Below, in pieces: positions 1 to 64,000 of a DNA stretch of 64,000 bases (position 1 is the first letter of the stretch; the number at the start of each line of letters is the position of its first letter). This DNA comes from Anaeromyxobacter dehalogenans 2CP-1 (GTDB lineage: Bacteria; Myxococcota; Myxococcia; Myxococcales; Anaeromyxobacteraceae), in NCBI RefSeq assembly GCF_000022145.1, contig NC_011891.1, positions 868,001 to 932,000 of the forward strand. The letters run 5' to 3'. The notes under the pieces were generated by a model. That model was not told the DNA's origin, ran no database searches, and was given only the letters and a program-made list of their open reading frames with translations. The translations under genes were made by a program, and so were the position numbers.

Positions 1-450
1 GCGCACGCGCTCCACCACGCCCACGTGCGTGAACGGGTCGTCGGCGCGCCCGTCGCGATCGCGGTCGTACGTGTCGTGGAAGAAGACCAGGTCGCCGGGC
101 GCGGGCCACTGGCCGCCGCCACCGAAGGCGACGCCGTACGCGCGCACCGCCTGGTATGCGGCCGCGGCCCCGGACGTCTCGCGCGGCGAGGCGAGCGCCA
201 TGAGCCGGCGCAGCGGGATCCCCTCGGCCTGGTAGACGGCCTGGACGAAGCCGGAGCAGTCGGGGTTGAAGCGCTCGCCGCCGGCCCGGAACGCGCCGCG
301 CTCGCCCACGAGCGCTGCGGCCCGCTCGGCCAGGCGCTCGCCGAGGTCGCCGTCACCGCCGCGGGCCGGATCGGGCCGGCCGACCCGGGCCGGTCCGGCG
401 CAGGCGGCGAGCGCGAGCGCCGCGAGCGCGAGCGGGGCGAGGCGGGACAC
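1..450 (-). CDS. NlpC/P60-like cell-wall hydrolase lipoprotein (C-terminus off the window)
   Basis: The 150 visible codons start at a GTG. They begin with a short hydrophobic signal peptide ending in a lipobox-like LALAAC, so the product is probably an outer-membrane or periplasmic lipoprotein. After a charged linker comes PDCSGFVQAVYQAEG near residue 62, the catalytic Cys motif of NlpC/P60 peptidoglycan endopeptidases. It is followed by PGDLVFFHDT and FTHVGVVERV, where the HVG carries the expected catalytic His. The end of the domain lies beyond base 1. The insert YDRDRDGRADDPF resembles a calcium-binding DxDxDG loop. Family assignment is secure; the substrate is inferred. Confidence 0.75.
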   Translation of the reverse strand, partial: MSRLAPLALAALALAACAGPARVGRPDPARGGDGDLGERLAERAAALVGERGAFRAGGERFNPDCSGFVQAVYQAEGIPLRRLMALASPRETSGAAAAYQAVRAYGVAFGGGGQWPAPGDLVFFHDTYDRDRDGRADDPFTHVGVVERVR

Positions 451-516
451 GCTGCCACTGTAGAGGGCCCCCTCCGGCTGTCAAAACGACGGCCAACCAT
501 GCGTGGGGCCTCCCAT

Positions 517-544
517 TTGATTTCGTCTGGCGCGGCGTTACCTA
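517..544 (+). promoter_or_regulatory. Candidate sigma70-type promoter for secA
   Basis: TTGATT (517-522) and TACCTA (539-544) are separated by 16 bp in the only relatively AT-rich patch between the divergent lipoprotein gene and secA. It would give an untranslated leader of about 160 nt that includes the hairpin at 604-641. Weak, motif-only call. Confidence 0.3.
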
Positions 545-603
545 AGCAGGTAGCCTCGGCGGCCCCTGGAGCCCGGGTCCGGCGTGACCTCGCGCCAGGG
601 AAG

Positions 604-641
604 AGGCGCCCGCTCGACGGAACGCGTCGGAGCGGGCGCCT
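604..641 (+). terminator. Strong hairpin in the secA 5' leader (attenuator or terminator-like)
   Basis: AGGCGCCCGCTC (604-615) pairs perfectly with GAGCGGGCGCCT (630-641). A further four pairs follow after a one-base bulge, and the hairpin is followed by TGTTTCG. The gene upstream is on the other strand, so this is not the terminator of a + strand gene. It lies in the presumed secA leader, 70 nt before the start codon. Regulation of secA by leader structure is known in other bacteria through secM, but no secM-like arrest peptide is visible here. Confidence 0.4.
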
Positions 642-710
642 GTTTCGTCAGGGGGACAGGTGCGCGCCCCCGCACGCGGGGACCGGGCCAACCGGAGATT
701 CGAGCAGATC

Positions 711-3548
<2,838 letters not shown>

Positions 3549-3562
3549 CGGCCTTCGACTCC

Positions 3563-3583
3563 GGCCGGGGCCGCGGCCCGGCC
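3563..3583. terminator. GC hairpin between convergent genes
   Basis: GGCCGGG (3563-3569) pairs with CCCGGCC (3577-3583) around a 7-nt loop, 15 nt after the secA stop. There is no U-tract, so efficiency is uncertain. It may serve both secA and the convergent gene ending at 3721. Confidence 0.35.
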
Positions 3584-3720
3584 TCCGCTCGGCGTGAGCG
3601 GATCGTCCGCGACGCCCTCGGGGGCCGGCGGCTTCCCTGCGTGTGCCGTGGAGGCGCCGCTCGCGGGAAGCGCGCCGCTCGCGGTGAGCTCCGTCGCAGC
3701 ACCAGCGGATGAGAGCGGGG

Positions 3721-4944
3721 CTAGAACGCCTCCAGCACGAGCACGTACAGCTCCACGCCGAACCGGCTCGCCGCGAGATCGACGCGGATGTTCGCGCCGT
3801 CGTCGGTGAGCTTCCAGCGCAGGCCGAGCCCCCCGGACGCCTTCACCGACTGCAGCGTGAGCGCCCGCAGCGACGGCGCCACGTCGCCGACGGCGGCGAA
3901 CGCCGCCGCGCCCAGGCGGCCCACCACCGGCGTGCGGAGCTCCGCCTGCGTGACCCAGTCCACGCGGTCGCGGTAGCGCCCCTCGCGGATCCCGCGCAGG
4001 AACCGCGTGCTGCCCAGCTTCGGCAGCAGCGTGAACGGCGGCTCGCCGTGCGCCCCCTCGGCGTAGGCGTGCAGGCCCAGCACGCGCCGGTGGCCGAGCG
4101 GCACGAAGTGGCGCGCCTCCGCCACGCCGCGGCCGAAGGTGGCGTGCCGCCGCCCCAGCGCCGCCGGCGCGTACACGTACCAGGCCTGCAGCACCGTCCC
4201 GCGCATCGGCCAGAACGTGCTGTCGCGCGTGTCGTAGGTGGCGCTCGCGCCCGCGGCGGCCGCGGTGTAGCCGTCCCAGCCCGCGACCGTGCCGCGCGCC
4301 AGCAGTCCGCCCGGCTCGCGCTCCTGGACCTCCTCGGCGCGCAGGTCCACCCGCGGCCCGACGCGGAGGTTCGGGACCACCGGCAGCTCGGCGGTGACCA
4401 CCGCCTCCGCGCCGCGGCGGGTGAACTTCTCGCGGTCGTCGCTCGTGGTGTGTGGGCCGATCCCGTAGAAGACGTCCGGGAAGTGGACCACGCGCGTGCG
4501 GCCGCTCAGCAACGTGCCGTTCGGCAGGTAGATCTCGCCGGCGACGTCCACCGAGCCCTGCCGCTCCAGCGTGTAGACCGCGCCCACGAACACGCTCGAG
4601 GGGCGGGGCGCGCCGCGCAGGTCGAGGTGCAGGCCGCCGGTGGCGCCGAAGCCGAGCCGCGTCTCGGGGAGCCAGAACAGCACCGGCAGCGCGAACCAGC
4701 GGTTGCCGTGGCGCTGGGCCTCGGCGGCCGCCACGTGGCCCTCCGGGTGCGCGGCGGTCTCGGCGGTGCGCTCCCCCGGCTCGGCGGCGGGCGGCGGGTT
4801 GTCGGACGCGCTCGCGCCGGCGGCCTCGGCGGACGCCGCGGTCCCGGGGGAGGGCCCGGGGGCAGGGGCGGGGGACGGGGCCGCGGCGGCGCGGGCGGCG
4901 GCGAGCAGCAGCAGGGCGAGCGAGGAGCGGGCGGCGAGGCGCAT
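3721..4944 (-). CDS. Omp85/BamA-like outer-membrane beta-barrel protein
   Basis: Protein of 407 aa. The start MRLAARSSLALLLLAAARAA gives a clean Sec signal peptide; an upstream in-frame ATG would only add an Arg-rich stretch before it. A low-complexity Pro/Ala linker covers about residues 25-75. Strand-like segments follow, including YDTRDSTFWPMRGT, the conserved pattern of the BamA/TamA (bacterial surface antigen D15) barrel, and the protein ends in Phe (VLVLEAF), the classical barrel C-terminal signal. No POTRA domains are present, so it is a barrel-only relative rather than BamA itself. Its function is unknown; patatin-associated barrels are similar. Confidence 0.75.
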   Translation of the reverse strand: MRLAARSSLALLLLAAARAAAAPSPAPAPGPSPGTAASAEAAGASASDNPPPAAEPGERTAETAAHPEGHVAAAEAQRHGNRWFALPVLFWLPETRLGFGATGGLHLDLRGAPRPSSVFVGAVYTLERQGSVDVAGEIYLPNGTLLSGRTRVVHFPDVFYGIGPHTTSDDREKFTRRGAEAVVTAELPVVPNLRVGPRVDLRAEEVQEREPGGLLARGTVAGWDGYTAAAAGASATYDTRDSTFWPMRGTVLQAWYVYAPAALGRRHATFGRGVAEARHFVPLGHRRVLGLHAYAEGAHGEPPFTLLPKLGSTRFLRGIREGRYRDRVDWVTQAELRTPVVGRLGAAAFAAVGDVAPSLRALTLQSVKASGGLGLRWKLTDDGANIRVDLAASRFGVELYVLVLEAF

Positions 4945-5102
4945 CGGCCGCGAGAGGCTACCACCGGCGCCGGCCCGGCGCCGCGATCTCCGCCGCGGAC
5001 GCCGCGTTCGACGTGGCGCCTCGGCGGTCCCTCCGATGGTAGAAGCTGCACCGCTGGTCGGTTCCACGATGCGGGCCCGGATGGGCCCCCGCAGGGTGAG
5101 CG

Positions 5103-6032
5103 ATGCAAGTGCCCGAGCCGTTCGACCTCGTCCTCACCGTCCGGAGCCACGGCTGGTACGACCTGCCGCCGTGGCGCTGGGACGAGGCCCGCCGCGTGCT
5201 CGGGCGCCCCCTGCGGCTCTCCGGCGCACGCGTCGCGTACGCGGAGGTGGCCGAGGGCGAGCCCGGCCGGCTCGCGTTCCGCGCGTTCGCGCAGGGGCGG
5301 CTCGGCGCCGCCGAGGCGCGGGAGGCGCGCGCGCTGCTCGGCGCCTGCCTCGCGCTCGACGAGGACCTCGCGCCGTTCCAGGCGCTCGCGGCGGAGCTCG
5401 AGCGCCGGCGCGCCGCGGGGAAGGGGCGCGACCTGCCCGACCTGCGCTGGGCGCTGGCGCGCGGCGCGGGCCGGCTGCTCCGGTCACCCACCGTGTACGA
5501 GGACGCGGTGAAGACGCTCTGCACCACCAACTGCTCCTGGGCGCTCACCCGCTCCATGGTGACGCGCCTGTGCGAGACGCTCGGCGAGCCCGGGCCGCTC
5601 GCCACCCGCGCCTTCCCCACCGCCGAGGCCATGGCCGCGCGGACCGAGCGCTTCTACCGCGACGAGATCCGCGCCGGGTACCGGGCGCCGTTCCTGCTCG
5701 CGCTCGCGCGCGGCGCCGCGGACGGGACGCTCGACCTCGAGGCGCTGCGCCGCTCCCCGCTCGACACCGACGCGCTCGGCCGCCGGATCTCGGGGCTGAA
5801 GGGCTTCGGCCCCTACGCGACCGAGCACCTGCTCCGCCTGCTCGGCCGCCACGATCACCTGGCGCTGGACTCGTGGACGCGCCCCAAGCTCGCACGCCTC
5901 CGGGGGAAACGCCGGCCCCCGGCGGATCGCACGCTGCGGCGCTGGTTCGCGCCCTACGGGCGGTGGGCCGGGCTGGCCATGTGGCTGGAGGTGACCGCCG
6001 ACTGGCACGGGGACGCGCCGAGCTGGCCCTGA
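5103..6032 (+). CDS. HhH-GPD superfamily DNA glycosylase-like protein
   Basis: Protein of 309 aa. The C-terminal half holds LKGFGPYATEHLLRLL (about 232-247), a helix-hairpin-helix for DNA backbone binding. The Asp of LALDSW follows about 256, the position of the catalytic Asp in base-excision glycosylases of the AlkA/MutY/Nth fold. There is no Cys cluster, so no 4Fe-4S site. The N-terminal half resembles the OGG1/AlkA-type domain and begins FDLVLTVRSHGWYDLPPW. The substrate base is not predictable. The ATG at 5103 has GGGTGAG upstream and lies 158 nt from the divergent Omp85-like gene. Confidence 0.75.
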   Translation: MQVPEPFDLVLTVRSHGWYDLPPWRWDEARRVLGRPLRLSGARVAYAEVAEGEPGRLAFRAFAQGRLGAAEAREARALLGACLALDEDLAPFQALAAELERRRAAGKGRDLPDLRWALARGAGRLLRSPTVYEDAVKTLCTTNCSWALTRSMVTRLCETLGEPGPLATRAFPTAEAMAARTERFYRDEIRAGYRAPFLLALARGAADGTLDLEALRRSPLDTDALGRRISGLKGFGPYATEHLLRLLGRHDHLALDSWTRPKLARLRGKRRPPADRTLRRWFAPYGRWAGLAMWLEVTADWHGDAPSWP

Positions 6033-6113
6033 CCCGCGCCCGCGCGGGATGCCGCCGGCGCGGCGCCGCCCGGCCGGGGAAATGGTAGAAGATCGGTCTC
6101 GACCGGAGGCGAC

Positions 6114-6362
6114 ATGAAGGCAGCGTTCGTGCTGGTGAAGTGCGAGCTGGGCCGCATCGAGGAGGTGGCGAACGCGCTCATGGAGATCGAGGGCGTGTCC
6201 GAGGTCCACTCCGTCACCGGCACCTGGGACCTGCTCGTGAAGCTCTACGCCCCCGAGTACGACGCCTTCGGAGATCTCATCCCTGACCAGGTCCAGAAGG
6301 TGGCCGGCGTCCGCGACACGGAGACGCTGCTCGCCTTCCGCGCGTTCAAGCCGCTCGCCTGA
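6114..6362 (+). CDS. Stand-alone Lrp/AsnC ligand-binding (RAM) domain protein
   Basis: Protein of 82 aa consisting only of the RAM/ACT-like domain of Lrp/AsnC regulators, with no HTH. MKAAFVLVKCELGRIEEVAN is the first strand-helix unit and VTGTWDLLVKLY matches the conserved GxxDxxl motif. Such solo domains are known to bind amino acids or to associate with full-length AsnC proteins; its partner here is unknown. RBS GGAGG lies 4-5 nt upstream. It is followed after 58 nt by the thioesterase gene, possibly co-transcribed. Confidence 0.85.
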   Translation: MKAAFVLVKCELGRIEEVANALMEIEGVSEVHSVTGTWDLLVKLYAPEYDAFGDLIPDQVQKVAGVRDTETLLAFRAFKPLA

Positions 6363-6420
6363 CCCCGCCACCCGCAGCGTCCAGATCGCCCGCATCGCCG
6401 ACACGAGGAGACGAGGAGCC

Positions 6421-6834
6421 ATGGCCTTCCGCATCCGCCAGCCGGTCCGCCACCCCGACGTCGATCGCGCCGGGATCGTGTACTTCCCGCGCTTCTACGA
6501 CTTCTTCCACCGCGCGCTGGAGGACTTCTTCACCGCCGAGGTCGGGATCCCGTTCTGGGATCTCGGCGACCAGCTCAAGGTCGCGCTGCCGGTGGTGCGC
6601 ATCGAGACCGACTTCGAGAAGCCGCTGCAGCACGGCGACGCGGTGACGATCCAGCTCACCACGCTGCACATCGGCGCGCACTCGATCTCGATCCGCTACG
6701 ACGTCTTCCGGCCGAACGAGGCCGAGACCGCCGCGAGCTCGACGATCGTGCTCTGCTGCATCGAGGTGCCCGCCTGGAAGAAGGCGCCCATCCCGCCGGA
6801 GATCCGGGCGGCGTTCGAGAAGCATCGGGTGTAG
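6421..6834 (+). CDS. Hotdog-fold acyl-CoA thioesterase (4-HBT/YbgC-like)
   Basis: Protein of 137 aa, the usual size of a single hotdog domain. HPDVDRAGIVYFPRFYDFFHRALEDFF (about residues 12-38) is the 4-hydroxybenzoyl-CoA thioesterase signature, with the catalytic Asp in VDRAG and the FPRFYDFFH helix. DFEKPLQHGDAVTIQL matches the central strand. It likely hydrolyses an acyl- or aroyl-CoA in the cytoplasm; the substrate cannot be told. The ATG follows GAGGAG with good spacing. It is the last gene before the CRISPR operon, about 106 nt upstream of cas3 on the same strand, but shows no link to it. Confidence 0.8.
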   Translation: MAFRIRQPVRHPDVDRAGIVYFPRFYDFFHRALEDFFTAEVGIPFWDLGDQLKVALPVVRIETDFEKPLQHGDAVTIQLTTLHIGAHSISIRYDVFRPNEAETAASSTIVLCCIEVPAWKKAPIPPEIRAAFEKHRV

Positions 6835-6940
6835 GGGCGCGCGGCGCCAGTTGTCGCGGGGCGGAGCTGACCCGGGCGCGGTTCTCACTTCCCGTCACAT
6901 CGGGGAAACCGCACGTTCCACGCTCACCGGGAGGTGAGGC

Positions 6941-9604
6941 GTGGACGGAGCGCCGTCCGGTTTCTGGGGAAAGCTGCGACGTCCGCCGGGCGGACCGGTG
7001 GAGCGCTGGCATCCGCTCGTCGCGCACTGCGCCGATGTCGCGGCTTGCCTCGAGGCGCTTCTCGCCGATGACGTCATTCGCTCGAGGCTGGCGCGCCTCG
7101 CCGGCCTTGGCGACCTCACGCCGCCCCAGCGGGCGCGGCTCTGCGTCCTCGGTGCGCTCCACGACGCCGGCAAGTTCAACCACGGCTTCCAGCGGAAGGG
7201 AGATCCGGCTCCGTCCGACGTGGCGGGGCACGTGGGCGAGCTGTTCGCGCTGCTCGCAGCGCCCGGTCCGGAGCGCTCCGCGCTCGCCGAGGCGCTCTCG
7301 CTTCGCGAGATCGACGGCTGGGGTGCCTCCCGGCTGCTCGTGGCCGCCCTCGCGCACCACGGCGCCCCGGAGAACGTGCGCAGCCCGAGCCGGCCGCCCC
7401 GTGCTGCCCTGTGGCGTCCGGCCGACGGTCGGGACCCGATCGGTGGCATCGCCTGCCTGGCGGACGCCGCACGATCGTGGTTCCCGGCGTGGCGCGAGCC
7501 GGCCGACCCGTTTCTCGACCGACCGGCGTTCCAGCACGCATTCAGCGGGCTCGTCACTCTCGCCGACTGGGTCGGCTCGGACGAAGCGTCCTTCCCGTAC
7601 GCCTCGACGAAGGACGGCCGCATGTCCTTCGCGCGGGAGCGCGCGCCCGAGGGGCTCCGGCGCCTGTGGATCGACCCGAGCGCGGCCAGGACGGCGCTGG
7701 GAGGGCGTGCGCCGGCCTTCACCCGCCTCTTCGATGTGCCGAGCCCCCGTCCAGCGCAGCAGGCCGTTCTCGACCTGCCGGTGGCCCCGGAGGGCGGGCT
7801 CACCGTGCTGGAGGCCGAGACAGGGTCCGGAAAGACGGAAGCAGCCGTGGCGCGCTTCGCCCGTCTCTTCGCCGACGGGCTGGTGAACGGAATGTACTTC
7901 GCGCTCCCGACCCGCACCTCTGCCACGCAGATCCACCGGCGCCTGGTGGACGCGATGCGGCGCTGCTTCCCCGACGAGAACTCGCGCCCGCCGGTGGTGC
8001 TGGCCGTGCCCGGCTATCTGCGAGTCGACGACGCAGAAGGCAAGCGCGACCCGCGACTGCCACCGTTCTCGGTCTCGTGGCCCGACGACGAGCAGGAGCG
8101 CATGCGCTGGCGCGGATGGGCGGTCGAGCACGGCAAGCGATACCTAGCGGGCACCGTGGTCGTCGGCACCATCGACCAGGTCCTCCTCTCCGCGCTCCCG
8201 CTGAAGCACGCGCACCTGCGCGCCGCGTCGCTCCTGCGCCACCTCCTCGTGGTGGACGAGGTGCACGCCTCGGACGCGTACATGAACCGCTTGCTCGCGA
8301 CGGTGCTGGATCGCCACCTCGCCGCCGGCGGGCACGCGCTCCTCATGTCGGCGACGCTGGGCGCCGCCGCGCGCGAGCGGTTCACCCGGGCGCGCGACGA
8401 CGCGACCCCACCGCCGCTCTCTACGTGCGCGGAGATGCGCTACCCCGGCATCACCTGTCGGAGCGCCGGGTCGCGGGTTGCGGATTCCAGGCCTCGGCCC
8501 GCGGGCGCAGCAGGCAACCCGAAGCCGATCACCGTCGAGTCGGTGGCGATCCTCGAGGATCCGTCCGCCGTGGCGCGGCGGGCGCTCGACGCTGCACGCG
8601 CGGGCGCCCGGGTGCTGGTGATCCGCAACACGGTGAACGGCGCGCTCGCCGTGCAGCGAGCGCTCGAGGTGCTCGCGGCGCCGGCAGACGGCGCACGCCT
8701 CTTCACGTGCGAAGGGCAGGCCGCACCGCACCACTCGAGGTACGCAGGCCCGGATCGCGAGCGGCTGGATCGGGCCATCGAGTCCGCGCTTGGGAAGGGA
8801 ACGGACCCGGGCGGCCACGTGGTCGTCGCGACGCAGACCGTCCAGCAGAGCTTGGACCTCGACGCGGACTTTCTCCTTACGGATCTCTGCCCGGCCGACG
8901 TGCTGCTGCAGCGCGCCGGGCGCCTGCATCGGCACGCGGATCGCGTTCGTCCGGCCGGGTTCGAGCGCGCGCGCGTCATGCTGCTGGTGCCCAGCACGCC
9001 GGACCTCGGCAGGTACATCGACGGCCGCGGCGCGGCCCGCGGACCCCACGGCATCGGCACCGTCTACCGCGATCTCCGGATCCTCGAAGCGACTTGGGCG
9101 TTCATCCGCCACCGCCCGGAGATCGACATCCCAGCGATGAACAGGGCCTTCGTCGAGGCGGCCACCCACCCCGAGGCGCTCGCAGGAGTGGTCGCCCGCG
9201 GGGCGGGCCGGTGGGGCCTGCACGCTCGCGCGGTCACCGGCGCGCTCCTCGGAGAGCAGGTGCTTGCGGCGACAAACGCCTTCGACTGGGACCGACCGTT
9301 CGGCGACGCCGGGTTCCCCACCGGCTTCGACGCGGTGGTGAAGACCCGGCTCGGCGCTGGCGATCGGATCGCCAGGTTCGAGCCGGCGGTCCCGTCGCCC
9401 TTCGCCGGGAGCGTCGAATTCTTGAGCATCCCCGCATGGTTTGCGCAGGGTGCGGGATCGGAAGAGGTGCCGCGAAGCGTGAACGTGTCTGGCCGCTTCG
9501 TACGGTTCCAGTTCGGAGCACGACGCTTCGTCTACGACCGGCTCGGCCTTCGTCCTGAGGACGCCAGCGGACCACCGCACGAGGAGGATGCTGCAGATGC
9601 CTAG
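6941..9604 (+). CDS. cas3: Type I-E CRISPR nuclease-helicase Cas3
   Basis: Protein of 887 aa with fused HD nuclease and SF2 helicase. HD residues: HPLVAHCADVA near 26-36, LHDAGKFNHG near 74, GHVGELFALL near 95 and AHHG near 139. Helicase: ETGSGKTEAA near 290, DEVH near 438, MSATLG near 468, QTVQQSLDLDAD near 632 and QRAGRLHRH near 657. After Cascade binds a target, Cas3 unwinds and degrades the displaced DNA strand. The GTG start is supported by GGGAGGTGAGG just upstream. First gene of the cas operon; its 3' end overlaps cse1. No disabling change is visible, so interference looks intact. Confidence 0.96.
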   Translation: MDGAPSGFWGKLRRPPGGPVERWHPLVAHCADVAACLEALLADDVIRSRLARLAGLGDLTPPQRARLCVLGALHDAGKFNHGFQRKGDPAPSDVAGHVGELFALLAAPGPERSALAEALSLREIDGWGASRLLVAALAHHGAPENVRSPSRPPRAALWRPADGRDPIGGIACLADAARSWFPAWREPADPFLDRPAFQHAFSGLVTLADWVGSDEASFPYASTKDGRMSFARERAPEGLRRLWIDPSAARTALGGRAPAFTRLFDVPSPRPAQQAVLDLPVAPEGGLTVLEAETGSGKTEAAVARFARLFADGLVNGMYFALPTRTSATQIHRRLVDAMRRCFPDENSRPPVVLAVPGYLRVDDAEGKRDPRLPPFSVSWPDDEQERMRWRGWAVEHGKRYLAGTVVVGTIDQVLLSALPLKHAHLRAASLLRHLLVVDEVHASDAYMNRLLATVLDRHLAAGGHALLMSATLGAAARERFTRARDDATPPPLSTCAEMRYPGITCRSAGSRVADSRPRPAGAAGNPKPITVESVAILEDPSAVARRALDAARAGARVLVIRNTVNGALAVQRALEVLAAPADGARLFTCEGQAAPHHSRYAGPDRERLDRAIESALGKGTDPGGHVVVATQTVQQSLDLDADFLLTDLCPADVLLQRAGRLHRHADRVRPAGFERARVMLLVPSTPDLGRYIDGRGAARGPHGIGTVYRDLRILEATWAFIRHRPEIDIPAMNRAFVEAATHPEALAGVVARGAGRWGLHARAVTGALLGEQVLAATNAFDWDRPFGDAGFPTGFDAVVKTRLGAGDRIARFEPAVPSPFAGSVEFLSIPAWFAQGAGSEEVPRSVNVSGRFVRFQFGARRFVYDRLGLRPEDASGPPHEEDAADA

Positions 9605-11216
9605 TCGGAAGAGCGCGGGGACCGTCAAAGCGGGGAAGCGAGCTTCGCTGAAGAAGGCGCCGGTCGAGCGGAAGCCGCCGGCGACGCCTGCGCACGACCT
9701 GCTCGCCGATCCTTTGCTCGGCGTTGCGCTGCAGGGAGGCGCGCGAGAGTGGCTCGACCTTCCCGGTGTGCTGGAGGCGCTCGGGAAGGATGAGATCGAG
9801 GGCTTCTCGGCGCTCCAGGCGCATCAGCAGCACGCCTGGCACGCGTTCCTGGTCCAGCTCGCAGCGATCGCGCTCCATCGCGCAGAAGAGCGTTCGCCCA
9901 GGCTCAAGGCCGCCCGGTGGCGAGAGCTGCTCGCGGCGCTCACCAAGGGGCGCCACGAGCCGTGGACGCTGGTCGTGCCAGATCTGCCCCGTCCCGCCTT
10001 CCTGCAGCCGCCGGTGCTCGATGGGACGCTCGATGGCTTCAAGGCGCGGCTCGCTCGTTCCGACGAGCTCGACCTGCTCGTCACCTCGAAGAACCATGAT
10101 GTGAAGGCGGCGAGGGCTGCGAATGCTCGTCCGGAGCACTGGGTGTATGCGCTCGTGTCGCTCCAGACGATGCAGGGGTTCTCCGGTAGGTCGAACTACG
10201 GAATCGCGCGGATGAACGGCGGGGCCGGCAGCAGGCCGGGACTGGGCCTGGCGCCGGGCCACGCGCTCGGCGCGCGGTTCCGTCGCGACACCGCGGCTGC
10301 GCTCGAAGCCCGCGATGCGATCCGTGGGCCCCGTGGATACAAGGCGCGCGGCGGCATCGCGCTCCTGTGGCTCGAGCCCTGGGACGGGAAGTCGGCGCTC
10401 ACGCCCGGCGACCTGGATCCACTGTTCATCGAGATCTGCCGCCGCGTCCGGCTCGACCTCGTCGACGGGATGATCGGCGCACACACCGTCGGGAGCGCAA
10501 ATGCGCGGATCGACGCTGGCGATCTCAGGGGCAACACGGGCGATCCGTGGACGCCGGTCCAGAAGGCGGAGAGCAAGCCCTACACGGCAACGGAGGCCGG
10601 GTTCTCGTACCGCGTGCTGCACCGGCTCCTAGGCGACGACTACCAGCCGGGAGTTGCGCAGGTCCCCCGCCGGGGCGACAGCGAGGTCGAGATTGTCGCG
10701 ACCGTGCTGGCGCGAGGCATGGGCAAGACGGCGGGCTTCCACGAGCGGCGGGTTCCGGTTCCCGGTGACCTCTTGCCCTGGCTCGCGGACGCTGGACGGC
10801 GCGCGCTCCTCGGCGCCTTTGCCGGCCAGCGCGTCCAGCTCGCGGCTGACGTGCAGCGGCACGTGCTGAAGCCTGCCGTGCTGGCGTACCTGCAGGGCGC
10901 GCCCGACGAGCTCAACTTCAAGGATCGCCGCGCCGGCGCGTGGCTCGAGGCTCACGACGCCGAGGTCGATCGGATCTTCTTCGAGCGCCTCTGGGCGGAC
11001 CTCTCGCGCGACGCGGAGCGCGCCCTCGCGGAGTGGGCGAGGACGGTGCTGGACCTGGCCCGCGCCCAGCTCCAGTCCGCTTTCGAGGACGCGCCCGTTC
11101 CCATCGCGCGTCGCTACCGCGCCATCGCGGCCGCCGAGCGGGTCTTCGAGGGCGCGGCGCGGAAGCACGTGAAGCTCGCATTCGACCCGGAGAAGGAGCA
11201 ACGACATGAAGCCTGA
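9597..11216 (+). CDS. casA: Cascade large subunit Cse1/CasA (Cas8e)
   Basis: Protein of about 539 aa. In type I-E systems this subunit recognises the PAM and recruits Cas3. LLADPLLGVALQ, DLLVTSKNHDVK and YKARGGIALLW are spaced as in Cse1 proteins, and an alpha-helical C-terminus forms the four-helix bundle. Two ATGs compete: 9588, which directly abuts AGGAGG, and 9597, with a 9-nt spacing; 9597 is preferred. Either way it overlaps the end of cas3, implying translational coupling. The N-terminus is Lys/Arg-rich for about 25 residues before the family domain. Confidence 0.93.
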   Translation: MPSRKSAGTVKAGKRASLKKAPVERKPPATPAHDLLADPLLGVALQGGAREWLDLPGVLEALGKDEIEGFSALQAHQQHAWHAFLVQLAAIALHRAEERSPRLKAARWRELLAALTKGRHEPWTLVVPDLPRPAFLQPPVLDGTLDGFKARLARSDELDLLVTSKNHDVKAARAANARPEHWVYALVSLQTMQGFSGRSNYGIARMNGGAGSRPGLGLAPGHALGARFRRDTAAALEARDAIRGPRGYKARGGIALLWLEPWDGKSALTPGDLDPLFIEICRRVRLDLVDGMIGAHTVGSANARIDAGDLRGNTGDPWTPVQKAESKPYTATEAGFSYRVLHRLLGDDYQPGVAQVPRRGDSEVEIVATVLARGMGKTAGFHERRVPVPGDLLPWLADAGRRALLGAFAGQRVQLAADVQRHVLKPAVLAYLQGAPDELNFKDRRAGAWLEAHDAEVDRIFFERLWADLSRDAERALAEWARTVLDLARAQLQSAFEDAPVPIARRYRAIAAAERVFEGAARKHVKLAFDPEKEQRHEA

Positions 11217-11742
11217 GGAGCACTCGACCCTTCAGCGCTCCGACGAGCGGTCGCTCTCGAGCCGCGTGAACGCGTTGGCCCGGGCGATCGCGTCCGGCTC
11301 GCCCGGAGACGTGGCGGCGCTGCGGCGCCTCACCCCGGACGATCCGGCCTCGCCGGCTTTCTGGCGCCTGGCGGCGGCGCACCTCGACGGCGCGCTCCCC
11401 GCGGGAGGCGGCGAAGCGCGAGAAGAGGCCGAGCGGAGCTGGGCCGCGGTCATGAGCGGCATGGCGCTGACGGCGGGCCTGCACGTGCCACGTCGCCGGG
11501 CCGGGGCCGCGCTGGCGCAGGCTGGGTACTCCGAGCTCCGCTTCGAACGGCTGCTGCGCGCATCGGGGCCGCAGCTCTTCCGCGAGGTCAGGGCCGCCGC
11601 GGCGTTCCTCGCCTCCAAGGCGGTGGAGTTCGACTGGACCGATCTCGCCGCGCTCGTGCTCGGCGACGGTGGCCCTTCCGCAGAGCGAACCCGCCGCGCG
11701 CTCGCGCGCAGCTTCTATCAGCAGCTCCCCACGCAGGACTGA
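11206..11742 (+). CDS. casB: Cascade small subunit Cse2/CasB (Cas11)
   Basis: Protein of 178 aa, all-helical and basic, the usual size for Cse2. Two copies line the belly of Cascade and stabilise the crRNA-target duplex. DPASPAFWRLAAAHLD near residues 48-63 and LRFERLLRASGPQLF near 107-121 match the family pattern. AAGGAG precedes the ATG, which overlaps the end of cse1 by 11 nt. Cas7 begins 12 nt after its stop. Confidence 0.92.
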   Translation: MKPEEHSTLQRSDERSLSSRVNALARAIASGSPGDVAALRRLTPDDPASPAFWRLAAAHLDGALPAGGGEAREEAERSWAAVMSGMALTAGLHVPRRRAGAALAQAGYSELRFERLLRASGPQLFREVRAAAAFLASKAVEFDWTDLAALVLGDGGPSAERTRRALARSFYQQLPTQD

Positions 11743-11754
11743 CCGAGGACACTC

Positions 11755-12996
11755 ATGAGCCGATTCGTTCAGATTCACACGCTGACCTCGTACCCTGCCT
11801 CGCTCCTGAACCGCGACGATGCGGGGTTCGCGAAGCGCATCCCGTTCGGTGGCGTCACGCGGACCCGGATCTCGTCCCAGTGCCTGAAGCGCCACTGGCG
11901 CACGTTCGAGGGGGAGGAGGCGCTGTCCGGCCTGGGGCAGCCGATGTCGGTCCGCTCGCGCTACACGTTCGAGGAGTTCGTGGTGCAGCCGCTGGTGGAC
12001 GAGGGTGTCCCCGCAGCGCTCGCGCGCGAGGTCACCCGGGCGCTCATGAACGAGGTGCTCGGGAAGAGCGCCAAGGCGGCGAAGGAGGACGCCAAGAACG
12101 GTGAGGAGAAGGAGGCGCAGAAGGACGCCGAGCCCGACCCGTCGCTGCAGACCGGGCAGATCACCGTGCTCGGTCGGCCGGAGGTGGCCTACATGCTCGA
12201 CGTCGCTCGCGCGATTTGCAGCAAGAAGCCCGACGCCGCCAAGATCGCAAAGGCAGTCGCGGACCACCTCGGGGCGTCGGGGCGCGGCAACCTCCGAGAG
12301 CTGCGCCTCGGCGCCGGCCTCGATGCGGCCATGTTCGGACGGATGGTGACGAGCGACATCCTCGCGCGGGGGGACGCCGCCTTGCACGTCGCCCACGCGT
12401 TCACCGTCCACGCGGAGGCGACCGAGACCGACTACTTCTCCGCCGTCGATGACCTGCCGATGGCGCGGGCCGAGAACGGTCAGGGCAGCGGCCACATCGG
12501 CAACGCCGAGCTCACCTCGGGCCTATTCTACGGCTACGTCGTCATCGACGTGCCGCTGCTCGTCTCGAACCTCGAAGGCGTGGACCGCAAGGCGTGGGAG
12601 AAGGCGGACCGCGGGCTCGCGGGGCAGGTCGTCGAACGCATGGTCAGGCTGATCGCGACGGTCTCGCCGGGGGCGAAGCTCGGCTCCACCGCGCCACACG
12701 CGTATGCGCACCTGGTGCTCGCCGAGGCCGGCAACGCCCAGCCCAGGACGCTCGCGAACGCGTTCCTGAACCCGATCACGACCAGTCCGCGTCAGCCGGA
12801 CCCGGTCGCGGCAGCGTACCGCGCTCTCGCGCAGCACGCCGCGGACCTCGATCGCATGTACGGCCCGGCGTTCCAGCGCCGGCTCGCGGCGATCGGACCG
12901 GCGGATGGCCTGGCTGACGCGCTGCGTGCCACGGCGAGCGCGAGCCTCGCCGAGGTGGCGGGGTGGGCCGCCGACCAGGTGCGAGGCGGGCGATGA
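11755..12996 (+). CDS. casC: Cascade backbone subunit Cas7e (Cse4/CasC)
   Basis: Protein of 413 aa, longer than the roughly 360 aa of E. coli CasC. The N-terminus FVQIHTLTSYPASLLNRDDAG and RISSQCLKRHWR are diagnostic of the type I-E backbone protein that polymerises along the crRNA spacer. The extra length is partly a Lys/Glu/Ala-rich segment around residues 100-125 (KSAKAAKEDAKNGEEKEAQK), which I infer to be an exposed loop. The C-terminal third keeps LGSTAPHAYAHL and the ANAF motif. The start overlaps nothing; its stop overlaps the cas5 start as ATGA. Confidence 0.95.
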   Translation: MSRFVQIHTLTSYPASLLNRDDAGFAKRIPFGGVTRTRISSQCLKRHWRTFEGEEALSGLGQPMSVRSRYTFEEFVVQPLVDEGVPAALAREVTRALMNEVLGKSAKAAKEDAKNGEEKEAQKDAEPDPSLQTGQITVLGRPEVAYMLDVARAICSKKPDAAKIAKAVADHLGASGRGNLRELRLGAGLDAAMFGRMVTSDILARGDAALHVAHAFTVHAEATETDYFSAVDDLPMARAENGQGSGHIGNAELTSGLFYGYVVIDVPLLVSNLEGVDRKAWEKADRGLAGQVVERMVRLIATVSPGAKLGSTAPHAYAHLVLAEAGNAQPRTLANAFLNPITTSPRQPDPVAAAYRALAQHAADLDRMYGPAFQRRLAAIGPADGLADALRATASASLAEVAGWAADQVRGGR

Positions 12997-13733
12997 TCGA
13001 AACGCTCATCCTCCGCTTCGACGCGCCCCTGCTCGCCTTCGGCGGCGTCGCGGTGGACAACCAGGGCGTGGTCCAGGACTTCCCCGGCCTCTCCATGGTC
13101 GCAGGCCTGTTGGGGAACGCGCTGGGCTTCGACCACCGCGAGTTCGATCGGCTCGAAGCGCTGCAGCGCAGGCTGCGCGTGGCCGCGCGGCGCGACCGGA
13201 AGGGCCAGCGGCTGGTGGACTTCCAGACGGTCGCGCTCGGCCAGGCGTTCCTGGAGCAGGGCTGGACCACCCGTGGCGTGATCGAGGGGCGCGATGGCGC
13301 CTTCTCCGATGCGACGCACATCCGCTACCGCGCGTACTGGGCGGATGCCGTGTACACGCTCGCCATGACGCTCGAACCCGCCGCCGAAACGCCCGATCTC
13401 GACGCAGTAGAGCGCGCGCTGCGCGAGCCGGAGCGGCCGCTGTTCCTGGGGCGCAAGGCGTGCCTGCCGTCCGTGCCCATCCTCGCAGGGCGCCGTCGGT
13501 GTCCGGCGCTCCTTGCCGCGCTCGCAGGCTTCGAGCGGATCCCGCGGGAGCGATGGGAGGGCGGCGAGCCGGCGCCGCTCGCGGCCTGGATGCCGGGGAG
13601 CGAGGCCGCCGAGCCGCTGGTGCGGGAGTTCCCCGTCACCGACGAGCGAGACTGGGCCAACCAGCTCGTGGTGGGGCGTCGCATCGTCCGGCAGACGTCG
13701 ATCATGCCCCCGGAGGCATCCAATGTCCGCTGA
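12993..13733 (+). CDS. casD: Cascade subunit Cas5e (CasD)
   Basis: Protein of 246 aa. Cas5e caps the 5' handle of the crRNA. The start ATG at 12993 is chosen because it forms the ATGA overlap with cas7 and gives IETLILRFDAPLLAFGG, the conserved first RAMP strand. AGLLGNALGFDH near residues 31-42 is the typical Gly-rich helix start of Cas5. GREFP-like and QTSIMPPEASNV sequences close the domain. The GTG at 12963 would add ten non-conserved residues and is rejected. Its last 11 nt overlap cas6e. Confidence 0.93.
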   Translation: MIETLILRFDAPLLAFGGVAVDNQGVVQDFPGLSMVAGLLGNALGFDHREFDRLEALQRRLRVAARRDRKGQRLVDFQTVALGQAFLEQGWTTRGVIEGRDGAFSDATHIRYRAYWADAVYTLAMTLEPAAETPDLDAVERALREPERPLFLGRKACLPSVPILAGRRRCPALLAALAGFERIPRERWEGGEPAPLAAWMPGSEAAEPLVREFPVTDERDWANQLVVGRRIVRQTSIMPPEASNVR

Positions 13734-14454
13734 CCTTCGCATGCTGCGCATGCGCTTCGACGCCGGTCGTCTGTACGAGCTCGGCCGTCGCAGGCGGCTG
13801 CCGCCTCGAACCGACCTCGGCTACCTGCTCCACTGCGAGCTGCGCGAGCTGTTCGGGGCCGATTCGCCGGCACCGTTCGCGGTTCGCGACGCCGCCGGCC
13901 GTGGGGTGACGGTGCTCGGCTACTCGAGCCGCCCGGCCGCGGCGCTCCAGCGCCACGCCCAGCAGTACGCGGACCCCGACGTGTACGCCGTCTGCGACTG
14001 GACCTCGCTCGACGAGAAACCGTTGCCGCAGCGGTGGGCGGCGGGCGAGCGGCTCGGGTTCGAGGTGCGCGCGTGTCCGGTGGTGCGGATGTCGAGCGAC
14101 GGGCCGCGCTGGCGCGCGGGCGCGGAGGTCGATGCATACCTCGCCCGCTGCTGGCGAGCGGAGGGGCCGGTCGACCGCGAGGCCGTGTACCGCGAGTGGC
14201 TGCTGGAGGAGCTCCGGCGCCGCGGCGGCGCGCGGCTCATCTCCGCGCGCGTGATGGGTCACCAGCGCGGGCACGTCGTCCGGCGGGATCACCGGCCGGA
14301 GCGCAAGGCCGTCGGCGGCGAGCGGCCGGAGGCGGTGTTCTCGGGCGAGCTCGAGGTGGCGGACCCGGCGGCGTTCGGCGCGCTGCTCGCGCGGGGGGTG
14401 GGCCGGCATCGGGGGTTCGGCTTCGGGATGCTGCTGCTTCGGCCGCCGGGGTGA
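13723..14454 (+). CDS. casE: crRNA-processing endoribonuclease Cas6e (CasE)
   Basis: Protein of 243 aa with two ferredoxin-like folds. It cuts pre-crRNA 3' of the repeat hairpin and stays bound to it. The C-terminal Gly-rich loop GVGRHRGFGFGMLLL is the classic RAMP motif. DEKPLPQRWAAGERLGFEVR is a conserved central segment. His37 in YLLHCEL is a plausible catalytic His by analogy to His26 of the Thermus enzyme. The ATG at 13723 is preceded by GGAGG and matches the family start MxxLRMRFDA; in-frame codons further upstream lie within cas5 and are not used. With the repeats here, cleavage would leave an 8-nt 5' handle AUCGACCC. Confidence 0.93.
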   Translation: MSADLRMLRMRFDAGRLYELGRRRRLPPRTDLGYLLHCELRELFGADSPAPFAVRDAAGRGVTVLGYSSRPAAALQRHAQQYADPDVYAVCDWTSLDEKPLPQRWAAGERLGFEVRACPVVRMSSDGPRWRAGAEVDAYLARCWRAEGPVDREAVYREWLLEELRRRGGARLISARVMGHQRGHVVRRDHRPERKAVGGERPEAVFSGELEVADPAAFGALLARGVGRHRGFGFGMLLLRPPG

Positions 14455-14458
14455 CCGG

Positions 14459-15343
14459 GTGCTGAAGGGCAGGCTCGGCCTCGAGACGGCGCGGATCCCG
14501 CAAGGCGACCGCCACGGCCTGCTCTGGCTGTCGCGCGGCAGCCTGTACGTCGAGGATGGGACGCTCCGCTTCCGCACCGCCGGCTGGGCCGAGCTCCCAG
14601 CCGGCGACTATGCCATACCGTTTCAGATGGTCACCGCCGTGCTCCTCGAGCCGGGGACCACCGTCAGCCACGACGCGCTCAGGCTGCTCGCGCGCCACGG
14701 GACGGGCCTCGTCGCCATCGGCGAGGAGGGCACGCGCTTCTACGCGAGCATGCCGTTCGGCCCGGACGCCTCGGCGCTCGCCCGCCGGCAGGTGATGGCG
14801 TGGGCGAGCGCCGCGGACGGTCGGTTGCGCGTCGCGCGTCGCATGTACGCCTGGCGCTTCGGCGAGGTTCTGCCCGACGAGGACATCACCGTCCTACGCG
14901 GTATCGAGGGTGCCCGGATGCGCGAGATCTACCGGCGCCTCGCAGAGCAGTACGGCGTTCCATGGTCCGGTCGGCGCTACGACCGGCAGCGCCCGGACCA
15001 GAACGATCCCGTGAACCAGGCGATCAACCACGCCGCGAGCGCGGTCGAGGCCGCGGCGCTCGTGGCCGTCGCCGTGACGGGGACGATCCCCCAACTCGGC
15101 TTCATCCACGAGGACTCGGGGAACGCGTTCGCCCTCGACGTCGCCGACCTGTTTCGCTCGGCGATAGCCCTCCCGGCCGCCTTCTCGGCCGTGCGGGAGT
15201 GTGCCAAGGATCCCCGCAAGCCACTCGAGCGCACGGCAAGGCGCGCCGCGGGTCGTCTCCTGCAGCAGAAGGACGTCATCCCCGAGATGATCGACCGCAT
15301 CAAGGAGATGTTCGATGCCGATGACGGTCATCGTGACCCGTGA
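14459..15343 (+). CDS. cas1: Spacer integrase Cas1 (type I-E)
   Basis: Protein of 294 aa, close to the E. coli length. With Cas2 it captures and inserts new spacers at the leader end. LGLETARIPQGDRHGLLWLSRG is the I-E N-terminal beta domain. Conserved active-site candidates are Glu in GARMREIYRRLAEQYG, His near 217 in GFIHEDSG and Asp in ALDVADLFR near 226-230. The GTG at 14459 lies 4 nt after the cas6e stop. It overlaps cas2 by 29 nt. No loss of key residues is seen, so adaptation should be possible. Confidence 0.95.
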   Translation: MLKGRLGLETARIPQGDRHGLLWLSRGSLYVEDGTLRFRTAGWAELPAGDYAIPFQMVTAVLLEPGTTVSHDALRLLARHGTGLVAIGEEGTRFYASMPFGPDASALARRQVMAWASAADGRLRVARRMYAWRFGEVLPDEDITVLRGIEGARMREIYRRLAEQYGVPWSGRRYDRQRPDQNDPVNQAINHAASAVEAAALVAVAVTGTIPQLGFIHEDSGNAFALDVADLFRSAIALPAAFSAVRECAKDPRKPLERTARRAAGRLLQQKDVIPEMIDRIKEMFDADDGHRDP

Positions 15344-15644
15344 CGTTCCGGATCGTTTTCGAGGCTTCCTCGCGTCGGTCGCGCTGGAGATCGCGCCCGG
15401 CGTCTATACGGCGCCGGACATGACTGCATCGGTGCGAGAGCGCGCGTGGACCGTTCTTGAGGACTGGCACCAGCATGCGCGCCAGGGCGCCGTCGTGATG
15501 ACTTGGCCCGACGGCGCGGCGCCAGGCGGGCAGCGCGTGCTCGTTCTAGGGGACGCGCCGAGGGAGTTGTGGGTTGCAGACGGCCTGGTTCTGGCGCGCC
15601 GCGACGTTCCGACCGACTCCGGTGCGCCGTCGATCGCTCCGTGA
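15315..15644 (+). CDS. cas2: Cas2 (type I-E)
   Basis: Protein of 109 aa of the E. coli (CasYgbF) type: TVIVTRDVPDRFRGFLASVALEIAPGVY aligns with the family start and VRERAWTVLEDW with its helix. Cas2 dimers bridge two Cas1 dimers and act structurally. AAGGAG lies 7 nt before the ATG at 15315; a second ATG two codons later is possible. The last gene of the operon, it ends 64 nt before the first repeat. Confidence 0.94.
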   Translation: MPMTVIVTRDVPDRFRGFLASVALEIAPGVYTAPDMTASVRERAWTVLEDWHQHARQGAVVMTWPDGAAPGGQRVLVLGDAPRELWVADGLVLARRDVPTDSGAPSIAP

Positions 15645-15708
15645 CAACTGAATAGGCGACCCAGGCTCGCAGGGAGCGGGCCTGGCTGCTATACCCAACT
15701 GTGTAAGA
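15645..15708 (+). promoter_or_regulatory. CRISPR leader
   Basis: The 64-nt segment between the cas2 stop and the first repeat is the leader, since repeats are perfect here and decay at the far end. It holds an inverted repeat CCAGGC (15661-15666)/GCCTGG (15680-15685) and a short AT-richer stretch GCTATACCCAACTGTGTAAGA next to the array, which could include a -10-like TATACC. No clear IHF consensus (WATCAANNNNTTR) is seen, unlike in E. coli. Confidence 0.75.
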
Positions 15709-18638
15709 GGCTTCCCCGCGTGCGCGGGGATCGACCCCTGGACCGCGACATGCGCGAGGGGCTCGAGCGGGCTTCCCCGCGTGCGCGGGGATCGACCCCA
15801 TGCCGAGTGCCGCTCGCCGGAGCGCCGGTCGGCTTCCCCGCGTGCGCGGGGATCGACCTCCGGGTTTGGGGGCTAAGTGAGGCCGGGCCTTGGCTTCCCC
15901 GCGTGCGCGGGGATCGACCCCCGTACCAGGCCCTGGTGGAGCCGCTCGACGTGGCTTCCCCGCGTGCGCGGGGATCGACCCGGGCGGGCCGGGCCGACAA
16001 AGGATGACGAGGCGGCTTCCCCGCGTGCGCGGGGATCGACCCCCTCGGCCCCACGCGGATCGCTGCTGGTGCGGGGCTTCCCCGCGTGCGCGGGGATCGA
16101 CCCCTCAGGATTGCCAGGAAGCGTGCCGGACTAAGGGCTTCCCCGCGTGCGCGGGGATCGACCCGAGCGAATCACGGGGTGGCGCCCGGCACGACGGGCT
16201 TCCCCGCGTGCGCGGGGATCGACCCCCAGCCGACGTGCCGGGGATGCCGAACATTCCGGCTTCCCCGCGTGCGCGGGGATCGACCCCGCCCGGTCGCCGT
16301 GGTAGACGCGGATGAGGAGGCTTCCCCGCGTGCGCGGGGATCGACCCGGTCGTCGGTTCGCACGCCGCTCTCCATGTCGGGCTTCCCCGCGTGCGCGGGG
16401 ATCGACCCTCTGCAACGTCCAGCCCGCTGCCGCCGGGGCTGGCTTCCCCGCGTGCGCGGGGATCGACCCTTCACGGGCGGGATCGACGTGACCGGGGACA
16501 TGGCTTCCCCGCGTGCGCGGGGATCGACCCGTCGGCGAGCCGCCGCCGCCGGTGAACGCTCCGGCTTCCCCGCGTGCGCGGGGATCGACCGCGGAGCGCG
16601 CGGAGGCGGCCGAGCCGGCCCTGGGCTTCCCCGCGTGCGCGGGGATCGACCCGGGACCGAGTCGCGCGCCAAGTCCGTTGTCATGGCTTCCCCGCGTGCG
16701 CGGGGATCGACCTGCGGCCGCAAAACTGACAGGGCGCGGCGGTCAGGCTTCCCCGCGTGCGCGGGGATCGACCCGTGATCGCGCCGGTCGGGAAGAAGCG
16801 CCCGACGGCTTCCCCGCGTGCGCGGGGATCGACCCCCGGCCTCGTCCACGATCGCGAGGTCGGTCCCGGCTTCCCCGCGTGCGCGGGGATCGACCCTGGC
16901 AGATCGATAACGCCCGCTCCGCCGACTGGGCTTCCCCGCGTGCGCGGGGATCGACCCGGAAGATCGCGGCGACCGCGTAACAGAGAGAGGGCTTCCCCGC
17001 GTGCGCGGGGATCGACCCTCCTTCGCCAGCTCGGTGAGGTCGGCGCCGGCGGCTTCCCCGCGTGCGCGGGGATCGACCCGCGTACCTGGGCGTGCTCGGG
17101 CGGCTCTACTCGGCTTCCCCGCGTGCGCGGGGATCGACCCGGTGGACGGATCATCACTGATGGGGCGGGCGGGGCTTCCCCGCGTGCGCGGGGATCGACC
17201 CGCTCGCCTTGTTCGGGAACCGCAGGTCGAGCCGGCTTCCCCGCGTGCGCGGGGATCGACCCCGGAATCAGCTTCCGGGAGTCCTCGTGCTTCCGGCTTC
17301 CCCGCGTGCGCGGGGATCGACCCGCGGAGAGGCCGCCCTCTACGACCTGCAGGGCGGCTTCCCCGCGTGCGCGGGGATCGACCCTTGGGCGGCCCGCGCG
17401 CGCACCGACTCGTCCAGGCTTCCCCGCGTGCGCGGGGATCGACCCCGGAGCGCGACCCGGGCCTCGCTCGGCTGGTAGGCTTCCCCGCGTGCGCGGGGAT
17501 CGACCCGAGGAGCCGCTCGGCGCGGAAGGCGACAGAGCGGCTTCCCCGCGTGCGCGGGGATCGACCCGCTCGGTAGAGCGCAGAGGCCTGCTTCGCGCTG
17601 GCTTCCCCGCGTGCGCGGGGATCGACCCCCGTCCGCCACCGGCAAGGTCGTCCTGAGCGGGGCTTCCCCGCGTGCGCGGGGATCGACCCAGCGCCGGGGT
17701 TTTCAAGCGGCCACCCCCTGCGGCTTCCCCGCGTGCGCGGGGATCGACCCGCCGTCTGGAACGGGAGGTACGGGATCGCCGTGGCTTCCCCGCGTGCGCG
17801 GGGATCGACCCGGGCAGAGCCACGGCACCTTGCGCAGCCCGCCGGCTTCCCCGCGTGCGCGGGGATCGACCCGCCTGGAACGTCTCGGCCGGCTCGACGT
17901 GGAAGGCTTCCCCGCGTGCGCGGGGATCGACCCTGAACTGGGGTCCCGAGCAGAAGCACGGGGTCGGCTTCCCCGCGTGCGCGGGGATCGACCCTCCCAG
18001 ACGATCTGGCGCATCGCGGTGGCACCGGCTTCCCCGCGTGCGCGGGGATCGACCCGGCCCGTACACGTCCGGCCCGGCCAGCGCCGCGGCTTCCCCGCGT
18101 GCGCGGGGATCGACCCGGTGAGCCCGGCCGCGAGTATCACCGTGGGCGGGCTTCCCCGCGTGCGCGGGGATCGACCCGGCGTCTTCCCGCACCCCGGCAT
18201 GCCCCACACGGCTTCCCCGCGTGCGCGGGGATCGACCCTTCGACTCCGCCACCGGCTGGACGCTGAACGCGGCTTCCCCGCGTGCGCGGGGATCGACCCG
18301 GGAACCAGGCCACCAGCCCGGGTGGCACGGTGGCTTCCCCGCGTGCGCGGGGATCGACCCGATCCGTGGCGTGCTTCGGGCGCTGCGCCGGGGGCTTCCC
18401 CGCGTGCGCGGGGATCGACCCCCCGGAAAGGTTCCAACCATGTCCGATTGCGGGGCTTCCCCGCGTGCGCGGGGATCGACCCCGTCGCTTCATCCCCACC
18501 GACCGCCAGGCGCTGGCTTCCCCGCGTGCGCGGGGATCGACCCGCGCGTCAGCCGTAGGAACGTCCGCAGTGACCGGCTTCCCCGCGTGCGCGGGGATCG
18601 ACCCCGGGTCCTCCACGTCGATCTTCGTGGCCGCGAGG
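15709..18638 (+). CRISPR. Type I-E CRISPR array, leader-proximal segment (48 repeats)
   Basis: 48 repeats start at 15709 and recur every 61 nt to 18576-18604, with 47 intervening spacers and an intact 48th spacer at 18605-18636. The first two bases (GG) of a 49th repeat follow, where the IS begins. The repeat is 29 nt: GGCTT, the hairpin core CCCCGCGTGCGCGGGG, then ATCGACCC. All spacers are 32 nt. The first 28 positions are invariant; position 29 is C except T at 15859 and 16713 and G at 16591. Orientation follows from the E. coli-like 3' end of the repeat and the cas2-side leader. Two of its spacers (17568-17599, 17629-17660) recur in the distal segment. Confidence 0.98.
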
Positions 18639-18692
18639 TGTCAAACGACAGGAGGAATTGACCCCCAAACGACAGAACTTCTGACCCCCTCC
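18639..18692 (+). repeat. IS21 terminal repeat, istB-side end
   Basis: The end contains two related blocks: TGTCAAACGACAGG with TTGACCCCC, then CAAACGACAG with TGACCCCC. This is the multiple-terminal-repeat arrangement typical of IS21 ends bound by IstA. It matches the reverse complement of 20691-20742 over most positions. Confidence 0.85.
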
Positions 18693-18702
18693 GCCTCGGG
18701 GT

Positions 18703-19395
18703 TCAGTTCGCCTTCTCGGCCCTGCCGAGCAGGCCCGCCTTGCGCTTCTGCTTCAGCCTGTAGCTCTCGCCCTGGATCATCAGCGTGAAGCTGTGGTGCA
18801 GGAGCCGGTCGAGGATCGCGGCGGCGATGAGCTGGAAGAACAGGTGCGCACTGCGCTTCTCGAACGGCAGGTACCCCAGCTCGTCCACGACGAGCAGCTT
18901 GGGCTTCGCGTAGAACGCGAGCCGCTCCGCGAGCTGGCCCTCGGTCTCGGCCTTCGAGAGCGCGCCCAGCAACGCCGTCGCGCTCGTGAAGAGCACGGTG
19001 TAGCCGGCTTCGACTGCGGCGCGCCCGAGCCCGATGGCGAGGTGCGTCTTGCCGACGCCGGGCGGGCCGAACACGAGCACGTTCTCCGCGTTCGCGACGT
19101 ACCGGCTGACGGCGAGCTCGCGGACGAGCTTCTGGTCGACGCTCGGCTGGAACTTGAAGTCGAAGTCGTCGAGGGTCTTCACCGCGGGGAAGTGCGCGAT
19201 CTGGATGCCCATCGCGACGCGCTTCCGCTGCTTCGCCCCGACCTCCTCGCGCAGGATCGTGTCGAGGAAGTCGAGGTACGTCGGCTCGCCCCGTGCCGCG
19301 GTCGAGAGCAACGCGTCGAGCTGCTCGCCGATGCGCCCGAGGCGGAGCCGGCCGAGGCTCTCGAGGACGCGAGCCCGCGTGATCTCGGTGCTCAC
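18703..19395 (-). CDS. istB: IS21 transposition helper ATPase IstB
   Basis: Protein of 230 aa, a normal IstB length, in the AAA+/DnaC-like ATPase family. Walker A GPPGVGKTHLAIGL and Walker B LLVVDELGYLPF are intact, followed by the sensor region FFQLIAAAILDR. IstB assembles on target DNA and directs IstA. The GTG start overlaps the istA stop by 4 nt (GTGA). No damage is visible, in contrast to istA. Confidence 0.95.
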   Translation of the reverse strand: MSTEITRARVLESLGRLRLGRIGEQLDALLSTAARGEPTYLDFLDTILREEVGAKQRKRVAMGIQIAHFPAVKTLDDFDFKFQPSVDQKLVRELAVSRYVANAENVLVFGPPGVGKTHLAIGLGRAAVEAGYTVLFTSATALLGALSKAETEGQLAERLAFYAKPKLLVVDELGYLPFEKRSAHLFFQLIAAAILDRLLHHSFTLMIQGESYRLKQKRKAGLLGRAEKAN

Positions 19396-20668
19396 GCGGC
19401 ACCGCCGATCACGGCCGCGTAGTCGTCGAGCGTCCGTCCGAGCGCGGCGAGCGGCTGCGCGATGGGAACGAGGTTCTCAGCCGCAGGCCGGCGCCAGAGG
19501 CCGTCGAGGTGGGCCGGGTCGATCACCCGCGCGTGCGGCTCGAACGAGCGCGCGTGAACCGCTACGACGTCGCGGCCGTGGAAGATGCGAACCTCGTCGG
19601 CGGTGACGAGCGCCTCGACGCGGTCGCGCACGAGGCGGTGCGGAACGCTGTAGCGGACCGTGTCGATGTCGATGAGCGAGTCGTTCGCGACGCGCCGCTT
19701 CAGGCGACGGCCGTGCGTCGGGAGCGGCCGCGCGGGCAGCGACCTCAGTGCCTCGCGCTCGTCGCGCTCGAAGCGTTTCGCAGGGGCCTCGTGCGTCGTC
19801 CCGTGCACGCGGCCGTCCACGAGGAGCTGCCACGCGGATAGGTGGTCCTGCAGGTGCGCGAACGAGTTTAACCGCCGACCGGCGATCGCGTTTCGCTTCA
19901 CGTACTTCACGCCGGACTCGGTCTTACCCTGGGTTCTGGCGCGGTATGGCTGGCAGGCGCGCGGCTGAACATCCCAGTCGCGGCAGAACGCGACATACGC
20001 CGGGTGGAAGATCACGGTCTGCGCCTCTCGGTTGCGGCCGGCGACGAGGCAGCGCGTGTTGTCGCCGAGAACCTCGAGCGGCACGCCGCCGAAGTGGCGG
20101 AACGCCGACGCGATCCCGTCGAGCCACTCGCCCTGACGCTCGTGCAGGAACGCCTTCACGAAGATCCGCCGCGAGTAGCTCAACACCGCGGCCAGGAAGT
20201 GCACCGTCACGCGCTCGTCGGCGATCCAGACCTGGCGCTCGCCGAAGTCGATCTGCATCTGCCGGCCCGGCGCGGTCTCGAACCGGACCGTCGCACCGTC
20301 GGCGGCGCGCTGCTCGCGCCGGGGTCCGCCACGGCACGCTGCACGGTCCTCACGCTCGCCTCAACGCCGCGCTCACCGAGCATCTGCGCGCCGACCACGG
20401 CGTTGCCCTCGGCCTCGCCCTCAAATAGCGCGACTGCTGCTGCTCGCCGGACGTCGGCGAGCCGCTGCTGTGAAGGGTGCCGTTGGAGATCGGCCACCGC
20501 GCCGCGCAGGTACCGACGCACCGTGTTGCGAGCCACGCCGAGTTCGCGCGCGATCCGCTTCGCGCCCCAGCCCTTACCCGCGAGGTCACGCATCTGCCTG
20601 ACCGCCTCCGCCTCGACCATCGGCACCTCCGTCGTCGGGGGTGCCACGAATCCCATCTCGCTGCCCAT
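19392..20668 (-). pseudogene. istA: IS21 transposase IstA, one frameshift
   Basis: The N-terminal part (from 20668) carries the HTH GWGAKRIARELGVARNTVRRYL and runs to RTVQRAVA. Near 20321 the frame shifts by -1, apparently through loss of one base. The second part holds the whole DDE catalytic core: Asp in MQIDFGE, Asp in VLGDNTR and Glu in GKTESGVKYVKRN, then an integrase C-terminal domain ending at the istB overlap. Combined length would be about 425 aa, typical for IstA. A product would need programmed -1 frameshifting at the GAC CCC GGC region; otherwise the copy is dead. Confidence 0.88.
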
Positions 20669-20690
20669 CTCCGCCTCCTTGCTGAGGGCA

Positions 20691-20742
20691 GAGGGGGTCA
20701 GAAGTTGTGTCGCAAGGGGGTCAGTTATCCTGTCGCTCTACA
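20691..20742 (-). repeat. IS21 terminal repeat, istA-side end
   Basis: Reverse-complemented, this end begins TGTAGAGCGACAGG, then ACTGACCCCC and a second block ending ACTTCTGACCCCCTC. It is the partner of the 18639-18692 end and has the same two-block layout. The same first block, TGTCGAGCGACACG, opens the degenerate element at 24528. Confidence 0.85.
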
Positions 20743-20745
20743 CGA

Positions 20746-23700
20746 GGCTTCCCCGCGTGCGCGGGGATCGACCCTTGTACGGGCCGTCGATGTCCGTCCC
20801 CAACGTGGCTTCCCCGCGTGCGCGGGGATCGACCCCTCCCGGTGATGAGCGTCGCGGCGCGGAACAGGGCTTCCCCGCGTGCGCGGGGATCGACCCGGAT
20901 CGCCGAAGTTCCAGGCGGTGATCCGTAGGGCTTCCCCGCGTGCGCGGGGATCGACCGCGGGTGCCGGGCCGCGAGAACGCCCTGCACGTGGCTTCCCCGC
21001 GTGCGCGGGGATCGACCCGGAAGGAGAGAGAGATGGCGACGGATCGTGAAGGCTTCCCCGCGTGCGCGGGGATCGACCCCGCTTCCGGATCGAGCACACG
21101 CTTCGCCGCCTGGCTTCCCCGCGTGCGCGGGGATCGACCCCGCGAGTCCGGCAGCATCCTCGGCATCTACCGGGCTTCCCCGCGTGCGCGGGGATCGACC
21201 CTGCGGGGCGGCCACCTCGATCGCAACGTCTGGGGCTTCCCCGCGTGCGCGGGGATCGACCCTCGCTCGACCTCGACGGCGTGGTCACGCTGAAGGCTTC
21301 CCCGCGTGCGCGGGGATCGACCCCCCGGGCTCTTCGGCATGTCGCCGATCTGGGGGGCTTCCCCGCGTGCGCGGGGATCGACCCTTGGCATCAGCAGTCG
21401 GTGGACATCGACGCTGGGCTTCCCCGCGTGCGCGGGGATCGACCCTGGCGTCCGAGGCGCTTCGTCCCACCGGCCCGGGCTTCCCCGCGTGCGCGGGGAT
21501 CGACCGGAGAGGGAGACCTTCACGGCGGCGCCGCGCCGGGCTTCCCCGCGTGCGCGGGGATCGACCCGCGCAGGAAGGCCAGCGGTGGGCGCAGGCGAAG
21601 GCTTCCCCGCGTGCGCGGGGATCGACCCCGGTGGACGAGCCGCCGGTCGCGGGTCCAGAGGGCTTCCCCGCGTGCGCGGGGATCGACCCGGGCTCGAGGA
21701 CCTCGAGCAGCTCGCGCGAGAGGCTTCCCCGCGTGCGCGGGGATCGACCCGCGGGCAGGTAGGCCCACCCGCACTCGGCGCCGGCTTCCCCGCGTGCGCG
21801 GGGATCGACCCAAGCGGGTTCGGAACACACGGTCAGCGCTGATGGCTTCCCCGCGTGCGCGGGGATCGACCCGAAGAGGCGCTCTCTCCCGCGCAGGCGC
21901 GCGAGGCTTCCCCGCGTGCGCGGGGATCGACCCGTCGCCCACGAGAAGCGCCAGGAGGAGCTCAAGGCTTCCCCGCGTGCGCGGGGATCGACCGTTGTCC
22001 GCAGCCGGTCTGCTCCGCTACGTCGGGGCTTCCCCGCGTGCGCGGGGATCGACCCGATCTGGAGGGCCACGCGATCACGATCCGGCTGGCTTCCCCGCGT
22101 GCGCGGGGATCGACCCTCCTCCCGGTCGCCAGCGAACAGGTACGGACCGGCTTCCCCGCGTGCGCGGGGATCGACCCGAGTAGACGCGCGATGCGGTGGA
22201 GCGGCAGCGGGCTTCCCCGCGTGCGCGGGGATCGACCCGTGTCGATGATGGAGGCCCGGCGAACGCTGGGGGCTTCCCCGCGTGCGCGGGGATCGACCCA
22301 CCTACTCCGTGATCAAGGCGCTGTTCCGCGAGGCTTCCCCGCGTGCGCGGGGATCGACCCTCGTCGGGGCTCCGGCCGGCCGGCAGCGGGCGGGCTTCCC
22401 CGCGTGCGCGGGGATCGACCCGCTCGGTAGAGCGCAGAGGCCTGCTTCGCGCTGGCTTCCCCGCGTGCGCGGGGATCGACCCGGCGCACGTCCCCCACCA
22501 CCACCGAGAAGGAGGGCTTCCCCGCGTGCGCGGGGATCGACCCGAAGGCGCATCCCGCGATCTCGGTCGTCAGAGGGCTTCCCCGCGTGCGCGGGGATCG
22601 ACCCGTGCACACCACCGCGGCGGCCGCCCACGCGCCGGCTTCCCCGCGTGCGCGGGGATCGACCCCGTGGAGGCCACCGTCGCCGCCGTCACGTCCCGGC
22701 TTCCCCGCGTGCGCGGGGATCGACCCCGCGCCGAGCCCGGGTCATTCCCCGACCACTGGGCTTCCCCGCGTGCGCGGGGATCGACCCGGGGTGAACCTGC
22801 TCACCGCGATGACGCACATGGCTTCCCCGCGTGCGCGGGGATCGACCCTCCGCGGAGCCAGGGCCCTGGACGACGCTGCCGGCTTCCCCGCGTGCGCGGG
22901 GATCGACCCGGGTCCCACATCCGGAAGGCGCTGTCCGACGCGGCTTCCCCGCGTGCGCGGGGATCGACCCCCGTCGAGCAGGTTGCGGAGGTCGGCGGTC
23001 GTGGCTTCCCCGCGTGCGCGGGGATCGACCCCGCCTCGACCACACCAGGCCGAAGACGCCGGCGGCTTCCCCGCGTGCGCGGGGATCGACCCGTCGTGGA
23101 CGGGCGTGACCGGGAGCGGATACCGGCTTCCCCGCGTGCGCGGGGATCGACCCGGCCGGGCCGGGTCCTCCGCGCCGAAGTAGGCGGCTTCCCCGCGTGC
23201 GCGGGGATCGACCCAGCAGCCCGCGGCCGCCCGTCGCGAGGTGGTGGGCTTCCCCGCGTGCGCGGGGATCGACCCTGGCGCAGGTAGGACGGCAGCGTGG
23301 CGCTCGGGGCTTCCCCGCGTGCGCGGGGATCGACCCTCGACAAGGCGCTGCTCGCGATCTTCGCCGAGGGCTTCCCCGCGTGCGCGGGGATCGACCCAGC
23401 GCGCCTCCACCCGGCGGCGTCCACCGGGGGGCTTCCCCGCGTGCGCGGGGATCGACCCGGCGTGGACCCGAGCCGGCGCGGCTTCCTGTCGGCTTCCCCG
23501 CGTGCGCGGGGATCGGCCCGAGTACGAGGACGCCAACCTCGTCGCAGCCAAGGCTTCCCCGCGTGCGCGGGGATCGACCCCCGTCCGCCACCGGCAAGGT
23601 CGTCCTGAGCGGGGCTTCCCCGCGTGCGCGGGGATCGACCCTTCCTGACGGCGACGCTGGACGTCGTGGACGAGGCTTCCCCGCGTGCGCGGGGATCGAC

Positions 23701-24527
23701 CCTCAGCGTCTCGCCGACGACGCCCGCCGCGTCGGGCTTCCCCGCGTGCGCGGGGATCGACCGTCGGCCGTGAAGCGCTTCCGCTCGCCCTGGCGGGCTT
23801 CCCCGCGTGCGCGGGGATCGACCCTTGTACGGGCCGTCGATGTCCGTCCCCAACGAGGCTTCCCCGCGTGCGCGGGGATCGACCCTCCTCGTGGCGTTCG
23901 GCCCGGACCCGGACGGTGGCTTCCCCGCGTGCGCGGGGATCGACCCCCGAGGTCAATCGTCTCGTCGCTGAACATCTTGGCTTCCCCGCGTGCGCGGGGA
24001 TCGACCCATCAGCGCCACGTTCGCGAGGACCTGGACGGCGGCTTCCCCGCGTGCGCGGGGATCGACCCATGCGCGAGAGGAGCGAGCCGCGGATGAGCGT
24101 GGCTTCCCCGCGTGCGCGGGGATCGACCCGAGGTCCAGCGTGTCCTGGGCCGGCGCGGAACGGATTCCCCGCGTGCGCGGGGATCGGCCCTTCTTCGCCC
24201 CGGTGGTCGAGCACGGCTTCACGGCTTCCCCGCGTGCGCGGGGATCGACCCGGGAGGACGTTCATCAGCACGACCCGGAGCCCGGCTTCCCCGCGTGCGC
24301 GGGGATCGACCGTGGCGCGCGACGCCGGCGCTCGCGCGCGCGTTGGCTTCCCCGCGTGCGCGGGGATCGACCCACGCGCGACTTGCCGGTGCCCGGCCGG
24401 CCGCAGGCTTCCCCGCGTGCGCGGGGACCCGGCGCGACGGCGCTCATCGTCGACGCGGACGTGGCTTCCCCGCGTGCGCGGGGATCGACCCCGCCCCACG
24501 TCGAGCCGTTAGCCGGTCCAGCCGGCT
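20746..24527 (+). CRISPR. Type I-E CRISPR array, leader-distal segment (62 repeats)
   Basis: 62 repeats start at 20746 and run on the 61-nt period to 24463-24491. The last spacer is 24492-24523 and a truncated repeat (GGCT, 24524-24527) abuts the second IS. Variants cluster toward the end: A26 to G at 23491 and 24162 (the latter also C3 to A), and a 4-nt loss making the 24406 repeat 25 nt long. Position 29 is G at five sites (repeats at 20929, 21478, 21966, 23735, 24284). Three spacers are duplicates: 22422-22453 equals 17568-17599, 23581-23612 equals 17629-17660, and 20775-20806 equals 23825-23856 except the last base. Together with the first segment there are 110 repeats and 107 distinct spacers. 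Confidence 0.98.
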
Positions 24528-25327
24528 TGTCGAGCGACACGTAAACTGACCCCCTGCGAGAGCTCGCGGCGAAGGGCTGGGGAGCGATGCGCATCGCCCG
24601 CGATCTGGGACTGGCCCGCAAGACGGTCAGGCGTTACCTGCGAGGCGGCCCTGCCGCCGACGTCCAGGAGCGGCCGACGGCGCGTCGCCTCGACGACTCT
24701 GCTCGGGAGGAGGCGCTGGCGCTCTTCGACGGCGAGGCCGACCGCAACGCGGTCGTCGTGGCCGACATGCTCGCGCAACGAGGCGTAGATGCGAGCATCC
24801 GGACGGTGCAGCGGGCGTTGGCGCGGCGGACCTCGCCACGGTGCGGTTCGAGACCGCGCCGGGTCGGCAGATGCAGATGTACCTCGGCGAGCGCAAGGTC
24901 TGGTCGCCGGCGCGCAGGTCACGGGTGCACTTCCTCGTCGCACTGCTGAGCTACTCGCGGCGGATGTTCGTGAAGGCGTTCCTGCACGAGCGCAGGGCGA
25001 GTGGCTAGACGGGATCCCGTCGCCGTTCCAGCACTTCGGGGGCGTGCCCGCCGAGGTCCTGGCGACAACGCTCGGTGCCTCGGGGCGCGACCGCGACCGC
25101 GCCGCGCAGACGGTGACCTTCCACCCGACCTACGTCGCGTTCTTGCGCGACTGGGACGTCCAGCCTCGGGCCTGTCGGCCGTATCGGGCCCGCACCAAGG
25201 GCAAGACCGAGTCCAGCGTGAAGTTCGTGAAGCGCAATGCCATCGCCGGTCGACGGTTCGACTCGACGGCGCATCTCGAGGCGCACCGCGCGCTCGTATG
25301 GGGGGCAGAGCTTCCTGTCGTTTGACA
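24528..25327 (+). mobile_element. Decayed IS21-family element (800 bp, internally deleted)
   Basis: It begins TGTCGAGCGACACG followed by ACTGACCCCC and ends CCTGTCGTTTGACA, matching the two ends of the element at 18639-20742, but in the opposite orientation. It retains only a broken istA; the istA 3' part and all of istB are missing. No exact target duplication is seen: GGCT precedes it and GGTCT follows. Both flanks are the 5' edge of a CRISPR repeat, so it too entered the array. Confidence 0.88.
24555..25325 (+). pseudogene. istA: IstA remnant: frameshifted, truncated, catalytic Asp residues lost
   Basis: The start region is deleted; homology begins LRELAAKGWGAMRIARDLGLARKTVRRYL just inside the left end. 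A -1 shift near 24825 falls in the same linker as in the first copy, after RTVQRALA. A further one-base loss lies near 24995 (HERRASG versus HERQGEW). The catalytic Asp positions are changed: QMYLGE instead of QIDFGE and VLATTLGA instead of VLGDNTR; the Glu in GKTESSVKF remains. Translation ends in the right terminal repeat. It is certainly non-functional. Confidence 0.88.
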
Positions 25328-25417
25328 GGTCTCCCCGTCTGCGGCGGGGAGTCCCGCTGTTGTCGTCCTTTTGCAGCTCATTGCGCGGGGCTTCGACGTG
25401 TGCGCGTGAACCGGACG
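25328..25417 (+). CRISPR. Two degenerate terminal CRISPR repeats, in register
   Basis: Immediately after the decayed IS, 25328-25356 reads GGTCTCCCCG...CGGGGAG, keeping the hairpin with changed stem bases. Exactly 61 nt later, 25389-25417 begins GGCTTCGACGTGTGCGCGTG and matches the consensus at 20 of 29 positions. The 32-nt interval 25357-25388 has spacer length. The exact period argues that these are the old trailer end of the array, not chance. Confidence 0.72.
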
Positions 25418-25664
25418 CGACGTGTACCGACCGAGTAGGAGGCCAACGGCAGATGCGTGCGTGCGCGCCTGTAACGTCGCTCTCCCGCTCGCCCTTGACG
25501 ACGAGCCGCAACCAGCGGCCGGCCCCAGCCCACCGCAACGGCGACGCCGGTCCCTTCTCCCAGTCCCGCAGCGCCAGAGCAACCCCCCGCGCCCTCGCCC
25601 TGCTGCCCACCAGCATGCCGGCGACCAGACAGCCCAACCGGGCCACATCTGCAGCGCTCGACCT

Positions 25665-25691
25665 TGTCACACCGCGCGCTCCCCGCTCGTC
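25665..25691 (+). promoter_or_regulatory. ECF41-type promoter for the CMD-sigma operon
   Basis: TGTCACA at 25665-25671 and CGTC at 25688-25691 are separated by 16 bp, the published ECF41 consensus. It lies 34 nt before the ATG of the decarboxylase-like gene, whose neighbour encodes an ECF41-like sigma factor. Autoregulation is therefore likely. Confidence 0.7.
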
Positions 25692-25724
25692 TTGCCGGTA
25701 AATCGACGGAACGGGAGACGACAC

Positions 25725-26273
25725 ATGCTGAAGTGGCTGATCCGGAGGCAACTCACCGCATTCGAGCAGAAGTACGGCTACGACGCGGGCTACGTCCACG
25801 AGCTGCTGGACACCGACTTCAAGGCGTTCCGTATGTACATCCGGGCGGCGAAGCTCGCGTACTACACGCGCGACGTCCCGGAGGCGGTGCACTTCTGCGT
25901 CGGGATCGTCGTCACGGCGAGCGAGGACTGCGGGCCGTGCACGCAGCTCGGGGTCACGAAGGCGCTCGAGCGCGGCGTGCCGGCGGACGTGCTCCAGGCG
26001 GTGCTCTCGAACGACCTGGCGCGGATGCCGGAGGACGTGCGGCTGGGCGTCCGCTACGCGCGCGCGGTGCTCGCGCACGCGCCGGAGGCGGACGGGCTGC
26101 GCGAGGAGATCGTGGCGCGCTGGGGCCCGCGCGCGCTCATCGCGCTGGCGTTCGCGGTCAACGCGGGCCGGCTCTACCCGACGTTGAAGTACGCGATGGG
26201 CCACGGCAAGTCGTGCCAGCGCGTGCACGTCGGCGACCTGCCGGTCGCGGTGGTGCGGGGGGCGGCGGCGTGA
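25725..26273 (+). CDS. Carboxymuconolactone decarboxylase/AhpD-like protein
   Basis: Protein of 182 aa. EDCGPCTQLGVTKALERGVP (about 68-87) contains the redox-active CxxC of AhpD-like CMD proteins. The all-helical sequence includes YIRAAKLAYYTRDVP and a second CMD-like half, LREEIVARWGPRALIALAF. Such proteins act as alkylhydroperoxidase-like reductants; the substrate is unknown. The ATG has GGGAG upstream. It overlaps the sigma gene by GTGA. CMD proteins are among the classic genetic partners (COE genes) of ECF41 sigma factors, so it is probably the sigma factor's target. Confidence 0.88.
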   Translation: MLKWLIRRQLTAFEQKYGYDAGYVHELLDTDFKAFRMYIRAAKLAYYTRDVPEAVHFCVGIVVTASEDCGPCTQLGVTKALERGVPADVLQAVLSNDLARMPEDVRLGVRYARAVLAHAPEADGLREEIVARWGPRALIALAFAVNAGRLYPTLKYAMGHGKSCQRVHVGDLPVAVVRGAAA

Positions 26274-27118
26274 CCGGCGCGGCCAGGGATTTCGAGCCGC
26301 ACCGGCCGGATCTGGTGCAGGTCGCCTACCGGATGCTGGGCTCGGTGGCCGAGGCGGAGGACGTGGTGCAGGACGCGTTCCTGCGCTGGAACGCCGCGCC
26401 GCGCGACGGGGTCGAGTCGCCGCGCGCGTTCCTCATCTGCACGGTCACGCGGCTCTGCCTCGACCGCCTGAAGTCCGCGCGCACGCAGCGGGAGGAGTAT
26501 GTCGGGACCTGGCTGCCGGAGCCGCTGGTGGAGGCGGAGGGCACGGGGCTGGCGCACGACCTCTCGATCGCGCTGCTCGTCACCCTGCAGCGCCTCTCGC
26601 CGCTCGAGCGCGCCGCGTTCCTGCTCCACGACGTGTTCGACATGGAGTTCGCGGACGTCGCGGGCGTGCTGGCGCGCTCCGAGGCCGCGGTCCGCCAGCT
26701 CGCGGCGCGCGCGCGGGGGCACGTGCGCGAGGCGAGGCCGCGCTTCCGCGCGTCCGACGAGGAGGCGCGGCGACTCGCCGACGCCTTCCAGGCGGCGCTG
26801 ACGAGCGGCGACCTCGGGACGCTCTCGAGGCTGCTCGCGGAGGACGCGGTGTTCTACGCGGACGGCGGCGGCAAGCGCGCGGCGGTGCTCCAGCCGATCG
26901 AGGGCCGGGCCGCCATCGTGGAGTTCCTCTCGAAGATCGTGAAGCACCCCTCGTTCCCGGGCGCGAAGGCCTACCAGCGCGCCTGGATCAACGGCATGCC
27001 CGGATTCGTGGTGCACGGTCCCGAGGGCGTCGAGACCCTGGCGATCGAGATCGGCGACGGGCGCGTGGTGGGGATCTACGCCGTCCGCAACCCGGACAAG
27101 CTCCGCCACCTCTCGTAG
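26270..27118 (+). CDS. ECF41-family RNA polymerase sigma factor
   Basis: Protein of 282 aa. Sigma2 (AYRMLGSVAEAEDVVQDAFLRW, about 18-39) and sigma4 (LERAAFLLHDVFDMEFADVAGVL, about 110-132) are joined by a linker with WLPEPLV. After sigma4 comes a fused SnoaL-like domain with YADGGGK near residue 200 and the terminal NPDKLRHL motif. These three motifs are hallmarks of ECF41, where the C-terminal domain, rather than an anti-sigma factor, controls activity. The GTG start overlaps the CMD stop. Its inducing signal is unknown. Confidence 0.92.
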   Translation: MTGAARDFEPHRPDLVQVAYRMLGSVAEAEDVVQDAFLRWNAAPRDGVESPRAFLICTVTRLCLDRLKSARTQREEYVGTWLPEPLVEAEGTGLAHDLSIALLVTLQRLSPLERAAFLLHDVFDMEFADVAGVLARSEAAVRQLAARARGHVREARPRFRASDEEARRLADAFQAALTSGDLGTLSRLLAEDAVFYADGGGKRAAVLQPIEGRAAIVEFLSKIVKHPSFPGAKAYQRAWINGMPGFVVHGPEGVETLAIEIGDGRVVGIYAVRNPDKLRHLS

Positions 27119-27207
27119 GCGTGCCTGCGGGCTCGCACGAGTCTCACGACCTGCCCGCGTTGGCTCGGGCGGGGCGGCGCGGCGGGCTGCGCGCGCACCC
27201 CGCCGGA

Positions 27208-27399
27208 TCACGAGACGGCGCCGGCGTCCTCGGCGTGCGTGCGGGGCGCGTCGAACAGGGCGACGCAGGATTGGCACGTCACCTGGCGCGGATGCTTGGT
27301 GGATCGGCGATCGGGACCGCTCTCCCCGCAGGCGATGGCGTGCGTGCGCGTGTCGTAGAAGTGGACGAGCGAGGCTGGGGTCTGCGACTGGGCGTTCAT
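27208..27399 (-). CDS. Small Cys/His protein, probable zinc ribbon
   Basis: Protein of 63 aa. The ATG at 27399 has GGAGGG just upstream. Key residues are His in VHFYDTRTHAIACG (Cys about 32) and the later VTCQSC (about 47-52), which could form a zinc site. Small proteins with a TxxCG ... STxxPxxVTCxxC pattern are common in GC-rich genomes but have no established function. It is convergent with the sigma gene. The call rests on the RBS and the Cys pattern. Confidence 0.55.
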   Translation of the reverse strand: MNAQSQTPASLVHFYDTRTHAIACGESGPDRRSTKHPRQVTCQSCVALFDAPRTHAEDAGAVS

Positions 27400-27751
27400 G
27401 GGCTCCCTCCGGGCCGGCTTGTCGGGAGCGGCGTGCTCCGGCGCAGGCTGCGGTCGCCCTTCAATCTGGACACGGACCGGCCGGCGTGCCGAGGCGGGCG
27501 CCGCCGCGCGGGTCCTCGGCGCGGCACGACGGGGCGTCCACGTATTCGTCAGGCGCGGCACGACCTCGCCGACGAACGGCGGTTCGCGCCGGCGGAGGCG
27601 GGCGTCAATCGCGTTCGCGAGCGCTCGGCCGGTCCGCCCAGCGCGTGTGAGGGGAACGGCCGTACCGGGCGCCCGCTCCGCGCCGGCACGCCTCGCGCGC
27701 GCTCCTCCGTGGTTCACGAAGAGTGTCAGAGGCGCGTGCGACGATTCGCGC
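27400..27751. other. Intergenic region between divergent genes
   Basis: This 352-nt gap separates the small Cys protein (minus) from the HNH gene (plus). In-frame extensions of both neighbours run into it, but the residues are Arg/Ala-rich and unlike any domain. No hairpin, repeat or convincing promoter is seen. Confidence 0.4.
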
Positions 27752-29410
27752 ATGGACGCCGCTCCTCTCGCCGGCCTCGGGGCCGCGGACCTGCCGGGCA
27801 CCGCCGCGGCGGAGCACGCGTTCCTGCCGCTTCGCGAGCTGGTTCCGTACAGTCGCGCGGACCTGGACCGCTGGTTCCGGGGTGGCGAGCCGGAGGCGGA
27901 CGAGCTCGAGCGAATGCTGGCGTGGGCGTCGCGGGGGCGCGGCGCGATCGACCTCGCCGTCGCCGAGGGGCTGGCGGCGCTCTGCCGGGGCGAGCGGCTC
28001 GCGTCCCTCGGCTTCCACCTCGACGACTACGCGCGCGAGGTCCTCGAGATCGGGAAGCGCGCGGCGGAGGGCCTGGCGCGGCTGGGCGCGGGGCTGCGCA
28101 CGCGTCCGCGCCTGCGCGAGGCGCTGCGGTCGGGGCGGGTGGGGCTCCGCGCGGCGGAGACGGTGCTCGCGGTGGCGTCCGGCGACGCGGAGGCGTTCTG
28201 GGTGGAGCGCGCGGCCCGGCAGACGGTCCGCGAGCTGGAAGACGCGGTGCGGCGGGCGGGGGGCGCCGGACCGGACGACGCGGACGAGGCGTGGGTGACG
28301 CTGCGCACGCAGCTGCCCGAGGCCGAGCGGATCGTGGTGGACGCCGCCCTGGAGGCGGCGGGGCGGATCATGGCGGGCTCGACCCGGTCCGAGCGGCTGG
28401 AGGCGCTGGCGCAGGAGTACCTGGCGGAGTTCTCGACGGACGGCGACCGCGACGGCGCGCGCCTGCTGGGGCCGGAGCTCCGGACTTCGGCGGCGGGCGA
28501 GCGGTCGCGCCGCGCGGCGCTCGAGGCCGAGCCGGAGCGCTGGCCGCTGCTCCCGCCGGTGGAGGACTGGCCGGCGCCGGACGTCCGCTTCGACGAGAGC
28601 GCGACCGCGCAGGAGATCGACCGGGCCCTCCGCGCGCTCGCGGCGGCGCGCTCCACGCTGGAGGACGTCATCGGCGACTGCGCGTACGCGGTCCGCCGGA
28701 GCGGCATGCACCTGCGCCTCGGCTTCGCCAGCTTCCGCCATTACGTGGAGGAGCGGCTGCGCCTCCCGCCGCGCGCGGTGGAGCAGCGCGCCGAGCACGA
28801 GGAGCGGCTGGCGCGGTCGGCCGGGCTCCGCGAGGCGCGCCGGCAGGGGGTCTCCTACGAGCGGCGGCGGATCCTCGCCCGGCTGCCGGAAGACGAGATC
28901 GCGTCCTGGATCCCGCGGGCGAAGGCGATGACCTGCGTGGCGCTCCGGCGCGCGGTGGAGGGCGAGCGGGAGCGGCAGCTGCGTGCGCACCGCAAGGTCT
29001 CGGTCCCGCTGCCCCGCCGGGTGGCGGTGCTCCTCGCCGCGGCCTTCGAGACCGTCCGGAAGCGCGTGGGACGCCTCGTGCCGGCCGGATCGTGCCTCGC
29101 CATCCTGGGCGCGCACTTCCTGGGGCAGTGGGGGGACGTGCTGAAGGGCTCGCCGAGCCGCTCACAGCGCGTGCGGGAGCGAGACCTGGGCTGGTGCCAG
29201 GTCCCGGGCTGCAGCCACCGCGCGGCCCACGCGCACCACGTGCTGTTCCGCTCGCAGGGCGGCGGGGACGAGGCGGAGAACCAGGTGGCGCTCTGCGCCT
29301 TCCACCACCTCCGCTGCGTCCACGGCGGCCACCTGACCGTCTTCGGGCGCGCGCCGGACGCCCTCATCTGGCTGCTGAATGGCGCGCCGTTCACGGGGAC
29401 GGGCGCGTAG
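27752..29410 (+). CDS. HNH endonuclease-domain protein
   Basis: Protein of 552 aa. The C-terminus has the HNH fold: WCQVPGCSHRAAHAHHVLFRSQGG, then NQVALCAFHHLRCVHGG. The HH, Asn and H residues and paired Cys (Cys490s and about 517) fit a zinc-supported HNH nuclease. The N-terminal 400 residues are helical and acidic, resembling the DUF222-type region often fused to HNH in actinobacteria and Anaeromyxobacter, where such genes occur in many copies. The biological role is unknown; these may be selfish or DNA-processing proteins. No good RBS is visible, so the start (MDAAPLAGLGAADLPG) is tentative. Confidence 0.75.
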   Translation: MDAAPLAGLGAADLPGTAAAEHAFLPLRELVPYSRADLDRWFRGGEPEADELERMLAWASRGRGAIDLAVAEGLAALCRGERLASLGFHLDDYAREVLEIGKRAAEGLARLGAGLRTRPRLREALRSGRVGLRAAETVLAVASGDAEAFWVERAARQTVRELEDAVRRAGGAGPDDADEAWVTLRTQLPEAERIVVDAALEAAGRIMAGSTRSERLEALAQEYLAEFSTDGDRDGARLLGPELRTSAAGERSRRAALEAEPERWPLLPPVEDWPAPDVRFDESATAQEIDRALRALAAARSTLEDVIGDCAYAVRRSGMHLRLGFASFRHYVEERLRLPPRAVEQRAEHEERLARSAGLREARRQGVSYERRRILARLPEDEIASWIPRAKAMTCVALRRAVEGERERQLRAHRKVSVPLPRRVAVLLAAAFETVRKRVGRLVPAGSCLAILGAHFLGQWGDVLKGSPSRSQRVRERDLGWCQVPGCSHRAAHAHHVLFRSQGGGDEAENQVALCAFHHLRCVHGGHLTVFGRAPDALIWLLNGAPFTGTGA

Positions 29411-29454
29411 GGGCGCGCCCGCGAGCGGCGGCGCTCACGGGCGCCCGGCGCCGC

Positions 29455-30195
29455 TCACCGCTGCCAGTCGCCGTCGCGGTCGTGGCCGTGGCGGTCGTCG
29501 TCGCCCTCGCCGATCCGGATCTCCTTCGCGTGGATCTCCGCGGCGTCGATCCAGTCGGCGTTGAGCTCCTTCACGTAGATCACGTCGGCCTCGAGCTCCT
29601 CGGCCTCGATGCGCCCGCCGCCGTGCTTGCGCATGCCGCGCTTCCACTGGTCGTCGCGCACCATGCGGCCGATGCGCCCCTCGTACGCGCGGACCTCCTT
29701 CGCGTAGATGACGCGGGCGCGCACGTACCCGGCGTTCAGCTCCTTCGCGCGCACCACGTTCGCGGGGGCGTAGCGCGGCGGCGGCGGGGGCGGCGCGGGC
29801 CGGTACTCGGGCGGTGGAGGCGGCGGGCCGGGGCGGTACTGCGGGGGCGGCGGAGGGGGAGGCGGGGCGGCCTCCACCGGCTGCCAGTTCCGGTAGCGGC
29901 CGGGCGCGAGCGTCACCAGCACCCGCGGCACGATGCGCGGCTCGACCATCACGAACGCGGCGCGCGGAGACTGCGCGCGGTACCAGCGGTCCTCGCGGCG
30001 CAGCCAGTACCACCCGCCCTGGTGGAACACCTCGTCCTGGTACTCGGGCACCACCTGGACGCCGGGCTGGATCACCACCAGGCGCGGGGAGATGGGCAGG
30101 TCGATGCGGAGCTGGGCGCGGACCTGCGCGCGGGCCGGCTGCGGGAGCAGGGGCAGCGCCAGGGCGAGCGCCAGGACGAGGCGGGTGGGGGTCAT
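29455..30195 (-). CDS. Secreted proline-rich protein with KE-type short repeats
   Basis: Protein of 246 aa. A signal peptide (MTPTRLVLALALALPLL..ARA) is followed by an aromatic segment (GGWYWLRREDRWYRA, about 58-72) like periplasmic YXWGXW-type proteins. Next come three runs of six to eight prolines separated by QYRPG, EYRPA and RYAPA. The rest carries four similar units, NVVRAKELNAGYV, RVIYAKEVRAYEG, DVIYVKELNADWI and EIHAKEIRIGEG, in two pairs. An acidic/His tail (GDDDRHGHDRDGD) ends it. Probably periplasmic or surface exposed; function unknown. The first ATG giving a signal peptide was chosen. Confidence 0.7.
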   Translation of the reverse strand: MTPTRLVLALALALPLLPQPARAQVRAQLRIDLPISPRLVVIQPGVQVVPEYQDEVFHQGGWYWLRREDRWYRAQSPRAAFVMVEPRIVPRVLVTLAPGRYRNWQPVEAAPPPPPPPPQYRPGPPPPPPEYRPAPPPPPPRYAPANVVRAKELNAGYVRARVIYAKEVRAYEGRIGRMVRDDQWKRGMRKHGGGRIEAEELEADVIYVKELNADWIDAAEIHAKEIRIGEGDDDRHGHDRDGDWQR

Positions 30196-30336
30196 GGCGG
30201 CGCACTCTAGCCGCGTCCCGCGTTCACGGGAACGGGGCGGGGCGGGGCCGAGGTTCACGATAGGTGCCGAGAGGTGCGTGCGTGGCGGCGCGGGTGCGAG
30301 CGCGGCCGCCGCCGCGGTCGGCTCGCAGGCGCCGGT

Positions 30337-30529
30337 CTACGCCGCGGCGCCCTCGACCACGAGCTTGCCGACGTACGTCGCCGGTCCGCAGCGCGGCGAT
30401 GGCCTCGTTCGCGCGCTCGAAGGGATAGGTCCGCGCGATGGCGGGGCGGAGCCGGTGCAGCGCCACCAGCCGGTTGAGCGCCTCGAACGTCTCGCGGCTG
30501 CCCACGCTGATCGCCTGGATGCGCGCGCC
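30337..30529 (-). pseudogene. 3' remnant of a zinc-type alcohol dehydrogenase/quinone reductase (MDR)
   Basis: RETFEALNRLVALHRLRPAIARTYPFERANEAIAALRTGD is the C-terminal region of medium-chain dehydrogenases. A frameshift near 30380 then moves the expected ending YVGKLVVEG into another frame, which stops at 30337. The Rossmann and catalytic domains are absent upstream, where the sequence to about 30690 shows nothing recognisable. A dead fragment. Confidence 0.7.
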
Positions 30530-30691
30530 GCCGTTCCCGGTGCACGCGCTGTACGCGCCGAACCGCCACCTGCTGCCGAAGGTCCGCACGCTCCTCGATC
30601 ACCTCTCCGAGGTGCTCGAGCGCAGGCGCCCGCGCGTCGGCCGGCGCCCGGCCGCGGGCTGACGGCCGCGCGCCGCGCTCCGCCGCGTTCA

Positions 30692-30852
30692 GAGCGCGTG
30701 AATCCATCCCCGGACCGAGCCAGGCAGTCGAGCCGCGAGCAGCGCGAGGCGCGACGACCGAGCATGCCCGTCGGCATGTGAGGGAGGAGCAACGAAGCGA
30801 TGCGACGCGGATCGGCCGCCGCGGCGACGGGAGGGGATGGGTTCACCTGCTC
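30692..30852 (-). mobile_element. Palindromic MITE-like element, copy 1
   Basis: 161 bp, identical to the inverted copy at 45650-45810 except at two positions. Its ends form an inverted repeat, GAGC[A/G][C/G]GTGAA[C/T]CCATCCCC, and its centre folds as CATGCC-GACG-GGCATG. It is flanked by direct TGA trinucleotides (TCA on the + strand at 30689-30691 and 30853-30855). The latter TGA is the stop codon of the permease gene. No coding capacity. Confidence 0.82.
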
Positions 30853-31995
30853 TCAGCCCCGCGTGTCCTGGCGGGGAGCTCCGACCGCGTCCTCGGCGTC
30901 CCCGGGCCCGGCTGCCGGGGCGGGCGCGGGCGTCGGGGCGGCGGGCCTCTTGCCGAGCTCGCGCCGGTACATGTTCAGCACCGTCACCAGGAACGTCACC
31001 ACGAGCGGGCCGAGGATGAGGCCGATGCCGCCGAACGCGGCCAGGCCGCCGAGCAGCGCGAAGAACACCACGCCGCCGTGCAGCGCCATCCCGCCCTTCA
31101 GCAGGTAGGGGCGCGCCACGTTGTCCACGAGCGACACCACCGCCGCGCCCCAGATCGCGAGGAAGATCCCGGACACGGTGTGGCCGGTGGCGAGCTGCAG
31201 CGCCGCGACCGCCAGCACCATGGCGGTCGCGCCCACCGCGGGGATGAGCGCCACCACCAGGGTGAGGACCGCCAGGAAGATCGGGTTGGGCGCGCGCGCG
31301 ATGAGGTACCCGGCGAGCGCGGTCACGGTCTGGATCCCGGCGGTGGCGGCGGTCGCGGCCACGACCGACAGCGTGGTGCGCCGGAAGTCCTCCACCAGCG
31401 TCCGGAACTGACCCGCCCGCAGCGGCACGCGCGCGTCCACCCAGGCGATGAGCCGCTGCCCGTCCACCAGGAAGAAGAACAGCGCGATGAGCATCAACAC
31501 CGTCTGCAGCACGAACGTGCCGGTGGCGGCGAGCACCCCGCCCACCGCGGCGGCGGCCTGCCCGCCCTGCCCGGCGAGCTGCTGGAGCTGGCGCTCCGGA
31601 TCGCCGAGCGCGGTGACGGCGCGGTGGGCGAGCTCCTCGATCGGCCCGGGCAGGCGGCTCACCAGCCCCCAGACCCCCTCGCTCTGGAGCGCGCTGCGCA
31701 GCCACTGGATCCCGTCCACCGCCTCGCGGATCAGCACCGCGCCGAGCGCGGCGACCGGGACGACCCCCGCGAGCAGCACGCCCGCCGTGAGCAGCCCGGC
31801 GGCGAGCGCGCGGCGCCCGCGCAGGCGCGCCGACAGCCACTCCATCCAGCGCCGGAGCGCCGCGGTCAGCACCGCGGCCAGGAAGAACGCCACCCAGAAC
31901 GGCTTCACCATCCAGCCGGCGAGGAACAGCGCCAGCACCAGCAGGGCGAGGAGCAGCCGGCGGGCGTGCAGGTCGCTGTCGGGCGTGGCGGTCAC
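30853..31995 (-). CDS. AI-2E family (PerM-like) transporter
   Basis: Protein of 380 aa with about eight hydrophobic segments. It starts LLLALLVLALFLAGWMVKPFWVAFFLAAVL, and contains the conserved late block LIPAVGATAMVLAVAALQLATGHTVSGIFLAIWG and LVDNVARPYLL. Members include the proposed AI-2 exporter TqsA, YhhT and Na+/H+ antiporters, so the substrate is open. GTG start with AGGAG upstream. The TGA stop is shared with the flank of the 161-bp palindromic element. Upstream, 16 nt separate it from the flavin reductase-like gene on the same strand. Confidence 0.88.
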   Translation of the reverse strand: MTATPDSDLHARRLLLALLVLALFLAGWMVKPFWVAFFLAAVLTAALRRWMEWLSARLRGRRALAAGLLTAGVLLAGVVPVAALGAVLIREAVDGIQWLRSALQSEGVWGLVSRLPGPIEELAHRAVTALGDPERQLQQLAGQGGQAAAAVGGVLAATGTFVLQTVLMLIALFFFLVDGQRLIAWVDARVPLRAGQFRTLVEDFRRTTLSVVAATAATAGIQTVTALAGYLIARAPNPIFLAVLTLVVALIPAVGATAMVLAVAALQLATGHTVSGIFLAIWGAAVVSLVDNVARPYLLKGGMALHGGVVFFALLGGLAAFGGIGLILGPLVVTFLVTVLNMYRRELGKRPAAPTPAPAPAAGPGDAEDAVGAPRQDTRG

Positions 31996-32011
31996 CGGCT
32001 CTCCTGGGCGT

Positions 32012-32719
32012 TCAGAAGTTCGCGAACACACGCTGCGGGGGGATGCCGGCGCCGGCGAGGACCCGGCGCACGTCGTCCACCATGGCGGTCATCCCGCTCA
32101 CGAACGCGACCGTCTCCTCCGGCGGCGTGCCGCCGAACGCGAGCACCCGGGCCACCTCCTGCACGCGGCCGCGCACGCCGGGCCAGGCGTCGTCCTCGCC
32201 GGAGGGACAGAGCACCACCCGGACCCCGCCGCGCTCCCAGGCCACGTGCTCGGCGCGGTACGCGAACTCGGCGCCGTGGCGCTGGCCGTAGAACAGCGTC
32301 GCGCGCCGGAACGCGTCGCGGTGCGCGAGCACGTGCTGCACCACCGCGCGGATGGGGGCGATGCCGGAGCCGGCGGCGAACAGGAGCACGTCGCGTCCGG
32401 CGGCCTCCTCGACCGGGAACCCCTTCCCGAACGGCTCGGTGAGGGCGAGCGTCGCGCCGGGCGCGGCCGCCGCGATGGCGGCGTCGGCCACCTTGCCGCC
32501 GCGCTTCAGGAGCAGGTCCACCACCGCGTCGGGCGACGGCGCGCTCGCCAGCGCGAAGAAGCCCTCACCGGCCGGCGTCCGGACCTTCACCACCTGTCCG
32601 GGCGCGCGGTGGGCGCGCGCCAGCGCGGGGGGCAGCGCCAGGCGGATGCCGCGGAACGGCGCCGTCTCGTCCCAGGCGGCGAGGACGGGCACCTCGGTGT
32701 AGAGGGTCGGGCCGAGCAT
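32012..32719 (-). CDS. FAD/NAD(P)H oxidoreductase (ferredoxin reductase-like)
   Basis: Protein of about 235 aa. An N-terminal FAD-binding barrel (FFALASAPSPDAVVDLLLKRGG) precedes an NAD(P)-binding half with LLFAAGSGIAPIRAVV (about 118-133) and FVSGMTAMVDDVRRVL. It resembles the flavin-containing gamma subunits of sulfhydrogenase or dihydroorotate dehydrogenase electron-transfer subunits, but lacks the C-terminal Fe-S cysteines, so it may simply pass electrons between NAD(P)H and an unknown partner. A GTG at 32737 is an alternative start. Co-directional with the permease and GT2 genes. Confidence 0.8.
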   Translation of the reverse strand: MLGPTLYTEVPVLAAWDETAPFRGIRLALPPALARAHRAPGQVVKVRTPAGEGFFALASAPSPDAVVDLLLKRGGKVADAAIAAAAPGATLALTEPFGKGFPVEEAAGRDVLLFAAGSGIAPIRAVVQHVLAHRDAFRRATLFYGQRHGAEFAYRAEHVAWERGGVRVVLCPSGEDDAWPGVRGRVQEVARVLAFGGTPPEETVAFVSGMTAMVDDVRRVLAGAGIPPQRVFANF

Positions 32720-32747
32720 TCGCGCGAAACCTATCACCGAAGCGGCG

Positions 32748-33980
32748 TCAGGGCGCGCTCCGCCGCGCCCGCTCGGCCGGGGCGTGCGGCCAGCCGGCCG
32801 CGCCCGCCGCAGGGAGGTCCGCGCGCCGCAGGCAGCCCTTCCGCAGCGCCGGGAGCGGGTAGAACGTGCCGCGCCACACCACGCCGCCGCGCCACGCGGC
32901 CGCGGCGGCGCTGGCGAGCAGCACGACCCCGAGCAGCACGGTGCAGGGCGGCATGAGCAGCCCCTCGGCGCCGCCCCCGCCCGCCACCCGGCGGGCGGTG
33001 ACGCCGAGCACGCCCACCGACACGGCGAGCGCGAGCCCGCCGAGCGCCCGGGCCGCGCCGCCCTGCGCGGCGAGCGCGAGGGCGAGGGGCGCCGCGCCCA
33101 GGAACAGGGCCCAGAGCGCCACGCCCAGCGCTCGGGCCACCCGGTACTCCGCGCCGGCGAACGCGTTCTTCACCAGCCCGAGCACCGACGGGACGAAGCC
33201 GTGCTGCCAGCGGACCGACACGAGCGGGCCGCCGTTCACCAGCCCCTGCGGCACGCCGCTGCGGCGCAGCAGGAGCCCGAGCTTCACGTCGTCCACCACC
33301 TCGAGCCGCAGCCGCGCGTGCCCGCCCACCGCCTCGTACGCGTCGCGGCGGACCAGGTTGAACGCGCCCACCCCGGCGAACCCGCGCGTCCCGGCGCGCG
33401 GCAGCTCCCAGGCGCGGAACGCCCCGGCCGCGAACGCGGCGAACGCCGCCACGAACGCGCGCTCCAGCGCCCCGGGGGCGACGAAGCGCGGCACCGCGGC
33501 GAGGTGGCCGAGCCCGAGCGCCTCGGCGTGGCCGACGGCCCGGCGCAGCGCCCCCGGTCCGAGCACCACGTCGCCGTCGGTGAACAGCAGCCACTCGCCC
33601 CGCGCGCGCCGCGCCCCGGCGGCGCAGGCGTGGTTCTTCCCCAGCCAGCCGGCGGGCAGCTCGCCCACGTGCACGACCGCGAGGCGGGGCTCGGCGGCGG
33701 CGAGCCGGTCGAGGATGGCGCCGGTCTCGTCGCGGGAGCGGTCGTCCACCGCCACCACCTCGAGGCCGGCCAGGTCCTGCGCCAGCAGCGAGCGCACCGC
33801 CCGCTCGACGTGCGGGGCCTCGTCGCGGCACGGCACGACCACCGAGACGCGCGGCACCACGCGCGGCGCGGGGAGGTCCTCGAGCCGGGCCAGCGCGCGA
33901 TCGCTGCGGAGACCGCTCCACGCCACCCGCGCCCACCCCGCGAGCGCCAGCGCCACGAGCGCGAGCACGAGCGCGCTCAC
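32748..33980 (-). CDS. Family 2 glycosyltransferase, membrane-bound
   Basis: Protein of 410 aa. An N-terminal membrane helix precedes a GT-A domain: VSVVVPCRDEAPHVERAV (about 45-62), AVDDRSRDET, LLFTDGDVVL (DxD-like) and a later VVDDVKLGLLLRRSG, then QHGF in place of QxxRW. Three or four C-terminal membrane helices follow. It resembles the HpnB-type hopanoid or carotenoid glycosyltransferases; the acceptor is unknown. The GTG start overlaps the stop of the MBL gene (GTGA), so the two are translationally coupled. Confidence 0.85.
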   Translation of the reverse strand: MSALVLALVALALAGWARVAWSGLRSDRALARLEDLPAPRVVPRVSVVVPCRDEAPHVERAVRSLLAQDLAGLEVVAVDDRSRDETGAILDRLAAAEPRLAVVHVGELPAGWLGKNHACAAGARRARGEWLLFTDGDVVLGPGALRRAVGHAEALGLGHLAAVPRFVAPGALERAFVAAFAAFAAGAFRAWELPRAGTRGFAGVGAFNLVRRDAYEAVGGHARLRLEVVDDVKLGLLLRRSGVPQGLVNGGPLVSVRWQHGFVPSVLGLVKNAFAGAEYRVARALGVALWALFLGAAPLALALAAQGGAARALGGLALAVSVGVLGVTARRVAGGGGAEGLLMPPCTVLLGVVLLASAAAAAWRGGVVWRGTFYPLPALRKGCLRRADLPAAGAAGWPHAPAERARRSAP

Positions 33981-34843
33981 GCGGCGGGCCCGCCCTCCGG
34001 GGCCGGCCCGGCATCCGCCGCCGGCGCGCGGGACCCGGCGCGCGCGGCGGCGGCAGGGAGGTCGTCGAGGTCGAGCAGCCAGCCGTCCCGCGCCGCGAGG
34101 GTGGGCACCCCGGTGCGCCGCGAGATCTCGAGCGCGGCGGCGTCCGCCTTCCGCGGCGGGAGCTGCATCCCGAGGTGCGTGAGCACCGCCAGGCGCGGCC
34201 GCACCGCCGCCACCAGCCGCTCCGCGTCGTCCGCGCCGAGGTGCAGGTAGCGGCGGTCGCCCCCGCGCAGGCGGGTGGTGTTCACCAGCAGGAGATCCAC
34301 CCCGGCGTACGCCTCCGGCAGCGCGTCCATCCAGAACGTGTCCACCACGTGGCCGGCGCGGAGGCCGGGCGCGGAGAGCAGGTATCCGTACGTCTCGACC
34401 CCGTGGTCGTGCGCGACCGGCGTCTCGAGCGTCACCCCGGGCGCGAGCGCGTGCCGCACGCCGGGCGCGAGCACGCCGACGCGCGCCGGGAACGCCTGCG
34501 CGTAGCGGAACACCACCGGCTCGGTCTCGAGCGCGTCGCGCGGCGCGAGCAAGGTGCCCCGCGGCGAGAACCCGCCCCGCGTCATGGCCTCCACGACGGC
34601 GGTCGCGTCGCCGGCGTGATCGAGGTGCCGGTGCGTGATCACCAGCGCGTCCACCTTGGCGGGATCGACCTTCGGTCGCGAGGAGAGCGCGCGCACCAGC
34701 GCGCCGGGGCCGGGGTCGACCCAGATCGTGGCGCCGTCGAGCGACCAGACCAGCCCGCCGGAGTGGCGGAGCTGGGTGGACACGGCGAAGCGCGCGCCGG
34801 CGGTGCCGAGGAACTTGAGCGTGCGGTGCGCGGGCGGGATCAC
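33977..34843 (-). CDS. Metallo-beta-lactamase-fold hydrolase
   Basis: Protein of 288 aa. THRHLDHAGDA (about 84-94) is the HxHxDH metal site. Asp in WVDPGPGALV precedes it, and a later TFWMD and LTHLGM supply further metal ligands, a pattern of RNase Z/PhnP-like phosphodiesterases. GTG start at 34843, no strong SD. The C-terminal 25 residues are Ala/Pro-rich and overlap the GT2 gene. Substrate unknown. Confidence 0.82.
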   Translation of the reverse strand: MIPPAHRTLKFLGTAGARFAVSTQLRHSGGLVWSLDGATIWVDPGPGALVRALSSRPKVDPAKVDALVITHRHLDHAGDATAVVEAMTRGGFSPRGTLLAPRDALETEPVVFRYAQAFPARVGVLAPGVRHALAPGVTLETPVAHDHGVETYGYLLSAPGLRAGHVVDTFWMDALPEAYAGVDLLLVNTTRLRGGDRRYLHLGADDAERLVAAVRPRLAVLTHLGMQLPPRKADAAALEISRRTGVPTLAARDGWLLDLDDLPAAAARAGSRAPAADAGPAPEGGPAA

Positions 34844-34896
34844 GCCGCGATCATAAGCGCGCGGCCGCGGGCGGGCACGCGCCGCCCGCGTCGCGA

Positions 34897-35415
34897 TCAG
34901 AACGTCAGGAGGGAGTGGACCTTGGCGTGCCCGAGCTGGCGCGCGCCGTTCAGGAAGGAGAGCTCGGCCAGGAACGCGTAGCCGAGCAGCTCCGCGCCCT
35001 GCCGGACCACCAGCCGGCCCGCCGCGCCGGCGGTGCCGCCGGTGGCGAGCACGTCGTCCACCACCAGCACCCGGTCGCCGGGCCCGATGGCGTCGATGTG
35101 CAGCTCCAGCGCGCCCTCGCCGTACTCCAGCGCGTAGACCTCGCGGATGGTCTCCCAGGGCAGCTTCCCCGGCTTGCGCACGATGGTGAAGCCGGCGCCG
35201 AGCGCGTAGGCGATGGGCGCCGCGAAGATGAAGCCGCGCGACTCGATCCCGATCACCTTGTCGACGCGCTCGCCCTTCCAGCGCTCGACGAACGCGTCGA
35301 TCACCTCGCGGAAGGTGTGCGGATCCGAGAGGACCGGGGTGATGTCCTTGAAGACGATCCCCTTCTTCGGGAAGTCGGGAACGTCGCGGATCCTGGCGCG
35401 GACGGCGTCCATCAT
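34897..35415 (-). CDS. apt: Adenine phosphoribosyltransferase
   Basis: Protein of 172 aa, the usual Apt size. It converts adenine and PRPP to AMP in purine salvage. [17 protein letters not shown] and [18 protein letters not shown] are the family flexible-loop and base-binding motifs. [14 protein letters not shown] (about 119-132) is the PRPP loop. The start ATG at 35415 has AAGGTG at about 12 nt; a second ATG is adjacent. It ends 53 nt before the MBL gene on the same strand. Confidence 0.96.
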
Positions 35416-35449
35416 GGGGGCGCACCTTACCACGGGATCCGCGCCGACC

Positions 35450-36328
35450 TCAGGGGAGGAAGAGCAGCGGGTTGCGCGGCCGCGTGCCTTCGCGCACCTC
35501 GAAGTGCAGGTGCGGGCCGGTGGTGCGGCCGGTCTGGCCCACGCGCGCGATGGGCTGCCCGCGGTCGACCCGCGCGCCCTCCTTCACCAGCACCTCGGAG
35601 TTGTGCGCGTACAGCGTCACCAGCCCGCCGTCGTGGCGCAGGATCACCACCGCGCCGTAGCCGGCCTGCTCGCCGGCGTAGATGACGCTGCCGTCCGCCG
35701 CGGCCAGCACCGGGGTCCCCTCCGGCGCCGCGACGTCGATGCCGTCGTGCCGCTGGCCGGCGCGGACGCCGTAGCGCCCGTACAGCACGCCCTTGAGCGG
35801 CCAGCCGAGGCGCGACGGGGCGCCCTGGCGGACGACCGGCGGCCCGTCGTCGGCGTCGCGCGGCGGGGCCGCCACGATCTCGGCGCGGCCGGGGGCGGGG
35901 CCCCGCGCCGCGGCGGGCGCGGGCGCGGCGGACGCGACCGCCGGGGAGGGCCTCGCCGTGGTGGGCGCCGCGGGAGCGGGGCCGGCGGGCATGGGGCCGG
36001 GGTAGGGCGTCACCTCGGCGGGCGCGCTCGCGCCGGGCACGAACAGCTCCGTCCCGACGGCCACGTTGCGCGGATCGGCGATGCCGTTCGTCTCCATCAG
36101 GTCGGCCGGGTCGATCCCGTACGCGCGGGCGATCCGGTACAGCGTCTCGCCCCGCCGCACCACGTGGACGATCCCGGCCAGCGCCGGCTCGTCGTGGCGG
36201 GCCGGCGCCTGGAGCGGGATGGGCAGTGGCCGGGCCGCGGGCGGCGAGGGGCGGATCACCGGCGGCTTCGCGGGGCAGCCGGTGAGGAGCGCGAGCGCCG
36301 CGGCGGCGAGTGCCGCCCGGCGGATCAC
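35450..36328 (-). CDS. LysM/M23 peptidase-domain lipoprotein (NlpD/EnvC-like)
   Basis: Protein of 292 aa. The lipobox LLTGC gives a lipid-anchored protein. One LysM domain ([29 protein letters not shown], about 54-82) is followed by a Pro/Ala linker and a LytM domain, [11 protein letters not shown] to [13 protein letters not shown]. Zn ligand His, Asp and HLH are all present, so it could be an active endopeptidase rather than a degenerate amidase activator. The GTG start overlaps surE by 4 nt, echoing the surE-nlpD linkage of enterobacteria. Confidence 0.88.
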
Positions 36329-37089
36329 GGGGCCGGCTCCTTCTCGTAGCCGGGCACGGTCCAGCTGCGGAGCTCCTGGAACATCGGATCGTGCGTGCCG
36401 TCGAGGTGGAGCGGCGTCACCGCCGCGAGCCGCTCCAGCAGCACCGTGTTGCAGTCGGAGCCGGGGATGTCCTCGTTGTGGACGCGCCCCTCGCCGCCGA
36501 TCCAGTAGTACTTGCGGCCGCGAGGATCGGTCTTCTCCACCACCTCGTTGCCATAGGTGCGCCGGCCGAGCCGCGCGAAGCGGTAGCCGCGCACCGGGCC
36601 GGGCGGGACGTTCACGTTGAGGAGCACGGGCGCGGGCGGCGGCCGGGCCACCACCTGCCGCGCGAGCGCCGCGGCGAACCGGGCCGCCTCGCCGAAGTCG
36701 TGCGGGGGCGGCGCGGCGAGCGACACCGCGATCGCGTTCACGCCCAGCAGCGCGCCCTCCATCGCCGCCGCCACCGTGCCGGAGTACAGCACGTCGTTGC
36801 CGAGGTTCGGGCCGTGGTTGACGCCGGAGACCACCACGTCCGGGCGGGCGTCGCGCAGCACCAGGTTGAGCCCCATGTACACCGCGTCGGTGGGCGTCCC
36901 GTCCACGGCGTACCAGCGCGGCGCGACCTCGAGCAGCCGGAGCGGCCGGTGCAGCGAGATGGCGTGCGACGAGGCGGACTGCTCGCGGTCCGGCGCCACC
37001 ACCCAGACCTCGTCACCGTGGAACGCCTCGGCGAGGGCCTTCAGGCCGGCCGCGTGGACGCCGTCGTCGTTCGAGAGCAGGACCCGCAC
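36325..37089 (-). CDS. surE: 5'/3'-nucleotidase SurE
   Basis: Protein of 254 aa. MRVLLSNDDGVHAAGL is the N-terminal metal site (Asp8, Asp9) and PDREQSASSHAI and SGVNHGPNLGNDVLYSGTV are family signatures. It dephosphorylates nucleoside monophosphates and is linked to stationary-phase survival. The start is GTG at 37089. It is the first gene of a surE-LysM/M23 unit. Confidence 0.97.
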   Translation of the reverse strand: MRVLLSNDDGVHAAGLKALAEAFHGDEVWVVAPDREQSASSHAISLHRPLRLLEVAPRWYAVDGTPTDAVYMGLNLVLRDARPDVVVSGVNHGPNLGNDVLYSGTVAAAMEGALLGVNAIAVSLAAPPPHDFGEAARFAAALARQVVARPPPAPVLLNVNVPPGPVRGYRFARLGRRTYGNEVVEKTDPRGRKYYWIGGEGRVHNEDIPGSDCNTVLLERLAAVTPLHLDGTHDPMFQELRSWTVPGYEKEPAP

Positions 37090-37177
37090 GCGCGAGAATC
37101 TACCACCATCGCCGCGGGCCGCCAGGCGACGCGTTCCGCGATCTCGTCGGAGCGCGTCGCCGCCGCCGGCGCCGCGA

Positions 37178-37681
37178 TCAGCCCAGGCGATCGAGCTCCG
37201 CCGCGATGGCGCCGGCGAGCGCCCGCGCGGCGCTCACGGTGCGAGGCTCGACCTGCGCGAGCGCACGGCGCACCGCGTGCTCGACGGTGCCGCCCTTCAG
37301 CGCGTTCACCTCGCGCCCGCGCCGCGTGAGCCGGAGGAGCACGCGCCGCGCGTCGCAGGGGTCCGCCACGCGCTCGAGCAGCCCGCGCCCGGCGAGCCGC
37401 TTCAGCACGCCGGTGAGCGTGCTCGGGTGCAGGTGGAGGATCGCGGCAAGCTCGCCTGCCGAGATGCCCGGGTAGCGGCCGACGATCCGGATCACCAGCC
37501 GCTGCGGGCCGGTCACCCCGTGGCGCGCCTCCATCCGCTTCGACGCGGACTGCAGCGCGTGGTCCATGCTCCACAGCGCGCCCATGAACTCGAGCACCGG
37601 TCCGAGGTCGGCCCCGTCCGGCCGATCGCGCTGCTCGGCGCCGCGTGCCTCGGCGCCGTTCTTCTGCGGCTTCCCACCCAT
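37178..37681 (-). CDS. MarR-family transcriptional regulator
   Basis: Protein of 167 aa. The winged helix runs GISAGELAAILHLHPSTLTGVLKRLAGRGLLERVADPCDARRVLLRLT (about 75-121), with the DxRR wing typical of MarR. The N-terminus has a Gln/Lys/Asp-rich extension of about 25 residues. It is divergent from the histidine kinase with a 120-nt gap, where its operator may lie, though no clear palindrome was found. Its ligand is unknown. Confidence 0.9.
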   Translation of the reverse strand: MGGKPQKNGAEARGAEQRDRPDGADLGPVLEFMGALWSMDHALQSASKRMEARHGVTGPQRLVIRIVGRYPGISAGELAAILHLHPSTLTGVLKRLAGRGLLERVADPCDARRVLLRLTRRGREVNALKGGTVEHAVRRALAQVEPRTVSAARALAGAIAAELDRLG

Positions 37682-37801
37682 GGCGTCAGTCTGTCCCGTC
37701 TGGGGCGTTCGTCCAAGCCGAAAGTCGCACCTGAATCACCCGTTTGGCGCATCCGCACCGGGCTCCATGTCGCCTTGTGGTCCTCGGAAGGGTGGTGTCG
37801 A

Positions 37802-39601
37802 ATGCGGCGACTGGGTGCTCGTCGGGGGACCGCACCAATGGATCGTCGGGAGTCACCGCAGGCGGCCGCGCCGGAGGCGTGGGAGTCCGAGCGCGCCGCC
37901 CGCCAGACCGCGGAGGCGGCGGCGGCGCGGATCGCGCGCCTGCAGGCCGCGACCGCGGCCCTGTCCGGCGCGCGCACGCCCGACGAGGTGGCCGAGGTGG
38001 CGCTGCGGGAGGGCATCGCGGCGCTCGGCGGAGCCCACGGCTTCCTGCTCGTGCCGGGGCGGGGTGGACTGCTGGACGTGCTCCGGTCCGCCGGCGTGCC
38101 GGACCCGGTGGCGCACGCCGCGGGCAGGCTCGACCACACGCCGGCCACCGACGCGTGGCGGAGCGGGGAGCCGGTCCTGGTGACGAGCGACGCCGAGCTC
38201 GCCGCGCGCTACCCGGTGGTCGCCGAGCTGCGCCGGCAGGTGGGCGTGCTCGGTGGCCTCGCCGCGCTGCCGCTCCGGGTCCGCGACCGCGTCATCGGCG
38301 TCCTCGCGGTCTCGTTCCAGGGCGACCAGGCGTTCGCGCCGGAGGCGCGCGCCTTCGCCGAGGCGCTCGCCGCCCAGGCGGCGCAGGCGCTCGACCGGGC
38401 CCGGCTGCTGATCGCGGAGCGGGTGGCGCGCGCCGCGGCGGTGGCGGCGCAGCAGCGGCTCGCGTTCCTGGATGCGCTCGCGGCGCTGCTCGCGGATCGG
38501 CTCGACGAGGCGGAGCTGCTGGACGGCGTGGTCCGGACCGCCGTGCCGACGATGTGCGAGTTCGCGGCGGTGCTGCTCCCGGACGCCGGGGGCGCGCTCG
38601 TGCCGGTGGCGCAGGCCGACGCGGCCGGGCTGGGACCGCGCGCGCTGGCGCTCGTCGCGGAGCGGCAGGCCGGGCTCGAGGCGGTGGTGTCCGGCGGTGC
38701 GCCGCTCGTGGTCGGGCCACGCGAGGGGGACTCCCGGCCGATGACGGTGGCGGCGGCGGGCCTGTCGGTGCAGGGCCGGAGCCTGGGCGCGCTCGTCGCG
38801 GCGAGCGCCGATCCCTCCCGCTGCCGCGGCCCCGCCGACCTGGCGCTGCTCGCCGACGTGGCGCGGCGCACGGCGCTGGCGCTCGCGCACGCGCGCCTGT
38901 TCCGGGAGGTGCAGCGCGGCGCCGAGGCGCGCGAGGAGTTCCTGCACGTCGCCTCGCACGAGCTGCGCGGCCCGCTCGGCAACCTGCGCCTGGCGGTGGA
39001 CCTGCTGGCGCGCGACGTGCGCGCCGAGCGGGGCAGCGCGCTCGACGGCCGCCTGCGCAAGGTGGCGCGACAGGCCGAGCGGCTGGCGCGCCTGTCCGAC
39101 CTGCTCCTCGACGTCTCGCGCATCTCGGCGGGCCGCATCCAGCTCCAGCCCGAGCCGGCCGACCTCGCCCAGCTCGCGCGCGACGCGGTGGCGCGCGCGG
39201 GCGACGAGGCGGAGGAGGCGGACTGTCCGCTCGTGCTGGACGCGCCGGCGCCGGTGCCGTGCACGGTCGACGTCCAGCGCCTGGACCAGGTGATCACGAA
39301 CCTGCTCTCGAACGCCATGAAGTACGGGCGGGGCGGCGAGGTGCGGGTGGCGGTGCGGGCCGACGAGGGGCGGGCCGTGCTGGAGATCGCCGACCAGGGG
39401 ATCGGCATCGCGCCCGAGCACCAGGCCCGCATCTTCGAGCGCTTCGAGCGCGCCGCCCCGGCCCGGCAGTACCCGGGGCTCGGGCTCGGGCTCTGGATCG
39501 TGCGCAAGCTGGTGGACGCGCACGGCGGGACGGTGCGCCTGGACAGCGCCCCGTCCCGGGGCGCCACCTTCACGGTCGAGCTGCCCCTCGACCGCGGCTG
39601 A
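37802..39601 (+). CDS. GAF-domain sensor histidine kinase
   Basis: Protein of about 599 aa, cytoplasmic with no membrane segment. A coiled N-terminus precedes GAF-like domains at roughly 45-190 and 215-370. The dimerisation/phosphoacceptor helix EFLHVASHELRGPLGN has its His near 386. The ATPase follows with NLLSNAMKYG, EIADQGIGIAPEHQARIFERF and GLGLGLWIVRKLV. No receiver partner is adjacent. The start at 37802 has GGAAGGG 9 nt upstream; the ATG at 37838 with GGGGGA is an alternative. The signal is unknown. Confidence 0.9.
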   Translation: MRRLGARRGTAPMDRRESPQAAAPEAWESERAARQTAEAAAARIARLQAATAALSGARTPDEVAEVALREGIAALGGAHGFLLVPGRGGLLDVLRSAGVPDPVAHAAGRLDHTPATDAWRSGEPVLVTSDAELAARYPVVAELRRQVGVLGGLAALPLRVRDRVIGVLAVSFQGDQAFAPEARAFAEALAAQAAQALDRARLLIAERVARAAAVAAQQRLAFLDALAALLADRLDEAELLDGVVRTAVPTMCEFAAVLLPDAGGALVPVAQADAAGLGPRALALVAERQAGLEAVVSGGAPLVVGPREGDSRPMTVAAAGLSVQGRSLGALVAASADPSRCRGPADLALLADVARRTALALAHARLFREVQRGAEAREEFLHVASHELRGPLGNLRLAVDLLARDVRAERGSALDGRLRKVARQAERLARLSDLLLDVSRISAGRIQLQPEPADLAQLARDAVARAGDEAEEADCPLVLDAPAPVPCTVDVQRLDQVITNLLSNAMKYGRGGEVRVAVRADEGRAVLEIADQGIGIAPEHQARIFERFERAAPARQYPGLGLGLWIVRKLVDAHGGTVRLDSAPSRGATFTVELPLDRG

Positions 39602-39630
39602 CGGCCCCGCCGCCGGCAGGAGGAGGCCGC

Positions 39631-40110
39631 GTGCCGCTCGCCATCGACTCGACCGCGTTCGCCGCCGGGGCCGAGATCCCCGCGCGCCACACCTGCGAGG
39701 GCGAGGACCTCTCGCCGACGCTCCGCTTCTCCGGCGTGCCCGCCGCCGCGCGCGCGCTGGCGCTGGTGGTGGACGATCCCGACGCGCCGGATCCGGCTGC
39801 GCCGCGCACGGTGTGGTCGCACTGGATCCTCTACGACCTGCCGCCGGCCACCCCCGGCCTGCCGGAGGGCGTCCCGCCCGACGCGCTGCCGCCCGGGACG
39901 CGCGAGGGGCTGAACGACTCGAAGCGCACCGGCTACGGCGGGCCCTGCCCGCCCATCGGCCGGCACCGCTACTTCTTCACGCTCTACGCGCTCGACGCGC
40001 CGCTCGGCGACCTGGGCCGCCCCACCCGCGCGCGCGTGCTCGAGGCGATCCGCGGGCACGTGCTCGAGCAGGCCCAGCTCATGGGCACGTACCAGAAGCG
40101 CGGGCGCTGA
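39631..40110 (+). CDS. YbhB/YbcL-type PEBP protein
   Basis: Protein of 159 aa in the phosphatidylethanolamine-binding (Raf kinase inhibitor-like) family. HTCEGEDLSPTLRFSGVP, VVDDPDAPDP and WSHWILYDLP are the ligand-pocket motifs, and GPCPPIGRHRYFFTLYALD the second conserved block. Ligand and role in bacteria are unclear. GTG start with AGGAGG 6-7 nt upstream; 29 nt after the kinase, perhaps co-transcribed. Confidence 0.93.
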   Translation: MPLAIDSTAFAAGAEIPARHTCEGEDLSPTLRFSGVPAAARALALVVDDPDAPDPAAPRTVWSHWILYDLPPATPGLPEGVPPDALPPGTREGLNDSKRTGYGGPCPPIGRHRYFFTLYALDAPLGDLGRPTRARVLEAIRGHVLEQAQLMGTYQKRGR

Positions 40111-40120
40111 CCCGCCGACG

Positions 40121-40591
40121 CTACATCCGGACCCGGCCCAGCTCGTCCACCACCGTGGCGTGCTCCTCGCGCAGCCACTCGTCGGTGCGCAGGCGGACCG
40201 CGTCCTCGTGCGTGCCCCCGCGCATCACGATCCAGGGCTGCTGCGCCAGCGCCGCGTCCACGTAGATGGGCAGCCCGAACACGCCGAGCGGCGGCTCGGC
40301 GCCGGCCTCGCACGGCTCGAAGCGGTTCGCGAAGGCCGTCTCCGGCACGAACCCGGCGTGCGCAGCGCCGCTCACGCTCCGCAGCACGTCGAGGTCGACC
40401 ACGCGATCCGCGCCCACCACCGCGAGCGCCATGGCGCCGTCGAGGCTCACCACCACCGTCTTCGCCACCCGCGTCCCGCTCACGTGCTCCGCGGCGGCGA
40501 GGCGCTGCGCCGCCACCGCGCGCAGGTGGATGGTGTGCGCGCAGCCGGGGTGGTGCGCGCGCAGGTACCGGTCGATGCGCTCGGGGATCAT
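40121..40591 (-). CDS. YbaK/ProX-type aminoacyl-tRNA deacylase-like protein
   Basis: Protein of 156 aa. HTIHLRAVAAQRLAAAEHVSG, AKTVVVSLDGAMALAVV and VFGLPIYVDAAL match the editing-domain fold, with the conserved Lys in AKTVV. Members hydrolyse mischarged tRNAs such as Cys-tRNAPro. The substrate cannot be assigned. It converges on the PEBP gene with 10 nt between stops. Confidence 0.85.
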   Translation of the reverse strand: MIPERIDRYLRAHHPGCAHTIHLRAVAAQRLAAAEHVSGTRVAKTVVVSLDGAMALAVVGADRVVDLDVLRSVSGAAHAGFVPETAFANRFEPCEAGAEPPLGVFGLPIYVDAALAQQPWIVMRGGTHEDAVRLRTDEWLREEHATVVDELGRVRM

Positions 40592-40722
40592 GGCGCCCTC
40601 CTGTCCGTACGCGTTGACCCATATCCAGCCCGCCGCCCGGGCGGGAGGCGCCCAGGTGGAACCCCACCGGCGGGCCAGGCGCCCGGCCGCGCTGCGACAT
40701 CCTGCCGCGGCGCGGCGCCGGG

Positions 40723-41262
40723 ATGGGCTACAGTCCGCCGGTGCCCCCGCCCGCCGATGAAGCCGGCGCGTTCGCGCCCGTGCTGCTGGTCCTCGCCGCC
40801 GCCGTCGCGGCGGCGGTGCTCGCCGGCGTCCGCACGGCAGGCGGGCGCGCGTTCGCCCAGCGCGCCGCCGGCGGGGCGGCGGGGGCGGCGGCCGCGATCG
40901 CCCTCGCGCTGGCGGCGCAGGCGCTCGTGCCGCGCACCTCGGGCGAGGCGCTCGTCGGGCTGTACCTGCTGCTCATCGGCCCCGGCTTGTCGGCGCTGGT
41001 CGCGGGCGGCGTGCTCGCGGTGGAGGTGCTGGCCCGGCGCGGCGTCTCGGTGTTCGGGCTGGCGCGCACCGCGGCGGCGTCCTCGCTCTCGGCGCTCGCC
41101 TGGCTGGTCGGGTTCCCGATGCTGTTCGGGCGGCCGGCGTGGGTGGTGGCGGTCGGCTGGGCGCTCGCCCTGGCGGCGGTGGTGGCGGTCTCCGCGGCCG
41201 CGCACGGGCTGGGCAGCCGGCGGCGCGCGGCCGCGCCCCGCGCGCCGGGCTCGCGCGGCTAG
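40723..41262 (+). CDS. Hypothetical membrane protein
   Basis: Protein of 179 aa with about four hydrophobic helices (APVLLVLAAAVAAAVLAGV, AAGAAAAIALALAAQAL, LYLLLIGPGLSALVAGGV and a C-terminal hairpin) and an Arg-rich tail. No family recognised. GTG at 40741 is an alternative start. Its stop overlaps the convergent polyferredoxin gene by 4 nt. Confidence 0.6.
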   Translation: MGYSPPVPPPADEAGAFAPVLLVLAAAVAAAVLAGVRTAGGRAFAQRAAGGAAGAAAAIALALAAQALVPRTSGEALVGLYLLLIGPGLSALVAGGVLAVEVLARRGVSVFGLARTAAASSLSALAWLVGFPMLFGRPAWVVAVGWALALAAVVAVSAAAHGLGSRRRAAAPRAPGSRG

Positions 41263-42329
41263 CCGATCCCCATCACCCGGTACGCCCAGCGGAACGCCTC
41301 GGGCGGCACGATCGTCTGCCAGAACCCGGTCGCCGCGGCGATCGCCCAGAACCCGATCATCACCCCGAGCGTCAGCGCGGGCACGAGCCACGGCGAGAGC
41401 GTCCGCGCGCCCTTGCGCGTCACGCCCAGGCAGTCGCGCGTGGTGCACGCCGCGACGCACGACATGCAGCCGGTGCACTCGGTGGAGAGCACGCGGAGCT
41501 TGGTGTGGACCTGGATCTCGTTCGGGCAGGCGCGGGTGCAGGCGCGGCAGTCGTTGCAGGCCTCGGGGTCCCGGCGCACCGACACCGGCGAGAACCAGCT
41601 CACCACGCCGAGCAGGGCGCCGTACGGGCACAGGTACCGGCACCAGAAGTGCTTCACCACCAGCGACAGGAGCGCGAGGACCCCGACGACGGCGAGGAAG
41701 GTCGTCGAGGGGTGGAGGAGCAGCTCCAGCATCTTCGCGTCGGCGACCACGTTGTAGGGCGCCTGCATGAAGCCCTCGATGGCGGCGAGCGGCATCTGGA
41801 CGAACACCGTCCAGACGAAGAAGCCGAGCAGGAGGTACTTCAGCGACGCGAGCGGAAGGTCCAGCCAGCGGGGTACGCTCGGCCAGCCGCGGCGCCACAG
41901 GAGCTTGCGCCCCAGCCACTCGAACGCGCGCGAGATCGTTCCCACCGGGCACACCCACGAGCAGAACGCCTTGCGCGCCACGAACGCCGTCGCGAGCGCC
42001 GCGAGCAGGATGGTGAGGCCGGCCGGGTGGATCTCGTCCCAGTAGCGCGTGAGCACGAAGCGCTTCAGCGACACGAGCGCGGCGATGGGCAGGAACGCCT
42101 CGACCGACGGTGGGCGCGCCACGTCGATGGGCCCGCCGCCGCGGACCGCGTCGTAGAAGCGCAGGAACTGCCAGCCGACCAGCAGGAGGAACGCGAGGTA
42201 GGCGAGCTGCACCGCCCACCGGACCCGGGGGAGGCTGCGCCACGGGTTGGTCCAGCGCTCGCCGCGCTCGGCGGCGGGCGGGGGCGGGGTGGGGAGCGCG
42301 GTGGGGAGGACGTCGAGCTTCGGGTTCAC
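41259..42329 (-). CDS. NapH/CcoG-like membrane polyferredoxin
   Basis: Protein of 356 aa. About five membrane helices carry two CxxxCP motifs in the membrane domain (FCSWVCPVGT near 130 and WCRYLCPYGA near 230). Two 4Fe-4S clusters follow: CNDCRACTRACP and CTGCMSCVAAC. This is the NapH/NosR/RdxA architecture, electron transfer from quinol or reductant toward a periplasmic reductase. No nap or nos genes are nearby, so its partner is unknown. GTG start; the N-terminal 25 residues are Pro-rich. Confidence 0.88.
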   Translation of the reverse strand: MNPKLDVLPTALPTPPPPAAERGERWTNPWRSLPRVRWAVQLAYLAFLLLVGWQFLRFYDAVRGGGPIDVARPPSVEAFLPIAALVSLKRFVLTRYWDEIHPAGLTILLAALATAFVARKAFCSWVCPVGTISRAFEWLGRKLLWRRGWPSVPRWLDLPLASLKYLLLGFFVWTVFVQMPLAAIEGFMQAPYNVVADAKMLELLLHPSTTFLAVVGVLALLSLVVKHFWCRYLCPYGALLGVVSWFSPVSVRRDPEACNDCRACTRACPNEIQVHTKLRVLSTECTGCMSCVAACTTRDCLGVTRKGARTLSPWLVPALTLGVMIGFWAIAAATGFWQTIVPPEAFRWAYRVMGIG

Positions 42330-42454
42330 GGGGAGCCTTGCGGTGCGGGGGCGGCGCGAACCTACCTCGCGGGCCCCGGCAGCACCATCGGGCGGGGGCT
42401 CGGCCGGTGCAACGCCCGGCGCCCCGGCGGGATTCCCGCGCCCGGATCGCGGCC

Positions 42455-43360
42455 TCAGGCGGCCCGGGCGGCTCCGGAGGCCGCTGCCTCCACCCGCCGG
42501 ACGCGCGCGAGCGCGTCCCAGGTGTACGCCGCCAGCGAGACCCAGATGCACCCGAAGGCGATCGCGTGCGTGCGCGTGAACGGCTCCCGGAACAGCGCCA
42601 CGGCCATCAGGAACTGGATCGTCGGCGTGATGTACTGGACCAGCCCCATGGTCGAGAGGCGCAGGCTCCGGACGCCGATCGCGAACCAGACCAGCGGGAC
42701 GGTGGTGACCGGCCCCGCCGCCACCAGGAGCGCGGTGCGCCATGCGCCGTGGCCGAACGCGCCCTCGCCGCCGGTCCCGCGCAGCACCAGGTAGGCGAGC
42801 GCCACCGGGGCGAGCAGCGCGGTCTCGGCCAGCAGGCCGCCGATGGGATCGATGCCGGCGCGCTTGCGGAGCAGGCCGTAGAGGCCGAACGAGAGCGCGA
42901 GGCTGAGCGGCAGCCAGGGCACGGTCCCGAGCCGCACCACCAGCACCGCCACGCCCGCGCCGGCCAGCGCCACCGCGAGCGCCTGCACGCGCGAGAGGCG
43001 CTCGCGCAGGAACGCCATGCCGAGCAGCACGTTGACGAGCGGGTTCACGAAGTACCCGAGGCTCGCCTCCAGCACGCGGCCGGCGTTCACCGCCCAGATG
43101 TAGATGAGCCAGTTCGCCGCGATGAGCACCGCCGTCACGGCGAGCACGCCGCGCCGGCCGGGCCGGAGCGCATCGCGGAGCTGGCCGGACCGCCCGCCCA
43201 GCAGGACGATCCCGGCGAGCAGGACCACCGACCACAGCACCCGGTGGGCCAGGATCTCGGGGGCCGGGACGCCGTGCAGCGCCTTGAAGTACAGGGGAAA
43301 GGCGCCCCACAGCAGGTAGGCGGCGAGCGCGTAGGCGAGGCCTCGGGACCGGGATTCCAC
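42455..43360 (-). CDS. rarD: RarD-like EamA transporter
   Basis: Protein of 301 aa with ten predicted membrane helices in two EamA halves. GLAYALAAYLLWGAFPLYFKALHGVPAPEILAHRVLWS is the RarD signature (chloramphenicol-sensitivity protein family), as are NWLIYIWAVNAGRVLEASLGYFVNPL and TMGLVQYITPTIQFL. The substrate is unknown. The start is GTG at 43360. A 125-nt gap separates it from the polyferredoxin. Confidence 0.93.
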   Translation of the reverse strand: MESRSRGLAYALAAYLLWGAFPLYFKALHGVPAPEILAHRVLWSVVLLAGIVLLGGRSGQLRDALRPGRRGVLAVTAVLIAANWLIYIWAVNAGRVLEASLGYFVNPLVNVLLGMAFLRERLSRVQALAVALAGAGVAVLVVRLGTVPWLPLSLALSFGLYGLLRKRAGIDPIGGLLAETALLAPVALAYLVLRGTGGEGAFGHGAWRTALLVAAGPVTTVPLVWFAIGVRSLRLSTMGLVQYITPTIQFLMAVALFREPFTRTHAIAFGCIWVSLAAYTWDALARVRRVEAAASGAARAA

Positions 43361-43477
43361 GGGGCGGCATCCTAAGGCCCTGCGCGCCGAGGCGCACCCG
43401 ATTCCCCCCTCCGGCCTGTCCGCAAGGCGGCGCCGAGGTTAGGATCCCCTCCGGACCTCCGGGAAAGAGGGGACGCG

Positions 43478-43939
43478 ATGCCGAACGCCGACTGGAAGCG
43501 GATCTGCTGCCCCATCGACTTCTCCGACGCCTCGCGCGCGGCGATGGAGGTCGCCGCCGACCTGGCCCGCCGGAACGCGGGCTCGCTCACGCTCCTCCAC
43601 GCCTACCCGGTGCCCGGCTACACGTTCCCCGACGGCTCGGTGGTGGCCAGCCCGAAGATGATGCAGGACCTGGCGGAGCAGGCGAAGCGGCACCTCGACG
43701 AGTGGCGCCGGGAGGCCGAGGCGCTGGGCGCGCCGGCGGTGGACACCGCCACCGCGGTGGGCGAGCCGGCCGCCGAGATCGTGGCCTGGGCGGCGGACCA
43801 GCGCGCCGACGTGCTGGTGCTCGGGACGCACGGGCGCACCGGCCTGGAGCACGCGCTGATGGGCTCGGTCGCGGAGCGCGTGGTGCGCCGCGCGCGCTGC
43901 CCGGTGGTCACGGTGCACCCGCACGGCCCGGCGAAGTAG
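43478..43939 (+). CDS. Universal stress protein (UspA family)
   Basis: Protein of 153 aa. CPIDFSDASRAAMEVA opens the fold and VLGTHGRTGLEHALMGSVAERVVRRARCPVVTV is the ATP-binding G-2x-G-9x-G(S/T) type motif, so it is probably of the nucleotide-binding class. Divergent from rarD; followed after 35 nt by the DHOD-like gene. Confidence 0.95.
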   Translation: MPNADWKRICCPIDFSDASRAAMEVAADLARRNAGSLTLLHAYPVPGYTFPDGSVVASPKMMQDLAEQAKRHLDEWRREAEALGAPAVDTATAVGEPAAEIVAWAADQRADVLVLGTHGRTGLEHALMGSVAERVVRRARCPVVTVHPHGPAK

Positions 43940-43974
43940 GGGAGGGCGGCGGACGGCGCCGCCGGGGGAGACGC

Positions 43975-44961
43975 ATGGCCGACCTCGTCACCGAGTACAT
44001 GGGGCTCGCCCTGCCGAGCCCGGTCGTGCTCGCCGCGTCCGCCCTGTCGAACCGGCTGGAGAACCTCCAGGCCGCGGAGGCGCACGGCGCGGGCGCGGTG
44101 GTGCTCCGCTCGCTGTTCGAGGAGCAGCTCGAGGGGGCCGGCGCGACCATCGCGGCCGCGCTGGACGGCGCCGCCTGGGCGAGCCCCGACGTGCGCGCGC
44201 ACTTCCCGCCGCAGCGGGTCGGGCCGCACGAGTACCTCTCGCTCGTCGAGCGGGCCAAGCGCGCGCTGGAGATCCCGGTCATCGCCAGCCTGAACGGCTC
44301 GGCCGCGGGCGGCTGGACCGAGTTTGCCCGGGACATCGAGCAGGCGGGGGCGGACGCGCTGGAGCTGAACCTGTACGCGGTGGAGGCGGATCCGGCGGTG
44401 AGCGCGGCCGAGGTGGAGGCGCGCTACCTCGAGGCGGTCTCGGCGGTGCGCGACGCGGTGACGATCCCGGTGGCGGTGAAGCTCTCGCCCTACTTCACCG
44501 CGCTCGCCCACTTCTGCGCGCGGCTCGACGCGCTCGGCGTGAACGGGATCGTCCTGTTCAACCGCTTCCTCCAGCCCGACCTCTCGCTGGAGCGCATGGC
44601 CGCGGTGCCCACCATGTCGCTCTCCACGCCGGCCGAGGCGCTGGTCCCGCTGCGCTGGATCGGCATCCTGCACGGCCGCGTCCGCGCGCACCTCGCCGCC
44701 ACCACCGGCGTGCACGACGGGCTCGGCGCGGTGAAGCAGCTCCTCGCCGGCGCGCAGGTGGTGCAGGTCGCCTCGACGCTGGTGCGGCACGGGATCCCGC
44801 AGCTCGGCAAGATCGTGGCGGGCGTCGACGACTGGCTGGACCGCCGCGGCACCGGCACCGTGGACGAGATCCGGGGGCTGCTCTCGCAGCGCGCGGCGCA
44901 GGACCCGGGCGCCTACGAGCGCGCCCAGTACGTGCACCTCATCCTCTCCCAGAACATCTAG
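43975..44961 (+). CDS. Dihydroorotate dehydrogenase-like flavoprotein
   Basis: Protein of 328 aa, TIM-barrel of the DHOD family. LPSPVVLAASALSNRLENL, IPVIASLNGSAAGGWTEFARDIEQAGADALELN and IPVAVKLSPYFT are FMN-site segments. NRFLQPDLSLE and QLLAGAQVVQVASTLVRHG follow. The catalytic Cys/Ser position of PyrD is not evident, and this subfamily is usually annotated as DHOD-like of unknown role, often found alone. ATG with GGGGGAG upstream. Confidence 0.85.
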   Translation: MADLVTEYMGLALPSPVVLAASALSNRLENLQAAEAHGAGAVVLRSLFEEQLEGAGATIAAALDGAAWASPDVRAHFPPQRVGPHEYLSLVERAKRALEIPVIASLNGSAAGGWTEFARDIEQAGADALELNLYAVEADPAVSAAEVEARYLEAVSAVRDAVTIPVAVKLSPYFTALAHFCARLDALGVNGIVLFNRFLQPDLSLERMAAVPTMSLSTPAEALVPLRWIGILHGRVRAHLAATTGVHDGLGAVKQLLAGAQVVQVASTLVRHGIPQLGKIVAGVDDWLDRRGTGTVDEIRGLLSQRAAQDPGAYERAQYVHLILSQNI

Positions 44962-44995
44962 CCGCGCTCGCGCCCGGCCCCGCGTCCGTGGCACC

Positions 44996-45649
44996 ATGCG
45001 CGCGACCATGCGCGCCCGCGAGCCCCACCCCGCGCCCCCGCCGCCCGCCGCGCGCGGCCACCACGGGCTCGCCGCCAGCTTCGGCTTCGCCTGGACCGGC
45101 CTCGCCGAGACCGCGCTGCGCGACCGCAACCTCCGCATCCACCTCGCGCTCGGCGTGCTCGCCGCCGCCTTCGCGGCCGCCGCGCCCCTCTCGCCGGCCG
45201 AGCGGGCCCTGCTGCTGGTGCTGGTGGCGCTCGTCCCGGCGGCGGAGGCGGCCAACTCGGCGCTGGAGGCGGCGGTGGACCTCGCCTCGCCGGGCCGGAG
45301 CGAGGGGGCGCGGATCGCGAAGGACGCCGCCGCCGGCGCGGTGCTGGCGCTCGCGGCGGGGAGCGTGCTCGCGTTCCTCGCCATCCTCCCGCCCGCCTGG
45401 CCGGCGCTGTGGGCCCGCGCCGGCGCGCTCGCGCCCGCGGCCGCCGGCGCGCTCGGCACCGCCGCCGCCGCCGGCCTGCTCCCCGGGCCGCTGCCGGGCG
45501 GCCGCGGCGTCCGGGCCGCGCTCGCGCTGGGCGGCCTCGCCGGGCTCGTGCCGCTCGCGCGCGCGGCCGAGGCGCAGGCCGGCACGGCGGCCGCCGCGCT
45601 GCTCCTCGCGCTCGCCGCCGACGCCGCCCGCCGGCGCGCCGCCCGCTGA
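44996..45649 (+). CDS. dgkA: Diacylglycerol/undecaprenol kinase-like membrane protein
   Basis: Protein of 217 aa. After a Pro/His-rich start, FAWTGLAETALRDRNLRIHLALGVLAAAF and PAAEAANSALEAAVDL (about 81-96) match the DgkA catalytic core with conserved Glu and Asn, and GRSEGARIAKDAAAGAVL the helix after it. The family protein is about 120 aa; the additional C-terminal 90 residues add two or three membrane helices. An ATG at 45008 is an alternative. Its TGA stop is one of the flanking trinucleotides of the palindromic element. Confidence 0.8.
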   Translation: MRATMRAREPHPAPPPPAARGHHGLAASFGFAWTGLAETALRDRNLRIHLALGVLAAAFAAAAPLSPAERALLLVLVALVPAAEAANSALEAAVDLASPGRSEGARIAKDAAAGAVLALAAGSVLAFLAILPPAWPALWARAGALAPAAAGALGTAAAAGLLPGPLPGGRGVRAALALGGLAGLVPLARAAEAQAGTAAAALLLALAADAARRRAAR

Positions 45650-45810
45650 GAGCACGTGAACCCATCCCCTCCCGTCGCCGCGGCGGCCGATCCGCGTCGC
45701 ATCGCTTCGTTGCTCCTCCCTCACATGCCGACGGGCATGCTCGGTCGTCGCGCCTCGCGCTGCTCGCGGCTCGACCGCCTGGCTCGGTCCGGGGATGGAT
45801 TCACGCGCTC
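45650..45810 (+). mobile_element. Palindromic MITE-like element, copy 2
   Basis: Inverted relative to copy 1 at 30692-30852, 159 of 161 positions identical. Flanked by TGA at 45647-45649 (stop of the dgkA-like gene) and 45811-45813. In both copies the gene reads into the same end of the element. It sits between two convergent genes and could also act as a long RNA hairpin at their 3' ends. Confidence 0.82.
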
Positions 45811-45821
45811 TGAGGCGGCGT

Positions 45822-46121
45822 TCAGCTCGGGTCCGGCTCCTCGCGATCCGCCTGCGGCGGGTCCGTCCGCGCCGGCAGCCGGCGATCGTCGGGCGCAGGC
45901 GGGATCTGCGCCAGCGACCGGGCCTGCGCCTCCGGCTCGTCGTCGCCGTGCACCCGCTCGGCCTCGCGGTCGTCCTGGTCCTGCGTCCACGTGGTGGGCG
46001 CGGACGACAGCCCCTCGAGCGGCCGCTCGCCGTGGGTGTTCTCGGTCTCGAGGTCCTTCAGCTCCTGCTCGCGGCGCAGGCGCAGCTCGCGGTCGCGCTG
46101 GCGCTCGTCGGGATCCGCCAT
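45822..46121 (-). CDS. Hypothetical charged small protein
   Basis: Protein of 99 aa, rich in Asp, Glu, Arg and Gln: ADPDERQRDRELRLRREQELKDLE (likely helix), then TWTQDQDDREAERVHGDDEPEA and a Pro-rich end. ATG with GGAGGG close upstream. Low complexity, no known domain. Divergent from rubrerythrin. Confidence 0.55.
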   Translation of the reverse strand: MADPDERQRDRELRLRREQELKDLETENTHGERPLEGLSSAPTTWTQDQDDREAERVHGDDEPEAQARSLAQIPPAPDDRRLPARTDPPQADREEPDPS

Positions 46122-46207
46122 GGTGCCCTCCGCACCGACGGTGCTCACCGGCGAGCCTCCCCGCAGCGCACGGGCGGGCCGGGGCCCGTGCCCCGCGCGC
46201 GGCGACG

Positions 46208-46222
46208 TTCACGTACCGTGAA
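46208..46222. promoter_or_regulatory. Palindrome TTCACG-TAC-CGTGAA, possible operator
   Basis: A perfect 6-bp inverted repeat with 3-bp spacer in the 290-nt gap between the divergent charged-protein gene (start 46121) and rubrerythrin (start 46412). It does not match the PerR or Fur consensus. It may bind an unidentified dimeric regulator. Confidence 0.35.
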
Positions 46223-46411
46223 TGGCGCGACGCGCCGCACGGCCCCCACAGGGTCTATGAATTCGGCGCCGTCGTCGCTACCACTCCCCCACCGCAACGA
46301 GCGACGGCCCGAGCGCCGGTGCTCCCGGCGGGCACGACGCGTGCCCGCCGGGGGATCGCGGCTCCGCCCGAGCGCGGATCGATCACCCTCACCCGAAAAA
46401 GGAGAAGTGAC

Positions 46412-46831
46412 ATGGCCCAGCTGAAGGGAAGCAAGACCGAGCAGAACCTGAAGGACGCGTTCGCGGGTGAGTCGCAGGCCAACCGCCGCTACCTGTACTT
46501 CGCGAAGATCGCCGACGTGGAGGGCTACCCCGAGGTCGCCGCCAACTTCCGCGACACCGCCGAGGGCGAGACCGGCCACGCGCACGGCCACATGGACTTC
46601 CTGAAGCCGGTCGGCGATCCCGCCACCGGCCTCCCGATCGGCGACAGCGTCGCGAACCTGAAGGCCGCCATCGCCGGCGAGACCCACGAGTACACCGACA
46701 TGTACCCGGGCATGGCGAAGACGGCGCGCGAGGAGGGCTTCGCGGAGGTCGCCGACTGGTTCGAGACGCTGGCGAAGGCGGAGAAGTCGCACGCCGGCCG
46801 CTTCGACAAGATGCTGAAGACGATCGCCTAG
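46412..46831 (+). CDS. Rubrerythrin, erythrin domain only
   Basis: Protein of 139 aa. Non-haem di-iron peroxidase that protects anaerobes and microaerobes. The Glu/His iron ligands appear in [42 protein letters not shown] and [11 protein letters not shown]. There is no C-terminal rubredoxin domain, so a separate electron donor is needed. AAAAAGGAGAAG is an excellent RBS. It lies upstream of the Fe-S protein and DUF3501 genes, separated by a strong terminator at 46873. Confidence 0.96.
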
Positions 46832-46872
46832 GCGGTGCCCGATCCGCCGGCCTCGCCGGCGATCCTGCTGCG

Positions 46873-46916
46873 ACGACCCGATGCGCCCCCATTGGGGAGT
46901 GCATCGGGTCGTTTCG
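46873..46916 (+). terminator. Strong terminator after rubrerythrin
   Basis: ACGACCCGATGC (46873-46884) pairs perfectly with GCATCGGGTCGT (46901-46912), followed by TTCG. The loop itself holds CCCCC/GGGG. It is 42 nt after the rubrerythrin stop. It may cause partial read-through into the downstream Fe-S gene. Confidence 0.75.
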
Positions 46917-46947
46917 TCCCCACCGATCCCGCGGGAGACTCCGCTCC

Positions 46948-48315
46948 ATGAGCACCCCGACGCACGAAAAGACCGTCTCCTTCAAGCCCACCCCGGGCCT
47001 CTCCTACGATCCCACCGAGGAGCGCTACTGGGACCGCGCCGCGCTCGACGGCGAGGTGCTGCGGGCGTTCGAGATCTGCAACGGCTGCCGCATGTGCTTC
47101 AAGTACTGCGACAGCTTCCCGAAGCTGTTCTCCTTCGTGGACGACCGGCACGACGGCGACGTCACCCGCGTCACCGAGGCCGAGACCCGCGAGGTGATGG
47201 ACGCGTGCTTCCAGTGCAAGCTGTGCGAGGTGCAGTGCCCGTACACCCCGCGTGACGGGCACGAGTTCCAGCTCGACTTCCCGAAGCTGGTCCACCGCTA
47301 CCGCGGCGTGAACCGGCGCGGGAAGGCGCCCACCCTGCGCCAGCGCGTGCTGAACGACCCGGACGCCGCCGGCAAGCTGGCGCGCCTGTCGCTCGGCATG
47401 GCGAACGTCGCGAACCGCGCCCGGCCGCTCCGCGTGCTGATGGAGAAGGTGGTCGGCGTGCACCGCGACAAGCTCCTGCCGGAGTTCGCCGCCGAGCCGT
47501 TCGACGCCTGGGCGGAGAAGCACGGGCACGTCCAGGCCGAGCCGGGCGGCGACGCGGTGCTGTTCCAGACCTGCTTCGTGCAGCACAACGAGCCGGACCT
47601 CGGCAAGGACGCGCTCTACGTGCTGAAGCGCAACGGCGTGGACGTGCGGGTCGTGAAGGGGCTGCGGTGCTGCGGCATGCCGGCCTGGGAGACGGGAGAC
47701 CTCGAGTCGCTCCGCCGCTGGGCGCACCGCGACCTCGAGCTCCTCCTGCCGTACGTCGAGAGGGGCGCGAAGGTGCTGGTGGTGAACCCCACCTGCTCGA
47801 TGATGATGCGCCGCGAGTGGCCGCACCTGCTCGAGGGCGAGGACCGGGCCCGCGCCGAGAAGCTCGCGCCGGCCGTGATGGACGTGTCGGAGTACCTCTG
47901 GTCGATCCGCAACGAGCCGCGCTTCGACGCGACCTTCGCGTCGGTGCCGCCCGGCGGCAAGGTGGCGTACCACGCGCCCTGCCACCTGCGCGCGCAGGGG
48001 ATCGGCTTCAAGGGGCGCGACCTGCTGCGGAAGATCCCCGGCGTCACGGTGGCGTCCACCGTGATGGAGTGCTGCGGGCACGACGGCACGTTCGCGATGA
48101 CGGTGGAGGGGTTCGAGCCCTCGCAGCGCGTCGGCAAGAAGGCGTTCGACGGGATGAAGGCCGCCGAGGCCGAGGTGTGGGCCACCGATTGCCCGCTCGC
48201 GGCCGTGCAGTTCCAGCAGCACGCGGGCAAGAAGCCCCTGCACCCCATCACCCTGCTGGCGCGGGCGTACCGCGGCGAGGGGTTCGGGCCGAAGCGCGAG
48301 GGAGGCGAGCGATGA
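46948..48315 (+). CDS. Fe-S/CCG-domain oxidoreductase (GlpC/HdrD-like)
   Basis: Protein of 455 aa. Two 4Fe-4S sites, [15 protein letters not shown] near 44-58 and [15 protein letters not shown] near 88-102. Two cysteine-rich CCG domains follow: [12 protein letters not shown] with [14 protein letters not shown], and the [11 protein letters not shown] with [12 protein letters not shown]. This matches GlpC, the anaerobic glycerol-3-phosphate dehydrogenase C subunit, and heterodisulfide reductase B/D. No GlpA/B partner is adjacent. It forms a pair with the DUF3501 gene and follows rubrerythrin, suggesting it passes electrons to that peroxidase (inference). Confidence 0.9.
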
Positions 48316-48339
48316 GCAGCGAGGGAGGCGAGCGATGAG
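48296..48339 (+). repeat. Tandem duplication of a 21-bp RBS/stop/start segment
   Basis: GCGAGGGAGGCGAGCGATGAG occurs at 48296-48316 and again at 48319-48339, a 23-nt period. Each copy holds GGAGG, spacing and ATGAG. The first copy holds the stop of the Fe-S gene, the second the real DUF3501 start. Confidence 0.9.
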
Positions 48340-48895
48340 GAAGGTCCGGCGCGACGAGATCCTCGACCCGTCCACCTACGAGCGGTCGCGCGAGGAGGTC
48401 CGCGCCGCGGTGCTGCAGGCCAAGGCCCGGCGCCGCGTGCACGTGGGCGGCGTGCTCACGTTCCTGTTCGAGAACACCGCCACCGTCCGCTACCAGATCC
48501 AGGAGATGGTGCGCGCCGAGCGGATCACGCGCGACGAGGACGTCCGGCACGAGCTCGACACGTACAACGAGCTGCTGGGCGGCCCGGGCGAGCTGGGCGT
48601 GTCGCTGCTCATCGAGATCGCCGAGCCGGAGGAGCGCGACCGGCGGCTGCGCGAGTGGCTGCAGCTCCCGGAGCACCTCTACCTGCTGCTCCCCTCCGGC
48701 GAGAAGGTGCGCGCCGCCTACGACCCGCGGCAGGTCGGCACCGACCGGCTCTCCTCCGTCCAGTACCTGAAGTTCGACGTGCGGGGCGAGGCGCCGGTCG
48801 CGATCGGGTGCGACCTGCCGGCGTTCACCGTGGAGACCCGCCTCGACGAGGCGCAGCGCGAGGCGCTCGCGGCCGACCTGAAGGCCGGCGGCTAG
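48335..48895 (+). CDS. DUF3501 family protein
   Basis: Protein of 186 aa. The start RKVRRDEILDPSTYERSREE, the GGVLTFLFENTATVRYQIQEM region and LSSVQYLKFDV are typical of this family. DUF3501 genes commonly stand beside CCG-domain Fe-S proteins and rubrerythrin, as here, but the biochemical function is not known. Starts 19 nt after the Fe-S gene stop. Confidence 0.88.
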   Translation: MRKVRRDEILDPSTYERSREEVRAAVLQAKARRRVHVGGVLTFLFENTATVRYQIQEMVRAERITRDEDVRHELDTYNELLGGPGELGVSLLIEIAEPEERDRRLREWLQLPEHLYLLLPSGEKVRAAYDPRQVGTDRLSSVQYLKFDVRGEAPVAIGCDLPAFTVETRLDEAQREALAADLKAGG

Positions 48896-49240
48896 GCGGG
48901 GGTTCACCGGTCGTGCGTGGCCGCGGGCCGCACCCTCGCGGCTGTCCCCCCGTCGTGCGAGTTCCACCTACCCTGTGGGCGACGCACCATGGCTGGGTTC
49001 GCGCCGGATCGCCGGCGTAGGGGGCGCGAACGGGGGGAGCCGATGCGCACGCACCATCCGTCGTCGCGGGCATTCCGGCGGGCCGCGCCCGAGGGGCCGC
49101 GCTGGCTTCCCGGGAGCGTCCCGGTGCCCCGGCTGCGGCCGGCCCTCGAGGCCGGTCGCGCCCCCACCGCGTTGCCGAGGGGCCAGGGGACCGTTACGAG
49201 GATCCGGAGCGGCGCGCTCCGCGTCGCCCGGAGGACTCCG
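48896..49240. other. Intergenic region, 345 nt
   Basis: No conserved gene, repeat or terminator recognised. A + strand frame begins at 48991 and continues into the small membrane protein below, but its residues are Arg/Pro-rich and unstructured. Confidence 0.35.
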
Positions 49241-49378
49241 ATGCCCCGCGCTCCCCGCATCGCCCGCGCCCAGGCCGTCGCGCTCGCCCGCACCGAGGCG
49301 CTCGACCACCGCTGGACCGGGTGGCTCACGGCCGCCGTCGCCGTGGCGCTCCTGGCGGCGGGGCTCCTCGGCCTGTAG
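49241..49378 (+). CDS. Small single-pass membrane protein
   Basis: Protein of 45 aa: a basic N-terminus, then LDHRWTGWLTAAVAVALLAAGLLGL, one membrane helix. ATG preceded by GGAGGA with 6-nt spacing. Only RBS and helix support it. It converges on the exonuclease gene. Confidence 0.5.
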   Translation: MPRAPRIARAQAVALARTEALDHRWTGWLTAAVAVALLAAGLLGL

Positions 49379-49400
49379 CCGCCCCGGGCGTCTCGCCCGG

Positions 49401-50024
49401 TCAGCGCAGGTCGCGCAGGGTCCGCGCGGCGACCTGGCGCCGGAGCACCAGGAACAGCTCCGCGGTGGCGACCGCGTCGGTCAGCGCGTCGTGCTGGCCG
49501 TAGTCGGGCAGCCCGCGCTGCCGCCGCGCCGCGAGCAGGTTCAGGTCCGGCTCCATCGACGGCGCGTCCGGGTTCACGAACCGCTGCCGCTTCGCGGCCT
49601 TGATGAGCAGCGCCACCGTGTCCACCACCGGCGGCTCCGGCCAGCGGCGGCCGCACCGGCGGTAGGCGCGCTTCAGGAACGCCACGTCGAGCGACGCCTG
49701 GTGCACGAGCAGCGCACCCTCCCGCGCCCGCAGGTCCACGTCCGCCAGCACCGAGTCGAGCGACGGCGCCGTGGCCACGTCGTGCGGGACGAGCTGGTGG
49801 GCGAGGATCGAACCCGGGTCGATGGCGGCGGCCGCCGCCTCCGGCCGGATCAGGGTCGAGAACGACTCCCCCAGACGGACGCTGCCCTGGCGCACGGGGA
49901 CCATGCCCACGGCCAGGATCGCGTCCCGGCGGGGGTCCAGACCGCCGGTTTCCAGGTCGAGGGCCCAGTAGACGACGCTGTCCCACGAAGGGGAGGGCCA
50001 GAACACGTGGTCGTTTCCTAGCAT
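49401..50024 (-). CDS. DEDDh 3'-5' exonuclease (DnaQ-like)
   Basis: Protein of 207 aa. YWALDLETGGLDPRRDAILAVG gives ExoI with DxE (Asp23, Glu25); LLVHQASLDVAFLKR is Exo II and GQHDALTDAVATAELF the Exo IIIh with His and Asp. Similar exonucleases are linked to cNMP-CBS-DUF294 proteins, and one is encoded 1.1 kb away here. A Trp-rich N-terminus precedes the fold. Could act in repair or RNA turnover. Confidence 0.9.
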   Translation of the reverse strand: MLGNDHVFWPSPSWDSVVYWALDLETGGLDPRRDAILAVGMVPVRQGSVRLGESFSTLIRPEAAAAAIDPGSILAHQLVPHDVATAPSLDSVLADVDLRAREGALLVHQASLDVAFLKRAYRRCGRRWPEPPVVDTVALLIKAAKRQRFVNPDAPSMEPDLNLLAARRQRGLPDYGQHDALTDAVATAELFLVLRRQVAARTLRDLR

Positions 50025-50138
50025 GAGGCGCTATCGGGTGGCAGCATGTAGGCGCTTGCACGACGTCACCTACCACACCCTAGCTTCGCACACCTTCCTG
50101 GCCGTCCCGGGCCGGGACATCGCGCCGGGGTCCCGCCG

Positions 50139-50996
50139 ATGAGCGCCGTCGCCTGGCAGTACGGTCCCGAGGGCGTCGAGGCAGAGCTCCACGGTCTCGT
50201 CCCGCCGGAGGTGGACCCCACCCCCGCCGCGCCCATCCCGTTCGACCTGCACACCGTCGAGACGCGCCCGCGCATGCCGCGGCCGCTCGACCTGGACGAG
50301 ATCCGCCGCGTGCTCGACGACGGGCGCTTCTGGACCGAGTACCAGGCCATCGTGCACTGCCGCACCGGGCGCACGGTCGCGTTCGAGGCGCTGGCCCGCT
50401 TCCGCCACCGCAGCGGCCGGCCCATCCCGCCGGATCGCGTGTTCCCGCTGCTGCGCGACGAGCCGGCGCTCCTGCTCCGCGCCGAGCTGACGCTGAAGCT
50501 GCACCAGGTCGAGCACGCGCCCCGGGCGCCAGTGTTCGTGAACCTCGACCCCGACTCGTGGACCCGCGCCGGCGATCGCCACCAGAACCCGTTCCTGGCG
50601 CTGTTCGGCTCGGCGCAGAACAAGGTGGTGGTGGAGGTGACCGAGGCGCTGGCCCGCACCGAGGCGCTCGCCGCGCGCGACATGCTCGCGTCGCTCCGCT
50701 CGCGGCACGTCACCGTCGCGCTCGACGACGTCGGCGCGGTGGACGGCCTGCTCTCCTTCGAGGCGATGACCGAGGCCGAGGTGCTGAAGTTCGACCGCTC
50801 GCTCATCCCGCGCTTCGAGAACCCGCGCTACCGCGCGCTGGTGCAGGCGCTCACGCGGATGGCGCGCGAGGTCGGCGCGCACACCGTGCTCGAGGGCGTC
50901 GAGACCACCGCCGAGTTCGTGCTGGCGCGCGACCTCGGCTTCGACCTGGTGCAGGGCTTCCTGTTCAAGGACCGCGCGCGCGTCGCCGGGCGGTAG
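50139..50996 (+). CDS. EAL-domain protein (c-di-GMP phosphodiesterase-like)
   Basis: Protein of 285 aa with one EAL domain, residues about 50-280. AFEALARFRH is the EAL motif; VFVNLDPDSW, VVEVTEAL, VALDDVGAVDG, EVLKFDRSLI, VLEGVET and LVQGFLF keep most metal and general-base residues. The canonical DDFGTG loop is altered to DDVGAV. An N-terminal 45-residue extension is Pro-rich. It may be active or a c-di-GMP receptor. No GGDEF partner nearby. Confidence 0.88.
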   Translation: MSAVAWQYGPEGVEAELHGLVPPEVDPTPAAPIPFDLHTVETRPRMPRPLDLDEIRRVLDDGRFWTEYQAIVHCRTGRTVAFEALARFRHRSGRPIPPDRVFPLLRDEPALLLRAELTLKLHQVEHAPRAPVFVNLDPDSWTRAGDRHQNPFLALFGSAQNKVVVEVTEALARTEALAARDMLASLRSRHVTVALDDVGAVDGLLSFEAMTEAEVLKFDRSLIPRFENPRYRALVQALTRMAREVGAHTVLEGVETTAEFVLARDLGFDLVQGFLFKDRARVAGR

Positions 50997-51096
50997 GAGC
51001 GCGTCGGTCCGCGAGCGAAGCGAGCCGCCGGGGCGACCGGCGCGGAAGCGGCGAAGCCGCTCGCGCCGGCGCACGGGACCCGGCGAGCAGGGCGGG

Positions 51097-51123
51097 GCCC
51101 CATGGAGCTCTGCTCCATGGGGC
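51097..51123. terminator. Bidirectional hairpin between convergent genes
   Basis: GCCCCATGGA (51097-51106) pairs with TCCATGGGGC (51114-51123), loop GCTCTGC. A second small stem GGGGC/GCCCC follows at 51124-51136. It separates the EAL gene (+) from the cNMP/CBS gene (-). Confidence 0.55.
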
Positions 51124-51137
51124 GGGGCGCAGCCCCG

Positions 51138-52949
51138 TCAGAAAAGGTCGGTCCGGTAGTGGTAGGACGCCCGCTCCTGCCAGACCTCGATGGCGCGGAA
51201 CGCGTCGCGGAGCCGGCTCCGCTCGATCGAGGACAGGTCGGACATCGAGACCACGTTCGACGGGATCTTCCCGTCCGAGATGGTCCGGAGCTGCTCGCGC
51301 AGGCGCAGGCGCAGGATGTAGCGGTACGCCTCGGAGAGCGTGTCGCAGGTGTCCTGCTCGATGAGCCCGGCCTTCACCGCGGCGGCGAGGCGCTCCAGCG
51401 TGTTCGAGGAGCGCGCGCCGGCCTCCAGACCGTAGACGCGCGCCAGGAACACGATCGGGCTCACGCCCTTCAGCTTCAGGTCGAACTTGGAGGACTCGCT
51501 GCGCAGCCGCAGCATCAGGCCGCCCGGCGCGTGGAAGGTGAGCGCGCTCTTCGCCATCGCGGCGAGGAAGGTGCGGGCGTTCCGCGCCCGGCGCACGATC
51601 GCCTCCAGCGGCTCGGGGTCGAGCGAGCCCTGCGCCACCCGGAAGTCGAAGAAGATCGACGCCTCGAGGAGCGCCTGCGGCGTCGGCCGGTCGAGCCAGG
51701 CGCGGAAGCGCTCCTCCCACTCGGCCAGCGAGCCCTGCCACCGCGTCGCCATGTAGCCGCCCGGACAGCGCGGGAACCCCGCCGCCACCAGGTCCGCGTT
51801 GGCCCGCTCCGCCATGGCCGCGAAGTAGGCCCGCGCCTCCGGCGTGTCGTCGCGCCAGGCGAGCGCGTTGTCCTGGTCGGTGAGGATCATCTGCTCCTTG
51901 CGCCCCTCGGAGCCGAACACCAGCCAGCCGTACGGGCACGGCGGCGGACCGAGGTCGTCCTCGGCCCAGCGCAGGATCCGGCCGGCCAGCGTCTCGTTCA
52001 GCCGCGCCACGAACCCGCCGATCACGGTCGGCTCGAGCCCGCCCGCGAACAACGCCGAGACCATCTCGCTCACCTTGGTCCCGTAGCCGGGCAGCGCGTC
52101 GCGGCCGCCCAGCCGCTCCAGCCGCTTCATCACCGCCACCGGCCCGGACGCGGTGCACTTCAGCAGGTCGGTCGCGGTGAGCACGCCGGCGATCTCGCCG
52201 CCGTTCCGGGTGATGGGCAGGTGGTGCACGCCCGAGTCGAGCAGGATGCGCCAGGCCTCGTACACCGGCACGTCGCCGCCCACCGTCCGGAGCGGCGCGG
52301 TGTACACGTCGAGGACCGGCGTCTCCGGCCCGCGCCCCTGCGCCAGCACCCGCGCGCGGAAGTCACGGTCGGTCACGATCCCGGGCGGCTCCGAGTCCAC
52401 GATGAGCGAGCCCACCCCGCGCTCCGCCATCACCCGCGCCGCCTCGCCCACCGTCGCCGCCGGCGCGATCCGGACCGCCGGCCCGCGCAGCAGGGTCGAG
52501 ACCGGGACGGCCAGGTCGGGCTGGAAGCTCGCCACCTGCGAGCGCTCCAGGCTGTTCCGGAGCCGCTCGGCCAGCCCGGACGCGAAGTGCCCGGCGAACG
52601 GCCCGTAGGCGAGGAGCGCCTGGAACTCCTGGCGCGGCAGCCGGTACGCGAGCAGGTCCTCCTCGACGGTCACGTCCAGCGTCGCCTTGCCGGAGATGAG
52701 CGAGGTGAACCCGAACACCTCGCCCTCCTCGAGGAGCTGGAGCGTCTGGCCCTCGCGCTCGAGCCGCACCGCGCCCTTGCGGATGACGTACAGGTGCTCG
52801 GACGGCGTGCCGCCGCGCTCCAGGACGCGCGTGCCGGTCGGGAAGAACACGATCTCGAGCGCGCGCGCGGCGTCGCGGAACGCGTCCGCCGGCAGCGCGT
52901 CGAACGGCGGGGTCCCGCGGACGAACGCGACCGGATCGAGGGCGGCCAT
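51138..52949 (-). CDS. cNMP-binding, CBS-pair and DUF294 nucleotidyltransferase-like protein
   Basis: Protein of 603 aa. A cyclic-nucleotide-binding domain at about 15-125 (EHLYVIRKGAVRLEREGQ), a CBS pair at about 150-275 (GVGSLIVDSEPPGIVTDRDFR; VHHLPITRNGGEIAGVLTATDL), then the DUF294 nucleotidyltransferase core (FGSEGRKEQMILTDQDNAL, about 345-363) and a substrate-binding helical end (DUF294_C). GlnD-like signalling enzymes have this core. Its reaction is not known. No RBS is strong; ATG at 52949. Confidence 0.92.
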   Translation of the reverse strand: MAALDPVAFVRGTPPFDALPADAFRDAARALEIVFFPTGTRVLERGGTPSEHLYVIRKGAVRLEREGQTLQLLEEGEVFGFTSLISGKATLDVTVEEDLLAYRLPRQEFQALLAYGPFAGHFASGLAERLRNSLERSQVASFQPDLAVPVSTLLRGPAVRIAPAATVGEAARVMAERGVGSLIVDSEPPGIVTDRDFRARVLAQGRGPETPVLDVYTAPLRTVGGDVPVYEAWRILLDSGVHHLPITRNGGEIAGVLTATDLLKCTASGPVAVMKRLERLGGRDALPGYGTKVSEMVSALFAGGLEPTVIGGFVARLNETLAGRILRWAEDDLGPPPCPYGWLVFGSEGRKEQMILTDQDNALAWRDDTPEARAYFAAMAERANADLVAAGFPRCPGGYMATRWQGSLAEWEERFRAWLDRPTPQALLEASIFFDFRVAQGSLDPEPLEAIVRRARNARTFLAAMAKSALTFHAPGGLMLRLRSESSKFDLKLKGVSPIVFLARVYGLEAGARSSNTLERLAAAVKAGLIEQDTCDTLSEAYRYILRLRLREQLRTISDGKIPSNVVSMSDLSSIERSRLRDAFRAIEVWQERASYHYRTDLF

Positions 52950-53015
52950 CCCGCGAGGATAGCAGAGCGGCGCGCCCGCCCCGCGCGCCCGCCGGCGCTG
53001 CAGCTTCCGGGGGAC

Positions 53016-53525
53016 TCACCCGTCCTCGAGCAGCGCCGCCGCGGCGGCGAGCGCCTCCCGGTCCTCCCCGCCGCCCCGCGCCACCACCTCCGGCGCGCGC
53101 GGCGGCTCGTAGGGCGCGCCGCCGCCCGGCAGCTCCGGCGCGCCGCCCGCGCGCGCCCGTGCCCAGAGCCCCTTGGGATCCCGGGCCGCGCAGGCCTCCG
53201 GCGTCGCGTCGATCCAGACCTCCACGAACCGCGGCGCCCGGACCCGGACGCGGTCGCGGAACACGCGCCGGGCGGCGGTCGCGGCCACCACCACCACCAG
53301 CCCCTCGCCCGCGAGCAGCAGCGCCAGGTTGCCCAGCGTCTCGTAGAACGCCGCGCGCGCGGCCGGGTCGTAGCCCGGCGCCGGCGAGAGGGCGGCCCGC
53401 ACCGCGTCGCCGTCGAGCAGCACCGCCGGCCGATCCGCCGCGCGCACGCGCGCCACCAGCGCCCGGCCGAAGGTGCTCTTGCCGGAGGCGGGGAGCCCGG
53501 TCACCCACACCACCGCGCCGCTCAT
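53016..53525 (-). CDS. Adenylylsulfate kinase-like protein (CysC family)
   Basis: Protein of 169 aa. Walker A GLPASGKST near 9-17, LLDGDAVRAAL, and ACAARDPKGLWARARAG, close to the CysC signature CxxRDPKGLY. It phosphorylates APS or a similar adenylate or small substrate. No sulfate-assimilation gene is adjacent; instead its start overlaps the APH-fold gene, arguing that it works with that kinase on another substrate. Slightly shorter than E. coli CysC (201 aa). Confidence 0.85.
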   Translation of the reverse strand: MSGAVVWVTGLPASGKSTFGRALVARVRAADRPAVLLDGDAVRAALSPAPGYDPAARAAFYETLGNLALLLAGEGLVVVVAATAARRVFRDRVRVRAPRFVEVWIDATPEACAARDPKGLWARARAGGAPELPGGGAPYEPPRAPEVVARGGGEDREALAAAAALLEDG

Positions 53526-54634
53526 GCGCCCTCCCCGGCGAACAGGGCGTCCGCGTCGCCGGGCTCGAGCCGCCCGGCGTCGAGCGTCCGCTCCGCCAGC
53601 CCGAGGAGCCGGTCGCGCGCGGGCGCCGCGAGGTGCGGGTAGAAGCGCGGGCAGGCGAGGACCAGCGCGCGCCACGCCAGGTACGCCGGCGCGGTCTCCA
53701 GCACGCCGCGGTCGCCGGTGCCGGCGAGGTAGCGATCCCAGGCGCGCCGCCAGAGGGCGCGCAGCCCGCCCGCCCAGGCGCCGAGGTGGCCCAGCGCGAA
53801 GAACGGGTAGTTCACGGTGAGCGCGACCACGTCGTCGGCCGGGTCGCCGGCCCCGCCGCGGGAGGCGTCGAGCAGCGTGAAGCCGGTGCCGTCCTCGCCC
53901 GGGCCGGGGGGGCGGAACACCACGTTGAACGGGTGGAAGTCGCCGTGCGTGCGCGCGAGCCGGCCGGCCCGCGCGCGGAGCGCCCAGCGCGCGGCGAGGC
54001 ACCGCTCCTCGAGCGCCCGGAGCCGCGCCGGCGGGGCGGCCGGCACGTCCGGCGGGTACGCGTCCACCAGGCCGAAGATCCCCTCGCCGTGGCCGAGCAG
54101 GTCGCGCACCGCGCGCCGCCACGCGGCCGGGTCGTCGAGGCGCTCCGCGTGCAGGCGCACCAGGTAGTCCACCAGCGCGTCGGCCCGGGCGCGGTCGAGC
54201 GGCCCCGCGCCGTGCACGGCCACGCGCCGGAGGTCGTCGGCGTAGAGCGTCCCGTCGGCCCAGTCGGTGGCGAGCCAGAACTCGCCGGCGCCGCCCAGCG
54301 ACACCAGCCGGCCGTCGCCGGCGATCGCCCCCACGTCGAGCGCGCGCACGTGGCGCGGGAAGCGGTCGAACAGGTCGTACGCGAGCAGCGCGCCCTCGGC
54401 GCGGTCGGCGCGCCGGTCGTGGCCGAACTCGTTCGGCGCCTGCGTGCGGAACACGAAGCGCCGCTCGCCGCCACCGGGCAGCCGCACCGTCACGCGCAGC
54501 GGCCGGCCGTAGCCGACCGCCTTGTCGCCGCCCGCGTCGGGGCCGAGCGGCTCGATCCGCGAGACCGCGCCGCCCGGGAACAGCGCGGCGGCGAGCGCGC
54601 CCAGCGCCTCCGCGCCCGGGATGGTCGGAGCCAT
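53522..54634 (-). CDS. APH-fold phosphotransferase
   Basis: Protein of 370 aa. The catalytic loop THGDFHPFNVVF (about 226-237) and metal Asp in TLLDASRGGAGDP are those of aminoglycoside/choline kinases. ATP-binding N-lobe is less clear. The gene overlaps the CysC-like gene by 4 nt. AAA-type and APH-type kinases are often fused or paired in proteobacteria; the substrate is unknown. No transfer signs. Confidence 0.8.
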   Translation of the reverse strand: MAPTIPGAEALGALAAALFPGGAVSRIEPLGPDAGGDKAVGYGRPLRVTVRLPGGGERRFVFRTQAPNEFGHDRRADRAEGALLAYDLFDRFPRHVRALDVGAIAGDGRLVSLGGAGEFWLATDWADGTLYADDLRRVAVHGAGPLDRARADALVDYLVRLHAERLDDPAAWRRAVRDLLGHGEGIFGLVDAYPPDVPAAPPARLRALEERCLAARWALRARAGRLARTHGDFHPFNVVFRPPGPGEDGTGFTLLDASRGGAGDPADDVVALTVNYPFFALGHLGAWAGGLRALWRRAWDRYLAGTGDRGVLETAPAYLAWRALVLACPRFYPHLAAPARDRLLGLAERTLDAGRLEPGDADALFAGEGA

Positions 54635-54768
54635 GGCCCACCTCCTCCTCCGCGAGGATAGGCCCGCGCGGGCGGGCCGGGGCCGGCGACCTCCGGGTCG
54701 CGGCGGGGTGCCGCGGAGGGCTGGCTTTCGCGTGGACCGCCGGCCGTCCGGGAGGTAAAGCTGCGCCG

Positions 54769-55566
54769 ATGCCCCTCGCGATCATCCCCTGGTTCGAGCT
54801 CCCCAGCGCCTCGCTCGGCCCGTTCACCCTCCAGTCCTTCGGCGTGCTCTCCGCGCTCGGGATCCTCGCCGCCGTCCAGCTCTCCGCGCGCGGCGCGAAG
54901 CAGCTCGGCAAGGACCCGCAGGTCATCCTCGACTTCGCGGTGGTGGGGGTGCTGGCCGGCGTGGTGGTCGGGCACCTCGCGCACCTGTTCTTCTACCACC
55001 CGGAGGAGCTGCAGGACCCGCTGCGCATCTTCAAGTTCTGGGAGGGCCTCTCGTCGATGGGCGGCCTCGCCGGCGGCATGATCGCCGCGGCGGTCTACTT
55101 CCGGCGCAAGCGCGTGCGCTTCACCGCCTACGCCGACGCGTTCGCGCTGGGCGTGGCGCCGGGCTGGGGGATCGCGCGGGTGGGCTGCTTCACGGTGCAC
55201 GATCACCCGGGCCGGCTCACCGACTTCTTCCTCGCGGTCCGGTTCCCGGACGGCCCCCGCCACGACCTCGGGCTCTACGAGGCCATCCTGCTGCTGGCGC
55301 TCGGGGCGGTGCTGTGGGCGCTGCACCGCCGCGACGTGCTGCGCGGCCGGCTGCTCCCGCTGCTCGCGCTCGTCTACGGGATCGGGCGGTTCCTCCTCGA
55401 CTTCCTGCGCGCGACCGACGTGTCCTACGCCGACGCGCGCCACCTCGGCCTCACGTTCGCTCAGTACTTCGCGGTGGCGCTCGTCGCGTACGCGGCGTGG
55501 GGCTTCACGCGGCGGACGTCCGACGAGGAGCGGGTCCGGGTCTCCACCGGCGTCGGCCGCCGGTGA
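54769..55566 (+). CDS. lgt: Prolipoprotein diacylglyceryl transferase
   Basis: Protein of 265 aa with seven membrane segments. GPFTLQSFGVLSALGILAAV and GLSSMGGLAGGMIAAAVYFRRK match Lgt, with GIARVGCFTVHDHPGR as a variant of the GRIGNF loop. ALVYGIGRFLLDFLRATD contains the C-terminal Arg-Glu/Asp region. It adds diacylglyceryl to lipoproteins in the inner membrane. ATG 12 nt after GGGAGG. Followed after 15 nt by the J-domain-like gene on the same strand. Confidence 0.87.
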   Translation: MPLAIIPWFELPSASLGPFTLQSFGVLSALGILAAVQLSARGAKQLGKDPQVILDFAVVGVLAGVVVGHLAHLFFYHPEELQDPLRIFKFWEGLSSMGGLAGGMIAAAVYFRRKRVRFTAYADAFALGVAPGWGIARVGCFTVHDHPGRLTDFFLAVRFPDGPRHDLGLYEAILLLALGAVLWALHRRDVLRGRLLPLLALVYGIGRFLLDFLRATDVSYADARHLGLTFAQYFAVALVAYAAWGFTRRTSDEERVRVSTGVGRR

Positions 55567-55581
55567 TAGAACCGGGGGCGC

Positions 55582-57438
55582 ATGTCCCCTCGCGAGCGAG
55601 CGCTCGGGCTCGCCCGGCTCCCCGCCCCGCCCCCCGGACCGGCCGATGCGGCCGAGGCCCGGCTGCGGGCGCTGCTCGACGACATCGGCGCGCTGGATCG
55701 CGAGCTGGAGGCGTGCTCGGCGGAGCTGGCGGCGTTCGCGCACCGCTGGGAGCGCGCGCTGGGCGACGCGTTCGCGGAGCTGGCGGCCGCGGAGCGGCTG
55801 GTGCGGACGCTCCAGGCGCTGGAGGACGGGCTCGCCGCGCTCGCCGAGCGGCTCCGCTCGGGCGCGCCGCCGGAGCGGCCGCGGCGCGATCGCCGGCGGG
55901 CCGCGCCGCCGCCCCCGGACGGCGACCCGTCGGACGCCGGCGGGCGCGCGCCGGCCGGCGCGGGCGAGGGCGGCGAGCTCGAGCCGCTCGAGGACGAGGC
56001 CGCCGCGCTGAAGCGGCTCTACCGGCGGCTGGCGCGGCTCCTCCACCCCGACCTCGCCCGCGACGCCGGCGAGGAGGCGCGGCGCTCCGGGCTCATGGCC
56101 CACGTGAACGCGGCCTACGCGCGGGGCGACCTCGCCGGCCTGCAGGTGATCGCGGAGCGGCTCGGCGCCGGCGAGGTGGTGGAGGGGATCGACGAGGCCG
56201 AGCGGCTCGCGCGCATCGAGCGGCGCATCGAGACGCTCCGGCGCATCGCCGCGTCCCTCGCGCGCGAGCGCGACCGGCTGCGCGCCAGCGACACCGAGCG
56301 GCTCCGCGCCGAGGCGGAGCGCCGGCGCGCCGCGGGCGGCGACCTGGTGGAGGAGACGCGCGCCGAGCTGGCCGCCGACGCGGAGGCGGCGCGGGCCGAC
56401 GCGCGGGCGCGCCTGTCGCGGGCGGCGGCCGCGGCGGCGGAGCTGTCGCGCGCGAGGAGGAAGGCCATGGACGGCATCGAGCGGCGGGGGCCCACCGGCG
56501 CGCGCCGCGCGTTCGACCCGCTGGGCGAGAGCGCGCTGGTGCGCCAGGGCGCGGCGCGGCTGGAGCGGCGGAGCGCGAGCGCGGAGGCGCGCGCGCTGGC
56601 GCGGGCGCTCGAGGACGCGGCGCGCGCGGCGCCGTGGGAGGTCGCCCTCACCTGCCTCGCGTTCTTCGCGGAGGAGGGCGGCCGGCGCGTGCCGGAGGCG
56701 ATGGCCACGGCCGCGGCGCTGGAGGCGCGCTGGGACGCGCTGCGCGCCGGGTGGCCCGGGGCGCCGGACCTGGGGCGGATGCTCGCGCGGCTCCCGAGGC
56801 ACCTCGTGGTCGGCGCGCGAGAGGGCGGGGGCGAGGTCCACGCCGGCGTGCAGCTCGCCGCGGCCGACCTCGCGGCGGGCGTCCGCATCGCGCTCGACCG
56901 GCCGGCGGTGGCGGAGGTGGCGCGGGCGGTGCTCGCCGCGCTCGGGCCGGAGGAGGCCTGCCCGCGCTGCCGGGCGCGCGGGCCGGCGCGCCACCTGTAC
57001 CGCACCCGCGGTCTCGACGCGCTGCACGGCATCGCCTGCGCCGCGTGCGGGGCGGTGCTGCGCAGCTACTGGCGGTACGGCGAGGTGGACGGGCTCGAGG
57101 CGCTCGCCCCGCACGCGCTCCGGCTCGGCCTGGTGGCGGAGGTCACCGCCGCGCTCGCCGGCACCGCCATCGGCTTCCAGCTCCTGCCCGCCGAGGCGGA
57201 GGCGCTCACCGCCGAGCGGCTGCGGCGTCGCTTCGCCGAGCTGTACCTGGGGCCGTGCGAGGTGGACCTCGCGCCAGCGGCGGTGCAGGTGCTGGGCGAC
57301 GGCGGGCCGCTCGGCAAGGGCGCGCGGGTCCGCGGGCGCGGTCCGCTCCGCCTCGCGGTCGCCGCGGGGGCGGGCACCACCGCGGAGGAGCTGCTCGAGC
57401 TGCTGCGCTCGCGGATCGAGCGCCGCTTCCGGCGCTGA
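55582..57438 (+). CDS. Coiled-coil protein with J-domain-like and zinc-ribbon segments
   Basis: Protein of 618 aa. N-terminal coiled coil to about 95, a Pro/Arg-rich linker, then ALKRLYRRLARLLHPDLARDAGEEARRSGLMAHVNAAYARGDLAGL (about 140-185), containing HPD and the helix pattern of DnaJ J-domains. A second long coiled coil follows. Near 455-490 CPRCRARGPARHL ... IACAACGAVLRSYW is a zinc ribbon. The mid- and C-terminal parts are not recognised. Could be a DnaK co-chaperone for a specific client; function unknown. Immediately after lgt. Confidence 0.6.
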   Translation: MSPRERALGLARLPAPPPGPADAAEARLRALLDDIGALDRELEACSAELAAFAHRWERALGDAFAELAAAERLVRTLQALEDGLAALAERLRSGAPPERPRRDRRRAAPPPPDGDPSDAGGRAPAGAGEGGELEPLEDEAAALKRLYRRLARLLHPDLARDAGEEARRSGLMAHVNAAYARGDLAGLQVIAERLGAGEVVEGIDEAERLARIERRIETLRRIAASLARERDRLRASDTERLRAEAERRRAAGGDLVEETRAELAADAEAARADARARLSRAAAAAAELSRARRKAMDGIERRGPTGARRAFDPLGESALVRQGAARLERRSASAEARALARALEDAARAAPWEVALTCLAFFAEEGGRRVPEAMATAAALEARWDALRAGWPGAPDLGRMLARLPRHLVVGAREGGGEVHAGVQLAAADLAAGVRIALDRPAVAEVARAVLAALGPEEACPRCRARGPARHLYRTRGLDALHGIACAACGAVLRSYWRYGEVDGLEALAPHALRLGLVAEVTAALAGTAIGFQLLPAEAEALTAERLRRRFAELYLGPCEVDLAPAAVQVLGDGGPLGKGARVRGRGPLRLAVAAGAGTTAEELLELLRSRIERRFRR

Positions 57439-57615
57439 CGGCGGAGGCGCGGCGCGGGCCTGCCGGCGCCGGGCTGCTGCCCCCAACGGACGCAGGGGCG
57501 GGTGGGCGGGTGCGGCCGGCAATTGCCCGACGGGGGGGCGGGCGGCCACGGCAGCGGCGGCGGGCATTGCTTACATCGGAGGGAGCGGGTGCGACCGCCC
57601 GCCGCGGAGGCTCCG

Positions 57616-58155
57616 ATGAAGACCTGCACCCTGTGCGCCTCGACCCTCGACGTCGGCGCGAGCGCCTGCCCGAACTGCGGGATCGCCGTGCCGCAGGCCC
57701 GGCGGCCGTCCCGGCTCGCGCGGACCGCGCGGGCGAGCGTGGTCGCGTTCGCCGGGCTGGCGGTGCTCGGGGCCCTCGCGCTGCCGGTGCTGGGGCGGGT
57801 GCGCGGCGGCGACTGCGAGCCGCACAGCTGGGCGGACTGGCACGTCGCCATGGCGCGGGCGTGCCTCACGCCCGACTACGTCTGCGAGAACATGACCTCG
57901 GCGAAGATGCTCGAGGACCCGCAGCTCGCGGCCGAGCTGCGCCACGCGCTGCGCGGTGGGCGCGGCGGAGCGATCGCGCACCTCGACGCGCTGGTGGCCC
58001 ACGTGCGCGAGGCCTACGGCTGCGCCTCGGCCGACTCCTCCCGCCCGGCGCCGGCGCTGGATCCGCCGGACCGGCGCCTCCCGCCGGGCCACCCGCCCGT
58101 CCCGGCGACGCCCGCGCCGCCCATCTTCCAGGCGCCCTCGTCGCTCACCATCTAG
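57616..58155 (+). CDS. Zinc-ribbon membrane protein of unknown function
   Basis: Protein of 179 aa. CTLCASTLDVGASACPNCG is an N-terminal CxxC-CxxC zinc ribbon, then one membrane helix (VVAFAGLAVLGALALPVLG), then a soluble region with four cysteines and HSWADWHVAMARACLTPDYVC, and a Pro-rich tail. ATG preceded by GGAGG. Possibly a sensor or assembly factor. Confidence 0.65.
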   Translation: MKTCTLCASTLDVGASACPNCGIAVPQARRPSRLARTARASVVAFAGLAVLGALALPVLGRVRGGDCEPHSWADWHVAMARACLTPDYVCENMTSAKMLEDPQLAAELRHALRGGRGGAIAHLDALVAHVREAYGCASADSSRPAPALDPPDRRLPPGHPPVPATPAPPIFQAPSSLTI

Positions 58156-58260
58156 CCCCCCACCGCCAGGACCTCCGCCCGGGCACAGGCGGGGCGGAGC
58201 AGGCCAGGCGACTGCCGCGCCGGCGGCCGGGATGCTAGAACGGCCGGTGTGGGGGATCCC

Positions 58261-58629
58261 GTGAACGGTCGCAGCATCCTGCTCGTCGAGGACGACGACG
58301 CCATCCGCGAGAGCGTGGCCGAGTGCCTCGACGCGGAGGGCTACGCCGTCGCGACGGTGGAGAACGGCGTGGCGGGCCTGGAGTGGCTGCGCCGGTCCGG
58401 GCGGCCGGACCTCGTCGTGCTCGACCTCGTCATGCCGGTGATGAACGGCGCCCAGTTCCTGGAGGCCGTCCGCGGCGACCCTTCGCTGCGCGACCTGCCG
58501 GTGGTGCTCATGACCGCCGCGCTGCCCTCGGCGCAGCTCCCGGTGCCGGTGGCGGACGGCTACCTCACGAAGCCGTTCGAGCTGGACCAGCTCCTCGAGA
58601 CGGTGGCCCGGCACGCGCGGCGCCGGTGA
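58261..58629 (+). CDS. Single-domain response regulator
   Basis: Protein of about 122 aa, receiver only. VEDDDAIRESV, the phosphoacceptor Asp in VVLDLVMPVMNG (about 53), the Thr in VLMTAA and Lys in LTKPFELDQLLE are all present. No output domain, so it probably acts in a phosphorelay. GTG at 58249 is an alternative start; GGGGGA precedes 58261. Confidence 0.9.
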   Translation: MNGRSILLVEDDDAIRESVAECLDAEGYAVATVENGVAGLEWLRRSGRPDLVVLDLVMPVMNGAQFLEAVRGDPSLRDLPVVLMTAALPSAQLPVPVADGYLTKPFELDQLLETVARHARRR

Positions 58630-58672
58630 CCGGGTCCTTGTCGTGGCCGCAGGGCCGGGGTAGACCGGCCCG

Positions 58673-59692
58673 GTGAACGTCCTCGTGACCGGCGGTACGG
58701 GCCTGGTGGGCGGCGCGGTGGCGCGCGCCCTGCTCGCGCGCGGGCACTCGGTGCGGCTGTACGCCCGCGCCTCCAGCGACGCCGCCGCGCTGGAGGCGGC
58801 CGGCGCGGAGGTGGCGCGCGGCGAGCTGGACGACCGGCCGGCGCTGCGCGCGGCGCTGGCGGGCCGCGACGCGGTGGTCCACTCGGCGGGCGTGGTGGGC
58901 TTCGGGCCGGGGCTGGAGGCGGCGCTCGAGGCGGTCAACGTGCGCGCCGTCGAGGCGGTGCTGGGCGCCGCGCTGGACGCGGGGGTGTCGCGCGCCGTGC
59001 TCACCTCGTCCACGGCGGTCATGGGCGGCACCGCCGCGCCGGAGGTGGCCGACGAGGCCAGCGCCGGCAACGCCGAGGCGCTCGGGATGCCCTACTTCGT
59101 CTCGAAGCTCCGGGGTGAGCGGGCCGCGCGGGCGCTCGCCGCGCGCGGCCTGGCGCTGGTGGTGGTCCGCCCGGCGTACGTGCTCGGGCCGGGCGACGTC
59201 CACGGCTCGTCGGCGTCGATCCTGCTCGCGTTCGCGCAGCGCCGCATCCCCGCGTACGTGGAGGGCGGCGCGTCCTTCTGCGACGTGCGCGACGTGGCGG
59301 AGGGGCACGTGGCCGCCCTGGAGCGCGGGCGCCCCGGCGAGGCGTACGTGCTCGCCGGCCACAACCTGGCCATGTCGGAGATGATCCGGCGCGCCTGCGC
59401 CATCGCCGGCGTCCCGCCCCCGCCGCGCGTGCCGGTGCCGCTGGCGCTCGGGTTCGCCGCGGTGCAGGAGCTGGCGGCGCGCGCGGCCGGCCGGCGGCCG
59501 CGGACGAGCCGCGGCCTGGTCCGCGCCAGCGCGCTGTACACGTTCGCGTCCTCGGCGAAGGCGGAGCGCGAGCTCGGCTACCGCGTCCGACCGTTCGAGG
59601 AGATGGTCCGCGACACCTACCGCTGGGCCATCGCCACCGGCCGCCTGCGGCCGGACACGCCCGAGCTGAAGGCGCTGAACGACGGCCCGTGA
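58673..59692 (+). CDS. NAD-dependent epimerase/dehydratase (SDR, dihydroflavonol-reductase-like)
   Basis: Protein of 339 aa, extended SDR. NVLVTGGTGLVGGAVARAL binds NAD(P); the catalytic Tyr-Lys is in PYFVSKLRGE near 142-146, and RPAYVLGPGD follows. The C-terminal part resembles 3-beta-HSD/flavonol reductase enzymes. Substrate unknown. The GTG start directly follows the receiver gene on the same strand, 43 nt apart. Confidence 0.88.
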   Translation: MNVLVTGGTGLVGGAVARALLARGHSVRLYARASSDAAALEAAGAEVARGELDDRPALRAALAGRDAVVHSAGVVGFGPGLEAALEAVNVRAVEAVLGAALDAGVSRAVLTSSTAVMGGTAAPEVADEASAGNAEALGMPYFVSKLRGERAARALAARGLALVVVRPAYVLGPGDVHGSSASILLAFAQRRIPAYVEGGASFCDVRDVAEGHVAALERGRPGEAYVLAGHNLAMSEMIRRACAIAGVPPPPRVPVPLALGFAAVQELAARAAGRRPRTSRGLVRASALYTFASSAKAERELGYRVRPFEEMVRDTYRWAIATGRLRPDTPELKALNDGP

Positions 59693-59747
59693 GCCGCGAA
59701 CACCTTCGGGTCGCGGGTCACGTCCTCCGCTGCTCCGCTGGCGCGGG

Positions 59748-61100
59748 TCACGCCTCCGGCCCGGCCGCGCCGTTCTCCTCGCTCGCGCCCGCGCCGGCCT
59801 CGCCGGGCGGCGGCGGCACGAGCCGCACCCGCCGCACCACCCGCGGCGTGGCCTCCACCACCTCGGCCTCGGTGCCGTCCGCGAGCCGGAGGCGCGCGCC
59901 GCGCTCCGGCATCGCCCCGGCCACCGCGATGACCAGGCCGGCCACCGTGGTGTACCCCTCGCCCTCGGGCAGGTCGATGTGGAGGGCGCGGTTCACCTCG
60001 CGGATGGGCGCGTCGCCGCGCACCACCGCGGCGCCGCCGGGCTCGACCTCGAACAGCGGCTGCGGCTCCTCGGCCTCGCCCAGGATGTCGCCGACCAGCT
60101 CCTCGACCAGGTCCTCCAGCGTGAGGATCCCGGCCATGCCGCCGTGCTCGTCCACCACCACCGCGATCTGCGAGCGCCGCCGCTGCATGTCGCGGAGCAC
60201 GTGCACCGCCTTGGCGCCCTCGGGCACGAAGTGCACCGGCCGCACCAGGTCGGCGAGCACGATGAGCTCGCGCTCCCAGGCCATGGCGGCGAGGTCCTTC
60301 GCCATCACGTAGCCGATCACGTCGTCGAGCGTGCCGTCGTACACCGGCATGCGCGCGCGGCCCTCCTCGAGCAGCAGCCGCTTCAGCTCCTGCTGGTCCG
60401 CGTCGGCGGGCAGCGCCTTCACCCGGCTGCGCGGGACCATCACGTCGCCGGCGGTGAGGTCGCGGAACGCGAGCGCGCGCGAGGCGATCTCCGCGGTGGG
60501 CGCATCGAGCGCGCCGGCGCGGCCGGCCTCGTCCACGAGCTGCTCCAGCTCCTCCGCGGACAGCCGCGCCTCGGCGAACGTGGTGCGGTCGCCGAACGGG
60601 CGCAGCAGCAGGTTGGACGAGGCCGTCAGCAGCCACACGACCGGGCGGACCAGGTGGGAGAGACCGAGCAGCGGCCGGCCCACCAGGAGCGCGTAGCGCT
60701 CGGGGGCGCGGAGCGCGAGCGACTTCGGCACCAGCTCGCCCAGCACCAGCGACAGGAAGGACACGAGCGCGACCACGAGCGCCAGCGAGAGCTGGTGCGC
60801 GTACGGCGCGAGCGGCGGGATCCGCTCGAGGACCGGGGCGAGGCGGCCGGCGATCGACGCGCCGCCGAACGCCGCGGCGCTGGCGCCGATGACGGTGATG
60901 CCGACCTGGACCGTGGCGAGGAAGCGCTCGGGGGCGTCGCGCAGCCGGAGCACCGCGCCGGCGGCGGCGCGCCCCTGCTCGACCAGCTGGGCGAGCCGCG
61001 TCTTGCGCATCGCGATGACCGCGATCTCCGCGCCGGCGAACACGCCGTTCGCGACCACCAGGGCCAGGACGATCAGGAGCTCGACGGCCGTGTCGTACAG
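59748..61100 (-). CDS. CNNM/CorC-type (HlyC) transporter-like protein with CBS pair
   Basis: Protein of about 450 aa. An N-terminal membrane domain (ELLIVLALVVANGVFAGAEIAVIAMRKTRLAQLVEQG) is DUF21/CNNM; AGDVMVPRSRVKALPADA, RMPVYDGTLDDVIGYVMAKD and QIAVVVDEHGGMAGILTLEDLVEELVGDI are the CBS pair, followed by a CorC/HlyC transporter-associated domain. It likely exports Mg2+ or Co2+. No ATG/GTG/TTG start precedes the conserved region within a good distance; GGGAGGGAG lies 6 nt before a CTG (61098-61100), so a CTG start is proposed. Confidence 0.85.
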   Translation of the reverse strand: MYDTAVELLIVLALVVANGVFAGAEIAVIAMRKTRLAQLVEQGRAAAGAVLRLRDAPERFLATVQVGITVIGASAAAFGGASIAGRLAPVLERIPPLAPYAHQLSLALVVALVSFLSLVLGELVPKSLALRAPERYALLVGRPLLGLSHLVRPVVWLLTASSNLLLRPFGDRTTFAEARLSAEELEQLVDEAGRAGALDAPTAEIASRALAFRDLTAGDVMVPRSRVKALPADADQQELKRLLLEEGRARMPVYDGTLDDVIGYVMAKDLAAMAWERELIVLADLVRPVHFVPEGAKAVHVLRDMQRRRSQIAVVVDEHGGMAGILTLEDLVEELVGDILGEAEEPQPLFEVEPGGAAVVRGDAPIREVNRALHIDLPEGEGYTTVAGLVIAVAGAMPERGARLRLADGTEAEVVEATPRVVRRVRLVPPPPGEAGAGASEENGAAGPEA

Positions 61101-61290
61101 GTGGCGCTCCCTCCCCGGATGGCCGCGGCCCCGGGGACGCCGCCGCTCGCGTGCGTGGCCGCGCCTGCGCGCAGCCGCGCACGCGGCAGGGGTCCGCCCG
61201 GGCGGGGACTCCCGGCGTGCGAAGGAGAGGTTTACCTGAAACGCTCCCGCAGCGCCGCTGCCCCGTGTGCCCGAGGCTCGGGAGGGACCC

Positions 61291-62421
61291 ATGTTCGTCG
61301 ATGCGCAGGCGCTCCCCGCGCCGGATCCGCGGGCCTTCCCGTCATGGGGCGGTCCCGCCGAGCGGCTCCGCTTCCTCCTCGCGTACGCCGTGCTCGCGCC
61401 GTCGCGCCACAACACGCAGCCGTGGTGGTTCGAGGTGCGCGGCGGCGAGGTCGGCATCCACGCCGACGGCGCGCGCGCGCTGCCGGAGGTGGATCCGGAC
61501 GGCCGCGAGCTGGTGATGGCCTGCGGCGCGGCGCTCGCGAACCTGCGGCTCGCCGCGGCGCACTTCGGCCACGCCACCTCGGCGGAGATCATCGGCACGC
61601 ACCGGCGCGACGGGCTGGTGGCCCGCGTGCGCCTGGAGGAGCAGCGGGCGCTGTCGCCGGAGGACGAGGAGCTGTTCCAGGCCATCCCGCGCCGCCGCAC
61701 CAACCGGCTGCCGCTCGACGGGCGCGAGCCGCCGGAGGGGCTGGTCACGCGGCTGCTGCGCGAGGCGCGCGGGGAGGGGGCCTGGCTGCGGCCGGTGGAG
61801 GCGCACCAGCGCCGCGCGGTGGCCGAGCTGGTGGCGGAGGGGGATCGCCGCCAGTGGACCAACCCGCGCTTCCGCGCCGAGCTGGCCGGCTGGATCCACC
61901 CGAGCGGCAACGGCCGCCGCGACGGGATGCCGGCGTACGCGGTGGGCATGAGCGACGCCGCCGCCCGCCTGCAGCCGCTGGTGGCCCGGCTCTCCAACCC
62001 GGCCCGCGCCGAGGCCGAGCGCGACCGGCGCCGCGCGCTCGCCTCGAAGTCGCTGCTCGTGCTCTCCACCGCGCACGACGGCCTCGCCGAGTGGATGGTC
62101 GCCGGGATCGCGCTCCAGCGCATCCTGCTGCGCGCCACCGCGGCGGGCCTCACCGCCGCCTTCTTCAACCAGCCGATCGAGCAGGACGCGCTGCGCGGGC
62201 CGCTCCGCGAGGCGGTGGGCGATCCGGGCATGCCGCAGCTCCTGCTGCGGCTCGGCTACGGGCCGGAGGTGCGGCCCACGCCGCGCCGGAGCGTGGACGA
62301 GGTGCTGCGGCGCCTCGACGCCGCCGCGCGCCCGGCGCCGCTCGTGCTCCGTCGCGCGCCGCCCATGTCACCGATGGTGGATCCGGCGGCGGCCGCGATC
62401 GCTCCGGGGCCTCCGGCGTAG
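61291..62421 (+). CDS. Acg-family FMN-binding nitroreductase
   Basis: Protein of 376 aa with two nitroreductase-like halves. LLAYAVLAPSRHNTQPWWFEV is the FMN-contact motif; IPRRRTNRLPLDGREPP and SKSLLVLSTAHDGLAEWMVAG are typical for Acg. In mycobacteria Acg binds FMN and is thought to sequester it rather than reduce substrates. ATG at 61291 has GGGAGGGA upstream; an in-frame GTG at 61267 is less likely. Monocistronic with its own terminator. Confidence 0.85.
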   Translation: MFVDAQALPAPDPRAFPSWGGPAERLRFLLAYAVLAPSRHNTQPWWFEVRGGEVGIHADGARALPEVDPDGRELVMACGAALANLRLAAAHFGHATSAEIIGTHRRDGLVARVRLEEQRALSPEDEELFQAIPRRRTNRLPLDGREPPEGLVTRLLREARGEGAWLRPVEAHQRRAVAELVAEGDRRQWTNPRFRAELAGWIHPSGNGRRDGMPAYAVGMSDAAARLQPLVARLSNPARAEAERDRRRALASKSLLVLSTAHDGLAEWMVAGIALQRILLRATAAGLTAAFFNQPIEQDALRGPLREAVGDPGMPQLLLRLGYGPEVRPTPRRSVDEVLRRLDAAARPAPLVLRRAPPMSPMVDPAAAAIAPGPPA

Positions 62422-62463
62422 CAGGGCTGGCGGCGGGCGGGCCGCGCGGGTGCGTCCGCCGCT

Positions 62464-62509
62464 CCCCCTCCTCCCGCACCAGGGAGCGGGAGGAGGGGGT
62501 CTTTCCTCT
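62464..62509 (+). terminator. Rho-independent terminator
   Basis: CCCCCTCCTCCCGC (62464-62477) pairs perfectly with GCGGGAGGAGGGGG (62486-62499), followed by TCTTTCCTCT. 14 bp stem, 8-nt loop, U-rich tail, 43 nt after the Acg-like gene. It ends at the stop codon of the convergent methyltransferase. Confidence 0.88.
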
Positions 62510-63670
62510 TCAGTCCCGGCCTCGGCCCCGGCGCAGCCGGTGGAGCCGCGTCACCTCGGCGGCGCGCGCCGCGTGCAGCGGGTCGGCGCGGTCGCGCGAG
62601 CGCGGGTGTGCCGGGCGCGCCTCGCGGACGTCCACCCCCTCGAGCCCGGCCGCGCGCGCCAGCCGCTCGACCTCGCCCGGCGGGCGGAGCCCGAGCCGCT
62701 CGGCCAGGTCGGAGAGGACGATCCACGCCTCGCCGCCGGGGGCGAGGTGCGCCGGGAGCCCGCGCACCAGCCGCTCGAGGAACGCGCCGCCCGGATCGTA
62801 GACCGCCCGCTCGAGCGGGCCGCGCGCCGGGCCCGGGATCCAGGGCGGGTTGCACACGATCACGTCCGCCAGGCCCTCCGGGAACAGGTCCGCCTCCACC
62901 ACCTCGACCTGTCCGGCCAGCCCGAGCCGGGCCGCGTTCTCCCGGGCGCAGGCCACCGCGCGCGGCTCGAGGTCGGTGGCGATCACCCGGGCGCCCGCCC
63001 GGGCCAGCACCAGCGCGAGCACCCCGGTGCCGGTCCCGACGTCGAAGGCGCGCTTGCCGTCCAGCGGCCGCTCCTTGGCCGCGGCGCCGACCAGGTCCAC
63101 GTACTCGCCCCGGATGGGTGCGTACACTCCGTGAAACGGGTGCACCCGCGCCCCGAGCGCCGGGACCTCCACCCCGCGCCGCCGCCACTCGTGCGCGGCG
63201 ACCAGCCCGAGCAGCTCCCGCAGCGGCAGCAGCGCGGGCCCGTCCGGCGGCGGCCCCAGTCCCTCGGCGCAGGCCGCCGCCACGTCCGGCGCGCGCCGCA
63301 GGGCGATCCGCCACCCGGGCTCGACCGGCACGAGCAGCCGGGCCAGCACCTCGTGCTCGAGCCGCATCCGCTCCCGCTCCGCGCGGAAGGCCGCCCCCAG
63401 GCCTGCGCCCCTGGGCGCAGGGTGCTCGAGGCGCCGGCCCATGGCCGCGAGGAGCTGGCGGGCGTTGTGGTAGTCGCCGGCGTAGACCAGCCCCTCGCCG
63501 CGCCGCGCCCGGGCCAGCGCCTCGCCGGCGCGGGTGGCGTCGCCGGCCGGGCCGAGGCGGGCCGGCGGGGGCGCCGAGCCGGACGCCCAGCGCGCCCTGT
63601 GCTCCCCGGTGGCATCCCGCCACACCAGCTCCCGGGGCGGCGTCCCGGCGGTCGGTTCGGTGCGCGTCAT
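62510..63670 (-). CDS. Class I SAM-dependent methyltransferase (PrmC/RsmC-like)
   Basis: Protein of 386 aa. FDVGTGTGVLALVLARAGARVIATDLEPRAV (about 213-243) binds SAM and VIVCNPPWIPG (about 274-284) is the NPPY/W active motif of N-methyltransferases on Gln, Asn or bases. The N-terminal 190 residues are an Arg/Ala-rich helical domain without recognised family; HPFHGVYAPIRGEYVDL bridges the two. The substrate could be rRNA or a protein. Convergent with the Acg-like gene. Confidence 0.82.
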   Translation of the reverse strand: MTRTEPTAGTPPRELVWRDATGEHRARWASGSAPPPARLGPAGDATRAGEALARARRGEGLVYAGDYHNARQLLAAMGRRLEHPAPRGAGLGAAFRAERERMRLEHEVLARLLVPVEPGWRIALRRAPDVAAACAEGLGPPPDGPALLPLRELLGLVAAHEWRRRGVEVPALGARVHPFHGVYAPIRGEYVDLVGAAAKERPLDGKRAFDVGTGTGVLALVLARAGARVIATDLEPRAVACARENAARLGLAGQVEVVEADLFPEGLADVIVCNPPWIPGPARGPLERAVYDPGGAFLERLVRGLPAHLAPGGEAWIVLSDLAERLGLRPPGEVERLARAAGLEGVDVREARPAHPRSRDRADPLHAARAAEVTRLHRLRRGRGRD

Positions 63671-63728
63671 CGGATCGCGTGCGGTTGAGCGGCCAGGCGG
63701 GGGGTGTCTGGATTAAGAAGAGCGCGCC

Positions 63729-64000
63729 ATGTCATCGCCGCCGGAACCCCAGGCGCTGCCCAGCGCGCCCAGCCTCTCCTTCGCCGAAGACCTCTACTAC
63801 GCGTGGCTCGCCGATCCCAGGTCGGTGGACGGATCCTGGCGCACGTATTTCGAGGGCTTGCCCGCCGCGCCGGGCGCCGCCCCCGCGCCCGCGTCCTTCC
63901 CCCGGCGCCGGCCGGATGGCGCCGCCGGCCCGCAGCCCTCGGCGGGCGCGGGCGGCGACGCGGCCTTCCAGGCGAAGGTGGACCGGCTGGTGCAGGCGTA
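63729..64000 (+). CDS. sucA: 2-oxoglutarate dehydrogenase E1 component, N-terminal part
   Basis: Ninety codons reach the window end. SFAEDLYYAWLADPRSVDGSWRTYFEGLP (about 17-45) is the conserved N-terminal segment of SucA/OdhA, which binds the E2 core. It then enters a Pro/Ala linker. The rest of the thiamine-dependent enzyme lies outside the window. No strong RBS; ATG follows AAGAAGAGCGCG. Confidence 0.92.
   Translation, partial: MSSPPEPQALPSAPSLSFAEDLYYAWLADPRSVDGSWRTYFEGLPAAPGAAPAPASFPRRRPDGAAGPQPSAGAGGDAAFQAKVDRLVQA

Follow-up and report, generated by a model that had tools for sequence, protein, structure and literature searches.

The locus lies in a 64,000-nt stretch of Anaeromyxobacter dehalogenans 2CP-1 (contig NC_011891.1, positions 868,001 to 932,000; hereafter the window, with all positions counted from its first base). 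A cas operon is followed by a CRISPR array that is interrupted by two insertion sequences (ISs) (Table 1). The products of cse1, cse2, cas7e, cas5e, cas1, and cas2 exceed the curated NCBIfam cut-offs, cas6e is slightly under its cut-off (40.7 vs. 45.2), and cas3 exceeds the helicase and HD domain cut-offs and falls under that of the whole-protein model. With this cas gene set, palindromic repeats of ∼29 nt, 32-nt spacers, and a 61-nt period, the array is a type I-E CRISPR.

Table 1. Features of the cas operon, the array, and the array end, by position in the window
Positions	Strand	Feature	Basis
6941..15644	+	Type I-E cas operon: cas3, cas8e (cse1), cse2, cas7e, cas5e, cas6e, cas1, cas2 side by side	NCBIfam
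15709..18604	+	Leader-side array block, 48 repeats	
18639..20742	.	First IS (IS21 family), inserted after the second base of a repeat; its genes run on the - strand and the istA frame is broken	
20746..24491	+	Second array block, 62 repeats	
24492..24523	+	Spacer of 32 nt, after the last intact repeat and before the split one	position, length
24524..24527	+	5' stub GGCT of the split repeat, at 24463 + 61	
24528..25327	.	Second IS (800 nt, IS21 family), internally deleted but with both ends	
25328..25357	+	Probable 3' remainder of the interrupted repeat, 30 nt and decayed; carries a 1-nt insertion and retains the hairpin	
25358..25388	+	Last and presumably oldest spacer, 31 nt	
25389..25417	+	Terminal decayed repeat, 20/29 sites, hairpin lost	
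25448..25644	.	Trailer flank homologous to the G001 flank beyond its array end (C182:127-307)	

The array has 110 recognizable repeats (at least 22 of 29 sites matching the 29-nt consensus, GGCTTCCCCGCGTGCGCGGGGATCGACCC) with 32-nt spacers, and 107 of the 109 gaps between them keep the 61-nt period. Its start adjoins cas2, so we took position 24491 and beyond as the trailer side. An exact-word scan of the window terminates the array at 24491, the point at which the initial annotation had thought that annotation software would probably halt. Three of the last six recognizable repeats deviate from the consensus: 24162, with two changes; 24284; and 24406, where a clean 4-nt internal deletion (TCGA; repeat 24406–24430) produces the only 57-nt step of the array. 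There are four changes in the first 54 repeats and seven in the next 54, in addition to the 24406 deletion. Because changes are only slightly commoner in the second half, and because repeat 24463, just before the split repeat, is perfect, decay along the array is not gradual.

The first IS, which carries IstB, integrase core (rve), and Mu-type C-terminal domains, is flanked by a 5-bp target duplication (CGAGG) made up of the last three spacer bases and the first two repeat bases. It is 2104 nt long, compared with 2192 nt in each of three other copies in the genome, and those copies have an open 448-codon frame where its istA is broken. The second IS is related to it: nucleotides 28–760 are 76% identical to nucleotides 151–902 of the first IS, and its termini match both ends of the first IS (85% over the first 32 nt and 82% over the last 34 nt), so that it has terminal inverted repeats in common with this more complete element. 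No in-order match to about nucleotides 903–2070 of the first IS was found in the second, leaving neither istA nor istB complete. Judged by this alignment, the second IS is a decayed IS21-family derivative and not a working element.

The initial annotation had placed this decayed IS inside the array, and its surroundings agree: the IS is preceded by a 32-nt spacer and an in-register GGCT and followed by repeat sequence in the same register. The decayed repeat at 25328 opens with GG at the first base past the IS end and is therefore best read as the same repeat as the stub at 24524–24527. When the flanks are joined with a 4-base target duplication, they form one repeat starting GGCTTCCCCG with 61-nt steps on both sides; with a 5-base duplication, one of the steps would become 60. 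For the second IS, no target duplication can be recognized (GGCT vs. GGTC, or CGGCT vs. GGTCT, with three of five bases alike), whereas an exact one of 5 bases flanks each of the four copies of the related first IS.

Beyond the second IS, the initial annotation had described two decayed repeats one exact period apart, the first with a changed hairpin and the second matching the consensus at 20 of 29 sites. All of these particulars were reproduced. Positions 25328 and 25389 are separated by 61 nt, and the 29-mers starting there match the consensus at 17 and 20 of 29 sites, respectively, without gaps; the match at 25328 improves when a 1-nt insertion is allowed. With gaps allowed, 25328 scores 12 against the consensus and 25389 scores 13; these are the top two of the 330 start positions from 25328 to 25657. 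The hairpin at 25328 is retained and is longer than that of the consensus (-20.1 vs. -15.5 kcal/mol; z -3.2), and at 25389 it has been lost (-6.8 kcal/mol, with 150 of 200 shuffles folding equally well). Both are genuine in-register units; only 25389, though, is a further repeat, since 25328 is best read as part of the split one.

We conclude that positions 25328–25417 are very probably the leader-distal end of the type I-E array, in which an IS21-family element has inserted into the second-last repeat, followed by the remainder of that repeat, a spacer, and the last repeat. New units would enter at the leader (the 15709 side), so that the units at the end would be the oldest and would collect mutations. 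An IS21-family element would then have inserted four bases into the second-last repeat and later lost its interior, leaving the remainder of the split repeat at 25328, the 31-nt spacer, and the last repeat at 25389. With no hairpin in the last repeat for Cas6e to cut, and with the IS separating them from the leader, the end units are probably inert, presumably neither transcribed nor functional. The simple reading is an original array of 112 repeats and 111 spacers, the 110 recognized repeats plus the two at the end. The hairpin at 25328 counts against simple decay at that unit, as a fold stronger than that of the consensus is not something decay would favor.

The second IS could also have deleted or recombined away array units, in which case 24524 and 25328 would derive from different repeats and the original array would have been longer. 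The unrecognizable target duplication and the divergence of 25328 from the consensus, far greater than that of repeat 24463, are in keeping with such a loss. We nevertheless regard it as unlikely, given that the two pieces meet in the phase of a single insertion (a 4-base duplication with 61-nt steps), which by our own estimate a random deletion would produce about 1 time in 20 (3 of 61 phases).

We then turned to the same chromosomal site in related genomes. Identity of the downstream flank is 90% in G001 (from 25657) and 91% in G002 (from 25714), both of the same genus as the window genome; the remaining 57 relatives of the 59 searched have weak matches or none. In G001, the upstream flank on contig C291 (homologous up to 6936) leads into a different type I-E operon at the site that corresponds to 6848–25656 of the window. 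All seven of the proteins tested from this operon match Cas3 or type I-E models, with 29%–43% identity to the window Cas proteins where alignable; cas8e and cse2 were not found in this comparison by tblastn at an E-value of 0.001. Contig C291 stops inside an array with another repeat, CCGTTCCCCGCGCACGCGGGGATGAACCG, and contig C182 opens with two decayed CCGTTCCCCGCGCACGCGGGGATGAACCG copies 61 nt apart (C182:24 and C182:85, scoring 23 and 21 out of 29 against their own consensus), followed by the downstream flank. The two contigs presumably carry the two ends of one G001 array, with the assembly breaking between them.

Beyond both tails, the flanks are homologous. The stretch from 25448 to 25644 aligns to C182:127–307 with 130 of 172 aligned bases identical and 34 gapped positions (score 45; none of 1000 shuffles scored as high, the largest reaching 40). 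The window and G001 arrays therefore stop at one and the same trailer, and the ancestral end of the window array accordingly falls at about 25417–25447. A further in-register repeat at 25450 was considered and rejected, with a score of -1 against the consensus repeats of both the window and G001. The earlier proposal that the two units mark the ancestral trailer end is thereby borne out: significant in-register similarity, a leader-distal position, and chromosomal flank beyond, which are among the marks of a degenerate trailer-end repeat, are present. The decayed tails themselves (window 25357–25447 vs. C182:1–126) have no detectable homology, with 465 of 1000 shuffles aligning as well.

The presence of another I-E system at this site in G001 raises the alternative that the end units are left over from an older and different I-E array, for instance a G001-like one, on top of which the present array was grafted. 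We compared both units with 35 consensus repeats. Several other I-E repeats fit 25328 as well as the window's own, which ranks third in a tie with others, one point under the best in register, and the repeats of loci L107 and L115 fit it better at a one-base shift (15 and 14 vs. 12). At 25389, however, the window's own repeat is the best fit of the 35 (13, with the next at 10) and the G001 repeat scores 0, and both units are in phase with the present array. A graft onto an older array is accordingly very improbable.

Still less credible is the suggestion that 25328–25357 is some other functional hairpin (an array-end terminator, for example) that is merely repeat-like. Its fold is strong; on the other hand, there is no T run directly after it (TTTT occurs about 17 nt on), it starts exactly at the IS end and in repeat phase, and it has no close copy in the genome (six other places, with three mismatches each).

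Chance matches in GC-rich DNA can be set aside: single 20/29 matches turn up at 10 of about 106,500 positions, but the pair sits at the predicted place and its score is reached by none of the background pairs or shuffles. The background was taken from both strands of the window minus 15601–26300 (106,520 positions), of which 16 reach a score of 12 and four a score of 13. The pair sum of 25 is reached by none of the 106,398 background pairs 61 nt apart (largest sum, 20), nor in any of 2,000 dinucleotide shuffles of 25328–25447, in any phase. The significance of the register, for which the initial annotation had proposed a check, is thus upheld.

To place the decayed tail in context, we looked for such repeats in related I-E arrays found through Cas1. 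From 69 non-window array rows, 40 were chosen by hand, excluding rows reaching the locus end, opposite-sense rows, short internal fragments, and loci L067 and L132; four with fewer than 250 bases after the array were dropped, and 36 were counted. All arrays were read in the repeat's own sense, with three of the 36 (the second array of L087, L108, and L114) lying upstream of Cas1. The scan proceeded in at most five steps of 58–64 nt, with the same steps used for the control. Extra repeats past the exact-word end were found in eight of the 36 arrays, of which L087 has only well-kept ones and the other seven have a decayed one (scores 11–22) about one period past the last well-kept repeat. The remaining 28 have no hidden repeat past the exact-word end, a count that includes L128, where masked bases follow. 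Off-register controls reached the threshold of 10 in five of 252 tests. With seven of 36 arrays ending in this way, hidden decayed end repeats are not rare.

These observations agree with what has been described elsewhere. In a study of Escherichia and Salmonella (PMC2886076), the terminal repeat nearly always has a degenerated 3' end, other repeats deviate little, and the authors allow for irregular spacing through transposase insertion. The last repeat of the window array likewise departs from its consensus; in contrast to those arrays, decay here extends to the second-last unit, and in the final unit both the 3' end and the hairpin are gone. According to the CRISPRDetect paper (PMC4869251), the leader-distal end is where mutations, insertions, and deletions accumulate, and software often detects such ends wrongly. 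Repeat decay in the window is similar, except that here the last units are cut off from the remainder of the array by an 800-nt IS. For Xanthomonas citri pv. citri, PMC6889575 describes IS21-family (ISRso19-like) insertions in arrays, one in a repeat and another in a spacer, which serve to tell strains apart. The window element is also an IS21-family insertion in a repeat, but it is internally deleted and its target duplication is unrecognizable. The decayed tail is therefore real but ordinary, a further case of known things, as both decayed tails and IS21 insertions in arrays have already been published. It does correct the array end, adding two more spacers, one split repeat, and one further repeat, and a simple scan is halted here by the decayed IS and not by the end of the array.

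The more interesting by-product is that closely related genomes carry different I-E systems, two in all, at this one site, next to a trailer flank that they share. The immediate flanks shared by the window genome and G001 extend up to 6936 and resume from 25448, and each genome has a decayed array tail there, from which we infer an exchange of operons at this site. Whole type I-E cas-plus-array cassettes of different descent might replace one another here, with the tail and trailer serving as the anchor or remaining as the scar of the exchange, a suggestion we offer only tentatively. The site in G001 and the window genome is a clean place to study cas cassette exchange. In G002, only 156 nt separate the places that match 6847 and 25714, so there are no cas genes between them. 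Homology of this gap to the window-genome or G001 flanks was sought and rejected (218, 306, and 283 of 1000 shuffles scored as well). We do not claim a relic repeat in the cas-less gap, where the window repeat scores 11 and, on the other strand, the G001 repeat scores 12; in the control, which was for the window repeat, 72 of 1328 random 160-nt stretches reach at least 11.

We also searched for the repeat and spacers elsewhere. The window repeat was found in none of the 59 relatives besides its own genome (up to three mismatches) and in none of 146 other genomes of the class (up to two mismatches), and 26 of its bases had no exact match in genome_contigs, where records of this or near genomes are possibly absent. 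No exact match in viral contigs was found for the spacer before the split repeat (pattern 24493–24524, one base to the right) or for 31 bases of one duplicated spacer. Matches of the 111 spacers elsewhere in the window and in the two ISs were at most 18 nt long, except for one of 29 nt with four mismatches, and no target is claimed. Finally, we noted pairs of the same spacer far apart in the array (17568/22422, 17629/23581, and 20775/23825, with 32, 32, and 31 of 32 bases identical). These are not a block copy, because two adjacent spacers recur 19 units apart, and may reflect either one protospacer having been acquired more than once or recombination inside the array.
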